From Ruania zhangjianzhongii (GTDB taxonomy: Bacteria; Actinomycetota; Actinomycetes; Actinomycetales; Beutenbergiaceae): a stretch of 64,000 nucleotides of DNA. The position numbers and the translations under genes were made by a program. This document shows, in pieces, positions 1-64,000 of the stretch; the first letter of the stretch is position 1; each line of letters begins with the position of its first letter. The stretch is taken from assembly GCF_008000995.1 (NCBI RefSeq), contig NZ_CP042828.1, positions 1,302,001 to 1,366,000 on the forward strand, in the 5' to 3' direction. Below the pieces are notes generated by a model, which was not told where the DNA came from, made no database searches, and saw only the letters and a program-made list of their open reading frames with translations.

Positions 1-1382
1 TCGAGGGCACCTGCCCGATCTGCGGCTACGACGGCGCCCGCGGGGACCAGTGCGACAACTGCGGGAACCAGCTCGACCCGATCGACCTGAAGAACCCGCG
101 CAGCCGGATCAACGGCGAAGCCCCGAAGTTCGTCGAGTCCAACCACTTCTTCCTCGACCTGCCCGCCCTGGTGGACACCCTCGCCGGCTGGTTGGAGACC
201 CGCAGCGGCTGGCGCCCGAACGTCCTGAACTTCAGTCGCAACCTGCTCGAGGATGTCCGCCCGCGGGCGATGACCCGGGATATCGACTGGGGTATCCCGA
301 TCCCGCTGCCCGGCTGGGCGGAGAACGGCAATAAGCGGTTGTACGTGTGGTTCGACGCGGTGATCGGGTACCTGTCCGCGAGCATCGAGTGGGCCCGCCG
401 CAGCGGCGACCCTGAGGCCTGGCGCGCCTGGTGGACCAGCCCGGAGGCCCAGTCCTACTACTTCATGGGTAAGGACAACATCACCTTCCACTCCCAGATC
501 TGGCCCGCTGAGCTGCTCGCCTACGACGGCCGCGGCAGCAAGGGCGGCGCGGCGGGGGAGTACGGCGAGCTGCAGCTGCCCACCGAGGTGGTCTCGAGTG
601 AGTTCCTGAACGTGGAGGGGAAGAAGTTCTCCTCCTCCCGCGGCCTGGTGATCTACGTGCGGGACATGCTCGCTCGGTACCAGCCGGACGCGTTCCGCTA
701 CTACGTGGCCGCTGCCGGCCCGGAGAACCAGGACGTGGACTTCACCTGGGAGTCCTTCGTCCGGCGCACCAACGACGAGCTGGTGGCCGGCTGGGGCAAC
801 CTGGTCAATCGCACCGCCACGATGGTGCACAAGAACTTCGGTCAGATCCCCACCCCGGGTGAGCTCACCGAGACCGACCGCGACGTGCTCGCCACCACCT
901 CGGGCGCGTTCGCGGAGATCGGCGCCCAGATCCAGACCAACCGGCAGCGCGGCGCGATCGCCGCGGCGATGCACGTGGTGGCCGATGTGAACCGGTACGT
1001 CTCCGAGACCCAGCCGTGGAAGCTCAAGTCCGACCCCGAGCGGCTGGCCACCGTGCTGCACACCGTCACCCAGGCGGTCAGCGACTGCAACACCCTGCTC
1101 TCCCCGTTCCTGCCGCACTCGGCGCAGCAGGTGCACGAGGTGCTCGGCGGCACCGGGGAGTTCGCGCCGCAGCCGCGGATCGAGGAGGTCACCGATCTGG
1201 ACGACGAGAGCCGCCACTACCCGGTGATCACCGGCGATTACGAGAAGTTCCCGGCGTGGGAGTCGCGTCCGGTTCGTGCAGGCACCCCGATCGCGAAGCC
1301 GGCTCCGGTGTTCACCAAGCTGGATGAGTCCGTGGTGGAGGAGGAGCTGGACCGGCTGCGGGAGAGCGACGATGGCGCGTAA
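1..1382 (+). CDS. metG: methionyl-tRNA synthetase, 3' part
   Basis: Charges tRNA-Met with methionine in the cytoplasm. The gene enters from the left edge and is read from base 3; 459 codons are visible and the N-terminal HIGH region is missing. The first residues are the zinc knuckle (CPIC, then ARGDQCDNC). The KMSKS loop appears near base 621 as KFSSS, an accepted variant. The C-terminal anticodon-binding helical domain follows, with [14 protein letters not shown] and ETQPWKLK. The TAA stop lies inside the start of tatD (overlap of 11 bases), so the two are probably co-transcribed. The metG-tatD-rpfB-rsmA-ispE order is the conserved actinobacterial one. No C-terminal tRNA-binding extension is seen. 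Confidence 0.97.
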
Positions 1383-2280
1383 GCGCGAACGCGGCTTCCC
1401 GCCTGCAGCTGAGCCGCTGCCGGTTCCGGTGGTGGACAACCACACCCACCTGGAGGCGATCGCAGGCGTCCTGCCCGACGGCGTAGCCGACCCCGGTCTG
1501 ATCGGTCACCTCGCGCAGGCGGAGCGAGTAGGCGTCCGGGCGGTGGTGCAGATCGGCTGCGATCTGGACTCGGCTGCCCCGAGCGTGGCGATGGCCGAGC
1601 AGCACCGGCAGATCGTCGCCGGAGTCGCGATCCACCCGAACGAGGCCGTGTTGCACGCCGGCGTGCGCGAGCTGGCACCGGACGGGCTGGAGCCTGACCC
1701 CGCACCGCGGCACGAGGTGCCGCTGGCCGAGGCGATCGAGCAGATTGCCGCCCTCGCCCGGGCCGACCGGGTGCGAACGGTGGGGGAGACCGGGCTGGAC
1801 TACTTCCGCGCCGGACCGCAGGGCCGGGCAGTGCAGCGGGAGTCGTTCCGGGCGCACATCGCGCTGGCCAAGGAGCTCGGGCTGCCGCTGCAGATCCACG
1901 ACCGGGAGGCACACGCCGACGTGCTCGAGGTGCTCGCCGCCGATGGCGCCCCGGAGGCCACCGTGTTCCACTGCTTCTCCGGGGACGCGGAGATGGCCGC
2001 TGAGTGCATCCGCCGCGGCTACTACCTGTCCTTCGCGGGCAGCGTGACCTTCCGCAACGCCGAGGAGGTGCGCCAGGCCGCCGCCGCGACCCCGCTCAGT
2101 CAGCTACTGGTGGAGACCGACGCGCCCTACCTGACTCCGCACCCGTGGCGCGGGCAGCCGAACGCTCCCTCGGTGGCGGCCGCGACCGTGCGCGCCCTCG
2201 CCGAGACCAAGGGAGCGGACCTGACCGAGGTGTGCTCCGCCGTCGACGGTAACGCCGAAAGCCTGTACGGACCGTGGTGA
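1372..2280 (+). CDS. tatD: TatD-family metal-dependent hydrolase
   Basis: A 302-residue TIM-barrel metal-dependent hydrolase; family members act as 3'-5' DNA/RNA exonucleases. The metal ligands of the family can be seen in order: HTH near residue 23 (VVDNHTHLE), GETGLDYF (Glu), QIHDREAH (His), HCFSGD (His) and VETDAPYL (Asp). The ATG at 1372 gives the usual family length; upstream in-frame codons would run deep into metG. It overlaps the metG stop codon and is likely translationally coupled to it. The physiological substrate is not shown by the sequence. Confidence 0.94.
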
Positions 2281-2396
2281 CCCGGGGTGCAGAGCGGCCG
2301 GTGAGAGGTGCCCGTCCGGGCACCGAATCGGCCCGATCGGACGGTCGCTGGAGCGTGACGTCGTACACAGGTTCCGGCCAGGTACTGGAAATCGAG

Positions 2397-2412
2397 GTCA
2401 CAAATCGGTTAC
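2397..2412 (+). promoter_or_regulatory. MtrA-like direct-repeat site upstream of rpf-like gene
   Basis: Two half-sites in direct repeat, GTCAC and GTTAC, separated by 6 bases (AAATCG). The same GTnAC-N6-GTTAC layout recurs at 3785-3800 in front of rpfB. Direct repeats of GTAAC-like half-sites are described for the actinobacterial response regulator MtrA, which controls rpfB and other wall hydrolases in mycobacteria. Binding here is inferred from spacing and context only. Confidence 0.5.
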
Positions 2413-2470
2413 GGTCGCATCTGGCCCGTCCCTCCCGGGCTTGACACAGCAAGAACAGGACCCCTCCTCC

Positions 2471-3583
2471 GTGCCCGCTGCAAACTCCACGTCACGCCAT
2501 CGCGCTGACGCCCCCGTCACCACCACTCTGCCCCGCTCCGTGCGCCGCGCTCTCGGCGCCGGTGGGCTCGCCGTCGTTCTGGCGGGCTCGTTGGCATTCG
2601 CCGCGAACCAGCCGGGCGGAGCCGCAGAGACCGATGCCGCCGACCCGTTCGGTGGTGGGTCCGCCGAGGACGCTCAGTCCTATCTCGCCGGCCGCAGTGA
2701 GCTGTGGGACCAGGCCTCGCGCAGCGGTGACGGCACTCGCGACATCCCCGCCGGTCTGCTCGACGAGGCAGGCCCGGCGGTGCAGTTCCAGGCGACGGTG
2801 GACGGCGAGACCTACGACATCGAGTCCAACGCCGGGACGGTCGCCGATGCGCTGATCGAGAACGGCATCGTGGTGGGCCTGGACGACAACGTCTCGGTGC
2901 AGATGAACAGCGTGCCCACCGACGGCGCAGACATCAGCATCGAGCGGGTCGGTACCCAGTACGGCACCGAGACCGAGACGCTGGAGTACGAGACCGTGCG
3001 GCAGGAGACATCGTCGCTGCCGCGTGGGACCGAGGAGGTGGAGACCGAGGGCCAGGAAGGCTCGCGAGTGATCGCCTACACCGCCGAGTACCGTGACGGC
3101 GAGGAAGTCTCGCGTGAGGTGCAGGCGGAGATCATGGTCTCCGAGCCGGTCGACGAGGTGGTCCTGGTGGGCACCGCGCCGCCGAGCACCCCGAGCTCCG
3201 ATTCGTCGAACTCCTCGGAATCTTCGGGGTCGTCGGACTCCTCCGACAGCGAGTCCAGCGCCCCGTCGGGCGACTACTCGGGCACTGATCCGCGCTCGAT
3301 CGCGCAGGAGCTGCTCGCCGCCCGTGGATGGGGCTCGGGCGAGTGGAGCTGCCTCAACCAGCTCTGGGAGCGGGAGAGCAACTGGAACCCGCATGCGCAG
3401 AACCCCTCGTCCGGCGCCTACGGAATCCCGCAGTCGCTGCCCGCCTCCAAGATGGCCTCCGCCGGTGCCGACTACCGCACCAACCCGGCCACCCAGATCA
3501 CCTGGGGTCTGAACTACATCTCCGGCCGGTATGGCACGCCATGCGGCGCCTGGGGCCACTCGCAGTCGGTGGGCTGGTACTGA
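2471..3583 (+). CDS. Rpf-like secreted hydrolase (DUF348-G5-SLT-like domain)
   Basis: Exported cell-wall hydrolase candidate of 370 residues. A hydrophobic signal segment lies at about residues 28-45. It is followed by one DUF348 ubiquitin-like repeat (about 105-160), a G5 domain (about 167-236), a Ser-rich linker, and a C-terminal lysozyme-like/SLT-type domain (about 272-370). A likely catalytic Glu sits in WERESNW near residue 302, followed by SGAYGIPQ and a second Cys near the end. The scaffold matches RpfB but the catalytic domain differs from the true Rpf fold of the next gene. The GTG at 2471 is chosen because the earlier in-frame TTG at 2441 lies in a promoter-like TTGACA; the start is uncertain. 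It probably has its own promoter, given the MtrA-like site at 2397. Confidence 0.82.
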   Translation: MPAANSTSRHRADAPVTTTLPRSVRRALGAGGLAVVLAGSLAFAANQPGGAAETDAADPFGGGSAEDAQSYLAGRSELWDQASRSGDGTRDIPAGLLDEAGPAVQFQATVDGETYDIESNAGTVADALIENGIVVGLDDNVSVQMNSVPTDGADISIERVGTQYGTETETLEYETVRQETSSLPRGTEEVETEGQEGSRVIAYTAEYRDGEEVSREVQAEIMVSEPVDEVVLVGTAPPSTPSSDSSNSSESSGSSDSSDSESSAPSGDYSGTDPRSIAQELLAARGWGSGEWSCLNQLWERESNWNPHAQNPSSGAYGIPQSLPASKMASAGADYRTNPATQITWGLNYISGRYGTPCGAWGHSQSVGWY

Positions 3584-3884
3584 CCGGTCCCGCTGGTCGG
3601 GCCCGCGGACAGGTCCCGCTGACTGGCTCGGCGCACCCGCCTGGCTCACCAGGCCTGCTGACTGGTTCGGCGCACCACGTGGCGGCTATACCGATTCATT
3701 GCCGACGACGGACCGTTCGTTGGCATGACAGGCCGGGTGTTGTGCCGATCCTCACAGGTTTCGCGGATTTAGTTGACCTCGATGGTAACGATCTGGTTAC
3801 AGTCGAACGTTCGCCTGCGTGTCCTACCCCGATGTAGCCACCTGCTGCGCGCTCCCTCCCCTCCCGACCGTAGGATTTCAGCCC
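3584..3884. other. intergenic region between the two rpf-type genes
   Basis: About 300 bases without a gene. The first part holds two near-identical 20-base direct repeats at 3618-3637 and 3657-3676 (GCTGACTGG, then C or T, then TCGGCGCACC). The second part is lower in GC and carries the MtrA-like site at 3785-3800 and the rpfB ribosome-binding stretch AGGAT at 3872. No terminator with convincing symmetry was seen. Confidence 0.55.
3785..3800 (+). promoter_or_regulatory. MtrA-like direct-repeat site upstream of rpfB
   Basis: GTAAC and GTTAC half-sites in direct repeat with a 6-base spacer (GATCTG), about 85 bases before the rpfB start. The layout and spacing equal those of the site at 2397-2412. 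This supports co-regulation of both hydrolase genes by one response regulator, most plausibly MtrA; that is inference from family knowledge. Confidence 0.55.
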
Positions 3885-5480
3885 GTGTCTTTCTTCGAAC
3901 GATTCCGCCGCTCCGACGCGTCTGCGGGCCCTGACGGCCCCGAGACCGATCCGATCGAGGCGACCGACGAGCCGGACCTGGACCAGACCACCGAGCTCGA
4001 CCTCGGCGGGACTGCCGGCGACACCGCCGCGGTCGACTCCGCTGCCGGCGAGGCGGCCACCGGTGGGCCGGAGGCGGAGCCCGATGTGGCGGAGGCTGGT
4101 GAGCCAGGGGCTAGTGAGCCGGAGGCAGAGACGGCGGGGATCGCCGCTCTCGGCGTGAGCGACGACGCCGGTACCCACGACGACGCAGCGTCCGGGGGCG
4201 AGGCAGCCTCCGGGGCCGCAGCTGCGACCGGCGGCAAGCGGCGCCGTCCGCGCCGCGCACGCCGTCGTGTCCTCCTCGGGACCGCCGCGGCCACTGTGCT
4301 GCTGCTCGCCGGGTCCGGGGCCGTCGTGGCCTCCGCGCACAAGACCGTGGAGGTAGACCTCGACGGTGAGACCTATACGTTCAGCACGTTCGCCGGATCG
4401 GTCGACGGTCTGCTCGACGAAGCCGGGATCAACCTCGGCGAGCACGATTCTGTGGTGCCGGGCACTGAAGAGGCGCTCAGCGACGGGTCCGACGTAGTGG
4501 TGCGCACCGGCGACCAGATCACCATCACTGCCGACGGTGAGCAGAGCCAGGTGTGGACCACCGCCCTCACCGCTGATGAGGCCCTGGCCCAGTTCCTCGG
4601 TGACGGCCGCGACGTGTCCCTGGAAGCGTCCCGCTCCGGTGACGGCCGGACCGAGCTGGAGCTGCCGTTGGTCACCGACGGCCCGGTCACGATCGTCGCG
4701 GACGGTGACGAGCGGACAGTGCAGGTGGACGGTAGCGCCACGCTGGGAGAGGTCCTGATCCGCGCCGAGATCGAGCTCAACGGTCGGGACGAGGCGGTCG
4801 TCACCGTAGGTGAGGACGGAAGCCCGGTGGTGACCGTGGTCCGGCACACGACAGAGACGCGTACCCGCACCCGCGACATCGAGTACGACACGGTGCAGCG
4901 CGAGACCGACGACCTCTACCAGGGGGAGTCCCGCGTGGTCGAGGAGGGCAGCGACGGCGAGCGCACCATCACGTTGCAGGACCACCTCGTCGACGGTGAG
5001 GTCTCTTCCACGAAGCGGCTCTCCAACGAGGTCACCACCCGGGCGGAGGACCGCGTGGTCGAGGTCGGCACCGCCGAACGGCCCGCACCTGAGCCCGAGC
5101 CCGAGCCGGAGGAGGACTCCGGGGACTCGGGCGATTCCGGTAGCTCCGAGGACTCGGGCAGCTCCGAGGGGTCCGGAGGATCCGAGGACTCCGGTGACGA
5201 CTCGAGTGAGGATTCCGGCGGCGACTCCGGTGGTGACGCCGGCAGCGGTGTCTGGGCGGCGCTCGCCGAGTGTGAGTCCGGTGGCGACCCGACGACCAAC
5301 ACGGGCAACGGGTACTACGGCCTCTACCAGTTCTCCCTGCCTACGTGGCAGGCGGTCGGCGGCTCCGGCCTGCCGAGCGAAGCGTCCGCAGCCGAGCAGA
5401 CCAGCCGCGCGCAGACCCTGCAGCAGCAGAGTGGGTGGGGCCAGTGGCCCGCCTGCGCGGCCTCGCTCGGGCTGCTCTGA
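3885..5480 (+). CDS. rpfB: resuscitation-promoting factor RpfB
   Basis: Peptidoglycan-cleaving resuscitation factor of 531 residues. It has an acidic, Ala/Glu-rich cytoplasmic N-terminus of about 115 residues, a basic stretch, and a membrane anchor near 126-147. Three DUF348 repeats (about 150-310), a G5 domain (about 320-400), and a Ser/Asp/Gly-rich linker (about 400-450) follow. The C-terminal Rpf lysozyme-like domain runs from about 453 to the end and contains the catalytic Glu in ECESGGD near residue 460, YGLYQFS and paired Cys residues. The domain order equals M. tuberculosis RpfB; the long acidic N-terminus is extra. The GTG start has AGGAT at a sensible distance. It precedes rsmA and ispE as in mycobacteria. 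Confidence 0.95.
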   Translation: MSFFERFRRSDASAGPDGPETDPIEATDEPDLDQTTELDLGGTAGDTAAVDSAAGEAATGGPEAEPDVAEAGEPGASEPEAETAGIAALGVSDDAGTHDDAASGGEAASGAAAATGGKRRRPRRARRRVLLGTAAATVLLLAGSGAVVASAHKTVEVDLDGETYTFSTFAGSVDGLLDEAGINLGEHDSVVPGTEEALSDGSDVVVRTGDQITITADGEQSQVWTTALTADEALAQFLGDGRDVSLEASRSGDGRTELELPLVTDGPVTIVADGDERTVQVDGSATLGEVLIRAEIELNGRDEAVVTVGEDGSPVVTVVRHTTETRTRTRDIEYDTVQRETDDLYQGESRVVEEGSDGERTITLQDHLVDGEVSSTKRLSNEVTTRAEDRVVEVGTAERPAPEPEPEPEEDSGDSGDSGSSEDSGSSEGSGGSEDSGDDSSEDSGGDSGGDAGSGVWAALAECESGGDPTTNTGNGYYGLYQFSLPTWQAVGGSGLPSEASAAEQTSRAQTLQQQSGWGQWPACAASLGLL

Positions 5481-5536
5481 CCTGACCGGGAAGCATCGGC
5501 CTCACGCGCTGAGCGCTGCCCAGTAGGCTCGTCGCT

Positions 5537-6442
5537 GTGAGCACCCCTGATGCAGATCCCGCCGCAACCCGGCTGCTGACTGCCTCGAGCGTGCGCGCCC
5601 TGGCTGAGCAGCTCGGGATCCGGCCGACCAAGAGCCTCGGGCAGAACTTCGTGATCGACCCGGGCACGGTGCGCAAGATCGTCCGCACAGCCGGTGTGCA
5701 GCCGGGGGAGACCGTGGTGGAGATCGGTCCCGGACTCGGGTCGCTCACCCTCGGACTGCTCGAGGCCGGTGCGCAGGTGCTTGCGGTGGAGATCGACCCG
5801 GTGCTCGCCGGCGCGCTGCGCGAGACTGTGGCCGGCCGTGCTCCGGCTGCCGCGGACCGGCTCACCGTGATCGCCGCGGACGCGCTCACCATCGGTGACC
5901 TCCCGGCCGAGCCGACGCGGCTGGTGGCCAACCTGCCCTACAACGTGGCTGTCCCGGTGCTGCTCACCTTCCTCGAGCAGCAGCGGAGCCTGCAGGAGGT
6001 GCTGGTGATGGTGCAGGCCGAGGTTGCGGACCGGCTTGCCGCCCCGCCCGGTTCGCGCACCTATGGGGTGCCCTCCGCCAAGGCCGCCTGGTACGCCTCG
6101 GCACGGCGGGCGGGAACGATCTCGCGCAGCATCTTCTGGCCGGTGCCGAACGTGGACTCGGCGCTGGTGCGACTGGTCCGCCGGGACCCACCACCCAGCG
6201 CCGCCTCCCGCGAGGAGGTGTTCGCGTGCATCGATGCTGCCTTCGCCCAGCGCCGGAAGACGTTGCGCGCCGCACTGGCCACCTGGGCCGGTTCACCGCA
6301 GCAGGCCGAACAGCTGCTTCGGGTCGCCGGGATCGACCCGGCCAGCCGTGGTGAGCGCCTGGACATCGCCCAGTTCGCCGCCCTCGCCTCGGCCCGCACT
6401 GCCGTCCAGGGCACGTCCAGTCCGCACGGAGGCTCCCGATGA
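5537..6442 (+). CDS. rsmA: 16S rRNA (adenine1518-N6/adenine1519-N6)-dimethyltransferase
   Basis: Dimethylates two adjacent adenines in the 3' hairpin of 16S rRNA during small-subunit maturation (KsgA). 301 residues, normal length. Visible motifs are [13 protein letters not shown] at the N-terminus, the SAM-binding [12 protein letters not shown], and the NLPY catalytic motif in [14 protein letters not shown]-terminal rRNA-recognition region with [13 protein letters not shown] follows. GTG start at 5537. Its TGA overlaps the ispE ATG by 4 bases, so translation is probably coupled. Confidence 0.96.
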
Positions 6443-7377
6443 GGGCGGTCCCGACCGTGCAGCAGGCCGTGCATGTGCGCGCGCCGGCCAAGATCAACCT
6501 GGTGCTCCGGGTCGGCGCGCGAGAACCGAGCGGTTACCACCAGCTGGCCACGGTGTTCCAGGCGGTGTCCCTGTTCGAGGATGTCGTGGCCAGTCCGGCC
6601 GAGGAGATCAGCACCAGTACCACCGGGCGGTGGGCCGAGCACGTTCGCGACGACGAGAGCAACTTGGCCTACCGCGCCGCCAGCCTGCTCGCCGAAGCCT
6701 CCGGCACTCGCACCGGTGTGCACCTGGAGATCACCAAACGCGTCCCGGTAGCCGGTGGGATGGCGGGAGGCTCCGCAGACGCCGCCGCGACGCTGCTCGC
6801 CTGCGACCTGCTCTGGCAGACCGGCCTCGCCCGGGAAGAGCTCGGCCACCTGGCCGCCGAGCTCGGTGCGGATGTCCCGTTCGCGCTGACCGGTGGAACG
6901 GCCGTCGGTCTCGGCCGCGGGGACGTGCTCACCCCCGCACTCGCCCGCGGTGCTTACCACTGGGTCCTGGCGATCTCTGAGCAGGGCTTGTCCACCCCCG
7001 AGGTGTTCGAGGAGTGGGACCGGCTCCACCCGGAATACGCCGAGCATCCGAGCATCGACGACGCTGTGATGGCCGCCCTCATCTCCGGTGACGCCCATCG
7101 CCTGGCCGAGGTCCTGGTGAACGACCTGGACGCAGCGGCCGGCAATCTCGCACCGGGGGTGGAGCGCATCCAGCAGGTGCTGGCCGACAGCCCTGCACTC
7201 GCCACGCTCGTCTCCGGTTCGGGCCCTACGGTCGCTGCCCTTGCCCCGGATCACCCCACCGCCGTCGAGATCGCCGAGACGGTGCGGGCGATGGACGTGG
7301 CCGACGAGGTCGAGGTGGTGACCGGTCCCGCTCCTGGTGCGCGGCTGCTGGAGTCGGTGCGCGAGGACGAGGGGTAG
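6439..7377 (+). CDS. ispE: 4-diphosphocytidyl-2-C-methyl-D-erythritol kinase
   Basis: GHMP-family kinase of the non-mevalonate isoprenoid pathway, phosphorylating CDP-methylerythritol. 312 residues. It shows [11 protein letters not shown] near the N-terminus, the ATP-binding [14 protein letters not shown], and the C-terminal [10 protein letters not shown] motif. It overlaps rsmA by 4 bases. The gene ends only 7 bases from the convergent siderophore operon, with no clear terminator between them. Confidence 0.96.
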
Positions 7378-7384
7378 CCGGCCT

Positions 7385-9142
7385 TCAGCGCAGGACGGTC
7401 GCCTGCACACCCCAGCCCAGCGGGACCACGCGGTGGACCTGCCATCCGGCGGCGCCGGCCAGTTCGGCGATCGCGTCCGGGTCGCGCAGGCCCCGGCCGA
7501 TCCGGGCGTAGGAGCGCAGCGACACCTCGTGCCCGCCGGACCCGAGCGCATCAGGCTGCCCGGCCTCGATGATCAGGGCGGTCGCAGCTTCAGCACGTAA
7601 CCGGCCGAGGAGGGCCGCCGCCTCGGCGTCGGTGCGGTGCGCCAGCGCATGCGCTGCCACCGCGAGATCTGCTCGGACCTGTTCGTTCTCGCCCACCCAG
7701 ATCGTCGACGCCGGTTCGGTCAGCTCGTCCTGGAGCGCTCGGGTGAGTACGGGGTCAGCCCGTACCCGCACCTGGGCCGGGTGGCAGCGCCGGTGCAGCG
7801 CCTCGGCGACTACATGGCTGCCTGGGCCGAGCAGCAGCACTTCGCGGGCCCTGGCCCAGACCTCGTCGGACAGTGCGGCGTCGAGGAGGAAGCTCAGTGA
7901 CTCCGAACTCTCCACCAGTTCCGTCACCAGCTCCTCCGCGCGGGCGGAGGTGCCGGCCGGCTCGGTGCCGGTGATCTGGTCCAGCAGCGTGCTGCCGGTC
8001 CGTAGCTGCCACGGGACCTGGCCAGTGCGCAGTGCCGGTGCCAGCTCGCCGAGGGCCAGCACCAGCTCGGCGTCCAGCCCGTCGAACTCTTCGGCCGCGT
8101 GCTCATCGCCCGCCAGCTCCTCACCGGCCGGTCCGAGCCGGAGCTCGCGGGCGTCACCGGCGAGCAGCCCGTAGCGCACCAGGATCGGGAGTAACAGTCC
8201 GAGCGGCTCCGCCGGGACGTCGAGCGTGGACGCCACCTCAGCCAGAGGCCGCGCCGGCGTTGCGGCGACGGCGTCGAGCAGACCCAGCTGCACCGCCGCC
8301 CGGGTGGCCAGCCACGGCAGTGGGGAAGGGATCGCGGCCTGGGCCGAGGTGCGCGCGGCGGCGTGCCAGTAGCCGGTCACGTTCATCCGGTCCTTCGGCA
8401 GGTTGCGCACGTTTTTCAGCTCGCGCCGGACCGGGAGCAGCGCCCGGCTCTCCGCCCCGGCCCAGACGTAGCCGTTGCCGTCGGGCAGGTCCACGGCACC
8501 GAATGCGTCCGCAAGGGCCTGAGGGTCGTCCGGTGCGGCCACGATCCACGTGAGTCGGTCCTGCGCCCGCACGGCAAGCTCCTGCCGAGCGACCGGATCG
8601 GACACGCTGACCAGCACCTGCACCGGCAGGTCCACCGGGCGTTCGTCCAGGAAGCGGCCGATGGCGGGCAGGGCCGTCTCGTCCCCGACGAGCACCAGCC
8701 AGTCCAACTCCGGAGGTAGCACGGTGGAGGACTTCGGCCCGACCATGTGCAGGTCGTCCCCCGGTGCGGCGTCGCGGGCCCAGGCGGCCGCTGGGCCGTG
8801 GCCGTGCAGGACGAAGTCCAGGTCCACCTCACCGGCGTCGAGGTCGACTCGGCGGGGGGTGTAGTCGCGCGCCACCCGGGTGGTGGACGCCGGCCACTCG
8901 ATGCCATGCTCCAGCTGCGTGGGCAGGGCCCCGAGGATGTCGCCGTCGGAGGCGAAGATCAGCTTGACGTGGTCGTCGAACCCAGGGGAGGCGAACGCCG
9001 GCTGCGGGTGGTCGCCGGAGGTGAACTCACCCAGCTGCGGCCCACTGACGGTGATCCGCCGCATTCGCGGGTTCAGGTCGATCACCCGCCGGACGCTGAC
9101 CTGGCGAACGGTGAGCGGGTGGGTGCGGAAGGTGCGTGCCAT
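7385..9142 (-). CDS. siderophore-interacting protein fused to methyltransferase-like domain
   Basis: A 585-residue two-part protein. Residues 1 to about 260 form a siderophore-interacting (SIP/FAD_binding_9) ferric reductase: the FAD-binding stretch RRITVSGPQL, an acidic/aromatic NAD-binding half, and the family's C-terminal motif around MNVTGYWHA near 250-258. Free-standing SIPs normally end there. Residues about 268-345 resemble the winged-helix dimerisation domain of plant-type O-methyltransferases (LATRAAVQLGLLDAVAA). The remainder looks like a Rossmann methyltransferase whose SAM loop is degraded: VLLLGPGSHVVAEAL near 430 replaces the usual DxGGGxG. The start at 9142 lies 1 base after the binding-protein stop, so they are coupled. 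It likely releases iron from imported siderophore. The C-terminal role is unknown; it could be a pseudoenzyme. Confidence 0.85.
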   Translation of the reverse strand: MARTFRTHPLTVRQVSVRRVIDLNPRMRRITVSGPQLGEFTSGDHPQPAFASPGFDDHVKLIFASDGDILGALPTQLEHGIEWPASTTRVARDYTPRRVDLDAGEVDLDFVLHGHGPAAAWARDAAPGDDLHMVGPKSSTVLPPELDWLVLVGDETALPAIGRFLDERPVDLPVQVLVSVSDPVARQELAVRAQDRLTWIVAAPDDPQALADAFGAVDLPDGNGYVWAGAESRALLPVRRELKNVRNLPKDRMNVTGYWHAAARTSAQAAIPSPLPWLATRAAVQLGLLDAVAATPARPLAEVASTLDVPAEPLGLLLPILVRYGLLAGDARELRLGPAGEELAGDEHAAEEFDGLDAELVLALGELAPALRTGQVPWQLRTGSTLLDQITGTEPAGTSARAEELVTELVESSESLSFLLDAALSDEVWARAREVLLLGPGSHVVAEALHRRCHPAQVRVRADPVLTRALQDELTEPASTIWVGENEQVRADLAVAAHALAHRTDAEAAALLGRLRAEAATALIIEAGQPDALGSGGHEVSLRSYARIGRGLRDPDAIAELAGAAGWQVHRVVPLGWGVQATVLR

Positions 9143-9143
9143 G

Positions 9144-10154
9144 TCAGCTGAACTGTTCGTCGACGATGTCCAGCAGGGCCATCGTCTCGTCGAAGTCCCC
9201 CCGCAGCACCCAGTACGGCAGGTCGTAGGCGCGCTCGTTCTGGAATGCGGGCAGCGCCGCGTACACCGGGTTCTCGGACAGGGTGGCCACATCGGTGGTG
9301 TCGCCGTTGAAGCCCATCACGAACACGCTCGGCTGGGTGATCACCTGACCCACTTGTTCGGTGGACAGCTCGAACATGTCCCCGCCTCCGCCGTAGACCT
9401 CGAAGTCTCCATCGGCGAAGATCGGCGCCGGCTCGATACCCAGATCCGCGAACACTGTCGGCAGACCGACGCTCTCCACGAGCGCGTACGCGGTGCCGTC
9501 GCCCACGATGGATAGGAATGCGGCCGGCAGTTCCGGTGGTGTGATCGACTCCCGTACCTCCGTGACCCGTGCCTCGTAAGCTTCGACCGCCTCCGTGTAC
9601 ACCTCCGGCTTGTCGAACACGTCCTCGGCGAGGAAGGAGTACTGGGCCTCCCAGGTGGTCAGCTCGCTGCCGACCAGCACGGTCGGGGCGATGTCGGTCA
9701 GCTCGTCGTAGGCCTCTTCGGCCTGGAACAGCGGGAACCCGATCCCACCACCGATGATCAGATCCGGCTCGGCCGCCAGGATCGCCTCCAGGTCGAATCC
9801 GTCGACGCTCCACGGGAGGAACTCGGTGCCGTCCTCGTTCGCCTGGTCCGCCCAGAATGACGAGAACTCACCCTGGTCGGCATCGGCGTCCTCCGGGATG
9901 GTCGCGGTCACCGGGATGTCCAGGTCGTAGAGGTAGCCAGCGAGGGCATAGTTGAGCACGACGACGCGCTGCGGGTCGGCGGGAACGGTGACCGTCCCGT
10001 AGTCGGTCTCTACGTCGTGACTGCCTGCGGCCGGCTCCTCCCCGCTGCCGCCGCCGGCGTCCGAGCCGTCACCGGAGGAGCAGCCGACGAGCAGGAGACC
10101 GACTGCCACCACAGCGGCAATCGATCTGGGTAACACGCGGGACCGGGTGCTCAT
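9144..10154 (-). CDS. iron-siderophore ABC transporter substrate-binding lipoprotein
   Basis: Captures ferric siderophore outside the membrane and delivers it to the FecCD-type permeases encoded divergently. 336 residues. The N-terminus has a lipoprotein signal with lipobox LLVGC followed by a Ser/Gly/Asp linker. The body has the FecB/FepB-type class III binding fold, with PQRVVVLNYALAGYLYDLDIP, a central EPDLIIGGG and ILAAEPDLI. It shares a 1-base gap with the downstream SIP gene and is divergent from the permease operon across an IdeR-like box. The siderophore itself cannot be read from sequence. Confidence 0.92.
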   Translation of the reverse strand: MSTRSRVLPRSIAAVVAVGLLLVGCSSGDGSDAGGGSGEEPAAGSHDVETDYGTVTVPADPQRVVVLNYALAGYLYDLDIPVTATIPEDADADQGEFSSFWADQANEDGTEFLPWSVDGFDLEAILAAEPDLIIGGGIGFPLFQAEEAYDELTDIAPTVLVGSELTTWEAQYSFLAEDVFDKPEVYTEAVEAYEARVTEVRESITPPELPAAFLSIVGDGTAYALVESVGLPTVFADLGIEPAPIFADGDFEVYGGGGDMFELSTEQVGQVITQPSVFVMGFNGDTTDVATLSENPVYAALPAFQNERAYDLPYWVLRGDFDETMALLDIVDEQFS

Positions 10155-10194
10155 TTCAGGCAGACCTCATTCACGGAAACGATCAGGGATTTGG

Positions 10195-10213
10195 TAAGGT
10201 TAGCCTACGCTTA
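10195..10213. promoter_or_regulatory. IdeR/DtxR-type iron box in divergent promoter
   Basis: A 19-base element reading TAAGGTTAGCCTACGCTTA, matching 14 of 19 positions of the IdeR/DtxR consensus TTAGGTTAGGCTAACCTAA. It lies between the divergent siderophore-binding protein and FecCD permease genes, the usual position for iron-dependent repression of both sides. Confidence 0.75.
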
Positions 10214-10250
10214 ATGAGGAGGTCGACCGCCAGGGAAGGACCCGCTTGCT

Positions 10251-11321
10251 ATGCCGACAGCGACCGACGCCGTCGCGCGCACGTCCGACCGCCACCCGGC
10301 GAGAGATGCCACCAGCCGGTCTGTGCCGCGTCGGCGGCGCTGGCTCGGGCTCGCACTGGCCGTGCTCGCGCTGTGCACCGCGATCGTGCTCAGTGTGGCG
10401 GTCGGCTCGGCGATCCTGCCGCTGGACATGGTCTTGCGCGCCTTCACCGACCCGGATGGTTCGGTCGCCCAGATCACGGTGAGCGTCGCGCGCGTGGACC
10501 GCACGATCCTCGGCCTGCTGGTCGGCGCTGCCCTCGGCGGGGCGGGGGCACTGATCCAGGCACTGACCCGGAACCCGTTGGCCGATCCGGGCATTCTCGG
10601 GGTGAACGCCGGGGCCGGCTTCGCGGTTGCGCTCGCGGTTGCGTTCCTGGGCGTGACCCGGATCAGCCAGTACCTGCCGTTCGCGCTGCTCGGGGCGGTC
10701 GGCGCCGCCGTGGTGGTGTATGCGATCGCCGGTGGCGGGAGGAACTCACCGACGCCGCTGCGGCTCACCCTGGTCGGCGTGGCCTTCGGTGCGGTGCTGA
10801 TGGGGATGACCCAGGCGCTCGCCCTTATCGATACCGAGACCTTCGACCGGATGCGGTTCTGGGGGGCGGGTACCCTCTCCGACCGTCCGGGTGGCACCAT
10901 CGCTGCGATCGCCCCGTTCGTACTCGTCGGCTTGCTGCTCGCGGTAGTGTGCGCGCACCCGCTGAACCAGGTCGCCCTCGGGGATGACTCGGCTCGCGCC
11001 GCCGGTGTGCGGGTGGGCCTGCTCCGCGTCGGGGTGGTACTCGCCGTGACTCTGCTCTGTGGGGCTGCGACCGCGGCGGCCGGTCCGATCTCATTCGTGG
11101 GGCTGATGGTCCCGCACGCTGTGCGCTGGTTCACCGGGCCTGACTGGCGCAAGGTGATCGTCTTCTCCATCCTCGTTGCTCCCGCCTTCCTGCTCAGTGC
11201 TGACGTCCTGGGCCGGCTCCTCGTCTGGCCGAGCGAGCTGCAGGTCGGGGTGACGACGGCGCTCCTCGGTGCGCCGGTGCTGGTCGCCCTGGTGCGCCGG
11301 TCAAAGGCCAAAGCACTGTGA
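10251..11321 (+). CDS. FecCD-family iron-siderophore ABC permease, first subunit
   Basis: Integral-membrane half of the ferric-siderophore importer. 356 residues with about 9-10 hydrophobic spans and a short basic N-terminal tail. Characteristic motifs are GALIQALTRNPLADPGILGVNAGAG near the second span, WGAGTLSD, and the cytoplasmic coupling region AAGPISFVGLMVPHAVRW. The ATG at 10251 follows the IdeR-like box by about 40 bases. It overlaps the second permease by 4 bases. Likely repressed by iron. Confidence 0.94.
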   Translation: MPTATDAVARTSDRHPARDATSRSVPRRRRWLGLALAVLALCTAIVLSVAVGSAILPLDMVLRAFTDPDGSVAQITVSVARVDRTILGLLVGAALGGAGALIQALTRNPLADPGILGVNAGAGFAVALAVAFLGVTRISQYLPFALLGAVGAAVVVYAIAGGGRNSPTPLRLTLVGVAFGAVLMGMTQALALIDTETFDRMRFWGAGTLSDRPGGTIAAIAPFVLVGLLLAVVCAHPLNQVALGDDSARAAGVRVGLLRVGVVLAVTLLCGAATAAAGPISFVGLMVPHAVRWFTGPDWRKVIVFSILVAPAFLLSADVLGRLLVWPSELQVGVTTALLGAPVLVALVRRSKAKAL

Positions 11322-12370
11322 CCGGCGGCCTGGTCCTGCGCTGGCGTCGCGCCAGCGTCCGGCTGCATCCGCGCACGCTCGTGGTGTGCGCTGTGCTCGG
11401 TGGGCTCACCCTGGTGCTCGCGCTGTGGTCGGTCACGCTCGGCACCATGCCGCTCTCCATCGGCGAGGTGGTGACCGCACTCACCGGCGGCGGCGACGAA
11501 CAGCTGAACAAGGTGGTGCTGGAGTGGCGGCTGCCGCGGGTGGTCGGTGCCCTGCTGTTCGGCGCTGCCCTGGGGATCAGCGGTGCGGTGTTCCAGTCGC
11601 TGACCCGCAACCCGCTCGGCAGCCCGGACGTGATCGGCTTCACCACCGGCGCCTTCACCGGAGTGGTGCTCACTCTCCTGGCCGGTCTGACCAGCTACGC
11701 CGCACTCACCGCCGGAGCCCTCGCCGGTGGTCTGGTGACTGCCTTCGCGGTCTACCTGTTCGCCTTCCGGCGCGGAGTCCAGGGGTTTCGGTTCATCATC
11801 GTCGGCATCGCCGTGAGTGCCTTCCTTGGTGGGGTGAACACCTGGTTCTCCGTGAAGGTCGATCTGGACGTGGCGCTCCGGGCGGCGGTCTGGGGGGCAG
11901 GGTCGCTGTCCGTGGTGGACTGGCCGGCGATCCGGGTCGGCGCCGTGGTGCTCGCGGTGGTCCTGATCGCTGCGCCGGCGGCCCAGCGCCGGATGCGCCG
12001 GCTGGAGCTGGGGGACGACACGGCGGCGATGCTTGGGGTCCCGGTCGAGACTTCGAAGGCCCTGCTGATCCTCCTCGGCGTCATCGCGATCGCGCTGGTG
12101 ACCGCGGTGGCGGGCCCGATCGCGTTCGTCGCGCTGGCCGCCCCACAGATTGCGCGCCGGCTCACCCGGCAGGGCACCTCGGTGGACCTGGCGGGCTCGG
12201 CCATGGTCGGTTCATTGCTGCTGCTCGGTGCGGACATCATCGCCCAGCACGCGATCCCCGGCGTGCGCCTGCCCACCGGAGCAGTGACCGTGGCAATCGG
12301 TGGCGCCTACCTGGTGTGGCTGCTGGCGCGGGAGAGCCGACGTTCCCTGGACACGACTGGAGCAGGATGA
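11318..12370 (+). CDS. FecCD-family iron-siderophore ABC permease, second subunit
   Basis: Second membrane subunit, 350 residues, homologous to the preceding gene. It has GAVFQSLTRNPLGSPDVIGFTTGA, WGAGSLS and the coupling helix region AGPIAFVALAAPQIARRL. GTG start overlapping the previous stop (GTGA). It overlaps the ATPase start by 4 bases. Two different permease subunits indicate a heterodimeric channel of the FepD/FepG kind. Confidence 0.94.
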   Translation: MTGGLVLRWRRASVRLHPRTLVVCAVLGGLTLVLALWSVTLGTMPLSIGEVVTALTGGGDEQLNKVVLEWRLPRVVGALLFGAALGISGAVFQSLTRNPLGSPDVIGFTTGAFTGVVLTLLAGLTSYAALTAGALAGGLVTAFAVYLFAFRRGVQGFRFIIVGIAVSAFLGGVNTWFSVKVDLDVALRAAVWGAGSLSVVDWPAIRVGAVVLAVVLIAAPAAQRRMRRLELGDDTAAMLGVPVETSKALLILLGVIAIALVTAVAGPIAFVALAAPQIARRLTRQGTSVDLAGSAMVGSLLLLGADIIAQHAIPGVRLPTGAVTVAIGGAYLVWLLARESRRSLDTTGAG

Positions 12371-13197
12371 GACTCACCGCCCACACCCTGAACGCAGGCT
12401 ACGGCGACCGGCAGGTGCTCGAGGGCATCGACCTGGAACTTCCGGACGGGGAGTTCACCGTGATCGTCGGACCGAACGCGTGCGGCAAATCCACCCTGCT
12501 GCGCACGCTGGCACGCCTACTGCGCCCGACCGGTGGCCACGTGCTGCTCGACGGGCAGGATGTCCGCCGGCTGCCCACCAAGCAGGTTGCCCGCAAGATC
12601 GGGCTCCTACCGCAGACCTCGATCGCACCTGAGGGCATCACCGTGTTCGATCTTGTGGCGCGCGGGCGCTACCCGCACCAGTCGATGCTGGCCGGCTGGT
12701 CCGAAGCGGACGAAGCCGCAGTCGACGCTGCGCTCGCGGACACCAACGTCACAGACCTGGCAGACCGGCCGGTAGACGAGCTCTCCGGCGGTCAGCGCCA
12801 GCGGGTCTGGATCGCCATGGTGCTCGCGCAGGAGACACCGCTGGTGCTGCTGGACGAGCCGACCACCTTCCTGGACATCGCCCACCAACTCGAGGTGCTC
12901 GAGCTGGTCCAGCGGCTGCGCACTGCGGGTCGCACCGTGGTGGCGGTGCTGCACGACATCAACCAGGCAGCCCGCTACGGCAGCCACCTGATCGCGATGA
13001 GCGAGGGACGGATCGTGGCCCACGGCTCGCCGCACCAGGTGGTGACGGCCGAGCGGATCGAGGAGGTCTTCGGGCTCCGTTGCCGGGTGATCGCGGACCC
13101 GGACACCGGGGACCCGGTGATCCTGCCCCGGTCGGTCGCGACGCCTGCGGCGGAGCGGACGCTCCGCGCAGCCGGCCTGCATGTACCTCGCCGTTAG
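12367..13197 (+). CDS. iron-siderophore ABC transporter ATP-binding protein
   Basis: Energises the siderophore importer (FepC/FecE type). 276 residues. Walker A is GPNACGKST, the signature is ELSGGQRQRVWIAMVLAQ, Walker B is LVLLDEPTTFLD, and the switch His is in VLHDINQA. The ATG at 12367 sits in an ATGA overlap with the second permease. Its TAG overlaps by 3 bases the stop of the convergent HNH gene, leaving no room for an intergenic terminator. Confidence 0.95.
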   Translation: MRLTAHTLNAGYGDRQVLEGIDLELPDGEFTVIVGPNACGKSTLLRTLARLLRPTGGHVLLDGQDVRRLPTKQVARKIGLLPQTSIAPEGITVFDLVARGRYPHQSMLAGWSEADEAAVDAALADTNVTDLADRPVDELSGGQRQRVWIAMVLAQETPLVLLDEPTTFLDIAHQLEVLELVQRLRTAGRTVVAVLHDINQAARYGSHLIAMSEGRIVAHGSPHQVVTAERIEEVFGLRCRVIADPDTGDPVILPRSVATPAAERTLRAAGLHVPRR

Positions 13198-14741
13198 CCG
13201 GTGTCTGGCCAATCTCGGTGCTTGGCTGGTGGGTCGAGGTTGGTGTTGATGGTGGTGCCGTCGGGGCGGGTGAAGATCCATACGCCGTCGTGCCGGGTCA
13301 TGGTGATGGTGCGGGCGTCGACGACGGTGTGATGGTGGTAGCACAGGAGTGCGCCGTTGGCGGTGTTGGTGGGTCCGCCGTCGGCCCAGTGGATGCGGGC
13401 GTGGTGTGATTCGCAGATCGCCGGTGGCGCGGTGCAGCCGGGCCACGTGCAGCCTTGGTCGCGTGCGATGAGCGCGCGTCGTTGTGCTGGGGTGAACAGC
13501 CGGCGGGATCGGCCGAGGTTGATGACTTCGCCTTCGGGGGAGAACAGGACGCGGTAGAGGTCTCCGCAGGTGGCGAGTCGGCGGAGGAGTGCTGGTGGGA
13601 CGGGCCCGGTGCCGTCGTCGAACGTCGGTGGTTGGTTGTTGAGCTGGGTCGCCCAGTCGATACCGATCAGGTCGCGTAGTGGGATGGTGTCCCAGCGGCT
13701 GCTGCCGGGGGTGGGAGTGGAGCAGGGGGTTTGTTCTGTCGGCGCGGTGGTGCCTTCGCGTGCTTCGCGCAGGAGTCGGTCGAGGTCGGTGGGGTTGATC
13801 AGGACGCCGAGGTGGGGTCGGACGGAGGCGTGGGTTCCGGCTAGGCCTTGGTCGAGGACGAGGTGGGCGAGGTCGGCGAGGGCTTGTGCGCGGCGCTGAT
13901 CGGCGGTGCGCTGATCGTCGGGCGCGGGTGGGGTGATCACGGCGTCCATGGCGGCGCGCACCAGGCGTCCGTTCTCCTCGGTGAGAAAGCCGGACAGGTG
14001 CCACCCGTCCAGGGTGCGGACCAGCTCGACGTATTCGCGTTCTTTGGCTTGGCGGTAGCCGCGCTCATCGGCCTCGGGGTCAGCGACCTGAGCGAAGTGC
14101 TTACCCAACCGGCGGATCTGGTCCACCCGCATGTCCTGGGCCTGCGCGAGGAGAAAGTCCTCCACCGTCTGAGCAGTGTCATCGGTGGCTGCCTCCTCGA
14201 AATCCGATTCCCCTGCCTCCGCACCCTCCGCGGCCGAGGCGTCGGTGGTGATGGGTTCGGCTAGTGCTGCGATGCGGGTGGGTGAGGTCAGGGCGGTGGT
14301 TGCTAGGGCGTCGATCTGGTCGGGGCCGATCTGTCCGGCTCGTAGGGCGGCGCCGAAGCGGGGGATGTCATCGCGCAGTTGGCGGGCCAGGCGCACGCTG
14401 CGGCGGGCGTTGGCGTAGGAGATGCCATGGGTGTGGGCAACGTGGGAGGCGTAGGTGCGGGGGTGGAACGCGGTGGTGGCCCACCGCCCGTCTGCTTCTT
14501 CCACGGTCAGCCATTGGTAGCGCTTGCCGGTCAGCCGGGTGCACAGGCGGTGCACTCGCACGCTCGCGATGCCGAGTTCGGGTCCGGTGTGCAGGTCACG
14601 CTCGTCCTGGAGGTCGGCGCTGGTGATCGCACCACCGAGGGCTTCCAGGGCCGCGAGGCGGGTGGGTAGATCGGCCTCGAGGAGCTCGCCCAGGGGTGTG
14701 CCATGCAGGACCTCGGCACTGATCGTGGAGTCGCTCACCAC
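13194..14741 (-). CDS. DUF222/HNH endonuclease domain protein (13E12-type repeat family)
   Basis: A 515-residue protein with an N-terminal DUF222 helical domain (RTYASHVAHTHGISYANARRSVRLARQL, then GQIGPDQIDAL). A C-terminal HNH nuclease motif comprises CTWPGC, then CESHHARIHWADGG, then CYHHH near residues 435-480. This family is multi-copy in many actinobacteria and includes the mycobacterial 13E12 repeat proteins; its biological role is unproven. GTG start with GGGAGGTGA upstream. The 3' third uses A-ending Pro and Arg codons (CCA, CGA) far more than neighbouring genes, and the 3' ends of this gene and the iron ATPase overlap. Both fit later acquisition. Confidence 0.88.
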   Translation of the reverse strand: MVSDSTISAEVLHGTPLGELLEADLPTRLAALEALGGAITSADLQDERDLHTGPELGIASVRVHRLCTRLTGKRYQWLTVEEADGRWATTAFHPRTYASHVAHTHGISYANARRSVRLARQLRDDIPRFGAALRAGQIGPDQIDALATTALTSPTRIAALAEPITTDASAAEGAEAGESDFEEAATDDTAQTVEDFLLAQAQDMRVDQIRRLGKHFAQVADPEADERGYRQAKEREYVELVRTLDGWHLSGFLTEENGRLVRAAMDAVITPPAPDDQRTADQRRAQALADLAHLVLDQGLAGTHASVRPHLGVLINPTDLDRLLREAREGTTAPTEQTPCSTPTPGSSRWDTIPLRDLIGIDWATQLNNQPPTFDDGTGPVPPALLRRLATCGDLYRVLFSPEGEVINLGRSRRLFTPAQRRALIARDQGCTWPGCTAPPAICESHHARIHWADGGPTNTANGALLCYHHHTVVDARTITMTRHDGVWIFTRPDGTTINTNLDPPAKHRDWPDTG

Positions 14742-15004
14742 TGCTCACCTCCCGTCGATTCTATGACCTGTGCTCGTACATCCATTCTACGAGAGAGTGG
14801 GTGTCATGTGGGGTGAACACGCGTGCGTGTTGAATCTGTGGACCGTCCACCACTTATCCACAAAATCGTGGTGATGATGCCCTTCCGCCCGCAGAATGTC
14901 GGTGCTACGTGGTATGCGCCCATCCACCCGCAAACGTTCTCTTATGTGGCAGATTTGACGTGCTCCAGCCGACCACCCCGCGCCCGCAGCCAGGTGGTCG
15001 CCGC
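14742..15004. other. intergenic region with palindromes and a DnaA-like box
   Basis: AT-richer than its surroundings. It holds an inverted repeat CTCGTA-N9-TACGAG at 14773-14793 and a short palindrome GTGGAC-C-GTCCAC at 14838-14850. A consensus DnaA box, TTATCCACA, lies at 14854-14862. On the minus strand, TAGAAT at about 14759-14764 could be the -10 of the HNH gene. No gene was recognised. Confidence 0.45.
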
Positions 15005-15832
15005 ATGCGGCAGGTGCGCGCCGCGGCCAAGCACACGATGCTGATCGTGCTGTGCGCTGTGATGATCTACCCGCTGATCTGGTTGGTGGTCTCCAGCTTC
15101 AAGCCGAACAGCGAGATCTTTCGCGACCTGAGCATCTTCACCACCGATCTGACCGCAGAGAACTACGCGAACGGCTGGAACGATCTGCAGCACCCGTTCA
15201 GCGTGTTCCTCATCAACTCCTCGATCATCGCGCTCGGCTCGATCGTGGGGAATCTCGTCTCCTGCTCACTGGCCGCCTATGCATTCGCCCGGCTGCGCTT
15301 TCGCGGCAAGAACCTGTTCTTTGCGCTGATGCTCGGCTCGATCATGCTGCCCTTCCAGGTGCTGCTGGTGCCGCAGTTCCTCATCTACAAAGAACTCGGC
15401 TGGCTGAACACGTTCCTGCCGTTGATCGCGCCGAAGTTCCTGGCCACCGAGGCGTTCTTCCTGTTCCTCATGGTCCAGTTCATCCGCAGTCTGCCCAAGG
15501 AGATCTTCGAGGCGGCCCGGATCGACGGCGCCGGTCACTTCCGCTGCTACGTCCAGATCGTGCTCCCGCTGGTGGTCCCGGCGCTGGCCACGACGGCGAT
15601 CTTCACCTTCATCTGGACCTGGGGCGACTTCTTCGGCCCACTGGTCTACCTCCGGTTGCCGGAGACCTGGCCGGTCTCGGTAGCGCTGACGGGGTTCCTC
15701 GATGCCCAGACCAGTTCCTCCTACGGCTCGATGTTCGCCACGAGTGTGGTCTCCCTGCCGCCGAAGTTCCTGGTGTTCCTGTTCGGTCAGCGGTTCCTGA
15801 TCAAAGGCGTCACCACCACCGGGTTGAAGTAG
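15005..15832 (+). CDS. orphan sugar ABC transporter permease (MalG/UgpE type)
   Basis: A 275-residue inner-membrane permease of the carbohydrate CUT1 family, with about six spans. The cytoplasmic EAA loop is visible as EIFEAARIDGAGHFRCYVQIVLPLVVP. The ATG at 15005 has AGGTGG 7 bases upstream and gives normal length; an in-frame GTG at 14960 is an alternative. No partner permease, binding protein or ATPase lies beside it; the upstream neighbour is the HNH gene and the downstream one an unrelated exporter. It may be the surviving end of a sugar operon truncated by insertion or deletion, or may work with subunits encoded elsewhere. Confidence 0.87.
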   Translation: MRQVRAAAKHTMLIVLCAVMIYPLIWLVVSSFKPNSEIFRDLSIFTTDLTAENYANGWNDLQHPFSVFLINSSIIALGSIVGNLVSCSLAAYAFARLRFRGKNLFFALMLGSIMLPFQVLLVPQFLIYKELGWLNTFLPLIAPKFLATEAFFLFLMVQFIRSLPKEIFEAARIDGAGHFRCYVQIVLPLVVPALATTAIFTFIWTWGDFFGPLVYLRLPETWPVSVALTGFLDAQTSSSYGSMFATSVVSLPPKFLVFLFGQRFLIKGVTTTGLK

Positions 15833-15988
15833 GCGCCGGGGCGATCAGCACATGCCGGGCACCGTCGCTGCCCTGGTCGAAGTTCTCCAGCGAACCCGCG
15901 GCCCCGCCTGTGGCGCATCCCGCACCGTCGCACATAGGGTCGATGACGACTCAAGTCCGGCGATTCGTGACGATCGGGAAAGTTGCTC

Positions 15989-16954
15989 ATGCCTCAACTC
16001 GAGTTCGACCACCTCACCAAGTCCTACGGTTCGCTCAAGGCCCTGGATGACCTCGCCTTCAGCGTGCAGGCCGGCGAGATCTTCGGCTTCGTCGGCTCGA
16101 ACGGGGCCGGCAAGACGACGGCGATGCGGATCGCACTCGGCGTGCTCGCCGCCGACTCGGGGCAGGTGCGCTGGCAGGACCGCCCGCTGGACCTCACGAT
16201 GCGTCGCCGGGTCGGGTACATGCCCGAAGAGCGCGGTCTCTATCCCAAGATGAAGGTCGGCGACCAGCTCGTCTATCTGGCCCGGCTCCATGGCATGTCA
16301 CCCGATCAGGCGACCACCTCGATGCAGCGGTGGACCGAGCGGCTCGGGGTCGGGTCCCGCCGGGACGACGACGTCGAGGCGCTCTCCCTGGGCAACCAGC
16401 AGCGGGTCCAGCTTGCCGCAGCGCTGGTGCACGACCCGGAGATTCTCGTGCTCGACGAGCCGTTCTCCGGCCTGGACCCAGTGGCGGTCGAGGTGATGAG
16501 CGCCGTCCTTCAGGAGCGGGCGGCGGACGGCGTGCCGGTGATCTTCTCCTCCCACCAGCTCGAGCTCGTCGAGAGGCTGTGCGACCGCGTCGGGATCATC
16601 CGCGCCGGCAGACTGGTCGCCGTCGGTACGCGCGAGAAGCTGCGCCGCACCGAGAACGTGCGCTGGCGGGCGGTCGTGGACGGTGCCCCGACCGGCTGGG
16701 TGAACGAGGTGCCGGGCGCCACGGTCATCAGCGACGACGGCCGCGAGGTGATCGTCCAGCTCACCGGAGGCCAGCCGGGAGTGGAGCAGCCGCTGTTGCG
16801 GGCGGCGGTCGCCGCGGGCGAGCTGCGCGAGTTCAGCCAGGTGCGGCCTACCCTCACCGAGCTCTTCCGAGACGTGGTCAGCGATACCGACGAGAGCGCA
16901 GGCGACGATGAGCCCCCCGAGCCAGGTCGCCCCGACGGGAAGGAGGCGGCGTGA
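15989..16954 (+). CDS. ABC exporter ATP-binding protein (NatA type, DUF4162 C-terminus)
   Basis: ATPase of an ABC-2 exporter, 321 residues. Walker A is GSNGAGKTT, the signature is the non-canonical LSLGNQQRVQLAAAL, and Walker B is ILVLDEPFSGLDP. After about residue 215 comes a DUF4162-like C-terminal domain. The acidic, Pro-rich tail overlaps the permease start by 4 bases. ATG at 15989 is preferred over TTG at 15983. It resembles NatA/YhaQ sodium-efflux or drug-export ATPases; the substrate is unknown. Confidence 0.92.
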   Translation: MPQLEFDHLTKSYGSLKALDDLAFSVQAGEIFGFVGSNGAGKTTAMRIALGVLAADSGQVRWQDRPLDLTMRRRVGYMPEERGLYPKMKVGDQLVYLARLHGMSPDQATTSMQRWTERLGVGSRRDDDVEALSLGNQQRVQLAAALVHDPEILVLDEPFSGLDPVAVEVMSAVLQERAADGVPVIFSSHQLELVERLCDRVGIIRAGRLVAVGTREKLRRTENVRWRAVVDGAPTGWVNEVPGATVISDDGREVIVQLTGGQPGVEQPLLRAAVAAGELREFSQVRPTLTELFRDVVSDTDESAGDDEPPEPGRPDGKEAA

Positions 16955-18174
16955 GCCGGCCGCAGGAGCCAGCCCCCGCCACGGGCGCGCTGACCACGAT
17001 CGCACTGGTGGCCAGGCGGGAGTTCCGGGCCCGCTTCCTCACCAAGTCCAACCTCATCTCGCTCGCGGTGATGGTGGTGGTGATCGTCGCCGGTGTCCTG
17101 GTGGCGAACTACTTCGTCAACCAGGACGACGGCAGCGCCGACTACACCGTCGGCGTCGCCGCCGAGGTCGAGGACCTGGGGACTCAGCTCGAGGCCGAGG
17201 GTGCGGCAGCCGGCAGCACCATCGACGTGCAGGTGATGACCCGCGACCAGGCAGAGCCTGCGCTGGCGGAGGACCTGGACGCATTCCTGGCCGGAGATCC
17301 GGCGCGGCCGGAGATGCTTGTCGAGGAGACCGCCGATGGGCAGCTGCTCTCTCTGGTGAGCAGTGCGGTCCGGGCGCACGTGCTCGCCAGCGCGGTGGCC
17401 GAGCTCGGCGGCGACCCGGACGAGGTCTCCCAAGCGGTGAACAGTGCGGCGCCGCAGGTCGAAGCGATCTCCACCGACGGTCCCTCCGGACAGTTCGGCC
17501 CCGCCTACCTGATCGCCATGGTGACGATCGCCCTGATGCTGTTCGCGCTGATCAGCACCGGTTCGCTGATCGCGATGGGAGTGGTGGAGGAGAAGACCTC
17601 ACGAGTCGTGGAGATCCTGCTCGCCACGATCCGCCCGTCCCACCTGCTGGCCGGGAAGATCCTCGGGATCGGACTCGTGGGCCTGACCCAGGTGGTGCTG
17701 CTGGGCGCCGCCGCCGCGGTTCCGACCGCGCTGACCGGCCTGCTCTCCGGGTTCGAGATCAACCTCGGGGTCACGATGCTGCTGCTGGTCGTGTGGTTCC
17801 TGCTGGGCTTCGCCGTCTACGCACTGCTCTTCGGTGGGTTCGCCGCGCTCGTCTCCCGGCAGGAGGAGATCGGCGCGGTCACCACCCCGCTGATGCTGCT
17901 GATGTTCGTGCCGTTCTACGTGTCGATGTTCCTGGTCACCAACAATCCCGACGGCATCGCGGTCAGGGTGATGTCGCAGATCCCGTTCTTCTCCCCGTTC
18001 ATGATGCCGGTGCGCGGCGTCTTCGACGCGGTGGCGGTCTGGGAGCTGCTGCTTGCCATCGTGATCGCGTTGGCGACCATTCCTGTGCTGGTCTGGCTCG
18101 CCGCCCGGGTCTACCACCGCGGGGTGCTGCACACCGGCGCCCGGATGAAGCTGCGCGAAGCGCTGCGGAGCTGA
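16951..18174 (+). CDS. ABC-2 family permease (NatB/YhaP type)
   Basis: Membrane partner of the preceding ATPase, 407 residues. One span near residues 30-50 is followed by a roughly 130-residue extracytoplasmic domain. Five more spans come after residue 180, including ALISTGSLIAMGVVEEKTSRVVEILLATIRPSHLLAGKI, the typical NatB/YhaP coupling region. GTG start overlapping the ATPase stop. Together they form a two-gene exporter; sodium or a peptide/drug are possible substrates. Confidence 0.9.
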   Translation: MSRPQEPAPATGALTTIALVARREFRARFLTKSNLISLAVMVVVIVAGVLVANYFVNQDDGSADYTVGVAAEVEDLGTQLEAEGAAAGSTIDVQVMTRDQAEPALAEDLDAFLAGDPARPEMLVEETADGQLLSLVSSAVRAHVLASAVAELGGDPDEVSQAVNSAAPQVEAISTDGPSGQFGPAYLIAMVTIALMLFALISTGSLIAMGVVEEKTSRVVEILLATIRPSHLLAGKILGIGLVGLTQVVLLGAAAAVPTALTGLLSGFEINLGVTMLLLVVWFLLGFAVYALLFGGFAALVSRQEEIGAVTTPLMLLMFVPFYVSMFLVTNNPDGIAVRVMSQIPFFSPFMMPVRGVFDAVAVWELLLAIVIALATIPVLVWLAARVYHRGVLHTGARMKLREALRS

Positions 18175-18181
18175 ACCGTCG

Positions 18182-19417
18182 ATGACCTCTGTTCTCCGGC
18201 GCCGCAATGCGCTGTGCCTGCTCTTCCTGCTGCCCGGTCTCGGGATCTCCTCCTGGGTGACTCGCACCCCGGACATCCGGGATCAGCTCACCGCCTCGAC
18301 GGCACAGATGGGCTTCATCCTGTTCGGCCTGTCCGTCGGGTCGATGATCGGCATCCTCGGCGCTGGCTCGCTGGTGGCGCGGTGGGGCACCCGCCGGGTG
18401 ATCGGAGCCGGGATGCTGGCGAACGTGCTCGGCGTCGCCGTGGTCGGCCTCGGTGCGTCCGCCGGTGAGGGTGTGCTGGTGGCAGTCGGGCTGGCGATCT
18501 TCGGCTTGGGCATGGGTGGCGGCGAGGTCGCGCTGAACGTCGACGGGGCCGAGGTGGAGCGCCTCTTCTGCCGGTCGGTGATGCCGGTGATGCATGGCTT
18601 CTTCAGCCTCGGCACGGTGATCGGTGCCTGCGCGGGGATGGTGCTGACCGCCGCTGACTTTCCAGTGGCCGCGCATCTGGTGATCGCCAGCGCGCTGATG
18701 GCCGGCGGCCTGGCGGTGGCGCTGCGAGGTATCCCTGCCGGGTTCGGCCGCCGTCGCGCCGTGACCTCGGCGCAGGTCACCGGCAGCACTCGGCCGGCGG
18801 TCTGGCGGGACGGGCGGCTGCTGCTGCTCGGCTGCGTCATCCTTGCCCTGGCGATGGCCGAGGGTACGGCGAACGACTGGCTACCGCTGGTGATGGTGGA
18901 CGGGCACGGCTTCGACGCCGCCTGGGGGTCCGGAGTGTTCGCGGTGTTCGCCGCCTCGATGACGCTCGGCCGGTTCACCGGCGGCCGGTTCGTGAACCGG
19001 TACGGGCGCACCGCGGTGCTGGTCGCCAGTGCGCTGGTCGGTGCGGTCGGGATCGCCGGTGTGGTCTTCCTCGACCACGGCGGTGCGGCTGTCGGTGCGG
19101 TGGTGCTCTGGGGGCTCGGTGCCTCGCTCGGCTTCCCGGTGGCGCTCTCCGCTGCCGGCGCCGGGGCTACCGACCCCAGTCAGGCCGCCGCCCGGGTGTC
19201 CTTCGCCGCGACGATCGGGTACATCGCCTTCCTCGTCGGACCGCCGGTGCTCGGCGTGCTCGGCGAGAACCTCGGGCTGCGCCAGGCGCTGATCCTGGTG
19301 CTGGTCCTGGTGGCGCTGTCCGCTGTGCTCGCCGCTCTGGCGCGCACCCCGGGCACGGCTCGCGAGCCCGGCGCTGCCGAGGGGGAGCCACAGGCCGCCG
19401 AGCGCAGCGGCCGCTGA
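18182..19417 (+). CDS. MFS transporter (YbjJ-like)
   Basis: A 411-residue major facilitator with about 12 hydrophobic spans. N-terminal ISSWVTRTPDIRDQL, followed by GSLVARWGTRRVI between spans 2 and 3 (the MFS loop), are typical of the YbjJ/fucose-permease-like group. It starts 8 bases after the ABC-2 permease stop, with GGAG about 9 bases upstream of the ATG, so it likely belongs to the same transcript. The C-terminal tail is hydrophilic and Ala/Glu-rich. The substrate cannot be inferred. Confidence 0.88.
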   Translation: MTSVLRRRNALCLLFLLPGLGISSWVTRTPDIRDQLTASTAQMGFILFGLSVGSMIGILGAGSLVARWGTRRVIGAGMLANVLGVAVVGLGASAGEGVLVAVGLAIFGLGMGGGEVALNVDGAEVERLFCRSVMPVMHGFFSLGTVIGACAGMVLTAADFPVAAHLVIASALMAGGLAVALRGIPAGFGRRRAVTSAQVTGSTRPAVWRDGRLLLLGCVILALAMAEGTANDWLPLVMVDGHGFDAAWGSGVFAVFAASMTLGRFTGGRFVNRYGRTAVLVASALVGAVGIAGVVFLDHGGAAVGAVVLWGLGASLGFPVALSAAGAGATDPSQAAARVSFAATIGYIAFLVGPPVLGVLGENLGLRQALILVLVLVALSAVLAALARTPGTAREPGAAEGEPQAAERSGR

Positions 19418-19438
19418 CCACTGCGGGGCCGATGGCCC

Positions 19439-21253
19439 TCAGCCGACCTGGTCGGAAACCTCCAGCCACTGCTCCTCCAGCTCGGCCACCTCGCTCTCCA
19501 GGGCCCGCAGCTCCTCCGTGCGGGTCTGCAGCCCGGCGTAGTCGCTCTGGTCGTGCGCAGCGAGCACCTCGTGCTGGCCGGCGATCTGCCCGGAGAGCTT
19601 GTCCAGCCGGCGCTCGATCGAGGTGAGCCGCTTCTGCGCCGCGCGCAGCGCCGCGCCGGTGAGCCCCTCACCGGCTGGACCGGCATCGGCGGTGGCAGCC
19701 CCAGACGAGGCCTGATCAGGGCGAGTGGACCGATCCGGCCGCGCTGCGCCGTCGTCGGCCCGGAGCCTGAGGTACTCGGCGACTCCGCCGGGCACGTGCC
19801 GCAACCGCCCGCCGAGGATCGCGTATTGCTGGTCGGTGACCCGTTCGAGCAGGTACCGGTCGTGGCTGACCACGATCAACGTGCCCGGCCAGGAGTCCAG
19901 CAGGTCCTCCATCGCGGCGAGCATGTCCGTGTCCACATCGTTGGTGGGCTCGTCCAGGATCAGCACATTCGGCTCGGAGAGCAGCACCAGCAGCAGCTGC
20001 AACCGGCGCCGCTGGCCGCCGGAAAGGTCGGCCACCCGGGCGGAGAGGTGCGCGCGGGAGAAGCCGAGGCGCTCGAGCAGCTGCGCCGGAGTGAGGTCCT
20101 TGCCGTCGACGGCGAAGGTCGTCTTGGTCCGGGCCAGCACCTCCCGTACCCGGTCGGTGGCGATATCGGCGAGCTCGGTGAACTGCTGGTCCAGGATCGC
20201 CACCTGCACGGTCTTGCCCCGTTTGACCCGCCCGGTGGTGGGGGCCAGAGTGCCGGCCACCAGGGAGAGCAGCGTGGACTTGCCGGCTCCGTTGGCGCCG
20301 AGGATGCCGGTGCGCTCCCCGGGGCCGATCCGCCAGGTCACGCCGCAGAGCACTTCGTGCTCGCCGTAGGAGACGGAGACGTCCTCCAGGTCCACCACGT
20401 CCTTGCCGAGGCGGGCGGTGGCCATCCGGGTGAGCTCCAGCCGGTTGCGCACCTCCGGGACGTCGGCGATCAGAGTGTTCGCGGCGTCGATACGGAACTT
20501 CGGTTTGGACGTGCGGGCGGGTGCACCGCGGCGCAACCAGGCGAGCTCTTTGCGCATCAGGTTCGCCCGCTTGGCTTCCACAGTGGCGGCCTGTCGGTCC
20601 CGTTCCACCCGCTGTAGCACGTAGGCCGCATAGCCACCATCGAACGGTTCCACGATCTGGTCGTGCACCTCCCACATCGCGGTGCAGACCTCGTCCAGGA
20701 ACCAGCGGTCGTGGGTGATCACCAGCAGGGCCCCGGCAGTGGCCGGCCAGCGGCGCTTCACATGGTCGGCGAGCCAGGCGATGCCCTCGACGTCCAGGTG
20801 GTTGGTGGGCTCGTCGAGCGCGACCACGTCCCAGTCCTGCACCAGGAGTACGGCCAGGGCCACCCGGCGGCGCTGCCCGCCGCTGAGGTCACCGATGCGC
20901 GTGGCCCAACCGATGTCGCTGACCAGCCCGCTGATCACATCCCGGATCCGGGCGTCGCCGGCCCACTCGTGTTCCGGGGTGTCACCGACGATCGCATCAC
21001 CGACCGTGGACTCGGGGTCCAGGTCGTCGCTCTGGCTGAGCAGGCCCAGGCGCAGGCCGCCGCGGTGGGTGACCCGGCCGCCGTCCGGCTCCAGCCGTCC
21101 GGCGAGCAGGTTCAGCAGGGTGGATTTGCCGTCTCCGTTGCGGCCGACGATGCCGATCCGCATTCCCTCCTCGACGCCGAGGGTCACCGAGTCCAGGACC
21201 ACACGGGTCGGGAACTCCAGGTGCAGGGATTCAGCGCCGAGTAGATGAGCCAC
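19439..21253 (-). CDS. ABC-F family ATPase (Uup-like)
   Basis: A soluble protein of 604 residues with two ABC domains and no membrane spans. Walker A motifs are GRNGDGKST and GANGAGKST, each domain has an SGGQRRR signature, and Walker B is VVALDEPTNHLD and LILDEPTNDVD. The inter-domain linker (about residues 205-250) is rich in basic residues, as in ribosome-acting ABC-F factors. The last 75 residues form a coiled coil (ALRAAQKRLTSIERRLDKL), which points to the Uup-like branch. Relatives of this type are often near ispE in actinobacteria. GTG start at 21253. It is convergent with the MFS gene, 21 bases apart. Confidence 0.92.
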   Translation of the reverse strand: MAHLLGAESLHLEFPTRVVLDSVTLGVEEGMRIGIVGRNGDGKSTLLNLLAGRLEPDGGRVTHRGGLRLGLLSQSDDLDPESTVGDAIVGDTPEHEWAGDARIRDVISGLVSDIGWATRIGDLSGGQRRRVALAVLLVQDWDVVALDEPTNHLDVEGIAWLADHVKRRWPATAGALLVITHDRWFLDEVCTAMWEVHDQIVEPFDGGYAAYVLQRVERDRQAATVEAKRANLMRKELAWLRRGAPARTSKPKFRIDAANTLIADVPEVRNRLELTRMATARLGKDVVDLEDVSVSYGEHEVLCGVTWRIGPGERTGILGANGAGKSTLLSLVAGTLAPTTGRVKRGKTVQVAILDQQFTELADIATDRVREVLARTKTTFAVDGKDLTPAQLLERLGFSRAHLSARVADLSGGQRRRLQLLLVLLSEPNVLILDEPTNDVDTDMLAAMEDLLDSWPGTLIVVSHDRYLLERVTDQQYAILGGRLRHVPGGVAEYLRLRADDGAARPDRSTRPDQASSGAATADAGPAGEGLTGAALRAAQKRLTSIERRLDKLSGQIAGQHEVLAAHDQSDYAGLQTRTEELRALESEVAELEEQWLEVSDQVG

Positions 21254-21459
21254 GGGTCTAGCCTAAGTTCGCGGCACCGGTGCCTCGACACCTCGACGTG
21301 CCACGCATTGACTGGCGCACGTGTGCCCAGCAGACTGGACGCTGCCAACTGAAGGGGAAGGCGGCCGGCCCAGGGGGGCACAGGCCGCAGGGGACCGCCT
21401 GGGCGCTGCGCCCGGGCTGGTGCGCCGCGGAGCCGGTCGCACGAACGAAGGAGCTTGTC

Positions 21460-21966
21460 ATGTCCGAGCCACACCCGTACCAGCAACCGCCAGGGCCACA
21501 TCCGTATCAGCCCGCGCCCGGGCCGCACCAGCAACGGCCAGGCCCACCCGCGGGATACCGCACCCTCTACGGTCCGTTCGCGATCGCAGGCCTCCTGCTG
21601 AGTACCACCCAGCTGTACACACGGCAGGTGACCGAGGGGTACCAGGAACGCCAAACGCTGTGGACGCTGCTGTCCGACCCCAACTGGGCGGGCACCTCAG
21701 CGATCGCGCTGATGCTGATCTTCATGCTGGTCGGGCTCGCCGTCGGCGGGGCAGTGCGGAATGTGCGCACGATCGCGCTGCCGATCACCGTGGCGGTGCT
21801 CTCCCTGCTCGGGGTGGTGATGCTCGCGGCCAAGATCGGATACTCCGACCCGGCCCCGCCCTTCGATGACGGCGGAGCCATGCTGGTCGCGCTCGCCGGG
21901 GCCGGGATACTGCTCGGGCTTGTGCACACCGTGCACCTGGTTCTCTGGCGGACGCGCAACCGCTGA
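21460..21966 (+). CDS. small four-span membrane protein, paralogue 1 of 3
   Basis: Unrecognised family, 168 residues. The first 40 residues are a His/Pro/Gln-rich cytoplasmic tail (PYQQPPGPHPYQ repeats). Four hydrophobic spans follow. Between spans 3 and 4 lies KIGYSDPAPPFDDGGAML, which aligns with KIGWGDRNPPFDDG and KVGWGDSDPAFDDG in the genes at 22157 and 24832. The ATG at 21460 has GAAGGAG upstream. This copy alone carries the Pro-rich tail and lacks the duplicated promoter of the other two. No function is assigned. Confidence 0.8.
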   Translation: MSEPHPYQQPPGPHPYQPAPGPHQQRPGPPAGYRTLYGPFAIAGLLLSTTQLYTRQVTEGYQERQTLWTLLSDPNWAGTSAIALMLIFMLVGLAVGGAVRNVRTIALPITVAVLSLLGVVMLAAKIGYSDPAPPFDDGGAMLVALAGAGILLGLVHTVHLVLWRTRNR

Positions 21967-22085
21967 TCGAACGGGTGCCCGCGGGTCCGGGTCCCACGTC
22001 GGCGCCAGCCCGGTGCTCGAACGGGATGGTGAGCCGGCGCCGGACGGCAGACAGCTGTTCGTCGTCGACCCCGGCAGTTGTCCCG

Positions 22086-22126
22086 TTGACACCTCGCACC
22101 GGTCCGGACACCTTGTGCGTGTCCGG
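22086..22126 (+). promoter_or_regulatory. duplicated promoter/leader copy A (TTGACA plus hairpin)
   Basis: TTGACA at 22086-22091 is followed by a perfect inverted repeat CCGGACAC-N7-GTGTCCGG at 22104-22126. The ATG of the downstream gene lies 34 bases after the GTGTC. The element at 24759-24798 has the same layout. The repeat overlaps where a -10 would fall, so it is either a repressor operator or the start of a structured leader. Confidence 0.6.
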
Positions 22127-22156
22127 GGGAGACAGCACAGAAGGGAAACGCTTGCA

Positions 22157-22612
22157 ATGACCGCAGCTCAGGAACATGACCATGCCGACCCGCTGCCACG
22201 GTACGGGAGCCTGTACGGGCCGCTCGGTGTGCTGGCGCTGGCGCTCAGTGGAACGAACCTCTTTCTGGTCTATGACTCCGACGGCCAGGTCGATCGGGAC
22301 TCGCTCTGGGACATGCTGCACACCAGCTGGGGAACCGAGATCGGCTTCATCTCCCTGCTGCTGATCTTCGTCCTGGCGGGACTGTGCGCCTACGCCGCGG
22401 TGCGCCCGGTGCGCAGCATCGCCTTGCCAGTGGTGATCGCGGGTCTGGCCTTCCTCGGTGCTCTGATGCTGATGTTCAAGATCGGCTGGGGCGATCGGAA
22501 TCCGCCGTTCGACGACGGCGCGATCATGCTGATCAGCACCGCCTGGGGTGCCGTGCTGCTCGGGCTCGTGCACGCCATCCACCTGGCGATCTGGCGGCGA
22601 CACAACCACTGA
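22157..22612 (+). CDS. small four-span membrane protein, paralogue 2 of 3
   Basis: Unrecognised family, 151 residues, four hydrophobic spans. A short hydrophilic N-terminus precedes RYGSLYGPLGVLALALSG. The conserved acidic loop KIGWGDRNPPFDDG lies between spans 3 and 4, and a His-rich C-terminus follows (HAIHLAIWRRHNH). ATG at 22157 after AGAAGGGAAA. It is closest to the copy at 24832 (shared LYG start, CAYAAVRPV and TAWGAVLLG). These look like a duplication separated by the TetR-glycosyltransferase pair. Confidence 0.8.
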   Translation: MTAAQEHDHADPLPRYGSLYGPLGVLALALSGTNLFLVYDSDGQVDRDSLWDMLHTSWGTEIGFISLLLIFVLAGLCAYAAVRPVRSIALPVVIAGLAFLGALMLMFKIGWGDRNPPFDDGAIMLISTAWGAVLLGLVHAIHLAIWRRHNH

Positions 22613-22699
22613 CCGGTTGCCCGGACCAATCAGCGCGGGCGGGTAGCGCATCAGCGGATGGGGCGCGTGAGTGGTGAGCAACTCGCCAGCACTGATGCA

Positions 22700-22722
22700 A
22701 ATAGCGTCCGATGGACGCTATT
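22700..22722. promoter_or_regulatory. perfect palindromic operator of the TetR-glycosyltransferase operon
   Basis: Inverted repeat with 10-base perfect arms, AATAGCGTCC and GGACGCTATT, separated by GAT. TATTAT at 22719-22724 forms a good -10 that overlaps the right arm, with the gene ATG 7 bases after it. This is the layout expected for autorepression by the TetR protein encoded immediately downstream. Confidence 0.75.
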
Positions 22723-22730
22723 ATTGTTCG

Positions 22731-23462
22731 ATGGTCACGGATACCAGTCCCGGTCGCGGTGGCGCAGGTCGTGCCCTGGCACAACTGTGGGGTGTGACGC
22801 CGGCGGCGCGACCGGGTCCCAAGCCGAAGCTCTCGATCGACGCCATCGTCGACGCCGCCCTCGGGATCGCCCGCAGCGACGGGCTGGCGGCGGTGACCAT
22901 GCAGCGCGTCGCCGAGGCGGCCGGATGCGCGAAGATGGCGCTCTATCGGCACGTCAGCGACCGCAGCGACCTGCTGGCCGCCGCACTCGATACCGCGCTC
23001 GGCGAACCGCCCGCCCTCCTCGGGGGATGGCGCGAGCGGTTCGCGATCCTCTGGGAGGGCCTGGCGGACCTCTATCGCCGAGATGCCTGGTTGCTCGATC
23101 TTCCGCCGGACCTCGACGCGCTCACACCGCGAAACGTTGCCTGGATCGACGCGGGGCTGTCGCTGTTCGACACGACCGGCCTATCCTCCGGCGAGCGGTG
23201 GGGCCTCGTGCTGCTGATCACGGAGAACGCACGTTTTGTCGCCCGGCAGCAGCGTTCGGCGGGCAGCCCCATCGATGATCTCGACCGCCTTCTGCTGACC
23301 ACAGCATCGGCCGGTGCGCAGTTGCCGGCTGCACGTTATCCGCACGTGGCGAGGGCTGCGGCCGCTGTCCGATGCGATCCGGAGACCATCGGGTCGGCTG
23401 GTCTGGTGCGCGAGGCGATGGTCCGCGCCATCGCGATCTACTTCCCACCGGAGGTGCCGTGA
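22731..23462 (+). CDS. TetR-family regulator (autoregulatory candidate)
   Basis: DNA-binding repressor of 243 residues. The N-terminal helix-turn-helix runs from about residue 35 to 80 (LSIDAIVDAALGIARSDGLAAVTMQRVAEAAG, then YRHVSDRSDLL). The C-terminal ligand domain resembles the TetR_C actinobacterial type. The ATG at 22731 has no Shine-Dalgarno and lies 7 bases after a TATTAT -10, which suggests a leaderless mRNA; an upstream in-frame ATG/GTG at 22671 would put the operator inside the gene. Its stop overlaps the next start by 1 base, so it probably controls the glycosyltransferase. Confidence 0.9.
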   Translation: MVTDTSPGRGGAGRALAQLWGVTPAARPGPKPKLSIDAIVDAALGIARSDGLAAVTMQRVAEAAGCAKMALYRHVSDRSDLLAAALDTALGEPPALLGGWRERFAILWEGLADLYRRDAWLLDLPPDLDALTPRNVAWIDAGLSLFDTTGLSSGERWGLVLLITENARFVARQQRSAGSPIDDLDRLLLTTASAGAQLPAARYPHVARAAAAVRCDPETIGSAGLVREAMVRAIAIYFPPEVP

Positions 23463-24733
23463 TGGCTGCCGATCACCCGCTTCGCATCCTGTTCGCACCG
23501 GAGACGTTCAATCTCGGTGAGACCTCCCGTGCGGTCGAGGTCGCCAAGCACCTCACCCGGTGGGGCCATGACGTGCTGTTCATGGGCTACTCGAGGCGAT
23601 TCGCCGATTACGTCCGTCGTGCCGGCTTCACCCTGGAATTCCTCGATCCCGAGCTCAGCGAGCGCCAGGCCGACCAGCTGATCGCTGCCGATCAGGGCCG
23701 CAGCCTGCGCCACCCGTTCTCCACCGACATGGTGCGACGCCGAGTCGCGAGCGAACGAGCACTGATCGAACACTGGCAGCCGGACTGCGTGGTGATCGGA
23801 ACCACGCTCACGCTGTTCATCTCTGCCCGAGCTGCCGCAATACCGCTGGTCTACGTCCGGCCCTATGCGATGAGCAAGGGACACCTCGCTCAGATGCGCA
23901 CCTTCCCGCTGTGCCAGGGGAATTCACGGCTCGGCGAACGGGTGAACCGCATCGCGGGGCGAGTCGTGCGAACCGTCGTCCCGCGAGTCCGCTGGAAGCC
24001 TGCGTCGTTCAGCCGGGTTGCCGCCGAGCATCGAGTGTCGTTGCCACCGCGCACTCTCGATGCACTCGATGCTGACCTCACCCTGATCGCCTCCTTGTTC
24101 CCGCACCTGGACCAGCGGCCGCTGGCCCCGGGTGAGGTCGCTGTCGGACCGGTCTATGCCCACGGCGCCGGGGAACTGCCGGAGCGGGTCCGAGCGCTCG
24201 CCGACTCGGATCGACCTGTGGTCTACGTCGGCCTAGGATCCTCGGCCCGGGGCCAGCTCGCGGTCGATATCCTGCATCAGGTCGGCACGCTCGACGTCGA
24301 GGTCGTCTCGAGCGCTGGCCGCTACCTGAGCGAGGCTGAGCGCCACCGGCTACCGGGCAATGTGCAGGTCCACGACTTCCTGCCGGCGCACCTCCTGGCC
24401 GGGATCATCGACGCGTCGGTGATTCACGGTGGTGAAGGCACCGTCCAGACAGCATGCGCCTCGGGAGTGCCGTTCGCTGGGATCGGGCTGCAGTCCGAGC
24501 AGCGGTTCAACATCGATGAATGTGTCCGATACGGCAATGCGGTGCGGTTCACGCCCGGAGATATTCGTTCTGGCCGGCTCCCGGAGCTGCTCACCGGCCT
24601 GCTGAGGGACGACGACGCGCGGCAGGCGGCACAGCAGCTGCACCGGGCCGCGCACCCGGTCGGTGGGTCGAACGCGGCCAGCGCGATCCTCACCTTCATC
24701 CGCGGTGACGTAGGCGCGCCGCCGGGTGGCTGA
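23462..24733 (+). CDS. UDP-glycosyltransferase (MGT-like GT-B)
   Basis: A 423-residue GT1-type glycosyltransferase. The N-terminal acceptor half starts ILFAPETFNLGETSRAVEVAKHL. The C-terminal nucleotide-sugar half has VYVGLGSS and the HGGEGTVQTACASGVPF motif, followed by SEQ and a conserved Asn, typical of macrolide or terpenoid glycosyltransferases. It is fused translationally to TetR by a 1-base overlap. The sugar donor and acceptor are not known. With a repressor upstream, inactivation of an inhibitory aglycone is a reasonable hypothesis. Confidence 0.88.
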   Translation: MAADHPLRILFAPETFNLGETSRAVEVAKHLTRWGHDVLFMGYSRRFADYVRRAGFTLEFLDPELSERQADQLIAADQGRSLRHPFSTDMVRRRVASERALIEHWQPDCVVIGTTLTLFISARAAAIPLVYVRPYAMSKGHLAQMRTFPLCQGNSRLGERVNRIAGRVVRTVVPRVRWKPASFSRVAAEHRVSLPPRTLDALDADLTLIASLFPHLDQRPLAPGEVAVGPVYAHGAGELPERVRALADSDRPVVYVGLGSSARGQLAVDILHQVGTLDVEVVSSAGRYLSEAERHRLPGNVQVHDFLPAHLLAGIIDASVIHGGEGTVQTACASGVPFAGIGLQSEQRFNIDECVRYGNAVRFTPGDIRSGRLPELLTGLLRDDDARQAAQQLHRAAHPVGGSNAASAILTFIRGDVGAPPGG

Positions 24734-24758
24734 GGCGGGCGCATCCGCTCAATAACCG

Positions 24759-24798
24759 TTGACACCCTCGGCAGGACCCCAGACACTCTGTGCGTGTC
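24759..24798 (+). promoter_or_regulatory. duplicated promoter/leader copy B (TTGACA plus hairpin)
   Basis: TTGACA at 24759-24764 and an inverted repeat GACAC-N7-GTGTC at 24782-24798. The downstream ATG is exactly 34 bases after GTGTC, as in copy A. Loop sequences TCTGTGC and CTTGTGC differ at two positions. The conservation in a non-coding stretch indicates a shared regulator or RNA structure. Confidence 0.6.
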
Positions 24799-24831
24799 CA
24801 AGGGGGACATGACGAGAGGGGAATGCTCGCA

Positions 24832-25290
24832 ATGACTGCACCTGATGAACCGGGGCGCGTCCAGGGACCACCACGCTACGGCAGCTTGTACGGCGCGATC
24901 GCTGTGCTCGCACTGGCGCTGAACGGGACGTCGTTCTACCTCGGCGAACCGAACTCCTCCGGTGAGGTCTACCGGGAGTCGCTGTGGAAGATGCTGGAGC
25001 GCCCGTACGGGATGGATCTCGCCCTGGTCTCGCTGCTGATGGTCTTTGTGATGGTGGGGTTGTGCGCCTACGCCGCGGTCCGTCCGGTGACCAGCGTGGC
25101 GGTACCGGTGATCGTCGCACTGATTTCATTGGGCGGCGCGGTGATGCTGATGCTGAAGGTCGGCTGGGGGGACAGCGACCCAGCATTCGACGACGGCGGC
25201 ATCATGCTGATGAACACGGCGTGGGGTGCGGTGCTGCTCGGGATCGTGCACACCGTCCACCTGATCGTCTGGCGGGCCCGCTACCGCTGA
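24832..25290 (+). CDS. small four-span membrane protein, paralogue 3 of 3
   Basis: 152 residues, four spans, same family as 22157 (RYGSLYGAIAVLALALNG, CAYAAVRPV, KVGWGDSDPAFDDGGIML, TAWGAVLLGIVHTVHLIVW). The ATG at 24832 is preceded by GAGAGGGGAA. An upstream in-frame GTG at 24790 would read through the leader hairpin and is not favoured. It ends before a bidirectional terminator-like hairpin shared with the marR gene. Confidence 0.8.
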   Translation: MTAPDEPGRVQGPPRYGSLYGAIAVLALALNGTSFYLGEPNSSGEVYRESLWKMLERPYGMDLALVSLLMVFVMVGLCAYAAVRPVTSVAVPVIVALISLGGAVMLMLKVGWGDSDPAFDDGGIMLMNTAWGAVLLGIVHTVHLIVWRARYR

Positions 25291-25330
25291 GGTTTCCGAC
25301 CGGAGAACACCGCCACGCCGTTGAGCGGGT

Positions 25331-25376
25331 GAAGCCAGCGGGCTTGGCGTCCGTGCCATGGACGCCAGCGGGCTTC
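25331..25376. terminator. hairpin between convergent genes
   Basis: GAAGCC at 25331 pairs with GGCTTC at 25371, and GGCGTCC (25346) pairs with GGACGCC (25360) across a 7-base loop. It sits between the convergent membrane-protein and marR genes and overlaps the first bases of the marR stop codon. No T-tract, as is common in high-GC actinobacteria. Confidence 0.5.
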
Positions 25377-25869
25377 AGTGCTCGAACTGGGTGAGCAGCT
25401 GGCGCAGGATGGCGGAGAGCTCCTCGCTCTGCGTCCCATCGATGCCGGCGAGCAGTCGGGACTCCCGGCGCAGCAGATCCTCCATCGCAGCGTCTACCAC
25501 TGCGCGTCCGGCGTCGGTGAGTCGCACCAGCACCACCCGGCGGTCTTCCGGTGCCGGTGCGCGGACCACCAGGCCGTGTGCCACCAGCCGGTCGATCCGA
25601 TTGGTCATCGTGCCCGAGGAGACCAGAGTCTGGGTGAGCAGCCGGCCGGGGGTGAGCTGGTAGGGCTCACCGGCGCGGCGCAGCGCGGAGAGCACGTCGA
25701 ACTCCCACACCTCCAGGCCGTGCTGGGCGAAGGCTGCCCGCCGGGCGAGGTCCAGATGCCGGGAGAGCCGGCCGATCCTGGAGAAGACGCGCAGCGGTGT
25801 GACGTCCAGGTCGGGGCGCTCGCGCTGCCACGCCTGGACGATCCGGTCGACCTCGTCCTCAGCGGTCAT
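25375..25869 (-). CDS. MarR-family transcriptional regulator
   Basis: A 164-residue winged-helix regulator. Helix-turn-helix region LTPGRLLTQTLVSSGTMTNRIDRLVAHGLV and wing PEDRRVVLVRLTDAGRAVV are canonical. The N-terminal helix includes LDLARRAAFAQHGLEVWEFDVLSAL. ATG at 25869. It is monocistronic as far as can be seen; no target gene is adjacent in the same direction. Ligand unknown. Confidence 0.92.
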   Translation of the reverse strand: MTAEDEVDRIVQAWQRERPDLDVTPLRVFSRIGRLSRHLDLARRAAFAQHGLEVWEFDVLSALRRAGEPYQLTPGRLLTQTLVSSGTMTNRIDRLVAHGLVVRAPAPEDRRVVLVRLTDAGRAVVDAAMEDLLRRESRLLAGIDGTQSEELSAILRQLLTQFEH

Positions 25870-26023
25870 GGGTCGAGATTACTCGACGTCGAGAGATCGG
25901 CCGGGACCTCCGGCGTGCGCAACGGTGTGCGGTCGCATCCGCGAGTGGACCACCTCCGTGCCCAGATCGGCTTCAGCACAGGATTCTGGCCAGTCGGTGG
26001 GCGGTTCGGCGCCAGCGGGCAGT

Positions 26024-26686
26024 TCAGCCTCTGCGGGTGCGGGTAGCGGCCGGGGTGAGCCGCGGCTGGGTCTGCAGCCCGGACAGCCCGTTCCAGGACA
26101 GGTTGACCAGGTGCGCGGCGACCTCGTCCTTCGCCGGTGTCCGGGTTTCCAGCCACCACTGCCCGGTGAGCGCGATCATCCCGACCAGCATCTGCGCGTA
26201 CATCGGTGCCGTGTCCGGGTCGAAACCCTGGCGCTCGAACGCATCGGCGAGCACCTGCTCGACCTGGGTGGCGACATCACCGATCAGCGAGGAGAACGTG
26301 CCGGTGGCCTGGGCGACGGGGGAGTCGCGGACCAGGATCCGGAAGCCGTCGGTGTTCGTCTCGATGTAGTCCAGCAGTGCCAGCGCCGTGCGCTCCACGG
26401 TCACTCGGGGGTGGCCCCCCTGGCGCAACGATCCGGTCAGCGCCGCGAGGAGGGTCTCCACCTCGCGGTCCACGATCACGGCGTAGACGCCTTCTTTGCC
26501 ACCGAAGTGCTCGTACACCACCGGCTTGGAGACCTCCGCCCGGGCAGCGATCTCCTCCACGCTGGTGCCGCCGAAACCCTTCTCGGCGAACAGTGAGCGA
26601 GCTACCCGCAGCAGCTGCTCCCGGCGCTGGTGCCCGGTCATCCGCGGTCGGGGCGTGCGTTTGGATCCGTCACTCACGCCTCCCAT
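26024..26686 (-). CDS. TetR-family regulator (Rv1019-like)
   Basis: About 220 residues. DNA-binding domain GHQRREQLLRVARSLFAEKGFGGTSVEEIAARAEVSKPVVYEHFGGKEGVYAVIVDRE is canonical TetR_N. The C-terminal domain contains GQWWLETRTP. A TetR gene in this position next to glmU and mfd matches mycobacterial Rv1019. Start is uncertain: ATG at 26686 is listed; GTG at 26677 is in frame but has GGGAGG only one base away. It is divergent from the tRNA-Gln/glmU side. Targets are not visible. Confidence 0.88.
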   Translation of the reverse strand: MGGVSDGSKRTPRPRMTGHQRREQLLRVARSLFAEKGFGGTSVEEIAARAEVSKPVVYEHFGGKEGVYAVIVDREVETLLAALTGSLRQGGHPRVTVERTALALLDYIETNTDGFRILVRDSPVAQATGTFSSLIGDVATQVEQVLADAFERQGFDPDTAPMYAQMLVGMIALTGQWWLETRTPAKDEVAAHLVNLSWNGLSGLQTQPRLTPAATRTRRG

Positions 26687-26849
26687 CATGCCGTGTTGTG
26701 GCCCGGCGGTGGTCTGGCCCGGGGTGCGAAACTGTGCCCGCGGGGCCACGACCGGGTGCCTCGCCGGCTGCACCGGGCACTGCGAGACGCCGGTATGCTC
26801 GATGCCGGCGCCGGTTCGCAGGACCTCGGCCCGGCCGCCACGCAGGCGA

Positions 26850-26921
26850 TCCGCCCTGGTGTAATGGCAGCACGCCGGCCTTTGGTGCCGTGTGGTCCAG
26901 GTTCGAGTCCTGGGGGCGGAG
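26850..26921 (+). tRNA. tRNA-Gln (anticodon TTG)
   Basis: A 72-base cloverleaf. The acceptor arms TCCGCCC and GGGCGGA pair over all 7 positions, with discriminator G. The D-arm is GTGTAATGGCAGCAC. The anticodon loop is CTTTGGT with TTG at 26882-26884. The T-arm is CCAGG TTCGAGT CCTGG. The first anticodon-stem pair would be C27-T43, a mismatch; the other four pairs are intact. CCA is not encoded. It stands upstream of glmU. Confidence 0.93.
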
Positions 26922-26993
26922 CCCGGTGGGGGACCCTCGGTTCTCCCCTCGCGATCGAGTTGCTGGAGTTGCTCGAGTTGCTCAGGCTCGATT

Positions 26994-27037
26994 CGTCACC
27001 AGGCCCTTCGCGTCACCAGGCTCTTCGCGTCACCCTG
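26994..27037. repeat. 17-base tandem repeat between tRNA-Gln and glmU
   Basis: Units CGTCACCAGGCCCTTCG (26994) and CGTCACCAGGCTCTTCG (27011), then a partial third unit CGTCACCCTG (27028). Just before it, 9-base units of the GAGTTGCTC type occur three times around 26957-26985. No coding function. Confidence 0.7.
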
Positions 27038-27133
27038 CGCATCCGGGCGAGGTCGATTCGACTCGGAGCGATCTCTCACCGGTGAGGGACAACACGTCAG
27101 GCGAGCCAGTCGGTGGCGGCTACAGTGGAGCGC

Positions 27134-28624
27134 GTGAGCCTGACGCCACCTGCAGCAGTGATCGTTCTCGCCGCCGGCCAGGGAACGCGGATGCGATCCG
27201 CGACCCCCAAGGTGTTGCACCCTATCGGGGGCCGTAGCCTCCTCGGCCATGTGCTGGCCACGGCGAGAGACCTCAGCCCCGGAAGGGTCGCCGTCGTGGT
27301 CCGCCACGAACGCGACCAGGTGGCCGCGCACGTGCAGGAGCTGGACCCCGCCGCCCTGATCGCCGACCAGGACGAGGTCCCCGGCACCGGCCGCGCCGTG
27401 GAGTGTGGGCTGTCCATCCTGGACTCGGCCGCGCAACCCGCCGGGAGCGCAGGCGGTGTCCAGGGACCGGTGGTGATCCTCGCCGGTGATGTGCCGCTGC
27501 TGGACTCCGGCACGCTGACCGCTCTGCTCGAAGCGCACCACACCGACGGCAACGCCGTCACCGTGCTCACCACGAACCTCACCGATCCGAGCGGGTACGG
27601 CCGGGTGGTCCGCGACGGCGGCGGCCAGGTCGCGAAGATCGTGGAGCAGAAGGACGCGACGGCAGCCGAGCTCGAGATCAGCGAGATCAACTCTTCGGTG
27701 TACGTGATGGAGGCCGCGGTGCTCCGCGGCGCACTCGGCCGCCTGGACCGGGACAACGCCCAGGGGGAGGTCTACCTCACCGACGTGATCGAGCTTGCCC
27801 GGGCCGACGGTGGCGCGGTGCGCGCTCTGGCCACTGAGGACCCGATCCTGGTGGAGGGTGTCAACGACCGGGTACAGCTGGCCACTCTCGGCGCCGAGCT
27901 GAACCGCCGCGTGGTCACCGCCTGGATGGAGTCCGGGGTGAGCGTGGTGGACCCGGCGACCACCTGGATCGATGTTGATGTCCAGATCGAGCAGGACGTC
28001 ACGCTGTTGCCCGGTACCCAGCTGCACGGCGGCACTCAGATCGCGAGCGGTGCTGTGGTCGGCCCGGACAGCACGCTGACCGATGTGGTGATCGGTGCGG
28101 GCGCGAGGGTCACCCGCACGCACGGATCCAGCTCCCGGATCGACGCCGGAGCCACCGTGGGCCCGTTCACGTACCTGCGCCCAGGGGCGCACCTGGGCGA
28201 GCGGGGCAAGCTCGGCGCGTTCGTGGAGGTGAAGAACTCCGAGATCGGCAACGGCTCCAAGGTGCCCCACCTGTCCTACATCGGCGACGCCACCATCGGC
28301 GAGGAGACGAACATCGGCGCGGCCAGCGTCACCGTCAACTACGACGGGGTGCACAAGCACCGCACCGTGATCGGTTCGCACGCGCGCACCGGGGCGGACA
28401 ACATGTTCGTGGCCCCTGTCGAGGTGGGCGACGGTGCCTACACCGGCGCCGGCACCGTGCTGCGCCGGGACGTCCCGGCCGGGGCGCTCGGCGTCAGTGG
28501 CGGGTCGCAGCGCAACATCGAGGGCTGGACGATCAGCCGGCGCCCGGGCACGGCGGCGGCCGAGGCTGCCCAGCGCGCGGCCCAGGACCGGGGCGATGCA
28601 GCCGATCAGCACGACGATGACTGA
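27134..28624 (+). CDS. glmU: bifunctional GlcNAc-1-P uridyltransferase/glucosamine-1-P acetyltransferase
   Basis: Makes UDP-GlcNAc for peptidoglycan. 496 residues. The N-terminal nucleotidyltransferase has [22 protein letters not shown]. The C-terminal left-handed beta-helix acetyltransferase is seen in hexapeptide-type repeats and GTNIGA-like [21 protein letters not shown] hydrophilic Ala/Asp tail follows. GTG at 27134 with GTGGAG just upstream is preferred; GTG at 27113 is possible. It is followed by prs in the same direction, as in other actinobacteria. Confidence 0.96.
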
Positions 28625-28678
28625 CCGACCTGCAGTGACTTCGACCATCGACCCTGAACCGGACAGGAGCACTCTGTG

Positions 28679-29659
28679 ATGACCGGCATCACCAGCCACG
28701 GCGAGAAGCGCCTTGTCCTCGTCTCCGGCCGGGCGCACCCCGAGCTCGCCCAGAACGTGGCCAGCGAGCTGAACATCGAGATCGTGCCCACCACGCTCTA
28801 CGACTTCGCCAGTGGCGAGATCTATGTGCGGTTTGCCGAGAGCGTGCGCGGTACCGACGCGTTCGTGCTGCAGTCGCACACCGCGCCGATCAACCAGTGG
28901 ATCATGGAGCAGCTGCTCATGGTCGACGCGCTGAAGCGGGCCTCGGTGAAGTCGATCACCGCCGTCATCCCGTTCTACGGCTACGCCCGGCAGGACAAGA
29001 AGCACCGCGGCCGCGAGCCGATCTCCGCCCGACTGATGGCGGACATGTTCTTCACTGCCGGAGCCAACCGGCTGATGAGCGTGGACCTGCACGCCGCGCA
29101 GACCCAGGGTTTCTTCAACGGCCCGGTGGACCACCTCTGGGCGATGCCGATCCTCACCGACTACGTGCGCACCCGGATCGACCTCGGCAACGCCGCCGTG
29201 GTCTCCCCGGACGCCGGTCGAATCCGGGTCGCGGAGCAGTGGGCCGCCCGGCTGGGCGGGGTGCCGTTGGCGTTCGTGCACAAGACCCGGGACATCACCC
29301 GGCCGAACCAGGCGGTCGCGAACCGGGTGGTCGGCGACGTCGAAGGGCGCGACTGCATCCTGGTGGACGACCTGATCGATACCGGCGGCACCATCACCGA
29401 GGCGGTCAAGGTGTTGATGAATGACGGCGCTCGCAGTGTGATCGTGGCCGCTACCCACGGGGTGCTCTCCGATCCGGCGATGCAGCGACTCACCGAATGT
29501 GGTGCGAGCGAGGTGGTGATCACCGACACGCTGCCCATCCCGGCGGAGAAGCGGGTCGGTCCGCTGACCGTGCTCTCGATCGCCCCGCTGGTGGCCCGGG
29601 CCATCCGGGAAGTATTCGACGATGGATCGGTCACCAGCCTCTTCGACGGCAACGCCTGA
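28679..29659 (+). CDS. prs: ribose-phosphate pyrophosphokinase (PRPP synthetase)
   Basis: Converts ribose-5-phosphate and ATP into PRPP for nucleotide, His, Trp and NAD synthesis (NadC in this window consumes PRPP products). 326 residues. Motifs are the ATP loop FYGYARQDKKHRGREPI, the metal-binding DLHAAQTQGFF, and the PRPP loop CILVDDLIDTGGTI. Start at ATG 28679 or GTG 28676; AGGAG at 28665 suits both. Same strand as glmU, 54 bases after it. Confidence 0.97.
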   Translation: MTGITSHGEKRLVLVSGRAHPELAQNVASELNIEIVPTTLYDFASGEIYVRFAESVRGTDAFVLQSHTAPINQWIMEQLLMVDALKRASVKSITAVIPFYGYARQDKKHRGREPISARLMADMFFTAGANRLMSVDLHAAQTQGFFNGPVDHLWAMPILTDYVRTRIDLGNAAVVSPDAGRIRVAEQWAARLGGVPLAFVHKTRDITRPNQAVANRVVGDVEGRDCILVDDLIDTGGTITEAVKVLMNDGARSVIVAATHGVLSDPAMQRLTECGASEVVITDTLPIPAEKRVGPLTVLSIAPLVARAIREVFDDGSVTSLFDGNA

Positions 29660-29697
29660 GCTGGCGCGCGGGCCCGGATGCCACCTGCCGGGTACCG

Positions 29698-29836
29698 CGG
29701 AATCCACGGCGCACCGGCCGGCGCACCATCGGAATCCACGGCGCACCGGGTCGCCGCACGATCGGAATCCACGGCGCACCGGCCGCCGATCCCTCGGAAT
29801 CCACGGCGCACCGGCCGCCGATCCCTCGGAATCCGG
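29698..29836. repeat. 32-base tandem array between prs and rplY
   Basis: The 20-base core CGGAATCCACGGCGCACCGG occurs exactly at 29698, 29730, 29763 and 29795, and a truncated copy (CGGAATCCGG) starts at 29827. Periods are 32, 33, 32 and 32. The 12-13 base segments between cores are also similar, the last two identical. An imperfect inverted repeat (GGTTCCAACTG to CAGTTGAACC) spans 29834-29890. Together with the rplY leader this makes a 436-base gene-free gap from 29660 to 30095. Confidence 0.85.
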
Positions 29837-30095
29837 TTCCAACTGGACTCCGAGGGCGCAAGTGGATTCCGATGCGGGGCAGTTGAACCGGCGGTGCTGA
29901 GCCCGGCTCCCGGCGGCGTCACCCATGGCCACTTTGCGGGTACACTTGTGCGGTTGCCTCGGCGAGGGAGGACGGGCGCCAGCCCGGCTCCGTGATCGAC
30001 GCGGTGGAAGCGCCTGTGCTGTGCGATCCTCTGCGTGACCGCCCGCCCACCGCCGCAGGCCCGCCCCGATGCCTCGACAGTGGAGAGAGAACACC

Positions 30096-30731
30096 ATGGC
30101 TGACACCGACACCGCCCTGGCGGCAACCCGCCGCACCGAATTCGGCAAGGGCGCTGCCCGCCGGATCCGCCGCGAGGACAAGATCCCCGCGGTGCTCTAC
30201 GGCCACGGCACCGACCCGGTGCACCTGACCCTGCCCGGCCACTCCACCTGGCTGGCGCTGAAGGACAACGCGAACGCGCTGCTGACGATCAACTTCGACG
30301 GGGAGCACGAGCTCGCCCTGGCCAAGGACGTGCAGCGCGACCCGGTGCGGCACACGATCGACCACATCGACTTCATCCTGGTCCGCCGCGGCGAGAAGGT
30401 GGTCGTCGACGTGTCGGTGATCCTCGAGGGCGAGTCCGCCCCGGGCACCATCCACATGCTTGAGTCGCAGACCCTGAGCGTGCTGGCTGACGCCACCAAG
30501 ATCCCCGAGTCTCTCGAGGTCTCCATCGAGGGACTGGAAGAGGGCGCTATCATCCGCGCCGGCGAGGTGTCGCTGCCCGCGGGGGTGGAGCTGGAGACCG
30601 ACCCCGAGTACGAGGTCGTCATCATCTCTGTGCCGCGCGCTGAGGCCGAAGAGGACGAGGACGAGGACGAGGAGACCGAGGAGGGCGCTGCTGAGGCGGC
30701 CGAGTCCGAGGCTCCCGCCGACGAGGACTGA
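30096..30731 (+). CDS. rplY: 50S ribosomal protein L25 (CTC/TL5 form)
   Basis: Binds 5S rRNA in the large subunit. 211 residues, the long CTC/TL5 version. The N-terminal L25 domain has [29 protein letters not shown]-terminal beta domain (about 100-185) and a very acidic tail ([15 protein letters not shown]) follow, as in many actinobacteria. ATG at 30096 preceded by GGAGAGAGA. Followed by pth after 14 bases; the pair is conserved. Confidence 0.96.
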
Positions 30732-30745
30732 GAGCTCGCTTCTCG

Positions 30746-31348
30746 ATGAGCAACACGCCATGGCTGGTGGTGGGGCTGGGCAATCCTGGCCCCACCTACG
30801 CCGGCAACCGGCACAACGTCGGTCAGATGGTTCTCGACGTGCTCGCTCGGGAGGTACCCGGCTCCTTCACCGCACACAAAGCTCGTGCCGCGGTGCTCGA
30901 CGGCCGGCTCGGCGTGACTGCCGGTGGGGCGCCCGGCCCGCGGGTGGTGCTGGCCAAACCGGGCAGCTACATGAATCTCTCCGGCGGACCGGTGTCCGCA
31001 CTGATGCAGTTCTACCAGGTGCCGATCGAGCAGCTCCTGGTGGTGCACGACGAGCTCGACCTGCCCCCGGAGACGCTGCGCCTCAAGCGCGGCGGTGGTG
31101 AGGGCGGCCACAACGGGCTGAAGTCCATCTCGCAGTCCCTCGGCAGCCGCGACTACCTCCGGCTGCGGGTGGGTATCGGCCGTCCACCTGGGCGGATGGA
31201 GGCGGCCGACTACGTGCTCCGGGACTTCTCCACGATCGAGCGGGTCGGCCTGGCGGTCACTCTGGAGGAGGCGGCCGAAGCGGTCGCGGACCTGCTCGCT
31301 GATGGTCTGGAGAAGACTCAGACCCGGCTGCACGCCGCCCGCGACTAG
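30746..31348 (+). CDS. pth: peptidyl-tRNA hydrolase
   Basis: Recycles peptidyl-tRNA dropped from ribosomes. 200 residues. Catalytic and binding residues are visible: Asn in [10 protein letters not shown], His in [21 protein letters not shown], and the Asp in HDELDLP, then [13 protein letters not shown]. Same strand and close to rplY. A 23-base tandem duplication covers its stop codon (see 31334). Confidence 0.97.
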
Positions 31349-31379
31349 CGACTGGTGCCGCCCGCGACTAGCGACTGGT
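31334..31379. repeat. 23-base tandem duplication spanning the pth stop codon
   Basis: Two identical 23-base units, 31334-31356 and 31357-31379, each beginning GCCGCCCGCGACTAG and ending GCGACTGGT; the first contains the last codons and the TAG of pth. A partial third copy (GCCGCC) follows. The perfect identity suggests recent slippage. The protein is unchanged because the stop is in the first unit. Confidence 0.85.
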
Positions 31380-31440
31380 GCCGCCAGCGGGACTTCTCGC
31401 CGCGGAGGAATCCCGTTGACGGCATTGCTAGCCTCCCCGC

Positions 31441-33261
31441 ATGGGGCTTTCAGGGGATATGGGGTACGCGCGTGCCCAGGGGCAAAGAACAACGCCGGCG
31501 CAGCGAATCATCGGACTGCTGTTGCTGGTGCCGGCACTGGTGGTGCTGGTCACCCAGCAGTTGATTCCCGCAGTGCGGACAGTGCTGCTCAGTGTGACCG
31601 GCGCGGGCTACGCACAGATCCAGCCCACCTGGCTCTCCACCGTGGCGAGCACCTTCGTGGTGGGCCTGGGCGTCGGGATCGTGGGTGCCGGTGTGGGCGT
31701 GATGCTCGGTGTGCAGCTGCGCCGGGCTCCCATCCGCCTGCGCCGGGTAGGCCTGGGAGTGCTCGGTGCAGCACTGGTCACCTACGGCCCAGCAAGCATG
31801 ATTCTCAGTGTCTTCTGGACCACGAGCAGCGATCTGCTGCTGCATTTTCGTAGTCACGCCGCTGTGCTTGCACTGCTGGTGCTGATCGGCGCCATCAGCG
31901 GCGCCCTGATCCGTTCCAGTCGTGTGCTGCTGGCGATCGGCGCGGTGACAGCCATCGGTGCAGCGGCGATGGCGATGCAGACCGAGCTGAGTCTGTCCGC
32001 CCGAGAGGTGCCGGGCACGCTGATCATCTCCACCGCCCTAGGTGCCGAGGCGGGAGGACCCGGTGCGGCGATGAGCGTCCTGCTCGGTGTGCTGCTCGGC
32101 ATTCTGGGAGTCGGCGCCGGGGTGCTGCTCCTGGCCGTCCGCCCGCGGTTCGACGTGACCACCGATATGGCCGAGCACCTCCCACCGGTAGCGGCCGGTT
32201 CGGGACCGGCCGGTGGCTCGCCCGCGGGCTTTGGACCACCCGTCGGCTATGGCCCACCCGTCGGCTATGGCCCGCCCGCCGGCTATGGGCCGACTGCGGA
32301 CGGTGCACCACCGGCGGGCTATCGCCCGACCGTCCCGAACGGCGCACCGCCCGCCGGCTTTGGCCCGCCTCCGGACAGCGCACCACAGGCGGGCTATCGC
32401 TCTCCTGTCCCGGACGGCGCACCACCGGCGGGTTATCGCCCGCCCGTCCCGAACGGCGCCGGCGGGCAGCAGTTCGCGGTCCCGGGATACTCAGGCCCGC
32501 CGCCCAGCAGCTCTTCACCGGGTGTGCTGGCCGTGGTGCTGAGCGTCGTCGTCGCACTCGTCCTGGTGATCCTGGCCTTTCCCTGGCTCAGCCAGGTGGG
32601 AGTCGGAGCGGGGGACCTGGAGAGCGGGCAGGCTGAGGCGGTGTCCGCGACCTGGCGAACTGTCGGCATCCGCGCGCTGGAGGTGACGCTGACGGTGCTG
32701 GTCACCGGTGCTGCGGCGTTCGGGCTCGGCTACCTCCGCCCGTTCGGCGAGCACAGCCGCCGCGCTCTGATCGTGGTGGCACCGTGGTTCTTCGTCGGGC
32801 TGCTTCCCCTGGTCGCGGCCATCTATGCGGCCTGGAGCCTGGACGCCGCCGGACCGCCGTACGCCGGACTGACGCCGCAGATGCTGACTGTGCCGCTGTT
32901 GTTCGCCTGGACCTACCTTGCCGACGGACTGCGCACGGCTCGCGAGTCCGATCACTCGATCCGGTGGCTACCCGTTCTCGGCCTCACCGCGTTGACCATC
33001 GGCATGCTGATCGTGGTGCGCAGTCAGCAACAGCTCTGGGACATGCTGTTCGCGTTCGGGTCCGGCAACGTCTCTGCGGTGCAGATGGTGCACAACCTGA
33101 TGGCCCAATACTTCGGCGGCATCATGCCGATCGGCATCCTCACCCCACCGGCGTTGCTGATCGTCGGGGCACTGGTGTTCGGTGCCGCGGCTGCGTTGGT
33201 GCCAGGTATCGCAGTGCGAGCAGCCGAACGGCGGAATCTTCCAGGCGGAAGCCGTCGGTAG
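31441..33261 (+). CDS. large membrane protein with two permease-like halves
   Basis: 606 residues, family not recognised with certainty. Residues about 22-235 carry six hydrophobic spans, starting like a UgpA/MalF-type sugar permease (LLLLVPALVVLVTQQLIPAVRTVLLS). Residues about 245-350 form a Pro/Gly/Tyr-rich linker of GYGPP, PAGYRP and PNGAPPAG repeats. Residues about 360-600 carry six more spans. The EAA loop that contacts an ABC ATPase is not found in either half, so it may be a degenerate fused permease pair rather than an active ABC subunit. There is no clear Shine-Dalgarno before the ATG. It sits between pth and mfd, an unusual insertion in this conserved locus. Confidence 0.8.
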   Translation: MGLSGDMGYARAQGQRTTPAQRIIGLLLLVPALVVLVTQQLIPAVRTVLLSVTGAGYAQIQPTWLSTVASTFVVGLGVGIVGAGVGVMLGVQLRRAPIRLRRVGLGVLGAALVTYGPASMILSVFWTTSSDLLLHFRSHAAVLALLVLIGAISGALIRSSRVLLAIGAVTAIGAAAMAMQTELSLSAREVPGTLIISTALGAEAGGPGAAMSVLLGVLLGILGVGAGVLLLAVRPRFDVTTDMAEHLPPVAAGSGPAGGSPAGFGPPVGYGPPVGYGPPAGYGPTADGAPPAGYRPTVPNGAPPAGFGPPPDSAPQAGYRSPVPDGAPPAGYRPPVPNGAGGQQFAVPGYSGPPPSSSSPGVLAVVLSVVVALVLVILAFPWLSQVGVGAGDLESGQAEAVSATWRTVGIRALEVTLTVLVTGAAAFGLGYLRPFGEHSRRALIVVAPWFFVGLLPLVAAIYAAWSLDAAGPPYAGLTPQMLTVPLLFAWTYLADGLRTARESDHSIRWLPVLGLTALTIGMLIVVRSQQQLWDMLFAFGSGNVSAVQMVHNLMAQYFGGIMPIGILTPPALLIVGALVFGAAAALVPGIAVRAAERRNLPGGSRR

Positions 33262-33423
33262 CGGCAACACCTGTTGCTACGTTCACCCTCATGCCCCAGC
33301 ACCCGCAACGCATCAGCGGAAGGGGCGCTCCGCCGTCGGGAGTAGACTGGATCCCCTCAATCCCACCTCCCCTCTGCCGGCGGAGATGGGCCATTCGTGC
33401 TGCCCTGAAGGGACCTCCCACCG

Positions 33424-36400
33424 ATGAACCTCACAGGTGTGCTGCCCGCGCTCCGGGCTGATTCCGGCCTGGCCGAGCTGGTCGAGAATGTGCCGGCGCG
33501 CGGCCCGCTGACTATCACCGCATCCGTGGGAGTGCGCGCACCGATGCTCGCCGAGCTCGCCAGCCGGGCCGACCGGCCACTCGTGGTGGTGGTGGCCACC
33601 GGCCGGGAGGCCGACGAGCTCGCTGAAGCGCTGGCCGCCTATCTGCCGAGCGAGGGCATCGCCGTTCTGCCGTCCTGGGAGACCCTGCCGCACGAACGGC
33701 TCTCCCCACGCAGCGACACCGTCGCCCGGCGGATCGCCGTGCTGCGCCGCCTCGCTCACCCGGACACCGCGCAGGTGGGCCCGGCCGGCTCCTCCGCCCC
33801 GATCCGGGTGCTGGTGCTGCCGGTGCGGGCACTGCTGCAGCCGGTGGTCGCCGGCCTCGGTGACCTGGAGCCGGTGGCGTTGCGCGCCGGGGACACCGCC
33901 CCGATGGAGGACGTCATCGCCGCGCTGGTCGATGCCGCCTACACCCGCGTGGACATGGTGGAGCGGCGCGGCGAGTTCGCGGTCCGCGGCGGTCTGCTGG
34001 ACGTGTTCGCCCCCACCGAGGCGCACCCGCAGCGGATCGAGTTCTGGGGCGACGACATCGAGGAGATCCGCTGGTTCTCCGCCGCCGACCAGCGCTCCCT
34101 GGAAATCAGCGAGGACGGGATGTGGGCCCCGCCCACCCGGGAGGTGCTACTCACCGAGAGTGTGCGCGAGCGAGCCCGCGAGCTGATGGCCACCCTGCCC
34201 GGGGCCACCGAGATGTTGGAGAAGCTCAGCGAGGGTATCGCCGTGGACGGGATGGAGTCCCTCGCTCCGGTGCTGGTGGATGAGATGGTCCCGCTGCTCG
34301 ACCTGGTTCCCGCCGACGCGCTGCTGCTGGTGGACGACCCGGAGCGGATCCGCCGCCGGGCGCACGATCTGGTGGCCACCACCGAGGAGTTTCTCGCTGC
34401 GGCGTGGACGTCCGCCGCCGCAGGGGCGAACTCTCCGATCGACCTCTCCCGTGCCTCGTTCGCCACCCTGGAGGACACTCGGGACATTGCCCGCCGCCGC
34501 GGGCTGGGCTGGTGGCAGGTCTCGGCCTTCTCCGCCGACGCCGAGCTCGAGGAGCTCGCCGAGACCGCTGCACCGTCCGAGACTGCTGCACCGTCCGAGG
34601 AGGGCGACGGCGCGGGCCGGGCTGTGCAGATCGCCTCCCGGGACGTGGAGGGTTACCGGGGCGAGACCGACCGCGCGGTCGCCGATCTGCGCCAGCTCAC
34701 CCGGGACGGATGGCGCCTGGTGCTGGTCACCGAAGGGCCCGGACCGGCCCGGCGGATGGTGGAACAGCTGCTCGACGCCGACGTGCCCGCCCGGCTGGTC
34801 GCCGAGGTGGAACCCGCCGGCTCCGACGCCCGCGCGGGGGAGGACCCGGACCTACCGGTGGCCGGGATGGTGCTGGTCACCACCGCCAGCGTCGGGCGTG
34901 GGTTCGTCTCCGAGACACTCCGGCTGGCAGTGTTCACCGAGGCGGACCTGACCGGCCGCGCCGGCACCTCCACCCGGGACATGCGGACCCTGCCCGCGCG
35001 CCGACGCAACGTGGTGGACCCGCTGGCGCTGCGTCCGGGGGACTACGTGGTGCACGAGCAGCACGGCGTGGGCCAGTTCGTGGAGCTGCTGCAGCGCACG
35101 GTCGGGACCGGCAAGACCGCGGCCACCCGTGAGTACCTGGTGATCGAGTACGCACCGTCCAAGCGCGGGCACCCCGGGGACCGGCTGTACGTGCCCACGG
35201 ACTCCCTGGACCAGGTGACGAAGTACACCGGTGGCGAGGCACCGAGCGTGAACAAGCTCGGCGGCTCCGACTGGGCGAAGACCAAGTCCCGCGCCCGGCG
35301 CGCGATCAAGGAGATCGCGAACGAGCTGATCCGGCTCTACGCCGCGCGGATGGCCACCCGGGGGCACCAGTTCGCCCCGGACACCCCGTGGCAGCGCGAG
35401 CTCGAGGATGCCTTCGCGTATGTGGAGACCCCGGACCAGCTCTCCTCGATCGATGAGGTCAAGGCGGACATGGAGAAGTCCATGCCGATGGACCGGCTGA
35501 TCTCCGGGGACGTCGGCTACGGCAAGACCGAGATCGCCATTCGTGCCGCATTCAAGGCGGTGCAGGACGGTAAACAGGTGGCCGTGCTCGTGCCCACCAC
35601 GCTGCTGGTGCAGCAGCACCTGGACACGTTCGCCGAGCGGTACTCCGGGTTCCCGGTGGTGGTCAAGGCGCTGTCCCGGTTCCAGACCTCCGCCGAGGCC
35701 GAGGCGGTGCGCGAGGGGGTGCGCAGCGGCGCCGTGGACGTGGTGATCGGCACCCACCGCCTGATCACCGGGGACGTCCGGTTCAAGGACCTCGGCCTGG
35801 TGGTGATCGACGAGGAGCAGCGCTTCGGGGTGGAGCACAAGGAGACGCTCAAGCAGCTGCGCACGAACGTGGACGTGCTGGCGATGTCGGCCACCCCGAT
35901 CCCGCGCACCCTGGAGATGGCGGTGACCGGGATCCGGGAGATGTCCACGCTGGCCACCCCGCCGGAGGAGCGCCACCCCGTGCTCACCTTCGTCGGGCCG
36001 TACCAGCAGAAGCAGATCGCCGCCGCGATCCGCCGCGAGCTGCTCCGCGAGGGGCAGGTCTTCTACGTGCACAACCGGGTGGAGTCGATCGACAAAACCG
36101 CAGCGAAACTGGCCGAGCTCGTACCCGACGCACGAATCGCCGTCGCGCACGGGAAGATGAACGAGCACCAGCTGGAGCAGGTGATCGTGGACTTCTGGGA
36201 AAAGCGGTTCGACGTCCTGGTGTGCACCACGATCGTGGAGACCGGGCTGGACATCTCGAACGCGAACACGCTGATCGTGGAGCGCTCCGACGTGTTCGGG
36301 TTGTCCCAGCTGCACCAGCTGCGCGGCCGGGTGGGCCGCGGGCGAGAACGTGCCTACGCCTACTTCCTCTACCCGCCGGAGAAGCCGCTCACCGAGACGG

Positions 36401-37104
36401 CACACGAACGGCTGCAGACCATCGCCGCGCACACCGATCTCGGCGCCGGGATGCAGGTGGCGATGAAGGACCTGGAGATCCGTGGCGCGGGCAACCTGCT
36501 CGGCGGGGAACAGTCCGGGCACATCGCCGGTGTGGGCTTCGACCTGTATGTGCGGATGGTCTCCGAGGCGGTGGCCAAAGCCAAGGGGGAAGAGACGGAG
36601 GAGCTGTCCGAGCTCAAGCTCGAGCTACCGATCGACGCGCACATCCCGCACGACTACATCGCGCATGAGCGGCTCCGGCTGGAGGCGTACACCAAGCTCT
36701 CCCAGGTGAGTGGTGAGGAGGCGCTGGCCCAGGTGCGCGAGGAGCTGGTGGACCGGTACGGGCCGGTACCGGAGCAGGTGGAGCGGCTGTTCGCCGTGGC
36801 GGGCCTGCGGATCAAGGCCCGCTCCGCCGGTCTGGTGGATATCACCGGGCAGGGCAAGTACATCCGGTTTGCACCGGTGGAGCTGCCCGAATCCGCCCAG
36901 CTGCGGCTGAAGCGGCTCTACCCGGGCACTGTGCACAAGCCCGCGATCCGCACCGTGCTGGTGCCCGCGCCGACCACCTCCCGGGTGGGTGGGGTGGCGC
37001 TGCGGGACGAGGCGCTGCTGGACTGGGTCAGCCAGCTGATCGACGCCGTGCTCGCCCGAGAGACGTCGGTGGCTGCGGCGGCCGGTGTGGCTGCCGGGGA
37101 CTGA
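33424..37104 (+). CDS. mfd: transcription-repair coupling factor
   Basis: Removes RNA polymerase stalled at DNA lesions and recruits UvrA. 1226 residues, full length. The N-terminal UvrB-like module has VLPSWETLPHERLSP. The RNA-polymerase-interacting domain starts LRPGDYVVHEQHGVGQFVEL. The RecG-like translocase has Walker A GDVGYGKTE and DEEQRFG, and a TRG region follows (LHQLRGRVGRGRERAYAYFLY). The C-terminal UvrA-masking domain ends the protein. A run of Glu/Ala codons near 34560-34620 (TAAPSETAAPSE) is a small internal duplication. Confidence 0.98.
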   Translation: MNLTGVLPALRADSGLAELVENVPARGPLTITASVGVRAPMLAELASRADRPLVVVVATGREADELAEALAAYLPSEGIAVLPSWETLPHERLSPRSDTVARRIAVLRRLAHPDTAQVGPAGSSAPIRVLVLPVRALLQPVVAGLGDLEPVALRAGDTAPMEDVIAALVDAAYTRVDMVERRGEFAVRGGLLDVFAPTEAHPQRIEFWGDDIEEIRWFSAADQRSLEISEDGMWAPPTREVLLTESVRERARELMATLPGATEMLEKLSEGIAVDGMESLAPVLVDEMVPLLDLVPADALLLVDDPERIRRRAHDLVATTEEFLAAAWTSAAAGANSPIDLSRASFATLEDTRDIARRRGLGWWQVSAFSADAELEELAETAAPSETAAPSEEGDGAGRAVQIASRDVEGYRGETDRAVADLRQLTRDGWRLVLVTEGPGPARRMVEQLLDADVPARLVAEVEPAGSDARAGEDPDLPVAGMVLVTTASVGRGFVSETLRLAVFTEADLTGRAGTSTRDMRTLPARRRNVVDPLALRPGDYVVHEQHGVGQFVELLQRTVGTGKTAATREYLVIEYAPSKRGHPGDRLYVPTDSLDQVTKYTGGEAPSVNKLGGSDWAKTKSRARRAIKEIANELIRLYAARMATRGHQFAPDTPWQRELEDAFAYVETPDQLSSIDEVKADMEKSMPMDRLISGDVGYGKTEIAIRAAFKAVQDGKQVAVLVPTTLLVQQHLDTFAERYSGFPVVVKALSRFQTSAEAEAVREGVRSGAVDVVIGTHRLITGDVRFKDLGLVVIDEEQRFGVEHKETLKQLRTNVDVLAMSATPIPRTLEMAVTGIREMSTLATPPEERHPVLTFVGPYQQKQIAAAIRRELLREGQVFYVHNRVESIDKTAAKLAELVPDARIAVAHGKMNEHQLEQVIVDFWEKRFDVLVCTTIVETGLDISNANTLIVERSDVFGLSQLHQLRGRVGRGRERAYAYFLYPPEKPLTETAHERLQTIAAHTDLGAGMQVAMKDLEIRGAGNLLGGEQSGHIAGVGFDLYVRMVSEAVAKAKGEETEELSELKLELPIDAHIPHDYIAHERLRLEAYTKLSQVSGEEALAQVREELVDRYGPVPEQVERLFAVAGLRIKARSAGLVDITGQGKYIRFAPVELPESAQLRLKRLYPGTVHKPAIRTVLVPAPTTSRVGGVALRDEALLDWVSQLIDAVLARETSVAAAAGVAAGD

Positions 37105-37129
37105 GCCGGTCGGTCGCCGCACTGCTCCC

Positions 37130-37196
37130 ACCCTGTAGGTGCCAGTTTTCGTCGCTTCGCGGCAGGCGGCGCGACAACAAGTGGCACCTACAGGGT
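37130..37196. terminator. long inverted repeat between mfd and a convergent ABC operon
   Basis: Perfect 15-base arms ACCCTGTAGGTGCCA (37130-37144) and TGGCACCTACAGGGT (37182-37196), with weaker inner pairing (GTCGC with GCGAC). It lies between two convergent genes and can act as a bidirectional terminator. The length and perfection also resemble a palindromic repeat family; whether other copies exist is unknown. Confidence 0.65.
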
Positions 37197-37200
37197 CGGG

Positions 37201-38844
37201 TCACACCGAGCGCAGGTCGCGGCGGCCGAACGCCCAGATACCCGTCGCGGCCAGGCCTGTGAACACCGCCAGCTGGACGACCAGCGGTAGTGCCGTGACC
37301 GACTCCACCGGGTAGGTGGGCGTGTAGTGCCAGGGCGAGATCGCTTGCGCCGCCTCGGGCAGCTCCATCATCTCCCCGAAGAACGCGGCGAGCCCGCTGA
37401 ACGCCAGCACCGCGGACGCGATGCCGAGGAGCCGTGGGTTCAGGCCGTACAAGGCGGCCGCGAGGCCGAGCACCACCAGCAGGGCAGGGGAGTAGACCAG
37501 GCCCGCCACGGTCAGCTCACCGAGCAGTGACCAGTCACCGGTCCCCGCGGCCGCTGTCAGCCCCATGCTCGCGGTGGACAGCACCAGCAGCACTACACCG
37601 GCCACCGCCACCACCCCCAGGTGGGCGCCCAGCAGGCGTTGCTTGCTCACGGCGGTGGCCAGCACCGGCTCGGTACGCCCGTCGGTCTCCTCGGTGCGCA
37701 CCTTGGACACCGCGAGGACCTGGAAGATCGCGGTGGCGATCACCATCATCACCACCATCATGTTCAGGTACCCGGTGAGCAGGTCGCCCTGACCGCCGGC
37801 CAGGACCTGGCCCAGCGTGCCGGACAGGTCCTGGAACGAGTCCGCGAGTGGTTGCGCGGTGGACCCGTAGATCAGCCCGCCGGCGATCAGTCCGATCGCC
37901 CAGCCCCGGACCGAGTCGCGGTGCAGCCGCCAGGCGAGCGCGACCGGTGAGCTCAACCAGGCGCGTGCCCGGTCATGCCCGCGCCGAGTGGCCCGCAGGC
38001 CCGCACCCAGGTCCCGTCGGGTGGAGAGCACGAAGCCGAGAATGGTCAGGGCGACCGCCGCCGTCAGAGAGATTAGTAGCGGCCACCAGCGTTCGTCCAC
38101 GAAGGCACGGGTCTGTTGGGACCAGGCGAACGGTGTGATCCAGGACAGCGCGCTACCGTGATCGCCGATCAGGTCGCCAGCAGCGCGAAGCACGAAGGCG
38201 CCGCCCAGGACCGCACCTGCGATCCCGCTGGCTACCCGCGAGTACTCGCTGATCTGCACCGCCGTGATGGTCACGGCTGCGAACACCAGACCGAACACAC
38301 TGATACCTGCCGCCACGAGTGCAGCACCGGACATCGGCGCATCGAAGCCGCGCAGGCCGGCGAGGACGAGGACGAAGAGCGCCACGTTGCTCGCCACGGC
38401 GAGGATGGTGGTGGCCGCCAGGGCTGCGTGCCGGCCCAGGACGTTCGCTCGGACCAGCTCCGCCCGGCCGGTCTGCTCCTCCACCCGGGTGTGCCGGGAC
38501 ACGAGCAGGATGTTCATCGCCGCTGCCGCGAGCATGAAGTACAGCACGTAGATCGCGTTGAAGAAGGTGAAGTACGTCAGCTCGGCGCCCAGGCCGTAGC
38601 CCGGGCCACCGAGCAGACCGATCATCGGTCCGGTGGTGAATGCGGCCACCTCGGCCAGCTCGGTGGCGCTCGGGAACAAGGTCTGGAACGCCGTGAAGAA
38701 GTACGGAACGAAGATGCTGATACCGACGATCCATGCGGGCAGCCGCACCCGGTCCCGCCGCAGCATGAATCGCAGCAGGGTTCCGGTGCCGGTCAGCGCG
38801 GAGCCGTGGTCGGTGCGGGCGACCGGTGCGGCGACGGTGGTCAC
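37201..38844 (-). CDS. ABC-2 exporter permease, two-fold (antibiotic-export type)
   Basis: 547 residues with about 12 hydrophobic spans in two halves. It resembles actinobacterial polyketide/antibiotic ABC exporters: LLRFMLRRDRVRLPAWIVGISIF at the N-terminus and TRVEEQTGRAELVRANVLGRHAALAATTIL in half one, with the matching KVRTEETDGRTEPVLATAVSKQRLLGAHLGVV in half two. It overlaps the ATPase stop by 4 bases. The TetR gene upstream is on the same strand. Substrate unknown. Confidence 0.9.
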   Translation of the reverse strand: MTTVAAPVARTDHGSALTGTGTLLRFMLRRDRVRLPAWIVGISIFVPYFFTAFQTLFPSATELAEVAAFTTGPMIGLLGGPGYGLGAELTYFTFFNAIYVLYFMLAAAAMNILLVSRHTRVEEQTGRAELVRANVLGRHAALAATTILAVASNVALFVLVLAGLRGFDAPMSGAALVAAGISVFGLVFAAVTITAVQISEYSRVASGIAGAVLGGAFVLRAAGDLIGDHGSALSWITPFAWSQQTRAFVDERWWPLLISLTAAVALTILGFVLSTRRDLGAGLRATRRGHDRARAWLSSPVALAWRLHRDSVRGWAIGLIAGGLIYGSTAQPLADSFQDLSGTLGQVLAGGQGDLLTGYLNMMVVMMVIATAIFQVLAVSKVRTEETDGRTEPVLATAVSKQRLLGAHLGVVAVAGVVLLVLSTASMGLTAAAGTGDWSLLGELTVAGLVYSPALLVVLGLAAALYGLNPRLLGIASAVLAFSGLAAFFGEMMELPEAAQAISPWHYTPTYPVESVTALPLVVQLAVFTGLAATGIWAFGRRDLRSV

Positions 38845-39839
38845 TGTGCCCCCTTGGTCGTAGCGTGCCGCCTCGAGTCCCTGGCCGGCTCGCGATCGGC
38901 CCGTTCGCTCGCGGCGGCTTCGGCCGTCTTCTCGTCGGCGACTGCGGTGCCGGCATCACCGTCGCCGTAGTGCCGCAGCAGCAGTTGCTCCAGCGTGGGC
39001 GGATGGGCAGTCAGAGACGCCACCTCCATCGGGCCGAGTGCGCGGACCACGGCGCCCATGTGCTCGCCGTCCACCTCGAACCGGGTCTGGTCGTCAGCGG
39101 TGGTCAGACTGTGCACACCGGGCAGGTCCGCCAGGGGGGAGGTGTTGCCTGCGGCGGTGACCTGCACCGAGGTCCGGGTCAGGTGGCGCAGCTCTGCCAG
39201 GGTGCCGGACTCGATGATCTGCCCGGCCCGCACGATGGAGACACGGTCGGCCAGAGCCTCCACCTGGCCCAGGATGTGGCTGGACAGCAGCACCGAGGTG
39301 CCACGCTCCGTCGCGTCCCGGATGCACTCCTGGAACACCGCTTCCATCAGCGGGTCCAGACCGGCGGTCGGCTCGTCCAGGACGAGCAGCTCTACCTGAC
39401 TGGCGAGTGCGGCCACCAAGGCCACCTTCTGCCGATTGCCCTTGGAGTAGGTACGGCCCTTCTTGCTCAGGTCCAGATCGAACCGGCCGGCGAGGTACTC
39501 GACCAGGTCGCGGTCGGCGTGCCCGCGCAGCCGGGAGAAGATGTCGATCGCCTCACCGCCAGTCAGGTTCGGCCAGAGCTCCACATCACCGGGGACATAG
39601 GCGAGCCGGCGGTGCAGGTCGACGGCGTGGGTCACCGGGTCCTGATCGAACACTTGGGCGGTGCCCGAGGTGGGGCGCAGCAGTCCGAGCAGGATGCGGA
39701 TAGTGGTGGTCTTCCCAGCGCCGTTCGGGCCGAGGAAGCCGTGTACTTCGCCAGCGGACACGGTCAGGTCGAGCCCGTTCAGGGCGCGGACCTTGCCGTA
39801 GTCCTTGACGAGATTGCTGGTGGTGATGACGTCTGCCAT
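38841..39839 (-). CDS. ABC exporter ATP-binding protein
   Basis: 332 residues. Walker A GPNGAGKTT, signature TYSKGNRQKVALVAAL, Walker B LLVLDEPTAGLDP, and switch His in LLSSHILGQ. The last 40 residues are a charged tail. The ATG at 39839 has GGAG 8 bases upstream; an in-frame start at 39893 is less likely. Partner of the downstream permease. The non-canonical signature (YSKGNRQ) is common in this exporter group. Confidence 0.94.
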   Translation of the reverse strand: MADVITTSNLVKDYGKVRALNGLDLTVSAGEVHGFLGPNGAGKTTTIRILLGLLRPTSGTAQVFDQDPVTHAVDLHRRLAYVPGDVELWPNLTGGEAIDIFSRLRGHADRDLVEYLAGRFDLDLSKKGRTYSKGNRQKVALVAALASQVELLVLDEPTAGLDPLMEAVFQECIRDATERGTSVLLSSHILGQVEALADRVSIVRAGQIIESGTLAELRHLTRTSVQVTAAGNTSPLADLPGVHSLTTADDQTRFEVDGEHMGAVVRALGPMEVASLTAHPPTLEQLLLRHYGDGDAGTAVADEKTAEAAASERADREPARDSRRHATTKGAQ

Positions 39840-40000
39840 CTCGGAACTCCTTTTCGCGGGGCGGAGAGGACTCCGCGGGATGCTGTGTGGCACCCGAACT
39901 GTCCGCAGCGGCAGTCAACTGCCGTGCGTACGGGAGGTAGGCGGCGGGCCGCGCCAGGCTCCGAGAGCCGGTGCGGACCAGGGTGCCGGTGACCGCGCCC

Positions 40001-40681
40001 TCACCCCGGTGGGTCGGTCGCGACGTCGTGCGGGACGGTGGTCGGTTCGTGGCGGGTAGGTGGTACGTGGTCAGCGTCGCTGACTTCTAGCAGGGCGTCC
40101 AGATAGCGACCGTCCGTGAACAGACCCTCGGAGTAGACCTCGAGCATGGGCAGCATCTGCTGGTCCATCACGGCGCGGAGCACTCCGACCGCATCGACCG
40201 ACTCCCCCTCGGCAAACTTCAACTGCATGAGCATGGCGCCGAGTCCGGCGTAAGTCAGGTAGCGGGCCCGGGCCTGCGGATCGCGGGAGAGTCGGATCAG
40301 GCCCGCCCGCTCCCCATGGGCCATGTAGTTCGACGCATCGGTGACCATGTGCTCGATCAAGGAACGGGCCAGCGCTCCGCCGTCCAGCAGGCTCTGCACG
40401 ACGTATGCGGTGATGTGGGTGTACTCGTCCAAGTGCGCCAGGTGAGCGAGCACGCTGCGTCCGTCCTGCTCGACGATATGCTCCTCCTTCACCCGCACGA
40501 TCTCCGCCCGGATGTGCTCGTCGCAGGCTCGTCGCAGGCCCTCCTTGGAGCCGAATTGCCGAACCACCAGGGCGGCGCTGAACCCGGCTTCGGCGCCGAT
40601 CTCGCGCAGGCCGACGTCGAAGCCGTCGCGGCCGAAGCAGACGACGGCCGCGGCAAGGATCCGCTCGCGGGTGGTAGCCAT
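40001..40681 (-). CDS. TetR-family regulator of the ABC exporter
   Basis: 226 residues. N-terminal domain TRERILAAAVVCFGRDGFDVGLREIGAEAGFSAALVVRQFGSKEGLRRACD is TetR_N. The C-terminal domain resembles TetR_C_33-like ligand domains. It precedes the exporter ATPase on the same strand with a 161-base gap. It is divergent from the NADP-dependent oxidoreductase at 40921, so it may control both sides. Confidence 0.9.
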   Translation of the reverse strand: MATTRERILAAAVVCFGRDGFDVGLREIGAEAGFSAALVVRQFGSKEGLRRACDEHIRAEIVRVKEEHIVEQDGRSVLAHLAHLDEYTHITAYVVQSLLDGGALARSLIEHMVTDASNYMAHGERAGLIRLSRDPQARARYLTYAGLGAMLMQLKFAEGESVDAVGVLRAVMDQQMLPMLEVYSEGLFTDGRYLDALLEVSDADHVPPTRHEPTTVPHDVATDPPG

Positions 40682-40690
40682 ACCGCAAAG

Positions 40691-40727
40691 GTAAACCTTC
40701 GTTCACCGTTAGTCAACGGCTGTTTAC
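40691..40727. promoter_or_regulatory. candidate TetR operator region
   Basis: Just upstream of the TetR start: an inverted repeat CCGTT-AGTC-AACGG at 40706-40719, flanked by GTAAAC (40691) and GTTTAC (40722). The two symmetries do not share a centre, so the exact operator is unclear. Confidence 0.4.
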
Positions 40728-40920
40728 ACGCGGATTCCCAGCGGCTCGCGGTAGTAGTGGGCAGCGCGGATGCCCGAGGCCGGTTTGGCGTGCGGGCCGT
40801 CGGCGCCTTGACGTCCAGCTGACGTGGCCGCCGTCGTACGACGGAGGTAGCCTGCTGTGGTCGAAAACGCCACCCGAGGCATCATCGACACGACCCTCCC
40901 CGCCACCCAGGACTGATCAC

Positions 40921-41931
40921 ATGACGCAGACGCCCACCACCACCCGCCAGATCGCCCTTGCGTCGCGGCCGCACGGCAAGCCGGAGACCCACGACTTCCG
41001 AGTCGAGACCGTCGATCTGCCCGAGCTCGGCGCCGAGGAGATCCTCGTGCGCAACACTGTCATGTCCGTGGACCCGTACATGCGCGGCCGGATGAACGAC
41101 GTGAAGTCCTACGTCGCCCCGTTTGACGTGGGATCCCCGCTGGATGGCGGCGCCGTGGGCGAGGTCATCGCATCCCGCTCCGCCAAGGTCGCCGTCGGGT
41201 CGCAGGTCCTGCACGGGTCCGGGTGGCGTGAGCACGCGATACTGCCGGCGGCAGCGGCCTCTGTCGTGGACGTCGGGGCCGCTCCGGCGTCCCGGTACCT
41301 CGGGATCCTCGGCATGACCGGGCTGACCGCCTATGTCGGGCTGACCGCAGTAGCCGAGATGCGCGAGGGGGATACCGTCTTCGTCTCCGGGGCCGCGGGG
41401 GCCGTCGGCCAGGCGGCCGGTCAGATCGCCAGAGCGTTAGGTGCGGGGAAGGTGATCGGTTCGGCCGGCTCGGCGAACAAGGTCGCCCGGATCCGCGAGC
41501 TCGGCTACGACGAGGCCTTCAACTACAAGGACGGCCCGGTGCACGACGGCCTGCGTGCTGCGGCTCCGGAGGGTATCGACGTCTACTTCGACAACGTCGG
41601 CGGCGACCACCTCGAGGCCGCGATCGGTGAGTTGAGGCTGTTTGGTCGAGTAGCGATGTGCGGTGCCATTTCGCAGTACAACGCCACCGAACCACCGCCC
41701 GGACCACACAACCTCTCGCTGGCTATCGGCAAGAACCTCACGCTGCGCGGCTTCATCGTGGGGCAGTACGCGCACCTCGCGCAGGAGTACCGGGGCAAGG
41801 CGGCCGAGTGGCTCGCCGGCGGCCGGCTGCAGGGCGACGAGACGTTCCGCGATGGACTCGAGAACGCGCCCCAGGCGTTCATCGACATGCTCGGTGGGGC
41901 CAACACCGGGAAGATGCTCGTCCGGCTCTGA
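40921..41931 (+). CDS. NADP-dependent MDR-family oxidoreductase (CurA-like)
   Basis: 336 residues, medium-chain reductase without zinc ligands. It shows VDPYMRGRMND, the nucleotide-binding GAAGAVGQAAGQIARALG, YDEAFNYKDGP and YFDNVGGDHLEAAI, all typical of the leukotriene B4 dehydrogenase/curcumin reductase group that reduces enones with NADPH. ATG at 40921. It stands alone between a divergent TetR and the convergent NAD operon. The physiological substrate is unknown. Confidence 0.93.
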   Translation: MTQTPTTTRQIALASRPHGKPETHDFRVETVDLPELGAEEILVRNTVMSVDPYMRGRMNDVKSYVAPFDVGSPLDGGAVGEVIASRSAKVAVGSQVLHGSGWREHAILPAAAASVVDVGAAPASRYLGILGMTGLTAYVGLTAVAEMREGDTVFVSGAAGAVGQAAGQIARALGAGKVIGSAGSANKVARIRELGYDEAFNYKDGPVHDGLRAAAPEGIDVYFDNVGGDHLEAAIGELRLFGRVAMCGAISQYNATEPPPGPHNLSLAIGKNLTLRGFIVGQYAHLAQEYRGKAAEWLAGGRLQGDETFRDGLENAPQAFIDMLGGANTGKMLVRL

Positions 41932-41972
41932 CGGTTCGGATCCCTCGCCGTAGGTGGGCTGAGTCGCGGTGC

Positions 41973-43142
41973 TCAGATCGCGGTGACCGCGGCCACTGCC
42001 TCGCCCACGGAGTCCGCCGCGGAGAGTAGGCCCGTGACGTCTACGTCGGAGCCGAAGGTGAAGCGCACCGAGGTCTGTGCGATCTCGGGGTCGATCCCGC
42101 AGGCGAGCAGCACGTGCGAAGGTTCGTCGGAGCCAGCCGCGCAGGCCGACCCGCTCGAACTGATCACCCCGCGCCGCTCCAGCTCTAGCAGCACCGCCTC
42201 ACCGGAGACGCCCGGAAAGCAGAACGAGGCGTGGTTCGGCAGCCGGCCGAAGCCCTCGACGCCGACAACAGCAGTGGCAGAACCCTGCTCCGCCCCGGTG
42301 AGCACCGCCGTCGGCACCAGCTCACGCACCCGGGCGATGAAAGCATCGCGTGCCGCGGCGATCCGCTCAGCCCGTTCACCGCACTCCGCATCCGCCAGGC
42401 TCAACGCTGCCCCCAGCGCCGCCGCACCGGCCACGTTCTCCGTCCCCGACCGGCGCTCGCGCTCCTGCCCACCACCGTGCAGCACGGGCTCCACCGGCAG
42501 CCGCCCACGCAGGAACACCGCGCCAATGCCCTTCCCGGCACCTACTTTGTGCCCGGACACACTCAGTGCGTCCACCCCCAGTTCGCGCACGTCCAGGTCC
42601 AGCCAGCCCGCGGCTTGCACGGCGTCGGTGTGCACCAGTGCCCCCACCCCATGCGCCACCCCAGCCAGCGCCGCCAGGTCCTGCACGGTCCCGATCTCAT
42701 TGTTCGCCAGCGCCACGGACACCAGCGTGGTGTCCTCGCGCAGCACGGCGGTCAGGGCGTCCGGCGTCACCACGCCTGCGCGTGTCACGTCCACGAACGA
42801 GACCTCGAACCCGTGCAGCCGGCGCAGATAATCCACCGATTCGAGCACGGCCTCGTGCTCGGTCGCGGCCGTGACCAGATGCCGCCCCCGCGGGTTCGCC
42901 AGCGCCAGTCCTTTGATCGCCAGGTTCGCGCCCTCGGTGCCGCCGGAGGTGAACACCGCCTCACTGGCCCGGCAGTCCAGCACCCCCGCCACCTGCCGCC
43001 GCGCCGCGGTCAGCCCGGCCGCCGCCCGTTCGCCCAGGCTGTGCTGGCTGGAGGGGTTGCCGAACTCCCCGGTCAGGTAGGGCCAGGCGGCCTCCAGGGC
43101 TTCCCGGCGCATCGGCGCGGTTGCTGCAGCGTCCAGATACAT
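41973..43142 (-). CDS. cysteine desulfurase (NifS/IscS-like) of the NAD operon
   Basis: PLP enzyme releasing sulfur from cysteine. 389 residues. The PLP Lys is in SVSGHKVGAGKGIGA, the conserved His in AATEHEAVL, substrate-binding RSGTENVAG, and the catalytic Cys in SSSGSACAAG. It is the last gene of nrtR-nadA-nadB-nadC, 4 bases after nadC. The position implies it supplies sulfur for the NadA 4Fe-4S cluster, as proposed for NadS/NifS genes in other nad operons; that is inference from context. Confidence 0.94.
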   Translation of the reverse strand: MYLDAAATAPMRREALEAAWPYLTGEFGNPSSQHSLGERAAAGLTAARRQVAGVLDCRASEAVFTSGGTEGANLAIKGLALANPRGRHLVTAATEHEAVLESVDYLRRLHGFEVSFVDVTRAGVVTPDALTAVLREDTTLVSVALANNEIGTVQDLAALAGVAHGVGALVHTDAVQAAGWLDLDVRELGVDALSVSGHKVGAGKGIGAVFLRGRLPVEPVLHGGGQERERRSGTENVAGAAALGAALSLADAECGERAERIAAARDAFIARVRELVPTAVLTGAEQGSATAVVGVEGFGRLPNHASFCFPGVSGEAVLLELERRGVISSSGSACAAGSDEPSHVLLACGIDPEIAQTSVRFTFGSDVDVTGLLSAADSVGEAVAAVTAI

Positions 43143-43146
43143 CGGC

Positions 43147-44016
43147 TCAGTCCTGCGCGCCCGGACCGGCCACCGTGACGTCGAGCCCGAGGTCGAGCGC
43201 CGGTGCGGAGTGGGTCAGCGCCCCCACCGAGATCACGTCCACCCCGGTTTCGGCCACGGAACGCACCTGCTCCAGCCCGATGGTGCCGCTGGCCTCGACG
43301 ATCGCCCGGCCGGCCACCTGCGCCACCCCCGTGCGCAGGTCCGCCAGGGAGAAGTTGTCCAGCATGATCGTGTCCACCCCGGCGGCAAGCACCGGTTCGA
43401 TCTGGTCCAAGCGGTCCACCTCCACTTCCAGGTGGGTGGTGTGCCCCAGCCGCTCGCGCGCGGCCAGCAGCGCCTCGGTCACCGAGAGCCCCTGGTTGGC
43501 GGCCACCGCCAGGTGGTTGTCCTTGACCATCACCGCATCCGACAGCGAGAACCGGTGGTTAAATCCGCCGCCGGCCCGCACCGCATGCCGCTCCAGGGCC
43601 CGCAGCCCTGGAGTGGTCTTGCGAGTGTCCACGATGCGCGCCTTCGTCCCCGCCGCCTCGGCCACGTAGCGGGCCGTGAGCGTGGCGATACCGGACATTC
43701 GCTGGGCGAAGTTCAGCCCGATCCGCTCGGCACGCAGCACGGCGGCTGCCGGCCCCTGCACCTCGGCGAGCACTTCTCCGGAACGGAACCGGGCGCCGTC
43801 GCCGGTGTGGAACTGCACGGCGACACCCGGATCGGTGAGCCTGAACGCCGCAGTGAACACCTCAGCCCCGGCGAGCACGCCGTCAGTGCGGGCGCGTAGC
43901 TGCGCTACGGCCGTTGCCGACGGCGGTACGAACGCCTCGCAGGTCACGTCACCCCACGGGGCGTCCTCGGCAAGCGCCGCGGCGACGACAGAGCTAACAG
44001 TGGTGGGAGTGAGCAT
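43147..44016 (-). CDS. nadC: nicotinate-nucleotide diphosphorylase (carboxylating)
   Basis: Converts quinolinate and PRPP to nicotinate mononucleotide. 289 residues. Motifs RIVDTRKTTPGLRALERHAVRAGGG, NHRFSLSDAVMVKDNHL and VEASGTIGLEQV are visible. The ATG at 44016 overlaps the nadB TGA by one base (TGATG). Third enzyme gene of the de novo NAD operon. Confidence 0.96.
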   Translation of the reverse strand: MLTPTTVSSVVAAALAEDAPWGDVTCEAFVPPSATAVAQLRARTDGVLAGAEVFTAAFRLTDPGVAVQFHTGDGARFRSGEVLAEVQGPAAAVLRAERIGLNFAQRMSGIATLTARYVAEAAGTKARIVDTRKTTPGLRALERHAVRAGGGFNHRFSLSDAVMVKDNHLAVAANQGLSVTEALLAARERLGHTTHLEVEVDRLDQIEPVLAAGVDTIMLDNFSLADLRTGVAQVAGRAIVEASGTIGLEQVRSVAETGVDVISVGALTHSAPALDLGLDVTVAGPGAQD

Positions 44017-45725
44017 CAGTGGGTCTCCAGAACGAGCTCGGGGGAGAGGATCGACCCACCCGTGGCCGGAGCGGGGGCGTCGCCGCGGAAGTGCGCACCG
44101 AGGGAGGAGGTCCGCGTGCGGGCGGCACGGACCACCAGACGAGCGAGCAGAAGCAGGTTCGCGTTCTCTTGCGCGGCCAGAGGGTCGGCTTGTGCAGCGG
44201 GATGCTGCACAAACTCCGACTCGTCTTCGTGTGCGGCTAGAGGGTCGGCAGCACTGGTCGATTCGGCTACCGCGGCCCTGCGCTCGAGCACGGCTTCGGC
44301 GTGGGCGAGTCCGTTCTCGTCCCGGATCAGCCCGGCGTGGGTCCACATCAGTTCCTGTAGCGCGGCGCGGCTGAAGGGTTCCGGCGCTCCCGCGGGGGCG
44401 CCGGTCACGAAAGCTCCCGCGGGGGCGCCGGTCACGAACGCTCCCGCGGGAGCGCCCGTTGCCCGGCCAAGCGCTTCAGCGGAAGCGCCTGCGCTCGCGT
44501 CGGCGAAGACCAGGCCCGCGCGCTGCGGGCCTGCGGGGTCATCCTCGGCCGCCGGGTCGCCGAGCAGCACCCGCGCGGCCCGATGACCGAACACCGCCCC
44601 CTCGAGCAGCGAGTTCGACGCGAGCCGGTTGGCCCCGTGCACCTGGGTGCAGGCCACCTCGCCCACGGCCAGCAGACCCGGCACCGAGGTCCGCGCCCAC
44701 AGGTCGGTGGCCACTCCGCCCATCCAGTAGTGTGCCGCCGGGGTGACCGGTACCGGCTGGTGCGCCCAGTCCAGCCCGGCCGCCCGCACGGCAGCATCGA
44801 TGCTCGGGAACCGCCTGCGCAGGAAGTCCTCGCCCAGAGCGGTGGCATCGAGGGTCACTGGCGCTCCGGTGCTGAGCATCTGCGCCGCCACGGCACGTGC
44901 CACCACATCCCGTGGGGCGAGCTCGGCGTCCGGGTGCACGCCGAGCATGAACCGCTGACCGGTCACGTCCCGCAGCACCGCACCCTCGCCACGCACCGCT
45001 TCGGAGACCAGGAAGTTGCCGGGCAGCGCCAGCGTGGTCGGGTGGAACTGGTAGAGCTCCAGGTCCGCCAGCCCGGCACCGGCCCGCGCGGCGAGCGCCA
45101 CACCGTCACCGGTGGCCACCCCCGGGTTCGAGGTGTACGGGTACAGCTGTCCGGCCCCACCGCTGGCCAGCACGACGGCGTCACTTTCGTGGCACTCGAG
45201 GCGCCCCGTGGTCAGGTCCACCAGCCTCGCCCCGACCACCCGCCTGCCGGCGCGCAACAGCTCGGTGACCAGCACCTGCTCGCGCACCTGCACCCCGGCG
45301 CGCGCAGCGGCAGCGAGCAGCCCGCCGGCGATGACGGCGCCGGTGGCATCGCCACCAGCGTGCAACACCCGAGCACGCGAATGGGCGGCTTCCAGACCAC
45401 GGGCGAGTGCGCCGTCGTCGGCGGTATCGAAACGCACCCCGGCCTCGATCAGGTCGGCGATCCGGGCCGGCCCTTCTGCGCAGAGCACCTGCACCGCGGC
45501 ACGGTCGGACCAGCCCGCACCCGCGGTGAGCGTGTCCTGCACGTGTAGAGCCACCCGGTCATCAGCGGAGGTCACCGCGGCGATCCCGCCCTGGGCCTTA
45601 CCCGTGTTGCTGACGGCGGCGCCAGCCTTGGTCACCACCGTCACCTCTGCGCGCCCGGCCAGGGTGAGGGCAGCGGTCAGTCCGGCAATCCCGGTGCCGA
45701 CGATCAGCACGCGCGGCATGCTCAC
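44016..45725 (-). CDS. nadB: L-aspartate oxidase
   Basis: FAD enzyme oxidising aspartate to iminoaspartate for NadA. 569 residues. FAD motif IVGTGIAGLTAAL, then GKAQGGIAAV, GEVACTQVHGANRLASNSLLEGAVFG and the C-terminal helical domain. Between the FAD domain and the helical domain there is a stretch with three TGAPAGA-type repeats, encoded by a 27-base tandem repeat; further on ADPLAAHE and ADPLAAQE also repeat. These inserts are not part of a usual NadB. GTG start with 4-base overlap to nadA. Confidence 0.95.
   Translation of the reverse strand: MSMPRVLIVGTGIAGLTAALTLAGRAEVTVVTKAGAAVSNTGKAQGGIAAVTSADDRVALHVQDTLTAGAGWSDRAAVQVLCAEGPARIADLIEAGVRFDTADDGALARGLEAAHSRARVLHAGGDATGAVIAGGLLAAAARAGVQVREQVLVTELLRAGRRVVGARLVDLTTGRLECHESDAVVLASGGAGQLYPYTSNPGVATGDGVALAARAGAGLADLELYQFHPTTLALPGNFLVSEAVRGEGAVLRDVTGQRFMLGVHPDAELAPRDVVARAVAAQMLSTGAPVTLDATALGEDFLRRRFPSIDAAVRAAGLDWAHQPVPVTPAAHYWMGGVATDLWARTSVPGLLAVGEVACTQVHGANRLASNSLLEGAVFGHRAARVLLGDPAAEDDPAGPQRAGLVFADASAGASAEALGRATGAPAGAFVTGAPAGAFVTGAPAGAPEPFSRAALQELMWTHAGLIRDENGLAHAEAVLERRAAVAESTSAADPLAAHEDESEFVQHPAAQADPLAAQENANLLLLARLVVRAARTRTSSLGAHFRGDAPAPATGGSILSPELVLETH
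44386..44454. repeat. 27-base in-frame tandem repeat inside nadB
   Basis: Units start at GCTCCCGCG in positions 44386, 44413 and 44440, the first two complete and nearly identical. They encode the tandem TGAPAGAFV segments in the interdomain linker of NadB. Length is a multiple of three, so copy-number change keeps the frame. Confidence 0.85.
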
Positions 45726-47005
45726 GCCCGCGGCTTCGCGGCGAGCATCCGCTCCAGCGCGAGCCGCGCTGGGTCGGCCACGTCCTGGCTGACCTGCACC
45801 TGGTTGACCACCTCACCGGCCACCAGCGACTCCAGCACCCAGGCCAGGTAGCCGGGGTGGATCCGGTACATCGTGGAGCACGGGCAGATCACCGGGTCCA
45901 GGCAGAAGATGGTGTGCTGCGGGTACTGGGCGGCGAGGCGCTGCACCAGGTTGACCTCGGTGCCGATCGCGAACGTGGTGGGTGCGGTGGCGGCGTCGAT
46001 CGCCTTGCGGATGTAGTCGGTGGAACCTGACTCATCCGCCGCGTCGACCACCGGCATCGGGCACTCCGGGTGCACGATCACGCGGACGTCGGGGTGGGTG
46101 GCTCGGGCGTGAGCGATCTGGTCGGTGGTGAACCGGCGGTGCACGGAGCAGAATCCGTGCCAGAGGATCACCTTCGCGGCGTCCAACCCGGCCTCGTCGT
46201 TACCGCCGAGCGGCTTGTTCGGGTTCCACATCGGCATCTGGTCCAGCCCGATGCCCATCGCTTTGGCGGTGTTGCGACCCAGGTGCTGGTCCGGGAAGAA
46301 CAGCACGCGCTGCCCACGCTCGAACGCCCACTCCAGCACGGTGGCGGCGTTCGAGGAGGTGCACACGATCCCGCCGTTGCGGCCGCAGAACCCCTTCAGC
46401 GCGGCGGAGGAGTTCATGTAGGTCACCGGGATCACCGGCTGACGGCCCTCGGCGTCGCCTTCGCTGCCGAAGACCTCCATCAGCTGCTCCCAGCACTCCT
46501 CCACCTGGTCGATATCGGCCATATCCGCCATCGAGCAGCCGGCAGCCAGGTTCGGCAGGATCACCGCCTGCTCGGGCCGGGAGAGCAGGTCCGCGGTCTC
46601 GGCCATGAAGTGCACTCCGCAGAAGACGATCGCTTCCGCCTCGGGCCGGGTCAGCGAGGCGTTCGCGAGCTGGAAGGAGTCACCGACGAAGTCCGCGTGC
46701 TGGATGACTTCGTCTCGCTGGTAGAAGTGGCCGAGCACCACTACCCGCTCACCGAGGGTGGCTTTGGCGGCGCGAATGCGCTCGTGCAGCTCGGCAGTGT
46801 CGGCCTCGCGGTAGGCGGCCGGCAGCTCGCCCTGGCGCGGGGTGGCGGCGGGGATCGCATCGGCCATCGAGGCGCCCGGGCCGTACCCGGGGGGTTGGGC
46901 GTCGAACTCCCATGGACCGGAGGCGAGGTCGTCGCTGCAGGTGCTGCCCGGTTCCTTGCCGGTGGCGATGAGCTGGATCCGGGTGTCGACGGAGGCCGTG
47001 GTCAT
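45722..47005 (-). CDS. nadA: quinolinate synthase
   Basis: Condenses iminoaspartate with DHAP to quinolinate using a 4Fe-4S cluster. 427 residues, longer than the E. coli type. Substrate motif LGHFYQRDEV. The three cluster cysteines are visible in IVFCGVHFMAE, GFCGRNGG/HPECPMPV and DPVICPCSTMYRIHP. The first 55 residues before the catalytic core are an unconserved, likely flexible extension. ATG overlaps the nrtR stop by 4 bases; nadB overlaps its end by 4. Confidence 0.96.
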   Translation of the reverse strand: MTTASVDTRIQLIATGKEPGSTCSDDLASGPWEFDAQPPGYGPGASMADAIPAATPRQGELPAAYREADTAELHERIRAAKATLGERVVVLGHFYQRDEVIQHADFVGDSFQLANASLTRPEAEAIVFCGVHFMAETADLLSRPEQAVILPNLAAGCSMADMADIDQVEECWEQLMEVFGSEGDAEGRQPVIPVTYMNSSAALKGFCGRNGGIVCTSSNAATVLEWAFERGQRVLFFPDQHLGRNTAKAMGIGLDQMPMWNPNKPLGGNDEAGLDAAKVILWHGFCSVHRRFTTDQIAHARATHPDVRVIVHPECPMPVVDAADESGSTDYIRKAIDAATAPTTFAIGTEVNLVQRLAAQYPQHTIFCLDPVICPCSTMYRIHPGYLAWVLESLVAGEVVNQVQVSQDVADPARLALERMLAAKPRA

Positions 47006-47769
47006 GGCCTGCTCCTTTGGTCGGGGGAGGAGGGTGGTGCGTTGCGCGGGGCGAGTGGGCCGAGGTCCACCGGTTCGATGGCGCTGTTGTAGCGGTACAG
47101 CCGCGCCGGGCGGTGCCGCCCGCCAGTGCGGAACTCTTCGGTGCGGACGACGGCGTTGCTCGCCTCGATCTGACGGCGGAAGTTCGCCGGGTCCAGGTCG
47201 CGTTGCAGCACGATCTCGTGCACCTCGCGTAGCTCGCTCAAGGTGAAGGTCTCGCCGAGGAACGCGTGCGCGATCCGGGCGTACTCGATCTTGGTGCGCA
47301 GCCGCCAGAGGGCGTACTCGACGATCAGGTTGTGGTCGAAGGCGAGGCGGGGGAGGCGTTCGGCGGTGAGCCAGCGTACGTTCTGACCCACCCGCGCCCG
47401 GGCTGCCTCATCGCTGCCGAGCAGCGCCCAGTAGACGATCGAGACCATCCGGTCGGCGGCTGATTTCGGGGCACTGGCGGAGGTGCGGCGGGTGACACCG
47501 CCGGCGCCGGCGCCGCGCTCGGGCTCGCCGAAGGCATAGAGCTGTTCCAGGTAGGCGGGGCGCAGGCCGGTGGTCTCGTCCAAGGTACGGGCCGCCGAGT
47601 CGGCGAGGCCCTCGTGGTCGCCCAGCGGGCCGCCGGGGAGCGCCCAGTAGCCGTCGTAGGGATCACGAACCCGGCACACCAACGGCAGCCAGAGTTCGGG
47701 GCCGCGCTGCTTCGCGGACTGCTCGTCCGCGCGCAGGGCGAAGATCACCGTGGAGACCGCGAGCTGCAT
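47002..47769 (-). CDS. nrtR: Nudix-related transcriptional regulator NrtR
   Basis: ADP-ribose-sensing repressor of NAD synthesis. 255 residues. The N-terminal Nudix-fold domain retains YWALPGGPLGDHEGLADSAARTLDETTG, but the catalytic REUXEEXG signature is degraded (RT and DE instead of RE and EE), as in sensor-type Nudix domains. The C-terminal winged helix includes FTLSELREVHEIVLQRDLDPANFRRQIE. The ATG at 47769 with GGAG 8 bases upstream is preferred over ATG 47829, which lies in the promoter. Overlaps nadA, so the regulator is transcribed with its targets. Confidence 0.92.
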   Translation of the reverse strand: MQLAVSTVIFALRADEQSAKQRGPELWLPLVCRVRDPYDGYWALPGGPLGDHEGLADSAARTLDETTGLRPAYLEQLYAFGEPERGAGAGGVTRRTSASAPKSAADRMVSIVYWALLGSDEAARARVGQNVRWLTAERLPRLAFDHNLIVEYALWRLRTKIEYARIAHAFLGETFTLSELREVHEIVLQRDLDPANFRRQIEASNAVVRTEEFRTGGRHRPARLYRYNSAIEPVDLGPLAPRNAPPSSPDQRSRP

Positions 47770-47807
47770 GAGTGCTGCTCCTTCGCCGATCGGGACCCTG
47801 ATGAACG

Positions 47808-47832
47808 AGTAAGGGTTATCAAGACACATACT
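47808..47832. promoter_or_regulatory. candidate NrtR operator over the nad operon promoter
   Basis: A 25-base imperfect palindrome bounded by AGTA and TACT with a central GT-N7-AC. On the minus strand TAGTAT (47833-47828) is a -10 with TTGCGA 16 bases upstream as -35, so the palindrome covers the -10 and transcription start. GT-N7-AC is the core described for mycobacterial NrtR as I recall it; binding here is inferred. Confidence 0.55.
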
Positions 47833-47944
47833 AGCCCCTTCAGTTAGAGTCGCAACTACATTTACTTGATGTGATGGCGAGACCCTCAGGCGGCAGGCGC
47901 AAATCTGTTGCGCCGGCGCCCGCGGTCAGGCTGTAGTGGACCGG

Positions 47945-48517
47945 ATGATTGAACGCTCCACACCGCACTCCGCCGGCTGGTCGCGACCACTGGTGTTGAT
48001 CACCGGGATCCTGTTCGCCCTCGGCCTCGTGCTCGGTGCGCTCACTCTCGGGGCGGACGTGCCGGAGGAGCCGCACCGCCCAGAAGACAACGCCATCGCT
48101 GCTCATCTGGTGGTCAGCGCGATCGTTGTTGCCGCCGGGGTGCTGGCCACCCTGCTGACCGGGTCCCTGCGCTGGCTGGTCTCGCCCTGGACCCGGCGCA
48201 CCGGTGCGCGGATCCGGCTGACGTTCTCCCGTAGGTCGTTCACCGGGGTGCTGCGGTGCACCGTGTTCGTTCTGATCGCAGCGCTGATCGGCTACCTGGT
48301 GTTGCGGATGGGCATGCAGGTGACCGCGGGGCTGGATCCTGAGTTCACCCGCAACGCCTGGGGCGGGCCGACCGCGATCGGTGCCTTCCTCGCCCATGGG
48401 GTGGATGCCGTGTTGTGCGTGGGACTGGCCGGTCTGGTCGCTCATCTCGTGCTGCACCGCGTGGAGACGTTGGATGCCGATGACCGTCCAACCACTGCCG
48501 AGGCCGGGACCGCCTGA
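47945..48517 (+). CDS. membrane protein, unknown family
   Basis: 190 residues, four hydrophobic spans at about 15-38, 50-75, 96-120 and 145-170. The loop after span 2 is basic (WTRRTGARIRLTFSRRSF). No motif I recognise. ATG 47945 is listed; GTG 47936 is in frame. It is divergent from the nrtR operon across about 110 bases and convergent with the GNAT gene. No functional hint from neighbours. Confidence 0.7.
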   Translation: MIERSTPHSAGWSRPLVLITGILFALGLVLGALTLGADVPEEPHRPEDNAIAAHLVVSAIVVAAGVLATLLTGSLRWLVSPWTRRTGARIRLTFSRRSFTGVLRCTVFVLIAALIGYLVLRMGMQVTAGLDPEFTRNAWGGPTAIGAFLAHGVDAVLCVGLAGLVAHLVLHRVETLDADDRPTTAEAGTA

Positions 48518-48559
48518 GCTTCTGACCCCCGGACCGGATGAGCGTCCGGCGCGATCCGG

Positions 48560-49072
48560 CTACGGCGAGGGTTGTAGGCGCATCCCCATCACGGTGCGGA
48601 GCTCTCCACTCGGCGACCGGTCGTCGATGCGGTGCGCCATCCCGATCTTCTCCGCCACCCGCCGGGACGCGACGTTCTGCGGATGGATGATTGCCGCGAG
48701 GCTATCGACGCCGATGCTGCCGGCAGCGAGATCGCGGCACGCGGCCGCAGCCTCGGTGGCGTATCCGCGCCCCTGGAGTGCGGCCCGCACGTGGTAGCCG
48801 ACCTCGAGCATCGGCGTGCCGCCGACCCGCTGCCACGTGAGCCCGCAGTCGCCGACGAACTCGCCGTCGCGGGTGCGCATCAGCCACAGGCCGTAGCCGT
48901 GTGCCGCGTAGTTGGCCTGGTTCCACGTGATCCACGCCAGTGCCTGCTCCCTGGTCTTTGGCGCGGAGTAGTAGGTCATCACCGCCGGATCGCCCAGCAG
49001 TGCGGCCATCGCATCCAGATCGTCCTCGGTCATCTCCCGGAAGCACAGCCGGGCGGTAGCAGCAGGAAGCAC
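48560..49072 (-). CDS. GNAT-family acetyltransferase (RimJ/L-like)
   Basis: About 170 residues from a GTG at 49072; reading can be extended to 49192, but that would run through a long palindrome, so the shorter form is preferred. Acetyl-CoA loop VRAALQGRGYATEAAAACRDLA and the terminal NVASRRVAEKIGM motif are typical of RimJ/RimL-type N-acetyltransferases that act on protein N-termini or small molecules. Substrate unknown. It is divergent from the copper ATPase. Confidence 0.87.
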   Translation of the reverse strand: MLPAATARLCFREMTEDDLDAMAALLGDPAVMTYYSAPKTREQALAWITWNQANYAAHGYGLWLMRTRDGEFVGDCGLTWQRVGGTPMLEVGYHVRAALQGRGYATEAAAACRDLAAGSIGVDSLAAIIHPQNVASRRVAEKIGMAHRIDDRSPSGELRTVMGMRLQPSP

Positions 49073-49159
49073 GTCCCGACCGTACCGGCCCGAGGACCTG
49101 GCCTCCTCAGTGACCCGGTACCGGCCCCCGGGCGCAGCCATCTGCAGCGCTGTCTCCAA

Positions 49160-49223
49160 CGGAGGTAACTTCCGGGATCGGAGAGAAGTCACAGATTGGC
49201 TCCGATCCCGGAAGGTACCTCCG
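49160..49223. repeat. 64-base near-perfect inverted repeat
   Basis: Arms of 24 bases at 49160-49183 and 49200-49223 (left arm starts CGGAGGTAACTTCCGGG, right arm ends GGAAGGTACCTCCG) match at 23 of 24 positions, around a 16-base loop. It lies between divergent genes, so it is not an obvious terminator. It may be a palindromic interspersed element or a large operator. Confidence 0.8.
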
Positions 49224-49245
49224 ATGCGCCAATGACGCGCGTCAA

Positions 49246-49262
49246 ATACCCTAGGGGGGTAT
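49246..49262. promoter_or_regulatory. CsoR-type copper operator
   Basis: ATACCC and GGGTAT arms around TAGGG, matching the GC-rich pseudo-palindrome ATACCC-N5-GGGTAT bound by the copper sensor CsoR. It is about 40 bases before the copper ATPase start. No csoR gene is in the window, so the regulator acts from elsewhere. Confidence 0.75.
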
Positions 49263-49299
49263 CCTTTGTGCCAGGACGGCGATGGAGGGAGTCACCCGG

Positions 49300-51381
49300 A
49301 TGAATATCGGAACCGATCGGTCCCACGAGGCGCACCACGACGGTGCGGATCACGGCGATCACCAAGGCCACGGCGGCCACGCTGACCACCAGGACCACAC
49401 CGGCCACGGGGGCCACGGCGACCACGTCGCCCAGTTCCGCCGGTTGTTCTGGATCATGCTCGTGCTCGCAGTCCCGACGGTGGCGCTGAGCCCGATGTTC
49501 GCCGAACTCCTCGGCTACACCCCACCCGCCGGTACCGCCTGGATCCCGGCGGTCCTGGGCACCGTCATCTTCTCCTGGGGCGGCTGGCCGTTCCTCACCG
49601 GTGCAGTCGACGAGCTCCGTGCCAGGGCGCCAGGGATGATGCTGCTGATCGGCACCGCGATCACCGTTGCGTTCGCCTCCTCGCTGGCCGCCACGGTGGG
49701 ACTGCTCGCGCCTGACCTGGAGTTCTGGTGGGAGCTGGCGCTGCTGGTGGTGATCATGCTGCTCGGGCACTGGATCGAGATGGGTTCGCTGGCGCGCACC
49801 TCCTCGGCGCTGGACAGTCTCGCCCAGCTCCTTCCCGACGAAGCGGAACGGCTCGAGACCGACGGGAGCTCCGCCGTCGTGCCGGTCGCAGAACTGACCA
49901 CCGACGACCTGGTGATCGTCCGCCCCGGTGGGCGCATCCCCGCCGACGGCGAGGTCACCGAAGGCCGCGCCCACGTGGACGAGGCGATGATCACCGGCGA
50001 GTCCACCCCAGTGGCGCGCCAGGCCGGGGACCAGGTAGTTGCCGGCACCGTAGCCACCGACTCTGCGCTGCGGGTCCGGATCACCGCAGTGGGGGAGAGC
50101 ACTGCGCTGGCCGGGATCCAGCGGATGGTCACCGAGGCACAGTCCTCCACCACCAAGGTGCAGCGCCTCGCCGACCGCGCCGCCGGCTGGCTGTTCTACT
50201 TCGCCTTCGGAGCTGCTGTGCTCACCGCGATCGCCTGGCTGCTCCTGGGCAGCCCGGCCGACGCTCTCACCCGGGTGATCACGGTGCTGGTGATCGCCTG
50301 TCCGCATGCGCTCGGCCTGGCGATCCCGCTGGTGGTCTCCATCTCCACCGAACGTGCCGCCCGCGCGGGGGTCCTGGTCAAGGACCGGCTCGCGCTGGAG
50401 CGCGCCCGCACAGTGGACATGGTGCTCTTCGACAAGACCGGCACGCTCACCACCGGCTCACCCGTCCTCACCGGCATCACGACGGCGGAGGTCGGCTCGG
50501 GCGTGATCGGTTCCGTTGACGAGATGCTCGCCTGGGCCGCTGCCGCCGAGTCGGACAGTGAGCATCCGCTCGCGCGGGCGATCGTCGCCGCTGCGGCCGA
50601 GCGTGGGCTCGAGCTGCCCGGCGTGAGCAACTTCCAGGCGCTGACCGCCAGTGGTGTCACGGCTCAGATCGACGGGCGCGAGGTCCGGGTGGGCGGCCCG
50701 CACATGATCGGCGAGCTGGGCCTCGAGCCGCTGGCGGAGACCTCCGCCTGGGGTGAACGGGGGCGGACCGTGCTGCACGTGCTGGTCGAGGGACAGATCG
50801 TCGGTGCGCTCGCCCTGGCGGACGAGGTGCGGGCGGAGTCGCGGCAGGCAGTGGCTGAGTTGCACGAGCAAGGAGTGGGCGTGGCGATGGTCACCGGTGA
50901 CGCCGAGCCGGTGGCCCGCGCGGTGGCTGCGGAGCTGGGCATCGACCAGGTCTTCGCCCAGGTCCGCCCGGAGAACAAGAGTGCCAAGGTCGCCGAGCTG
51001 CAGGAACAGGGCCGGACCGTGGCGATGGTCGGCGACGGGGTGAACGATGCCCCGGCGCTCGCTCAGGCGGATGTGGGCATTGCGATCGGCGCCGGCACCG
51101 ATGTCGCGGCAGCCTCGGCGGGGGTGATCTTGGCCGGCGACGACCCGCGCAGCGTGCTCTCCGTGCTGCGCTTGTCCGCGGCGAGCTACCGTACGATGCA
51201 GCAGAACCTCTGGTGGGCCTCGGGCTACAACCTGGTGGCTGTGCCGCTGGCGGCCGGCGTGCTGGCCCCGGTCGGGTTCGTGCTGCCGATGGCGGTGGGT
51301 GCGCTGCTGATGAGCGCTTCGACCGTGGTGGTGGCGCTGAACGCGCTCCGGCTGCGCCGCCTGGATCTGCAGCCCGCCTGA
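49300..51381 (+). CDS. copB: CopB-type copper P-type ATPase
   Basis: P1B-type metal ATPase exporting copper, 693 residues. The N-terminus is a His/Asp/Gly-rich metal-binding tail (about 18 His in the first 45 residues) instead of CxxC domains. The transmembrane metal site is CPH (VIACPHALGLAIP near 332), the CopB hallmark, rather than CPC. Phosphorylation site DKTGTLT near 376, and GDGVNDAPAL near 577. ATG 49300 has GGAGGGAG with an 8-base spacing; the earlier ATG at 49282 lacks this. Likely induced by copper through the CsoR-like box upstream. Confidence 0.93.
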   Translation: MNIGTDRSHEAHHDGADHGDHQGHGGHADHQDHTGHGGHGDHVAQFRRLFWIMLVLAVPTVALSPMFAELLGYTPPAGTAWIPAVLGTVIFSWGGWPFLTGAVDELRARAPGMMLLIGTAITVAFASSLAATVGLLAPDLEFWWELALLVVIMLLGHWIEMGSLARTSSALDSLAQLLPDEAERLETDGSSAVVPVAELTTDDLVIVRPGGRIPADGEVTEGRAHVDEAMITGESTPVARQAGDQVVAGTVATDSALRVRITAVGESTALAGIQRMVTEAQSSTTKVQRLADRAAGWLFYFAFGAAVLTAIAWLLLGSPADALTRVITVLVIACPHALGLAIPLVVSISTERAARAGVLVKDRLALERARTVDMVLFDKTGTLTTGSPVLTGITTAEVGSGVIGSVDEMLAWAAAAESDSEHPLARAIVAAAAERGLELPGVSNFQALTASGVTAQIDGREVRVGGPHMIGELGLEPLAETSAWGERGRTVLHVLVEGQIVGALALADEVRAESRQAVAELHEQGVGVAMVTGDAEPVARAVAAELGIDQVFAQVRPENKSAKVAELQEQGRTVAMVGDGVNDAPALAQADVGIAIGAGTDVAAASAGVILAGDDPRSVLSVLRLSAASYRTMQQNLWWASGYNLVAVPLAAGVLAPVGFVLPMAVGALLMSASTVVVALNALRLRRLDLQPA

Positions 51382-51522
51382 CTCCCGCCCGGCCCGCCGC
51401 CCTGCCCGCCGCCCGCCCGGCCCGCCGCCGGGGCGCGGTTGAATCCATGCACTCGCTACTTCGCCCGCCGATTCGACCACTCAGTGATCGGACCGACGGG
51501 CGAACTCTCGAAGCGCTGCGAC

Positions 51523-52323
51523 CTAGAGGACGGCCTTGAGGAACTCCTTGGTGCGGTCGTGCGTCGGGTTGGAGAACATCACGTCCGGCTCGGCGTCCTC
51601 GATGATGTGTCCGCTGTCGAACATCAGCACACGGTGCGAGACGTCCTGAGCGAACTGCATCTCGTGGGTGACGATCAGCATGGTGATGTCGGTGGACTCC
51701 GCCAGGTCACGGAGCACGTTGAGCACATCGCCCACCAGCTCGGGGTCCAGGGCGGAGGTCACCTCGTCCAGCAGCAGGATCTCCGGGTCCATCGCCAACG
51801 CACGGGCGATGGCCACCCGCTGCTGCTGACCGCCGGAGAGCCGGGTCGGGTGCTGGTCGGCCTTGTCCTTCAGGCCCACCTGGTCGAGCAGTTCCAGGCC
51901 ACGATTGCGGGCCTCTTCTTTGCTCTTCCCGAGGACGTGTACCGGCGCCTCGATGATGTTCTCGATCACGCTCATGTTCGGGAAGAGGTTGAACTGCTGG
52001 AACACCATCCCGATCCGACGGGTCAGCTTGGCGACATCCTTGGGCCGCCGTGCCACTCGCTTGCCGTTCGACTCGAGGTGGGTGAGCGGAACGCCATCGA
52101 CCGAGATGTAGCCACCGGTGAGTGACTCCAGGGTCATCACCAGGCGCAGGATCGTCGTCTTCCCGGAACCCGAGGGCCCGATCAGGGTGACGCGCTGGCC
52201 GCGCTCGACCTGGAAGTTGAGGTCGTTGAGCACGGTCAGGTCGCCAAACTTCTTGACGACGTTGTCGAAGGTCAGTGCCGGAGCACCCGGCACCGGCTGC
52301 AGGGATTCGTCAGTAGGTGGCAA
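51523..52323 (-). CDS. ehuA: ectoine/amino-acid ABC transporter ATP-binding protein
   Basis: 266 residues. Walker A GPSGSGKTT, signature [16 protein letters not shown], Walker B ILLLDEVTSALDP, and VTHEMQFAQDVSHRV typical of polar-amino-acid/ectoine importers. The start is a rare TTG at 52323, overlapping the permease stop by 14 bases but supported by GGAG 7 bases upstream. Last gene of a four-gene importer operon. Confidence 0.9.
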   Translation of the reverse strand: MPPTDESLQPVPGAPALTFDNVVKKFGDLTVLNDLNFQVERGQRVTLIGPSGSGKTTILRLVMTLESLTGGYISVDGVPLTHLESNGKRVARRPKDVAKLTRRIGMVFQQFNLFPNMSVIENIIEAPVHVLGKSKEEARNRGLELLDQVGLKDKADQHPTRLSGGQQQRVAIARALAMDPEILLLDEVTSALDPELVGDVLNVLRDLAESTDITMLIVTHEMQFAQDVSHRVLMFDSGHIIEDAEPDVMFSNPTHDRTKEFLKAVL

Positions 52324-52960
52324 GACGGTTCTCCAGTTTCCGCATCAGGACGGCAGTGGGGTAGCTCGCCACCAGGAAGATGAGGCCGGCGAGAGTGATG
52401 GACTCGAAGTAGCTGAAGTTGTTCGCGCCGAGGTCCTGGGCCACGGTGACGAGCTCCGGTACCGAGATCATGATCAGGAACGGGGTGTCCTTGAACATCG
52501 CGATCGCCCAGTTGCCGAGCGAGGGCACAGTGGCCCGCAGCGCCTGCGGGATGATGACTGCCTGCCAGGTCCGAGTCTTCGACATCGACAACGCCGTGGC
52601 AGCCTCCCACTGACCGGGACGAATCGACTCGATCCCGGCCCGGTAGGACTCGGCCATGTAGGTGGAGTAGTGGATTCCGAAGACCACGATCCCGATCGAC
52701 AGGGTGGAGACGTCGGTAGCGATCAAGAAGGAGTACACCGCCGCCAGCTGCAGCGGGATCGGGGTCATCCGAATGATGTCGAGGATCCGGAAGACGACGG
52801 CCGAGACCGGCCGAGGTCCCTCCCGGAGGAGGATCGCCCAGACGATCCCGAGCACGGCGGCGGCCACCGAAGACACCACGGTGACCAGCAAGGTGATCTT
52901 GACGAACGCCTCAAGCAGGTCCGGCAGCATCTCGAGGGCTAGGCCCATGTCCCATGACAT
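52310..52960 (-). CDS. ehuD: ectoine/amino-acid ABC permease, second subunit
   Basis: 216 residues, His/Glu/Gln/Arg-opine type permease with about five spans. EAA loop SIRPGQWEAATALSMSKTRTWQAVIIPQALRATVPSLGN. It begins 1 base after the upstream permease. The ehuC/ehuD naming follows gene order and is not separable by sequence alone. Confidence 0.88.
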   Translation of the reverse strand: MSWDMGLALEMLPDLLEAFVKITLLVTVVSSVAAAVLGIVWAILLREGPRPVSAVVFRILDIIRMTPIPLQLAAVYSFLIATDVSTLSIGIVVFGIHYSTYMAESYRAGIESIRPGQWEAATALSMSKTRTWQAVIIPQALRATVPSLGNWAIAMFKDTPFLIMISVPELVTVAQDLGANNFSYFESITLAGLIFLVASYPTAVLMRKLENRLATY

Positions 52961-52961
52961 A

Positions 52962-53675
52962 TCAGTTCACCCCCGCCAGTGCCGCTGCCCGTTTCGCTTG
53001 CTTGCCGCTCGGCGGCTTCAGGCCCAGCTTGCGCTGCGCGTGCCGCTCGAGGATCCGCATCCCGCTGGAGAGCAACTGGTTCAGTGCGTAGTAGAGGGCG
53101 AAGGCGATTCCGAAGGCGAGCAGCTTGCCGATGGTCCGGCGCAGATCGTCGGCCACGAACGTGATGTCGTGCAGGAAGATGAAGCTCGCCAGTGCGGTGC
53201 CCTTGACCAGCATCACCAGCAGGTTGTTCAGACCGGGGAGCATCAGTGCCCAGCCTTGCGGCCAGATGATCCGAACCATTCGGTGCACCGGGTTCATCGA
53301 GAGTGCGACCGTGGCCTCCCACTGCGCCTTCGGAACAGCGGCCAGCGAGCCGCGGACCACCTCAGCGCCGTAGGCACCGTAGTTGAGGCCCAGGGCGAGG
53401 ATCCCGGCTGGGATGGGTTCGAGGTCGAGCCCGAGCTGTGGGAAGACGAAGAAGAAGAAGAAGAGCTGCACCACCAGCGAGGTGCCGCGGAAGAACTCCA
53501 CGACGACGCGTCCTGGAGCCCGTAGCCAGAGGTGCTCACTGAGGGTGAGCAGACCTAGGACTACGGAGATCACAAAAGCCAGGACGGCGCCGCCCAGGCC
53601 GAGCTGGAGAGTAATCACCAGCCCGTCCAAGAAGCGCGGCGCCGCCAGGCTCAGTTGGTCGAGGAGACCGTCCAC
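52962..53675 (-). CDS. ehuC: ectoine/amino-acid ABC permease, first subunit
   Basis: 237 residues, same permease family. EAA loop AAVPKAQWEATVALSMNPVHRMVRIIWPQ, FFRGTSLVVQLFFFFF, and a basic Lys/Ala-rich C-terminal tail. GTG start at 53675, 11 bases after the binding protein. Heterodimer with the next permease is expected. Confidence 0.88.
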   Translation of the reverse strand: MDGLLDQLSLAAPRFLDGLVITLQLGLGGAVLAFVISVVLGLLTLSEHLWLRAPGRVVVEFFRGTSLVVQLFFFFFVFPQLGLDLEPIPAGILALGLNYGAYGAEVVRGSLAAVPKAQWEATVALSMNPVHRMVRIIWPQGWALMLPGLNNLLVMLVKGTALASFIFLHDITFVADDLRRTIGKLLAFGIAFALYYALNQLLSSGMRILERHAQRKLGLKPPSGKQAKRAAALAGVN

Positions 53676-53686
53676 GGTAGAGCTAC

Positions 53687-54598
53687 TCAGCCTTCGACTT
53701 CGGGGAGGTCCCCGTTGCAGAGCATCTCGGTGGTGACGTCCTCCGGCGGGAACTCAGCGTCGGTGAAGCCGAACTCGCCAGCGATGCCCACGAAGTCTTC
53801 GGCACTGCCGACTACGCTGTGGTACGCCTCGTTGTACGCGTCCCGGAGTTCCTCGTCGCCCTGCGCGAACACGGTGGCACCGGCACCGACCTGCTCCACG
53901 CCGTTCACCACGGCGACGAACGGATCGGTCACCTCGACCGGAGCATCGGCATTGCGCTCGGCCAGGGCCCGCAGCGAGATACCGGTGAGTGCGAATGCGT
54001 CGGCGCGCCCGGCGACCACGGCCTCCAGGCCGTCCTCAGGGGCGTCCACCGTCATCAGGTCGATACCGGTGTCCTCGGCGTAGCCCTGCTCGATGGCCGC
54101 GGTCATCGCTGCCACCGTGAGGTCAGTGCCCTCCATGTCCTGCATGGTCTGCAGGCCTTCGGGGTTGCCCTCCGGCACCATCAGCGCCGTGGTGTAGCTG
54201 ATCTCCGGGTCGCTGAAGAGTGCGTTCGCACAGCGGTCCGGAAGAATCGACATACCGGCGGACACGGCATCGAAGCGGCCGGCGTTCAAGCCCGGGATGA
54301 GTGAGTTCCAGTCCACGACGGTGGCCTCGACGGTATCGATGCCCATCTCGGCGAACACTGCTTCGTGCAGGGCGATCGTGGCCCCCGTGGGCTCACCGGA
54401 GTCATCGAGGAAGCTGTAGGGCTCCTCGCCGGCGATACCGACGGTGATGGTGCCGGAGTCCTGAAGCTCGGCGAGGTGGCCGTCGCCAGCCTCACTCTCG
54501 CCGCCGCCGTCGCCGTCGCCACAGGCGGCTAGCCCGAGAGCGAGGGCACCCGCGGTCGCCGTCACTGCGACCGTACGTCGCATCCTATTTGCCATCAT
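53687..54598 (-). CDS. ehuB: ectoine/hydroxyectoine-type ABC substrate-binding lipoprotein
   Basis: 303 residues. Lipoprotein signal ending LGLAAC, followed by a Gly/Asp/Glu linker. The body is a SBP_bac_3 fold whose signature segments (EEPYSFLDDSGEPTGATIALHEAVFAEMGI, SLIPGLNAGRFDAVSAGMSILPDRC) are those of EhuB. Binds the solute outside the membrane for EhuC/D. ATG 54598 with AGGGA upstream. Amino-acid binding remains possible, so ectoine is a strong suggestion rather than proof. Confidence 0.85.
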   Translation of the reverse strand: MMANRMRRTVAVTATAGALALGLAACGDGDGGGESEAGDGHLAELQDSGTITVGIAGEEPYSFLDDSGEPTGATIALHEAVFAEMGIDTVEATVVDWNSLIPGLNAGRFDAVSAGMSILPDRCANALFSDPEISYTTALMVPEGNPEGLQTMQDMEGTDLTVAAMTAAIEQGYAEDTGIDLMTVDAPEDGLEAVVAGRADAFALTGISLRALAERNADAPVEVTDPFVAVVNGVEQVGAGATVFAQGDEELRDAYNEAYHSVVGSAEDFVGIAGEFGFTDAEFPPEDVTTEMLCNGDLPEVEG

Positions 54599-55087
54599 GG
54601 TCCCTTCGGTTGGACGAGGGCGTCGCCTGGTGGTCCTCCCCAGTGGAGAGGTCCACTCCAAAGTATCGAAAGGACCGCGCAATTGGGCAGGATTCATCCG
54701 ACGGGCTACGCCGACAGGTCGTGATGCCTGGTAACGCTAGGGAACCTCACCCTCAGCCTCAACCGGAACATTCGTCGGCGCGCCGCGGTTTCCTGCTCTG
54801 ATCCGCATGCTCTCGGCGTAGTGACATCTGGCGGGATCCTGCCAATTTCGGGACCTTGAGCCAAAGGCGGAGCGCAGGCAGAATCGGCCTTCGGCATCGT
54901 TACGGTGTTGAAACAATCTCCACAACTCCGAAGGTATTGACGGGGACTTCATTGACTATCACTTGACCGAGGGTGGGTGAGGGTCCGAGCGTGAGCACCT
55001 CCTGCCGCCTGATCCCTCGCCGCTCTCGTCGCTCGTCGGTGCTGGACCGCTGGCCCGCGATCGACCGGATCGTGGCAGCATGGAGCG
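54599..55087. other. long divergent intergenic region
   Basis: 489 bases between the ehu operon and the HhH-GPD gene. GC is lower than around it in places. I see only short open frames without start signals or motifs, and no strong palindrome; a weak GGTCC-GGACC pair lies near 54649-54675. It should hold the osmotic-stress promoter of the ehu operon, but I cannot place it. Confidence 0.5.
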
Positions 55088-55672
55088 ATGGGAGACTCGC
55101 TCTGGCTGACCGGTGATGACGCTGCCGACCGCTTGCTCGCATCCGACCCGCTCGCGCTACTGATCGGGATGTTGCTCGACCAGCAGGTCGCTATGGAGAC
55201 CGCGTTCGCCGGGCCGGCCAAGATCGCCGACCGGATGGGGGAGCTCAGCGCAGAAGGGATCGCCGTGGCGGACCCGGACGAGTTCGCCACGCTCTGTGCC
55301 ACTCCGCCCGCTGTGCACCGGTTTCCGGGGTCGATGGCGGGGCGGATCCAGACGCTCTGTCAGGTGCTGGTCAGTGAGTACGACGGCGATGCGGCGGCTG
55401 TGTGGACCCGCGACGAGCCTACCGGCGCGGAGATCCTCCGCCGGCTCAAGGCACTCCCTGGCTTCGGGGACCAGAAGGCGAAGATCTTTCTCGCGCTGCT
55501 GGGCAAGCAGCGTGGCGTGCGGGCGCCCGGCTGGCGTGAGGAGGCGGGCGCGTACGGCGACGAGGGTGCTCGTCGCTCGATCGCTGACGTCCGTGACGCC
55601 GAGTCGCTGGTGGAGGTCCGCGCCACGAAGAAGGCGGCGAAAGCGGCGGCGAAGGCTGCTAAATCGCGCTGA
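55088..55672 (+). CDS. HhH-GPD family DNA-repair-like protein
   Basis: 194 residues, matching the uncharacterised actinobacterial HhH-GPD family (TIGR03252-like). It has LLIGMLLDQQVAMETAFAGP and the helix-hairpin-helix LPGFGDQKAKIFLALLGKQ. The usual glycosylase Asp position cannot be assigned confidently. The last 25 residues are a Lys/Ala tail (TKKAAKAAAKAAKSR) likely to contact DNA. A 19-base direct repeat lies right after its stop. Base-excision activity is plausible but unproven. Confidence 0.85.
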   Translation: MGDSLWLTGDDAADRLLASDPLALLIGMLLDQQVAMETAFAGPAKIADRMGELSAEGIAVADPDEFATLCATPPAVHRFPGSMAGRIQTLCQVLVSEYDGDAAAVWTRDEPTGAEILRRLKALPGFGDQKAKIFLALLGKQRGVRAPGWREEAGAYGDEGARRSIADVRDAESLVEVRATKKAAKAAAKAAKSR

Positions 55673-55679
55673 CCACCAG

Positions 55680-55716
55680 GCGGCGGGCAGGTGGCCAAGC
55701 GGCGGGCAGGCGGCCA
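55680..55716. repeat. 19-base direct repeat after the HhH-GPD stop codon
   Basis: GCGGCGGGCAGGTGGCCA at 55680 and GCGGCGGGCAGGCGGCCA at 55699, one mismatch. It begins 7 bases after the stop codon of the HhH-GPD gene. Confidence 0.7.
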
Positions 55717-55813
55717 GGTGAGAGGGTCGCTCGGCCGCCAGGAGGGCGTTCGTTACCGGGCCCGGTGAGGCGATACCCGCGAGCACTACTCACTGCAGGA
55801 AGTAACGACTGAT

Positions 55814-55855
55814 TCGATTCAACCCGATGGTCGATTCAGTCCCGTGGTCGATTCA
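55814..55855. repeat. three TCGATTCA units with 17-base period
   Basis: TCGATTCA occurs at 55814, 55831 and 55848; the last two sit in longer near-repeats beginning GGTCGATTCA. They lie about 200 bases before the MFS start in a 380-base gene-free stretch (55673-56052) and could be a regulator array or slippage product. Confidence 0.6.
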
Positions 55856-56052
55856 ACTCGGTCGTGGGGCGGCGTGGACGGGATTGTCGCGGGAATCACA
55901 CCGAATGTTCACGAAACGATTCGACCGTGGTCACATGGACCGAGCACAATAGGACCTGGGTCGCTTTGCGCCCCCATTATCCTGCCCGCGCGCCGGTCCC
56001 GTCTCATCCGGCCGCCTCGGCCCGCCCCGCCTGCTCCCCGGAATGCTGCCCT

Positions 56053-57441
56053 GTGACTACTGACGCCTCCGTTCGCCCCGCTATGTCCGCCGTCGACGGC
56101 GCCCCGCACCGTGCCCCGGTGGAGGAGACCTCCGCTGTGGTCGCCGCTGCGGGCGTTACTGACGCCCCCGTCGCCACTGACGCCCCCGTCGCCACGGCCC
56201 CCACCCCTGACGCTCCAGCCACTGCGACACCGGCACCCCCGGCGCGCCGGCGATCCTCCACGGTCAAGCTCGTCCTCCTCCTCGGCGCGATGGCCGCCCT
56301 CGGGGCATTGACCACGGACATGTATCTCCCCTCGCTCCCGGAGGTGGTCGTCGACCTCGCCGCCGGTGAGGCCTCGGTGCAGTTCACCATCACCGCCACG
56401 CTGATCGGTGGTGCACTCGGCCAGTTGCTGATCGGCCCGCTCTCCGACCGGTTCGGACGCCGGGCGCCGGTACTGGTCGGGGTGAGCGTGCACATCGTCG
56501 CCTCCCTGCTGTGCCTGTTCGCCCCGTCAGTGGCGCCGCTGATCGCGCTGCGGATCATCCAGGGGATGGGTAACGCGGCAGCGGCCGTCGTGGCCGTCGC
56601 GGTGATCCGGGACCGGCTGATCGGTGCGGAGGCATCCGCGATGCTCTCCCGGTTGATGCTGGTGATCGGTGTCGCTCCCTTGCTCGCCCCGACGATCGGC
56701 GGGCTGATCGCCTCGGTATGGGACTGGCGGGCGGTCTTCGTCGCCCTCGCGCTCTACGGGGTGGTGCTGGCGGTGATCGTGTGGAAGTTCTTGCCCGAGT
56801 CACTGCCGGCGGAGAAGCGGATCCGGTCCAACCGGGCAGTGGTCGGCTCCTACCGGGTGCTGCTGAAGGACCCGCAGTTCCTCGCCCTGGCGCTGCTGCC
56901 CGGTCTGGCGATGGCCGCGCTGTTCGCGTACGTCTCCGGCTCCCCGTTCGTGATCCGGGACGGCTACGGGCTGACCGAGCAGCAGTTCGCCATCCTGTTC
57001 GCGGTCAACGGCCTCGGCCTGGTGCTCGGTGCCCAGGTGAACGCAGCCCTAGTGCGCAAGTTCGCCCCGGTACGGATCATGCGCCTGGCGCTGCCCGCCT
57101 CAGTGCTGACCTCGATCGTCCTGCTGGTGATGGCGGCGACCGGTGCAGGCGGCCTGATCGGACTGTGCATCCCGCTCTGGCTGATGCTGGCGATCAACTC
57201 GCTGATCCCGCCAAACGCCTCCGCGCTGGCGCTGACCCGGCACGGGGAGCGCGCCGGTGCCGCGGCAGCGCTGATCGGCTGCTCCCAGTCCGGTGTCGCC
57301 GGGCTGGTGGCCCCGCTGGTCGGTCTGGTCGGCGCGAATGCTCTCGGCATGTCCGTGGTGATCGTCGGGGCGATGGTGGCCGCGCTCGCGGTGCTCGCCC
57401 TGGGCACTCCCGCCTACCGTCGCGGCGGCTGGGTGATCTGA
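56053..57441 (+). CDS. Bcr/CflA-type MFS drug exporter
   Basis: 462 residues, 12 hydrophobic spans. The N-terminal 75 residues form an Ala/Pro/Thr-rich cytoplasmic tail with repeated DAPVAT units. TTDMYLPSLPEVVVDL and the loop GPLSDRFGRRAPVL are Bcr/CflA hallmarks (bicyclomycin, chloramphenicol and related export). GTG at 56053 is listed; ATG 56083 is a possible start. It ends before a strong hairpin terminator. Confidence 0.9.
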   Translation: MTTDASVRPAMSAVDGAPHRAPVEETSAVVAAAGVTDAPVATDAPVATAPTPDAPATATPAPPARRRSSTVKLVLLLGAMAALGALTTDMYLPSLPEVVVDLAAGEASVQFTITATLIGGALGQLLIGPLSDRFGRRAPVLVGVSVHIVASLLCLFAPSVAPLIALRIIQGMGNAAAAVVAVAVIRDRLIGAEASAMLSRLMLVIGVAPLLAPTIGGLIASVWDWRAVFVALALYGVVLAVIVWKFLPESLPAEKRIRSNRAVVGSYRVLLKDPQFLALALLPGLAMAALFAYVSGSPFVIRDGYGLTEQQFAILFAVNGLGLVLGAQVNAALVRKFAPVRIMRLALPASVLTSIVLLVMAATGAGGLIGLCIPLWLMLAINSLIPPNASALALTRHGERAGAAAALIGCSQSGVAGLVAPLVGLVGANALGMSVVIVGAMVAALAVLALGTPAYRRGGWVI

Positions 57442-57528
57442 GCCGCCCGGCCCAGCCGATCACCTGCCCCCTGGCCGCTCCGGTTCTCCGGAATGGCCAG
57501 GGGGTAGTCGTTTCTGCCCAGCAGAACA

Positions 57529-57570
57529 ACGACGGCGCCGCTCACCTGGGCAGGTGAGCGGCGCCGTCGT
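57529..57570. terminator. perfect hairpin terminator
   Basis: Arms of 19 bases, perfectly complementary (ACGACGGCGCCGCTCACCT with its reverse complement), and a GGGC loop. It lies between the convergent MFS and symporter operons; no T-tract, as usual for this GC class. Confidence 0.85.
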
Positions 57571-57593
57571 ACCGGGCACAGTAGGCCGAACCA

Positions 57594-57698
57594 GGCCGGC
57601 TCAGAACTGGCCGGCTCAGAACTGGCCGGCTCAGACCAGGCCGGCTCAGAACAGGCCGGCTCAGACCAGGCCGGCGGAGAGCAGGCCGGCTCAGACCA
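57594..57698. repeat. 15-base tandem repeat, seven units, at the end of the small symporter gene
   Basis: GGCCGGC starts exactly every 15 bases at 57594, 57609, 57624, 57639, 57654, 57669 and 57684, mostly as GGCCGGCTCAGA plus a variable triplet. On the minus strand the first unit includes the TGA stop of the 45-residue gene, so the array seems to derive from the gene's last codons. Confidence 0.88.
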
Positions 57699-57828
57699 GG
57701 TCGCGGCCTTCCTTGCGGGCGGTGCGCCACTCGGAGAAGAACGCCTTGCAGATGACGAACAGCACTCCGGCCACCAGCACCGGCCAGATCAGCACGTACG
57801 CGGTGAGCAGCACGGTGGAGAGGGACAT
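57691..57828 (-). CDS. symporter small accessory subunit (45 residues, one span)
   Basis: A short gene. The product starts MSLSTVLLTAYVLIWPVLVAG, has one hydrophobic span (about residues 5-28), and a cytoplasmic basic tail (KAFFSEWRTARKEGRDLV). ATG 57828 with AAAGGAG 6-7 bases upstream is an excellent initiation site. It begins 30 bases after the stop of the sodium:solute symporter on the same strand, so both are co-transcribed. Similar small subunits accompany sodium symporters in actinobacteria. A role in stabilising or regulating the symporter is inferred. Confidence 0.85.
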   Translation of the reverse strand: MSLSTVLLTAYVLIWPVLVAGVLFVICKAFFSEWRTARKEGRDLV

Positions 57829-57858
57829 ATCGGGCTCCTTTGTTGGCAGGGAAGTGGG

Positions 57859-59550
57859 TCAGCGGCCGGGGACCGCAGTCGCGTCGGAGGGCTCGTCCCC
57901 GTCGCGCAGCTCCGCGCTCGGATCGAAGTCGCCCACGCGCTGGGCGATCACGGCGAAGTCGAACCGGCTCGTGCTTCGCCAGGACAGTGCCACGCACACC
58001 AGCGTGGACACCGAGTAGGCGACCAGGGACGCGCTCAACGTGGCGTAGTCGTGCAGCGTGCCCAGTGCCCATGGTGCAGCGGCCAGCACGCCCAGTACCG
58101 CGACGATCTTGCCCACCTTGGCGCCGAAGAAGCCGAAGGCCATCAGCCCGAGCACCACGCCCACGCCGAGCACGGCCAGCACGTCCACGACGATCCCGAC
58201 CGCACCGGCCATCGGGATCAGCTCGAAGCGCACCGGCAGGAAGCAGGCGATCGCGGCGATCACGGAGATCGTGAAGGCCTTGTTGGTGACCTTGTCCCAG
58301 TAGAAGCTCGCGATCACCGGGAACACCAGGGCACCCCACAGAGCGCCGACGAATACGAGCAGGTCCAGGATGTTCAGCTGCAGGCTGGCGAACGCCACGG
58401 CCGCGGCGGTGGCCACGATCATCGTCAGGCGTCCCACCAGCAACATCACCTTCGGGTCGGCCTTGTCCTTACCGGCCACGTTCTGCCCGTAGACGTCGGT
58501 CATCACGATCGAGGACAGCGCCGCCAGGTCCGAGTCCGCCGTGGAGGACAACGCCCCGATGATCATCACGAAGAACAGCACCAGCAGCACCGGTGGCAGG
58601 TACTGCGCCGCCATCTGCGGGATGATGTTGTTCAGGTCGCCGCCGGTGGGCTCAACACCCAGGTAGAGCGCGAGCACGCCGAGCATGCCGACGCCGATCA
58701 CCATGGCGCCGTAGCCCACGGTCGCGGTGACGAAGGTCCGCTTGATCAGGTCCTCGCGGACGGCGAACAGCCGCTGGGCAATGGTCTGGTTGCCGATCGC
58801 ATAGGCGAGCACGGCGGCGATATAGGGCGCTCCCTGGTGCAGGAACGCCTCGCTGGAGAAGAAGTTGCCTTGCTCGGCGGTGAGGTTGGCCCCGCCGGTC
58901 TCGAACGCCGTCGGGAAGTCGGCGGCGAAGAAGATGAACGGCACGATCACCGCTACGGCGCCGAGCATCGCGACCACCTGGACGAAGTCGGTGAGCACCG
59001 AGGCCCGAAAGCCCGACCACAGCGTGTAGAGCAGCACCCCGCCGGCAACCACGAATACGCCCTGGAGGAAGGTGAACGGGGAGAGTAGGGCGACCAGCGC
59101 ACCACCGGCGATGAAGTTGGACATCAGGCTGATCACCGAGCCCACTACGTTCGATCCGGCCAGCATCAGCTGGCTGGACCGGCCGTGCCGGGCGAACATC
59201 ACTTCGGCGAGCGTGTGTGCTCGTGGTGCCACCGCGCGGATGCGCTTGCCGAACGGGTAGATGAACAGGATCATCAGCGCGCCCCACAGCCCGTAGTGGA
59301 TCGGGCCGGAGATGCCGTAGGTGTAGCCGGAGGTGGCCGAGGCGTACATCGACGAGGCCCAGATCCAGGTCGCCGTCATGCTCGCCGCCGAGACCCCGAA
59401 GCCGATCTTGTTGCCGGCGGTCATGTAGCCGTCGGCATTCTCCTGCTTCTTCCCGATCCGGGTGGAGATGAGGAACGTCCCGCCGTAGAACAACAGCAAG
59501 ATGAGAACGACCGTGACCGCGCCGAGCGCGGTCGTAGACGGGTGAGCCAC
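57859..59550 (-). CDS. sodium:solute symporter (SSS family)
   Basis: 563 residues with about 13 spans. FYGGTFLISTRIGKKQENADGYMTAGNKIGF and MSNFIAGGALVALLSPFTFLQG are typical of SSS transporters. GALSSTADSDLAALSSIVMTDVYGQN carries the conserved Ser residues of the sodium site. GTG 59550 has AGGAAA 6 bases upstream; GTG 59556 would leave no spacing. The C-terminal tail is acidic. The solute is not identifiable. It is divergent from an aldehyde dehydrogenase across a region with a perfect palindrome. Confidence 0.92.
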   Translation of the reverse strand: MAHPSTTALGAVTVVLILLLFYGGTFLISTRIGKKQENADGYMTAGNKIGFGVSAASMTATWIWASSMYASATSGYTYGISGPIHYGLWGALMILFIYPFGKRIRAVAPRAHTLAEVMFARHGRSSQLMLAGSNVVGSVISLMSNFIAGGALVALLSPFTFLQGVFVVAGGVLLYTLWSGFRASVLTDFVQVVAMLGAVAVIVPFIFFAADFPTAFETGGANLTAEQGNFFSSEAFLHQGAPYIAAVLAYAIGNQTIAQRLFAVREDLIKRTFVTATVGYGAMVIGVGMLGVLALYLGVEPTGGDLNNIIPQMAAQYLPPVLLVLFFVMIIGALSSTADSDLAALSSIVMTDVYGQNVAGKDKADPKVMLLVGRLTMIVATAAAVAFASLQLNILDLLVFVGALWGALVFPVIASFYWDKVTNKAFTISVIAAIACFLPVRFELIPMAGAVGIVVDVLAVLGVGVVLGLMAFGFFGAKVGKIVAVLGVLAAAPWALGTLHDYATLSASLVAYSVSTLVCVALSWRSTSRFDFAVIAQRVGDFDPSAELRDGDEPSDATAVPGR

Positions 59551-59957
59551 GAACACTTTCCTTTTGTCGGGGGATTCTTCTCTCGCGAGGGCGCCTGGAC
59601 AGCACGAAAGCGGGTGCGGCGTGGTCCGGGCGCTGCGGACGCGCCGGCCTCGACCGCTGCCGAACCGGGGCGCTCACGGGGTGCTCTGGGTGTGCAGGCC
59701 TCTTGGCACTCACCTGATGCGAACTTGGTCAGTGGCTGTCCCACTCTTGACCAGAAAGCGGCGAATCCTTGGGATTCGCCTGCGGTCCGTTGATGACGCG
59801 CCTAGGGGCAGGCGGCTGCAGCCCATGGCAGTTCCGAACCATGACACGCGTTCGGTGTCCATTCAACTTTGCCTCCCTGCCCGCAGTGCGGTACGTACGC
59901 CCGCGTGCGCCGGCGCCGATGTTGGCGCGAGCGGTGGGAAAGGGGCACAGTGGAGGG
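59551..59957. other. divergent intergenic region with palindrome
   Basis: About 400 bases without a recognisable gene between the symporter and the aldehyde dehydrogenase. The notable element is the palindrome at 59760-59780. Small open frames here lack ribosome-binding sites and motifs. Confidence 0.55.
59760..59780. promoter_or_regulatory. perfect 21-base palindrome, candidate operator
   Basis: GGCGAATCC-TTG-GGATTCGCC, 9-base perfect arms. TTGACC occurs at about 59746-59751, so the palindrome would lie between -35 and -10 of a rightward promoter. It could coordinate the divergent symporter and aldehyde dehydrogenase genes; no regulator gene is adjacent. Confidence 0.6.
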
Positions 59958-61448
59958 ATGAGCGCCACCACCACCTCGACCCCGATGTCGGAGGTTCTGC
60001 ACCTGCAGCGATCCGCCTTCCACCGCGACGGACCCCCGTCGGCCGGCGTCCGGCGGGACCGCATCGACAGGTTCACCAGCGCCGTCGTCGCCCGCACCGA
60101 CGAGCTGGTGGAGGCGATCTCCACCGACTTCGGCCACCGGTCCCCGGTCACGACCCTGGTCACCGACCTGGCCACGTTCGCGATCGAGGCGGAGCATGCT
60201 CGCGCCCGAGTGGCCGCCTGGATGCGCCCCTATCGCCCCTGGGGTCGAGTCGGATCGCTGGCGGCTCGAGCCGGCGGTCTGGACGCCGCCGTGCACCCCT
60301 CACCACTCGGTGTGGTGGGGGTGATGGGCATCTGGAACTTCCCGCTGAATCTCACCGCGATCCCGGCGGTGTCCGCGCTCGCAGCCGGCAACCGAGTGAT
60401 GATCAAGATGCCCGAGCACCTGCCGCTCACCTCGGAGGTGTTCGCCAACGCCGTGCACGACGCATTCGACGTCGAGGAGATGGCCGTGTTGACCGGGGAC
60501 GTGAGCGTCTCCCGCGAATTCGCCTCGTTGAACCTGGACCACCTGTTCTTCACCGGGTCCGCTCGGACCGGCTCGGCGGTGATGGCCGCGGCGGCGAAGC
60601 GCCTCACCCCGGTCACCCTCGAGCTCGGCGGGAAGAACCCGGTGGTGGTCTCGCCGGTCGCCGCCGAGAAGCGCTCGGTGCTGCGCCGCGCGGCCGAACG
60701 GGTGGCGCAGGCGCGGGTGGTGAACTCCGGGCAGGTGTGCATCTCCCCGGACGTGGTGCACGTACCCAGCTCGGCCACCCGGGCGTTCGTCCAGGACGTG
60801 TTCGCGACCTGGGGCGAGGTGATGCCGGAGATGTTCGCTGCCGACGACGTCACCACCTTGATCGACGACGACGCCTACGAGCGGATCTCCGCGCTGCTCG
60901 AGGATGCCGAGTCCAAAGGTGCCCAGGTGCTGTCTTCGGTGCGCTCGGACGAGTCCGGGCAGGAAGCGCTGCGGGCGGCGCGGATCCTGCCACCGACCGT
61001 GGTGCTCGGGGTCACCGAGGAGATGACCATTTCCTCCGAGGAGGTCTTCGGGCCGGTACTGGCCGTGCACTCCTACACCGATGTGGACGAGGTGATCGAC
61101 TCTTTGGCCGAGCAGCCCGCCCCGCTGGTGGCCACCTGGTACGGCCCGGACGATGCCGACTACCGGCGGTTCGTGTCCCGCACCCGCTCCGGTGGGGTGG
61201 CACGCAACGACTGGGCACTGTCCCAGTCGCTGCCCGGGCTGCCGTTCGGCGGGGTCGGCGGTTCGGGGATGGGGCAGTATCACGGCAAGTTCGGGTTCGA
61301 CACCTTCTCCCACCACCGCACGGTGGCCAGCTCGAACCTGCCGTTCTCGTTCGCGTCGCTGGCCATCCCCGGTGACGAACGCATTCCGGCCGCCGTGCGG
61401 TCCCTGCTCGGCCAGTACCGGCGGATCGTGGCGCGCCGGCTGCGCTGA
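59958..61448 (+). CDS. aldehyde dehydrogenase (coniferyl-aldehyde type)
   Basis: 496 residues, NAD(P)-dependent. Glu in TLELGGKNPVVV, catalytic Cys in NSGQVCISPD, and SSEEVFGPVLAV and PFGGVGGSGMGQYHGKFGFDTFSHHR near the C-terminus. The divergent short N-terminus and the HGKFGFDTFSH region point to the coniferyl/fatty-aldehyde dehydrogenase group. The ATG at 59958 directly abuts GGAGGG, an odd spacing; ATG 59985 is an alternative. The paired symporter may import a precursor of its substrate. Confidence 0.92.
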   Translation: MSATTTSTPMSEVLHLQRSAFHRDGPPSAGVRRDRIDRFTSAVVARTDELVEAISTDFGHRSPVTTLVTDLATFAIEAEHARARVAAWMRPYRPWGRVGSLAARAGGLDAAVHPSPLGVVGVMGIWNFPLNLTAIPAVSALAAGNRVMIKMPEHLPLTSEVFANAVHDAFDVEEMAVLTGDVSVSREFASLNLDHLFFTGSARTGSAVMAAAAKRLTPVTLELGGKNPVVVSPVAAEKRSVLRRAAERVAQARVVNSGQVCISPDVVHVPSSATRAFVQDVFATWGEVMPEMFAADDVTTLIDDDAYERISALLEDAESKGAQVLSSVRSDESGQEALRAARILPPTVVLGVTEEMTISSEEVFGPVLAVHSYTDVDEVIDSLAEQPAPLVATWYGPDDADYRRFVSRTRSGGVARNDWALSQSLPGLPFGGVGGSGMGQYHGKFGFDTFSHHRTVASSNLPFSFASLAIPGDERIPAAVRSLLGQYRRIVARRLR

Positions 61449-61504
61449 GCTGCTCATCGGCCGACGACCAGGGCCGGCGGTGACGTCGCGTACCCTTGCC
61501 AACT

Positions 61505-62617
61505 GTGGCTATCGACTTCTCCGAGGAGATCCAGAATCTCCGGCATACCCTGGACCAGATCACCGCGGTCACTGACCCAGATGAGCTGAGGGCCCGGATC
61601 GCGGAGCTGTCCGAGCAGGCGGCCGCACCGGACCTCTGGGACGACCCGGACTCCGCCCAGCAGGTCACCAGCAAGCTCTCCCACGCCCAGCACGATCTGG
61701 AGCGACTGGAGAGGCTGGCCGCTCGGATCGAGGACCTCGGGGCTCTGGTGGAGCTCGCACACGAGGAGGACGACGAGGACACCCTTCAGGAAGCGGGCAA
61801 CGAGCTCACCTCGATCCGCAAGGCGCTGTCCGAGCTGGAGGTCCGCACGCTGCTCTCCGGTGAGTACGACCAGCGGGAGGCCGTGGTGACCATCCGGGCC
61901 GGTGCCGGCGGTGTGGACGCCGCAGACTTCGCCGAGATGCTGATGCGGATGTACCTGCGCTGGGCCGAGCGCAACGGTTACGGCACTGCTGTGCTGGACA
62001 CCTCCTACGCGGAGGAGGCCGGCCTGAAGTCCGCGACCTTCGAGATCAAGGCGCCGTACGCCTTCGGCGTCCTCTCCGTGGAGGCAGGCACCCACCGGCT
62101 GGTGCGCATCTCGCCGTTCGACAACCAGGGCCGCCGGCAGACCTCGTTCGCCGCAGTGGAAGTAGTTCCGTTGATCGAGCAGACCGACTCGATCGAGATC
62201 CCGGAGGCGGATATCAAGGTGGACGTGTTCCGCTCCTCCGGCCCCGGCGGGCAGAGCGTGAACACCACGGACTCCGCCGTCCGGATGACGCACCTGCCCA
62301 CCGGGATCGTCGTCTCGATGCAGAACGAGAAGTCCCAGATCCAGAACCGCGCCGCTGCCCTGCGCGTGCTCCAGTCCCGGTTGCTGCTCAAGCGCCAGGA
62401 GGAGCAGGACGCTGCGAAGAAGGCCCTCGCCGGCGATGTGAAGGCCTCCTGGGGTGACCAGATGCGCTCCTACGTGCTGCAGCCGTACCAGATGGTCAAG
62501 GATCTGCGCACCGAACACGAGTCCGGCAACACCGCGGCGATCTTCGACGGCGAGATCGAGGACTTCATCGATGCCGGCATCCGCTGGCGTAAGCAGCAGG
62601 AGGTCGACGGCGAGTAG
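61505..62617 (+). CDS. prfB: peptide chain release factor 2
   Basis: Terminates translation at UGA and UAA. 370 residues. It has the SPF stop-codon recognition motif (RISPFDNQG), the GGQ catalytic motif in [10 protein letters not shown], and [13 protein letters not shown]. There is no in-frame early UGA, so the programmed frameshift of E. coli prfB is absent. GTG start at 61505 lies 8 bases after TACCCT, suggesting a leaderless mRNA. Neighbour of ftsE as in most actinobacteria. Confidence 0.97.
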
Positions 62618-62625
62618 TCGTCTCT

Positions 62626-62676
62626 CCCGGCCCGCTCGCGCGGGTTGGCGCTGCTGGTGCTGCCCGCTCGGCCGGG
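62626..62676. terminator. stem-loop after prfB
   Basis: CCCGGCC at 62626 pairs with GGCCGGG at 62670, and an inner CCCGC-TCGC-GCGGG hairpin lies between. It is followed by CCTTTCG. Weak to moderate support as a terminator between prfB and ftsE. Confidence 0.4.
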
Positions 62677-62892
62677 CCTTTCGTGCACCCTGGCACGCGA
62701 GCGAGGCAGATCCGCCTCGATGGCGCTGACCGGCCGGAGAATCCGGGCTATTCTGCGATCCAGGGTACGAAGGACGCCACCTTTGCCCAGGCCACCTTCG
62801 GCGTGTCACAGCAGACAGGAGCGAATCGCTGTTTATGGTGCCAGTGGCCAGGGTTTGTCCTTCCCCCATCCCCGAGACTGGCCAGGCAGCAC

Positions 62893-63582
62893 GTGATTCG
62901 GTTCAAGAAGGTGTCCAAGGTCTACGCCCGCGGGGCTCGGCCTGCATTGGACCAGGTGTCCCTCGAGGTCGAGCGAGGCGAGTTCGTCTTCCTCGTCGGC
63001 GCCTCTGGTTCGGGCAAGTCGACGTTCCTGCGGCTGGTGCTGCGCGAGGAACGGCCCACCTCCGGGTCTGTGTTCGTGGCCGGCCGCGATCTGGCGCACG
63101 TCTCCACCTGGAAGGTGCCGCACCTGCGCCGCCAGATCGGCTGCGTGTTCCAGGATTTCCGGCTGCTGCACAACAAGTCGGTCTTCGACAACGTGGCGAT
63201 CGCCATGCAGGTGATCGGCAAACCGCGGCACCAGGTGATGACCACCGTGCCGGAGACCTTGGAGATGGTGGGGCTGGCCGGCAAGGAGAAGCGGCTGCCG
63301 CACGAGCTCTCCGGCGGTGAGCAGCAGCGGGTCGCGATCGCCCGTGCATTCGTGAACCGGCCGGCGATCGTGCTCGCCGACGAGCCGACCGGCAACTTGG
63401 ACCCGACCACTTCGGTGGGCATCATGCGACTGCTGGACCGGATCAACCGGACTGGCACCACGATCGTGATGGCCACCCACGACGACGAGATCGTCGACCA
63501 GATGCGCAAGCGCGTGGTGGAGCTGGTGGACGGGCAGATGGTGCGTGACCAGGACCGCGGCGTCTACGGCGCGGCGCGGTAA
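62893..63582 (+). CDS. ftsE: cell division ATP-binding protein FtsE
   Basis: ATPase of the FtsEX complex that activates peptidoglycan hydrolases at the division site. 229 residues. Walker [10 protein letters not shown], Walker [14 protein letters not shown], signature [15 protein letters not shown], and [16 protein letters not shown], the FtsE-specific Q-loop region. GTG start at 62893; no clear Shine-Dalgarno. An upstream open frame continues but does not look FtsE-like. Next gene is ftsX. Confidence 0.96.
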
Positions 63583-63593
63583 GGGGGCTGATC

Positions 63594-64000
63594 ATGCGAG
63601 CACGCTTCGTCCTCTCCCAGATCGGCAACGGTCTGCGCCGGAACATCGCCATGGCCGCGTCGGTGGTGCTGGTCACGTTCATCTCGCTGGCGTTCGTCGG
63701 CGCCGCGATCTTGCTGCAGATGCAGATCTCGAACATGAAGGACGACTGGTACGACCGGGTCGAGGTGTCGATCTTCCTCTGCCCGGAAAGCTCCAGCGTG
63801 CCCAACTGTGCCAACGGAGAGGCCACTGAGGACCAGGTGGCCGAGCTGCAGACGCTGCTCACCTCGGATGCGCTCAGCGACTACGTCGACGAGGTGTACG
63901 TCGAGACCAAGGACCAGGCGTACGAGGCCTACCTGGAGCAGTTCGGTGACCAGGAGTGGGCGCAGTCGATCACGGCCGAGCAGATGCAGATGTCCCTGCG
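63594..64000 (+). CDS. ftsX: cell division protein FtsX, 5' part
   Basis: Membrane partner of FtsE. 135 codons visible before the window ends. A cytoplasmic start (MRARFVLSQIGNGLRRNIAM) leads into the first span, then the extracytoplasmic domain that binds hydrolases such as RipC in mycobacteria. This domain has two Cys (FLCPESS and PNCANGE), likely disulfide-forming, and is rich in Glu and Gln. It starts 11 bases after ftsE. Confidence 0.93.
   Translation, partial: MRARFVLSQIGNGLRRNIAMAASVVLVTFISLAFVGAAILLQMQISNMKDDWYDRVEVSIFLCPESSSVPNCANGEATEDQVAELQTLLTSDALSDYVDEVYVETKDQAYEAYLEQFGDQEWAQSITAEQMQMSL

Follow-up and report, generated by a model that had tools for sequence, protein, structure and literature searches.

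The mycobacterial protein Rv0954, which we take to belong to domain family DUF5336 (PF17270), is the closest described protein with which the genes reported here can be compared. Its published account describes four membrane spans, cytoplasmic ends, and a Pro/Gln-rich half (18 per cent P, 15 per cent Q), with localization at mid-cell and binding to LamA, PbpA, and PknH (PMC8093794). Deletion of rv0954 is described there as leaving morphology and drug sensitivity without apparent change, and the protein as having no homologs in other bacteria (PMC8093794). Among the papers listed, our literature search showed no description of the four-span family analysed below, nothing under DUF5336, and nothing on Rv0954 homologs in actinobacteria. 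Two further families enter the comparison: CopD (PF05425), for which we assume a likeness in a conserved His in a membrane span, and STING_TM (PF23417), presumably alike in its four-span layout.

Three paralogous genes and their relatives

The window (the whole stretch of DNA that was analysed, 64,000 nucleotides from Ruania zhangjianzhongii) had been described in an initial annotation as holding a three-copy family of four-span proteins. The loops quoted there do lie in three real plus-strand frames, arranged with their leaders and neighbours as follows:

21460..21966, + strand: copy 1, open frame for a four-span membrane protein of 168 aa
21832..21873, + strand: loop 3 of copy 1, KIGYSDPAPPFDDG (codons start at 21832)
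22083..22156, + strand: leader of copy 2, CCGTTGACACC, then GGACAC-N7-GTGTCC (22106-22124)
22157..22612, + strand: copy 2, open frame for a four-span membrane protein of 151 aa
22478..22519, + strand: loop 3 of copy 2, KIGWGDRNPPFDDG (codons start at 22478)
22731..23462, + strand: regulator of the TetR family, lying between copies 2 and 3 (context)
23462..24733, + strand: MGT/EryCIII-like glycosyltransferase, its start codon overlapping the stop codon of the TetR gene (context)
24756..24831, + strand: leader of copy 3, CCGTTGACACC, then AGACAC-N7-GTGTCC (24781-24799)
24832..25290, + strand: copy 3, open frame for a four-span membrane protein of 152 aa
25156..25197, + strand: loop 3 of copy 3, KVGWGDSDPAFDDG (codons start at 25156)

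Copies 1, 2, and 3 have the four-span layout in common, as well as a loop of the form K-[IV]-G-[YW]-[SG]-D...FDDG. Pairwise identity is 56 per cent between copies 2 and 3, 43 per cent between copies 1 and 2, and 42 per cent between copies 1 and 3; in tblastn against the DNA of copy 3, copies 1 and 2 match with E-values of 2.2e-35 and 5.5e-56, respectively. They are the sole members of the family found in their own genome (whole-genome profile search, E ≤ 1), and their third-position G+C is 0.85–0.86. No curated family model passes its cut-off, which agrees with the initial annotation, where the family was not recognized. The three copies are paralogs of one unnamed, patchily spread actinobacterial family.

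Purifying selection is clear for copies 1 and 3 (dN/dS of 0.30 and 0.22, respectively, relative to their orthologs in Candidatus Ruania gallistercoris). The evidence of such selection is weaker for copy 2, which has no ortholog in R. gallistercoris and a dN/dS of 0.46 relative to copy 3; for more distant family pairs, dN/dS reaches 0.90. In the family tree, whose deep forks are weak and branches long and of which we used the Ruania part alone, copy 1 groups with the Ruania albidiflava gene and one R. gallistercoris gene, and copy 2 is sister to a group of copy 3 and the other R. gallistercoris gene. As reconstructed from these groupings, copy 1 is shown to have split first from the ancestor of copies 2 and 3, and the split between copies 2 and 3 to predate that of R. 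zhangjianzhongii from R. gallistercoris.

The four-span genes occupy a slot flanked by an ABC-F gene on one side and a MarR gene on the other. Across eight genomes of the genus, this slot is filled by an alpha/beta hydrolase gene in five (Pfam-confirmed in one of the five) and by four-span genes in three. The TetR and glycosyltransferase genes, which separate copies 2 and 3 in the window, are absent from the corresponding position in the R. gallistercoris and R. albidiflava loci.

Candidatus R. gallistercoris carries two adjacent copies of the four-span gene, and one copy was found in R. albidiflava DSM 18029. Relatives were accepted in three of the eight genomes of the genus and in one genome of a neighbouring genus. 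Eight of the 24 genomes in the family sample match at E 0.01, and four were accepted (G000, G005, G007, and G013); the four remaining matches are weak, and the two of these that were examined (L018 and L020) are unrelated proteins. In the order sample, 12 of 396 genomes match, of which 11 were accepted (these four again, plus seven from family f7); in the class sample, 16 of 394 match, with 11 accepted (our own genome, eight of family f38, and two of family f45, one of the f45 relatives being partial); and in the phylum sample of 396 genomes our own genome alone matches at 1e-5. Nine first-look candidates were scored per genome in the order, class, and phylum samples, so the absences there are soft. 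When f38 was searched on its own, 8 of 22 genomes matched. The weak genome matches L018, L020, L044, L046, and L047 were rejected, as they read as unrelated proteins. Relatives are patchy in three other actinobacterial families: f7 and f38, which we guess to be Brevibacteriaceae and Jiangellaceae, and f45.

Among f38 genomes, the four-span gene adjoins large NHL-propeller genes in six of eight genomes (seven of nine copies), the NHL identity being Pfam-confirmed for three of the neighbour proteins. Each of the four NHL proteins that were read begins with a leader-like segment and has a hydrophobic stretch in its C-terminal part. In the remaining two genomes the neighbour differs: a convergent subtilase gene in G548 and, in G413, a gene for a putative exported protein, the start of which, we presume, resembles a chitin-binding oxygenase. 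With an f38 NHL protein as query against 13 genomes, five match at 1e-10. Two of these are G521 and G413, the latter on a different contig; the matches in G013, G195, and G372 are weak. The NHL protein was rejected as a universal partner, there being no match at 1e-10 in the three Ruania genomes with the family or in G548.

Topology, conserved residues and known families

At a hydropathy threshold of 1.3, copies 2 and 3 each show four spans. Copy 1 shows three; its first span peaks at 0.97, below the threshold, and was positioned by alignment with the others. Hydropathy hence supports the annotated four spans in copies 2 and 3, with a weak first span in copy 1. Positive charge is carried by loop 2 and the C-terminus, and loops 1 and 3 are net negative. 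Because this distribution can be read by the positive-inside rule, both ends are probably inside and the FDDG loop and the other acidic loops outside, a topology that we infer from charge and hydropathy. The ends-inside reading gains no help from the N-terminus of copy 2, whose net charge is negative. The acidic character that had been noted for loop 3 is upheld: it holds three to four acidic residues in each copy and is predicted to face outward. The N-terminal tail of copy 1 is Pro/Gln-rich, 12 of its 33 residues being P and 5 being Q; copies 2 and 3 are without such a tail.

Conservation was assessed in a 21-row family alignment, with residues numbered as in copy 2. The near copies L028, L030, L032, and L038 were excluded from it, as was L043 (G532), whose frame departs after span 3 and whose genome is still counted as a match; the doubtful L031 (G242, E 9e-4) was excluded from both the alignment and the match counts. 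Y20, W51, and L105 are invariant in all 21 rows, L50, P116, and G122 are each kept in 20, Y16, H139, and H142 in 19 (two f38 rows have Gln at position 139), and R83 in 15; K108 and D113, the earlier loop Asp, are each kept in 14. Aromatic residues, Pro, Gly, Leu, and His make up most of the best-kept positions. Copies 1–3 carry the signature Y20, L50-W51, P116, G122, and H139-x-x-H142 in a four-span frame, with the exception of an Ala at G122 in copy 2. The analysis adds a membrane-protein family that is unnamed and has a clear signature of residues.

The Asp pair of FDDG, put forward in the initial annotation as a possible functional site, has a narrower range. D119, the first Asp, is present in all seven Ruania-group rows and in none of the 14 others, and D120, the second, in all seven Ruania-group rows, three of five f7 rows, none of eight f38 rows, and not in the single f45 row (10 of 21 overall, and missing from 11 of the 14 non-Ruania rows), so that the pair is not supported as the functional site of the family as a whole. 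The expectation that the loop Asp residues would be conserved outside this genome holds for the other Ruania-group species seen and fails beyond that group. To judge from the alignment, the Asp pair is largely a clade feature, and the loop as a whole (K-x-G-x-x-D-P-x-P) is the older element. W51, H139, H142, and P116, rather than the Asp pair, would be the residues to mutate first.

Among curated family models, no enzyme or ion-transport family reaches its cut-off. The cut-off of DUF5336 (28.6 bits) is not reached by any family member; the sole row scoring against it is L042 (18.2 bits, E 0.0034), and the two weak matches to DUF5336 listed for G000 at E ≤ 1 do not include copies 1–3. When the 21-row profile was compared with eight DUF5336-like rows (seven above the curated cut-off and L095 below it), hhalign gave probabilities of 66–75 per cent and scores of 34–35, with the match between the membrane spans. 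These scores exceed those of the controls run, which were at best 13.5 in 30 column shuffles and, for 19 windows of unrelated membrane families, at most 15.4 (A6, family profile) and 17.8 (A8, DUF5336 profile). The probability is 67–79 per cent on dropping any one of 20 rows, and it falls to 41 per cent without L042 and to 40 per cent without three long-branch rows; for subgroups alone it is 7 and 2 per cent (Ruania group), 17 per cent (f7), and 0.5 per cent (f38). L042 itself fits the four-span family (98.9 per cent against the remaining rows).

In both families there are four spans (the first weak in copy 1) with similar spacing. Many rows of either family also have a K-P step ahead of the last loop, seen here in f38 and f45 and absent from the Ruania copies, and one of our three copies (copy 1) has a Pro/Gln-rich tail, predicted to be cytoplasmic. 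They differ in the position of this tail, which is N-terminal in copy 1 but C-terminal in all five DUF5336 rows checked (13–28 per cent P, 12–36 per cent Q), and in that members of our family fall below the curated cut-off and Ruania-group rows alone fail to reach DUF5336. From these profile comparisons, the family is perhaps distantly related to DUF5336, and a remote link to the mycobacterial division protein Rv0954 is testable.

Neither of the other two families reaches its cut-off. For CopD, copy 3 has 11.1 bits against a cut-off of 32.1, far under it, with no listed match for copies 1 and 2; 2 of 13 members match at E ≤ 1 (best 0.0018). For STING_TM, copies 1 and 3 have 15.6 and 15.8 bits, below the cut-off of 28.1, with no listed match for copy 2; 3 of 13 members match at E ≤ 1 (best 0.0074), and no PADLOC model matches. 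The best match among solved structures has an E-value of 0.94. An assignment to exosortases/archaeosortases was rejected (best E 4.7e-5; rows seen with 19.8 against 270 and 18.5 against 100 bits), as were a phage or defence origin (neither PHROGs nor PADLOC gave a match at E 0.01) and a plasmid origin (no match at E 0.1 for copy 2 or one f7 relative).

Possible roles

We tentatively favour the reading that the four-span proteins are non-catalytic membrane adaptors (probability roughly 0.38), because no enzyme family matches, aromatic residues, Pro, and Gly are among those conserved, and the leads from DUF5336 and from the NHL genes point in this direction. On this view a partner that is exported or lies in the membrane would bind to the helix bundle and the outer loops (at W51 and, in loop 3, near D113-P-x-P116). 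An inner partner would bind to the short ends in the cytoplasm, which in copy 1 are Pro/Gln-rich; such an anchoring role resembles one suggested for mycobacterial Rv0954. We infer this role, as we do any partner and the kinship with DUF5336. Among the observations adverse to it, the NHL lead does not carry over to the Ruania genomes, and H139/H142 could mean binding of a metal, haem, or quinone.

The latter observation leads to a different and rather improbable account, in which H139-x-x-H142 in TM4, together with Y16, Y20, and R83 near the inner face, would form a binding site for haem, copper, or quinone, and the task of the protein would be to carry or sense redox state or metal. The retention of all five residues in 15 to 21 rows fits this account, as does the weak CopD match in two members, but that match lies far below the cut-off in copy 3, and CopD, DUF5134, and the remaining matches touch few members. 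Moreover, no recurrent metal or respiratory gene was noticed among the neighbours listed, and Gln replaces His at position 139 in two f38 rows. Cation binding by the Asp pair, suggested in the initial annotation, is the weakest functional reading, and we consider it very doubtful. Here the outer Asp cluster would bind a cation, and the protein would sense or move ions or answer envelope stress. The acidic residues of every loop 3, predicted outside, and the constancy of the pair within the Ruania group agree with such a role; the absence of the first Asp from all 14 more distant rows and of the second from 11 of them, and the failure of every ion-transport family to reach its cut-off, count against it.

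The patchy distribution of the family and the alternation of hydrolase and four-span genes at the ABC-F/MarR slot would also suit a dispensable accessory locus, a variable slot filled with different small genes in different species, which we likewise regard as rather unlikely. Against dispensability stands the dN/dS of 0.22–0.30 for the copy 1 and copy 3 orthologs, which shows selection for function. This reading explains the place of the genes, not what they do, and is compatible with membrane adaptors.

A bolder form of the adaptor hypothesis is unlikely in our estimation: the proteins would be a new family of adaptors docking lineage-specific exported proteins, with ancestry common with the divisome protein Rv0954. 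The docked partners would be giant NHL propellers in f38 and other proteins elsewhere. If true, a trait thought to be mycobacteria-only would be an old actinobacterial one.

Leaders of copies 2 and 3

The leaders of copies 2 and 3 are 75 per cent alike over 72 bases, and an 11-base string common to them occurs twice in the window against 0.03 occurrences expected. The copy 3 leader is also kept, imperfectly, ahead of the R. gallistercoris ortholog. A simple sigma-70 scan of the region scored no promoter. The leaders looked conserved, but the idea of a structured leader was rejected, since Rfam at its own thresholds yielded one tRNA in the window; a permissive Rfam search of 21200-25400 gave one chance-level match (E 4.8). 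When up to two mismatches are allowed, GGACAC-N7-GTGTCC occurs 19 times in the window, where 6.7 occurrences would be expected, and is thus not specific to the four-span genes. The combination GTTGACACC-N8-24-GACACNNTG was rejected as the mark of a regulon: it is found genome-wide solely before copies 2 and 3 and therefore looks like a duplicated leader.

Gene order at L052 and between the ABC-F and MarR genes

At L052, a relative's locus in which four-span genes lie beside NHL-propeller genes, the two kinds of gene alternate across positions 3229–14092 (NHL, four-span, NHL, four-span, NHL), and this alternation suggests that the NHL-propeller and four-span pair has been duplicated repeatedly there. 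In five genomes of the genus (loci L082–L086), the place between the ABC-F and MarR genes is occupied by an alpha/beta hydrolase gene (Pfam-confirmed in one of the five) rather than by four-span genes.

The TetR–glycosyltransferase pair and its upstream palindrome

22700–22722, palindrome shortly ahead of the TetR gene start (22731)
22731–24733, TetR and MGT-like glycosyltransferase gene pair, between four-span copies 2 and 3

The TetR stop codon overlaps the glycosyltransferase start codon. The pair is absent from the corresponding place in the Candidatus Ruania gallistercoris and Ruania albidiflava DSM 18029 loci. The palindrome, as read from the window sequence, is a perfect 10-3-10 repeat (AATAGCGTCC GAT GGACGCTATT) and is likely an operator through which the TetR gene regulates itself.

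Inverted repeats in the window

42555–42735, example of GGACAC-N7-GTGTCC-like inverted repeats

With up to two mismatches allowed, such repeats are commoner in the 64-kb window than in shuffled sequence (19 versus 6.7).
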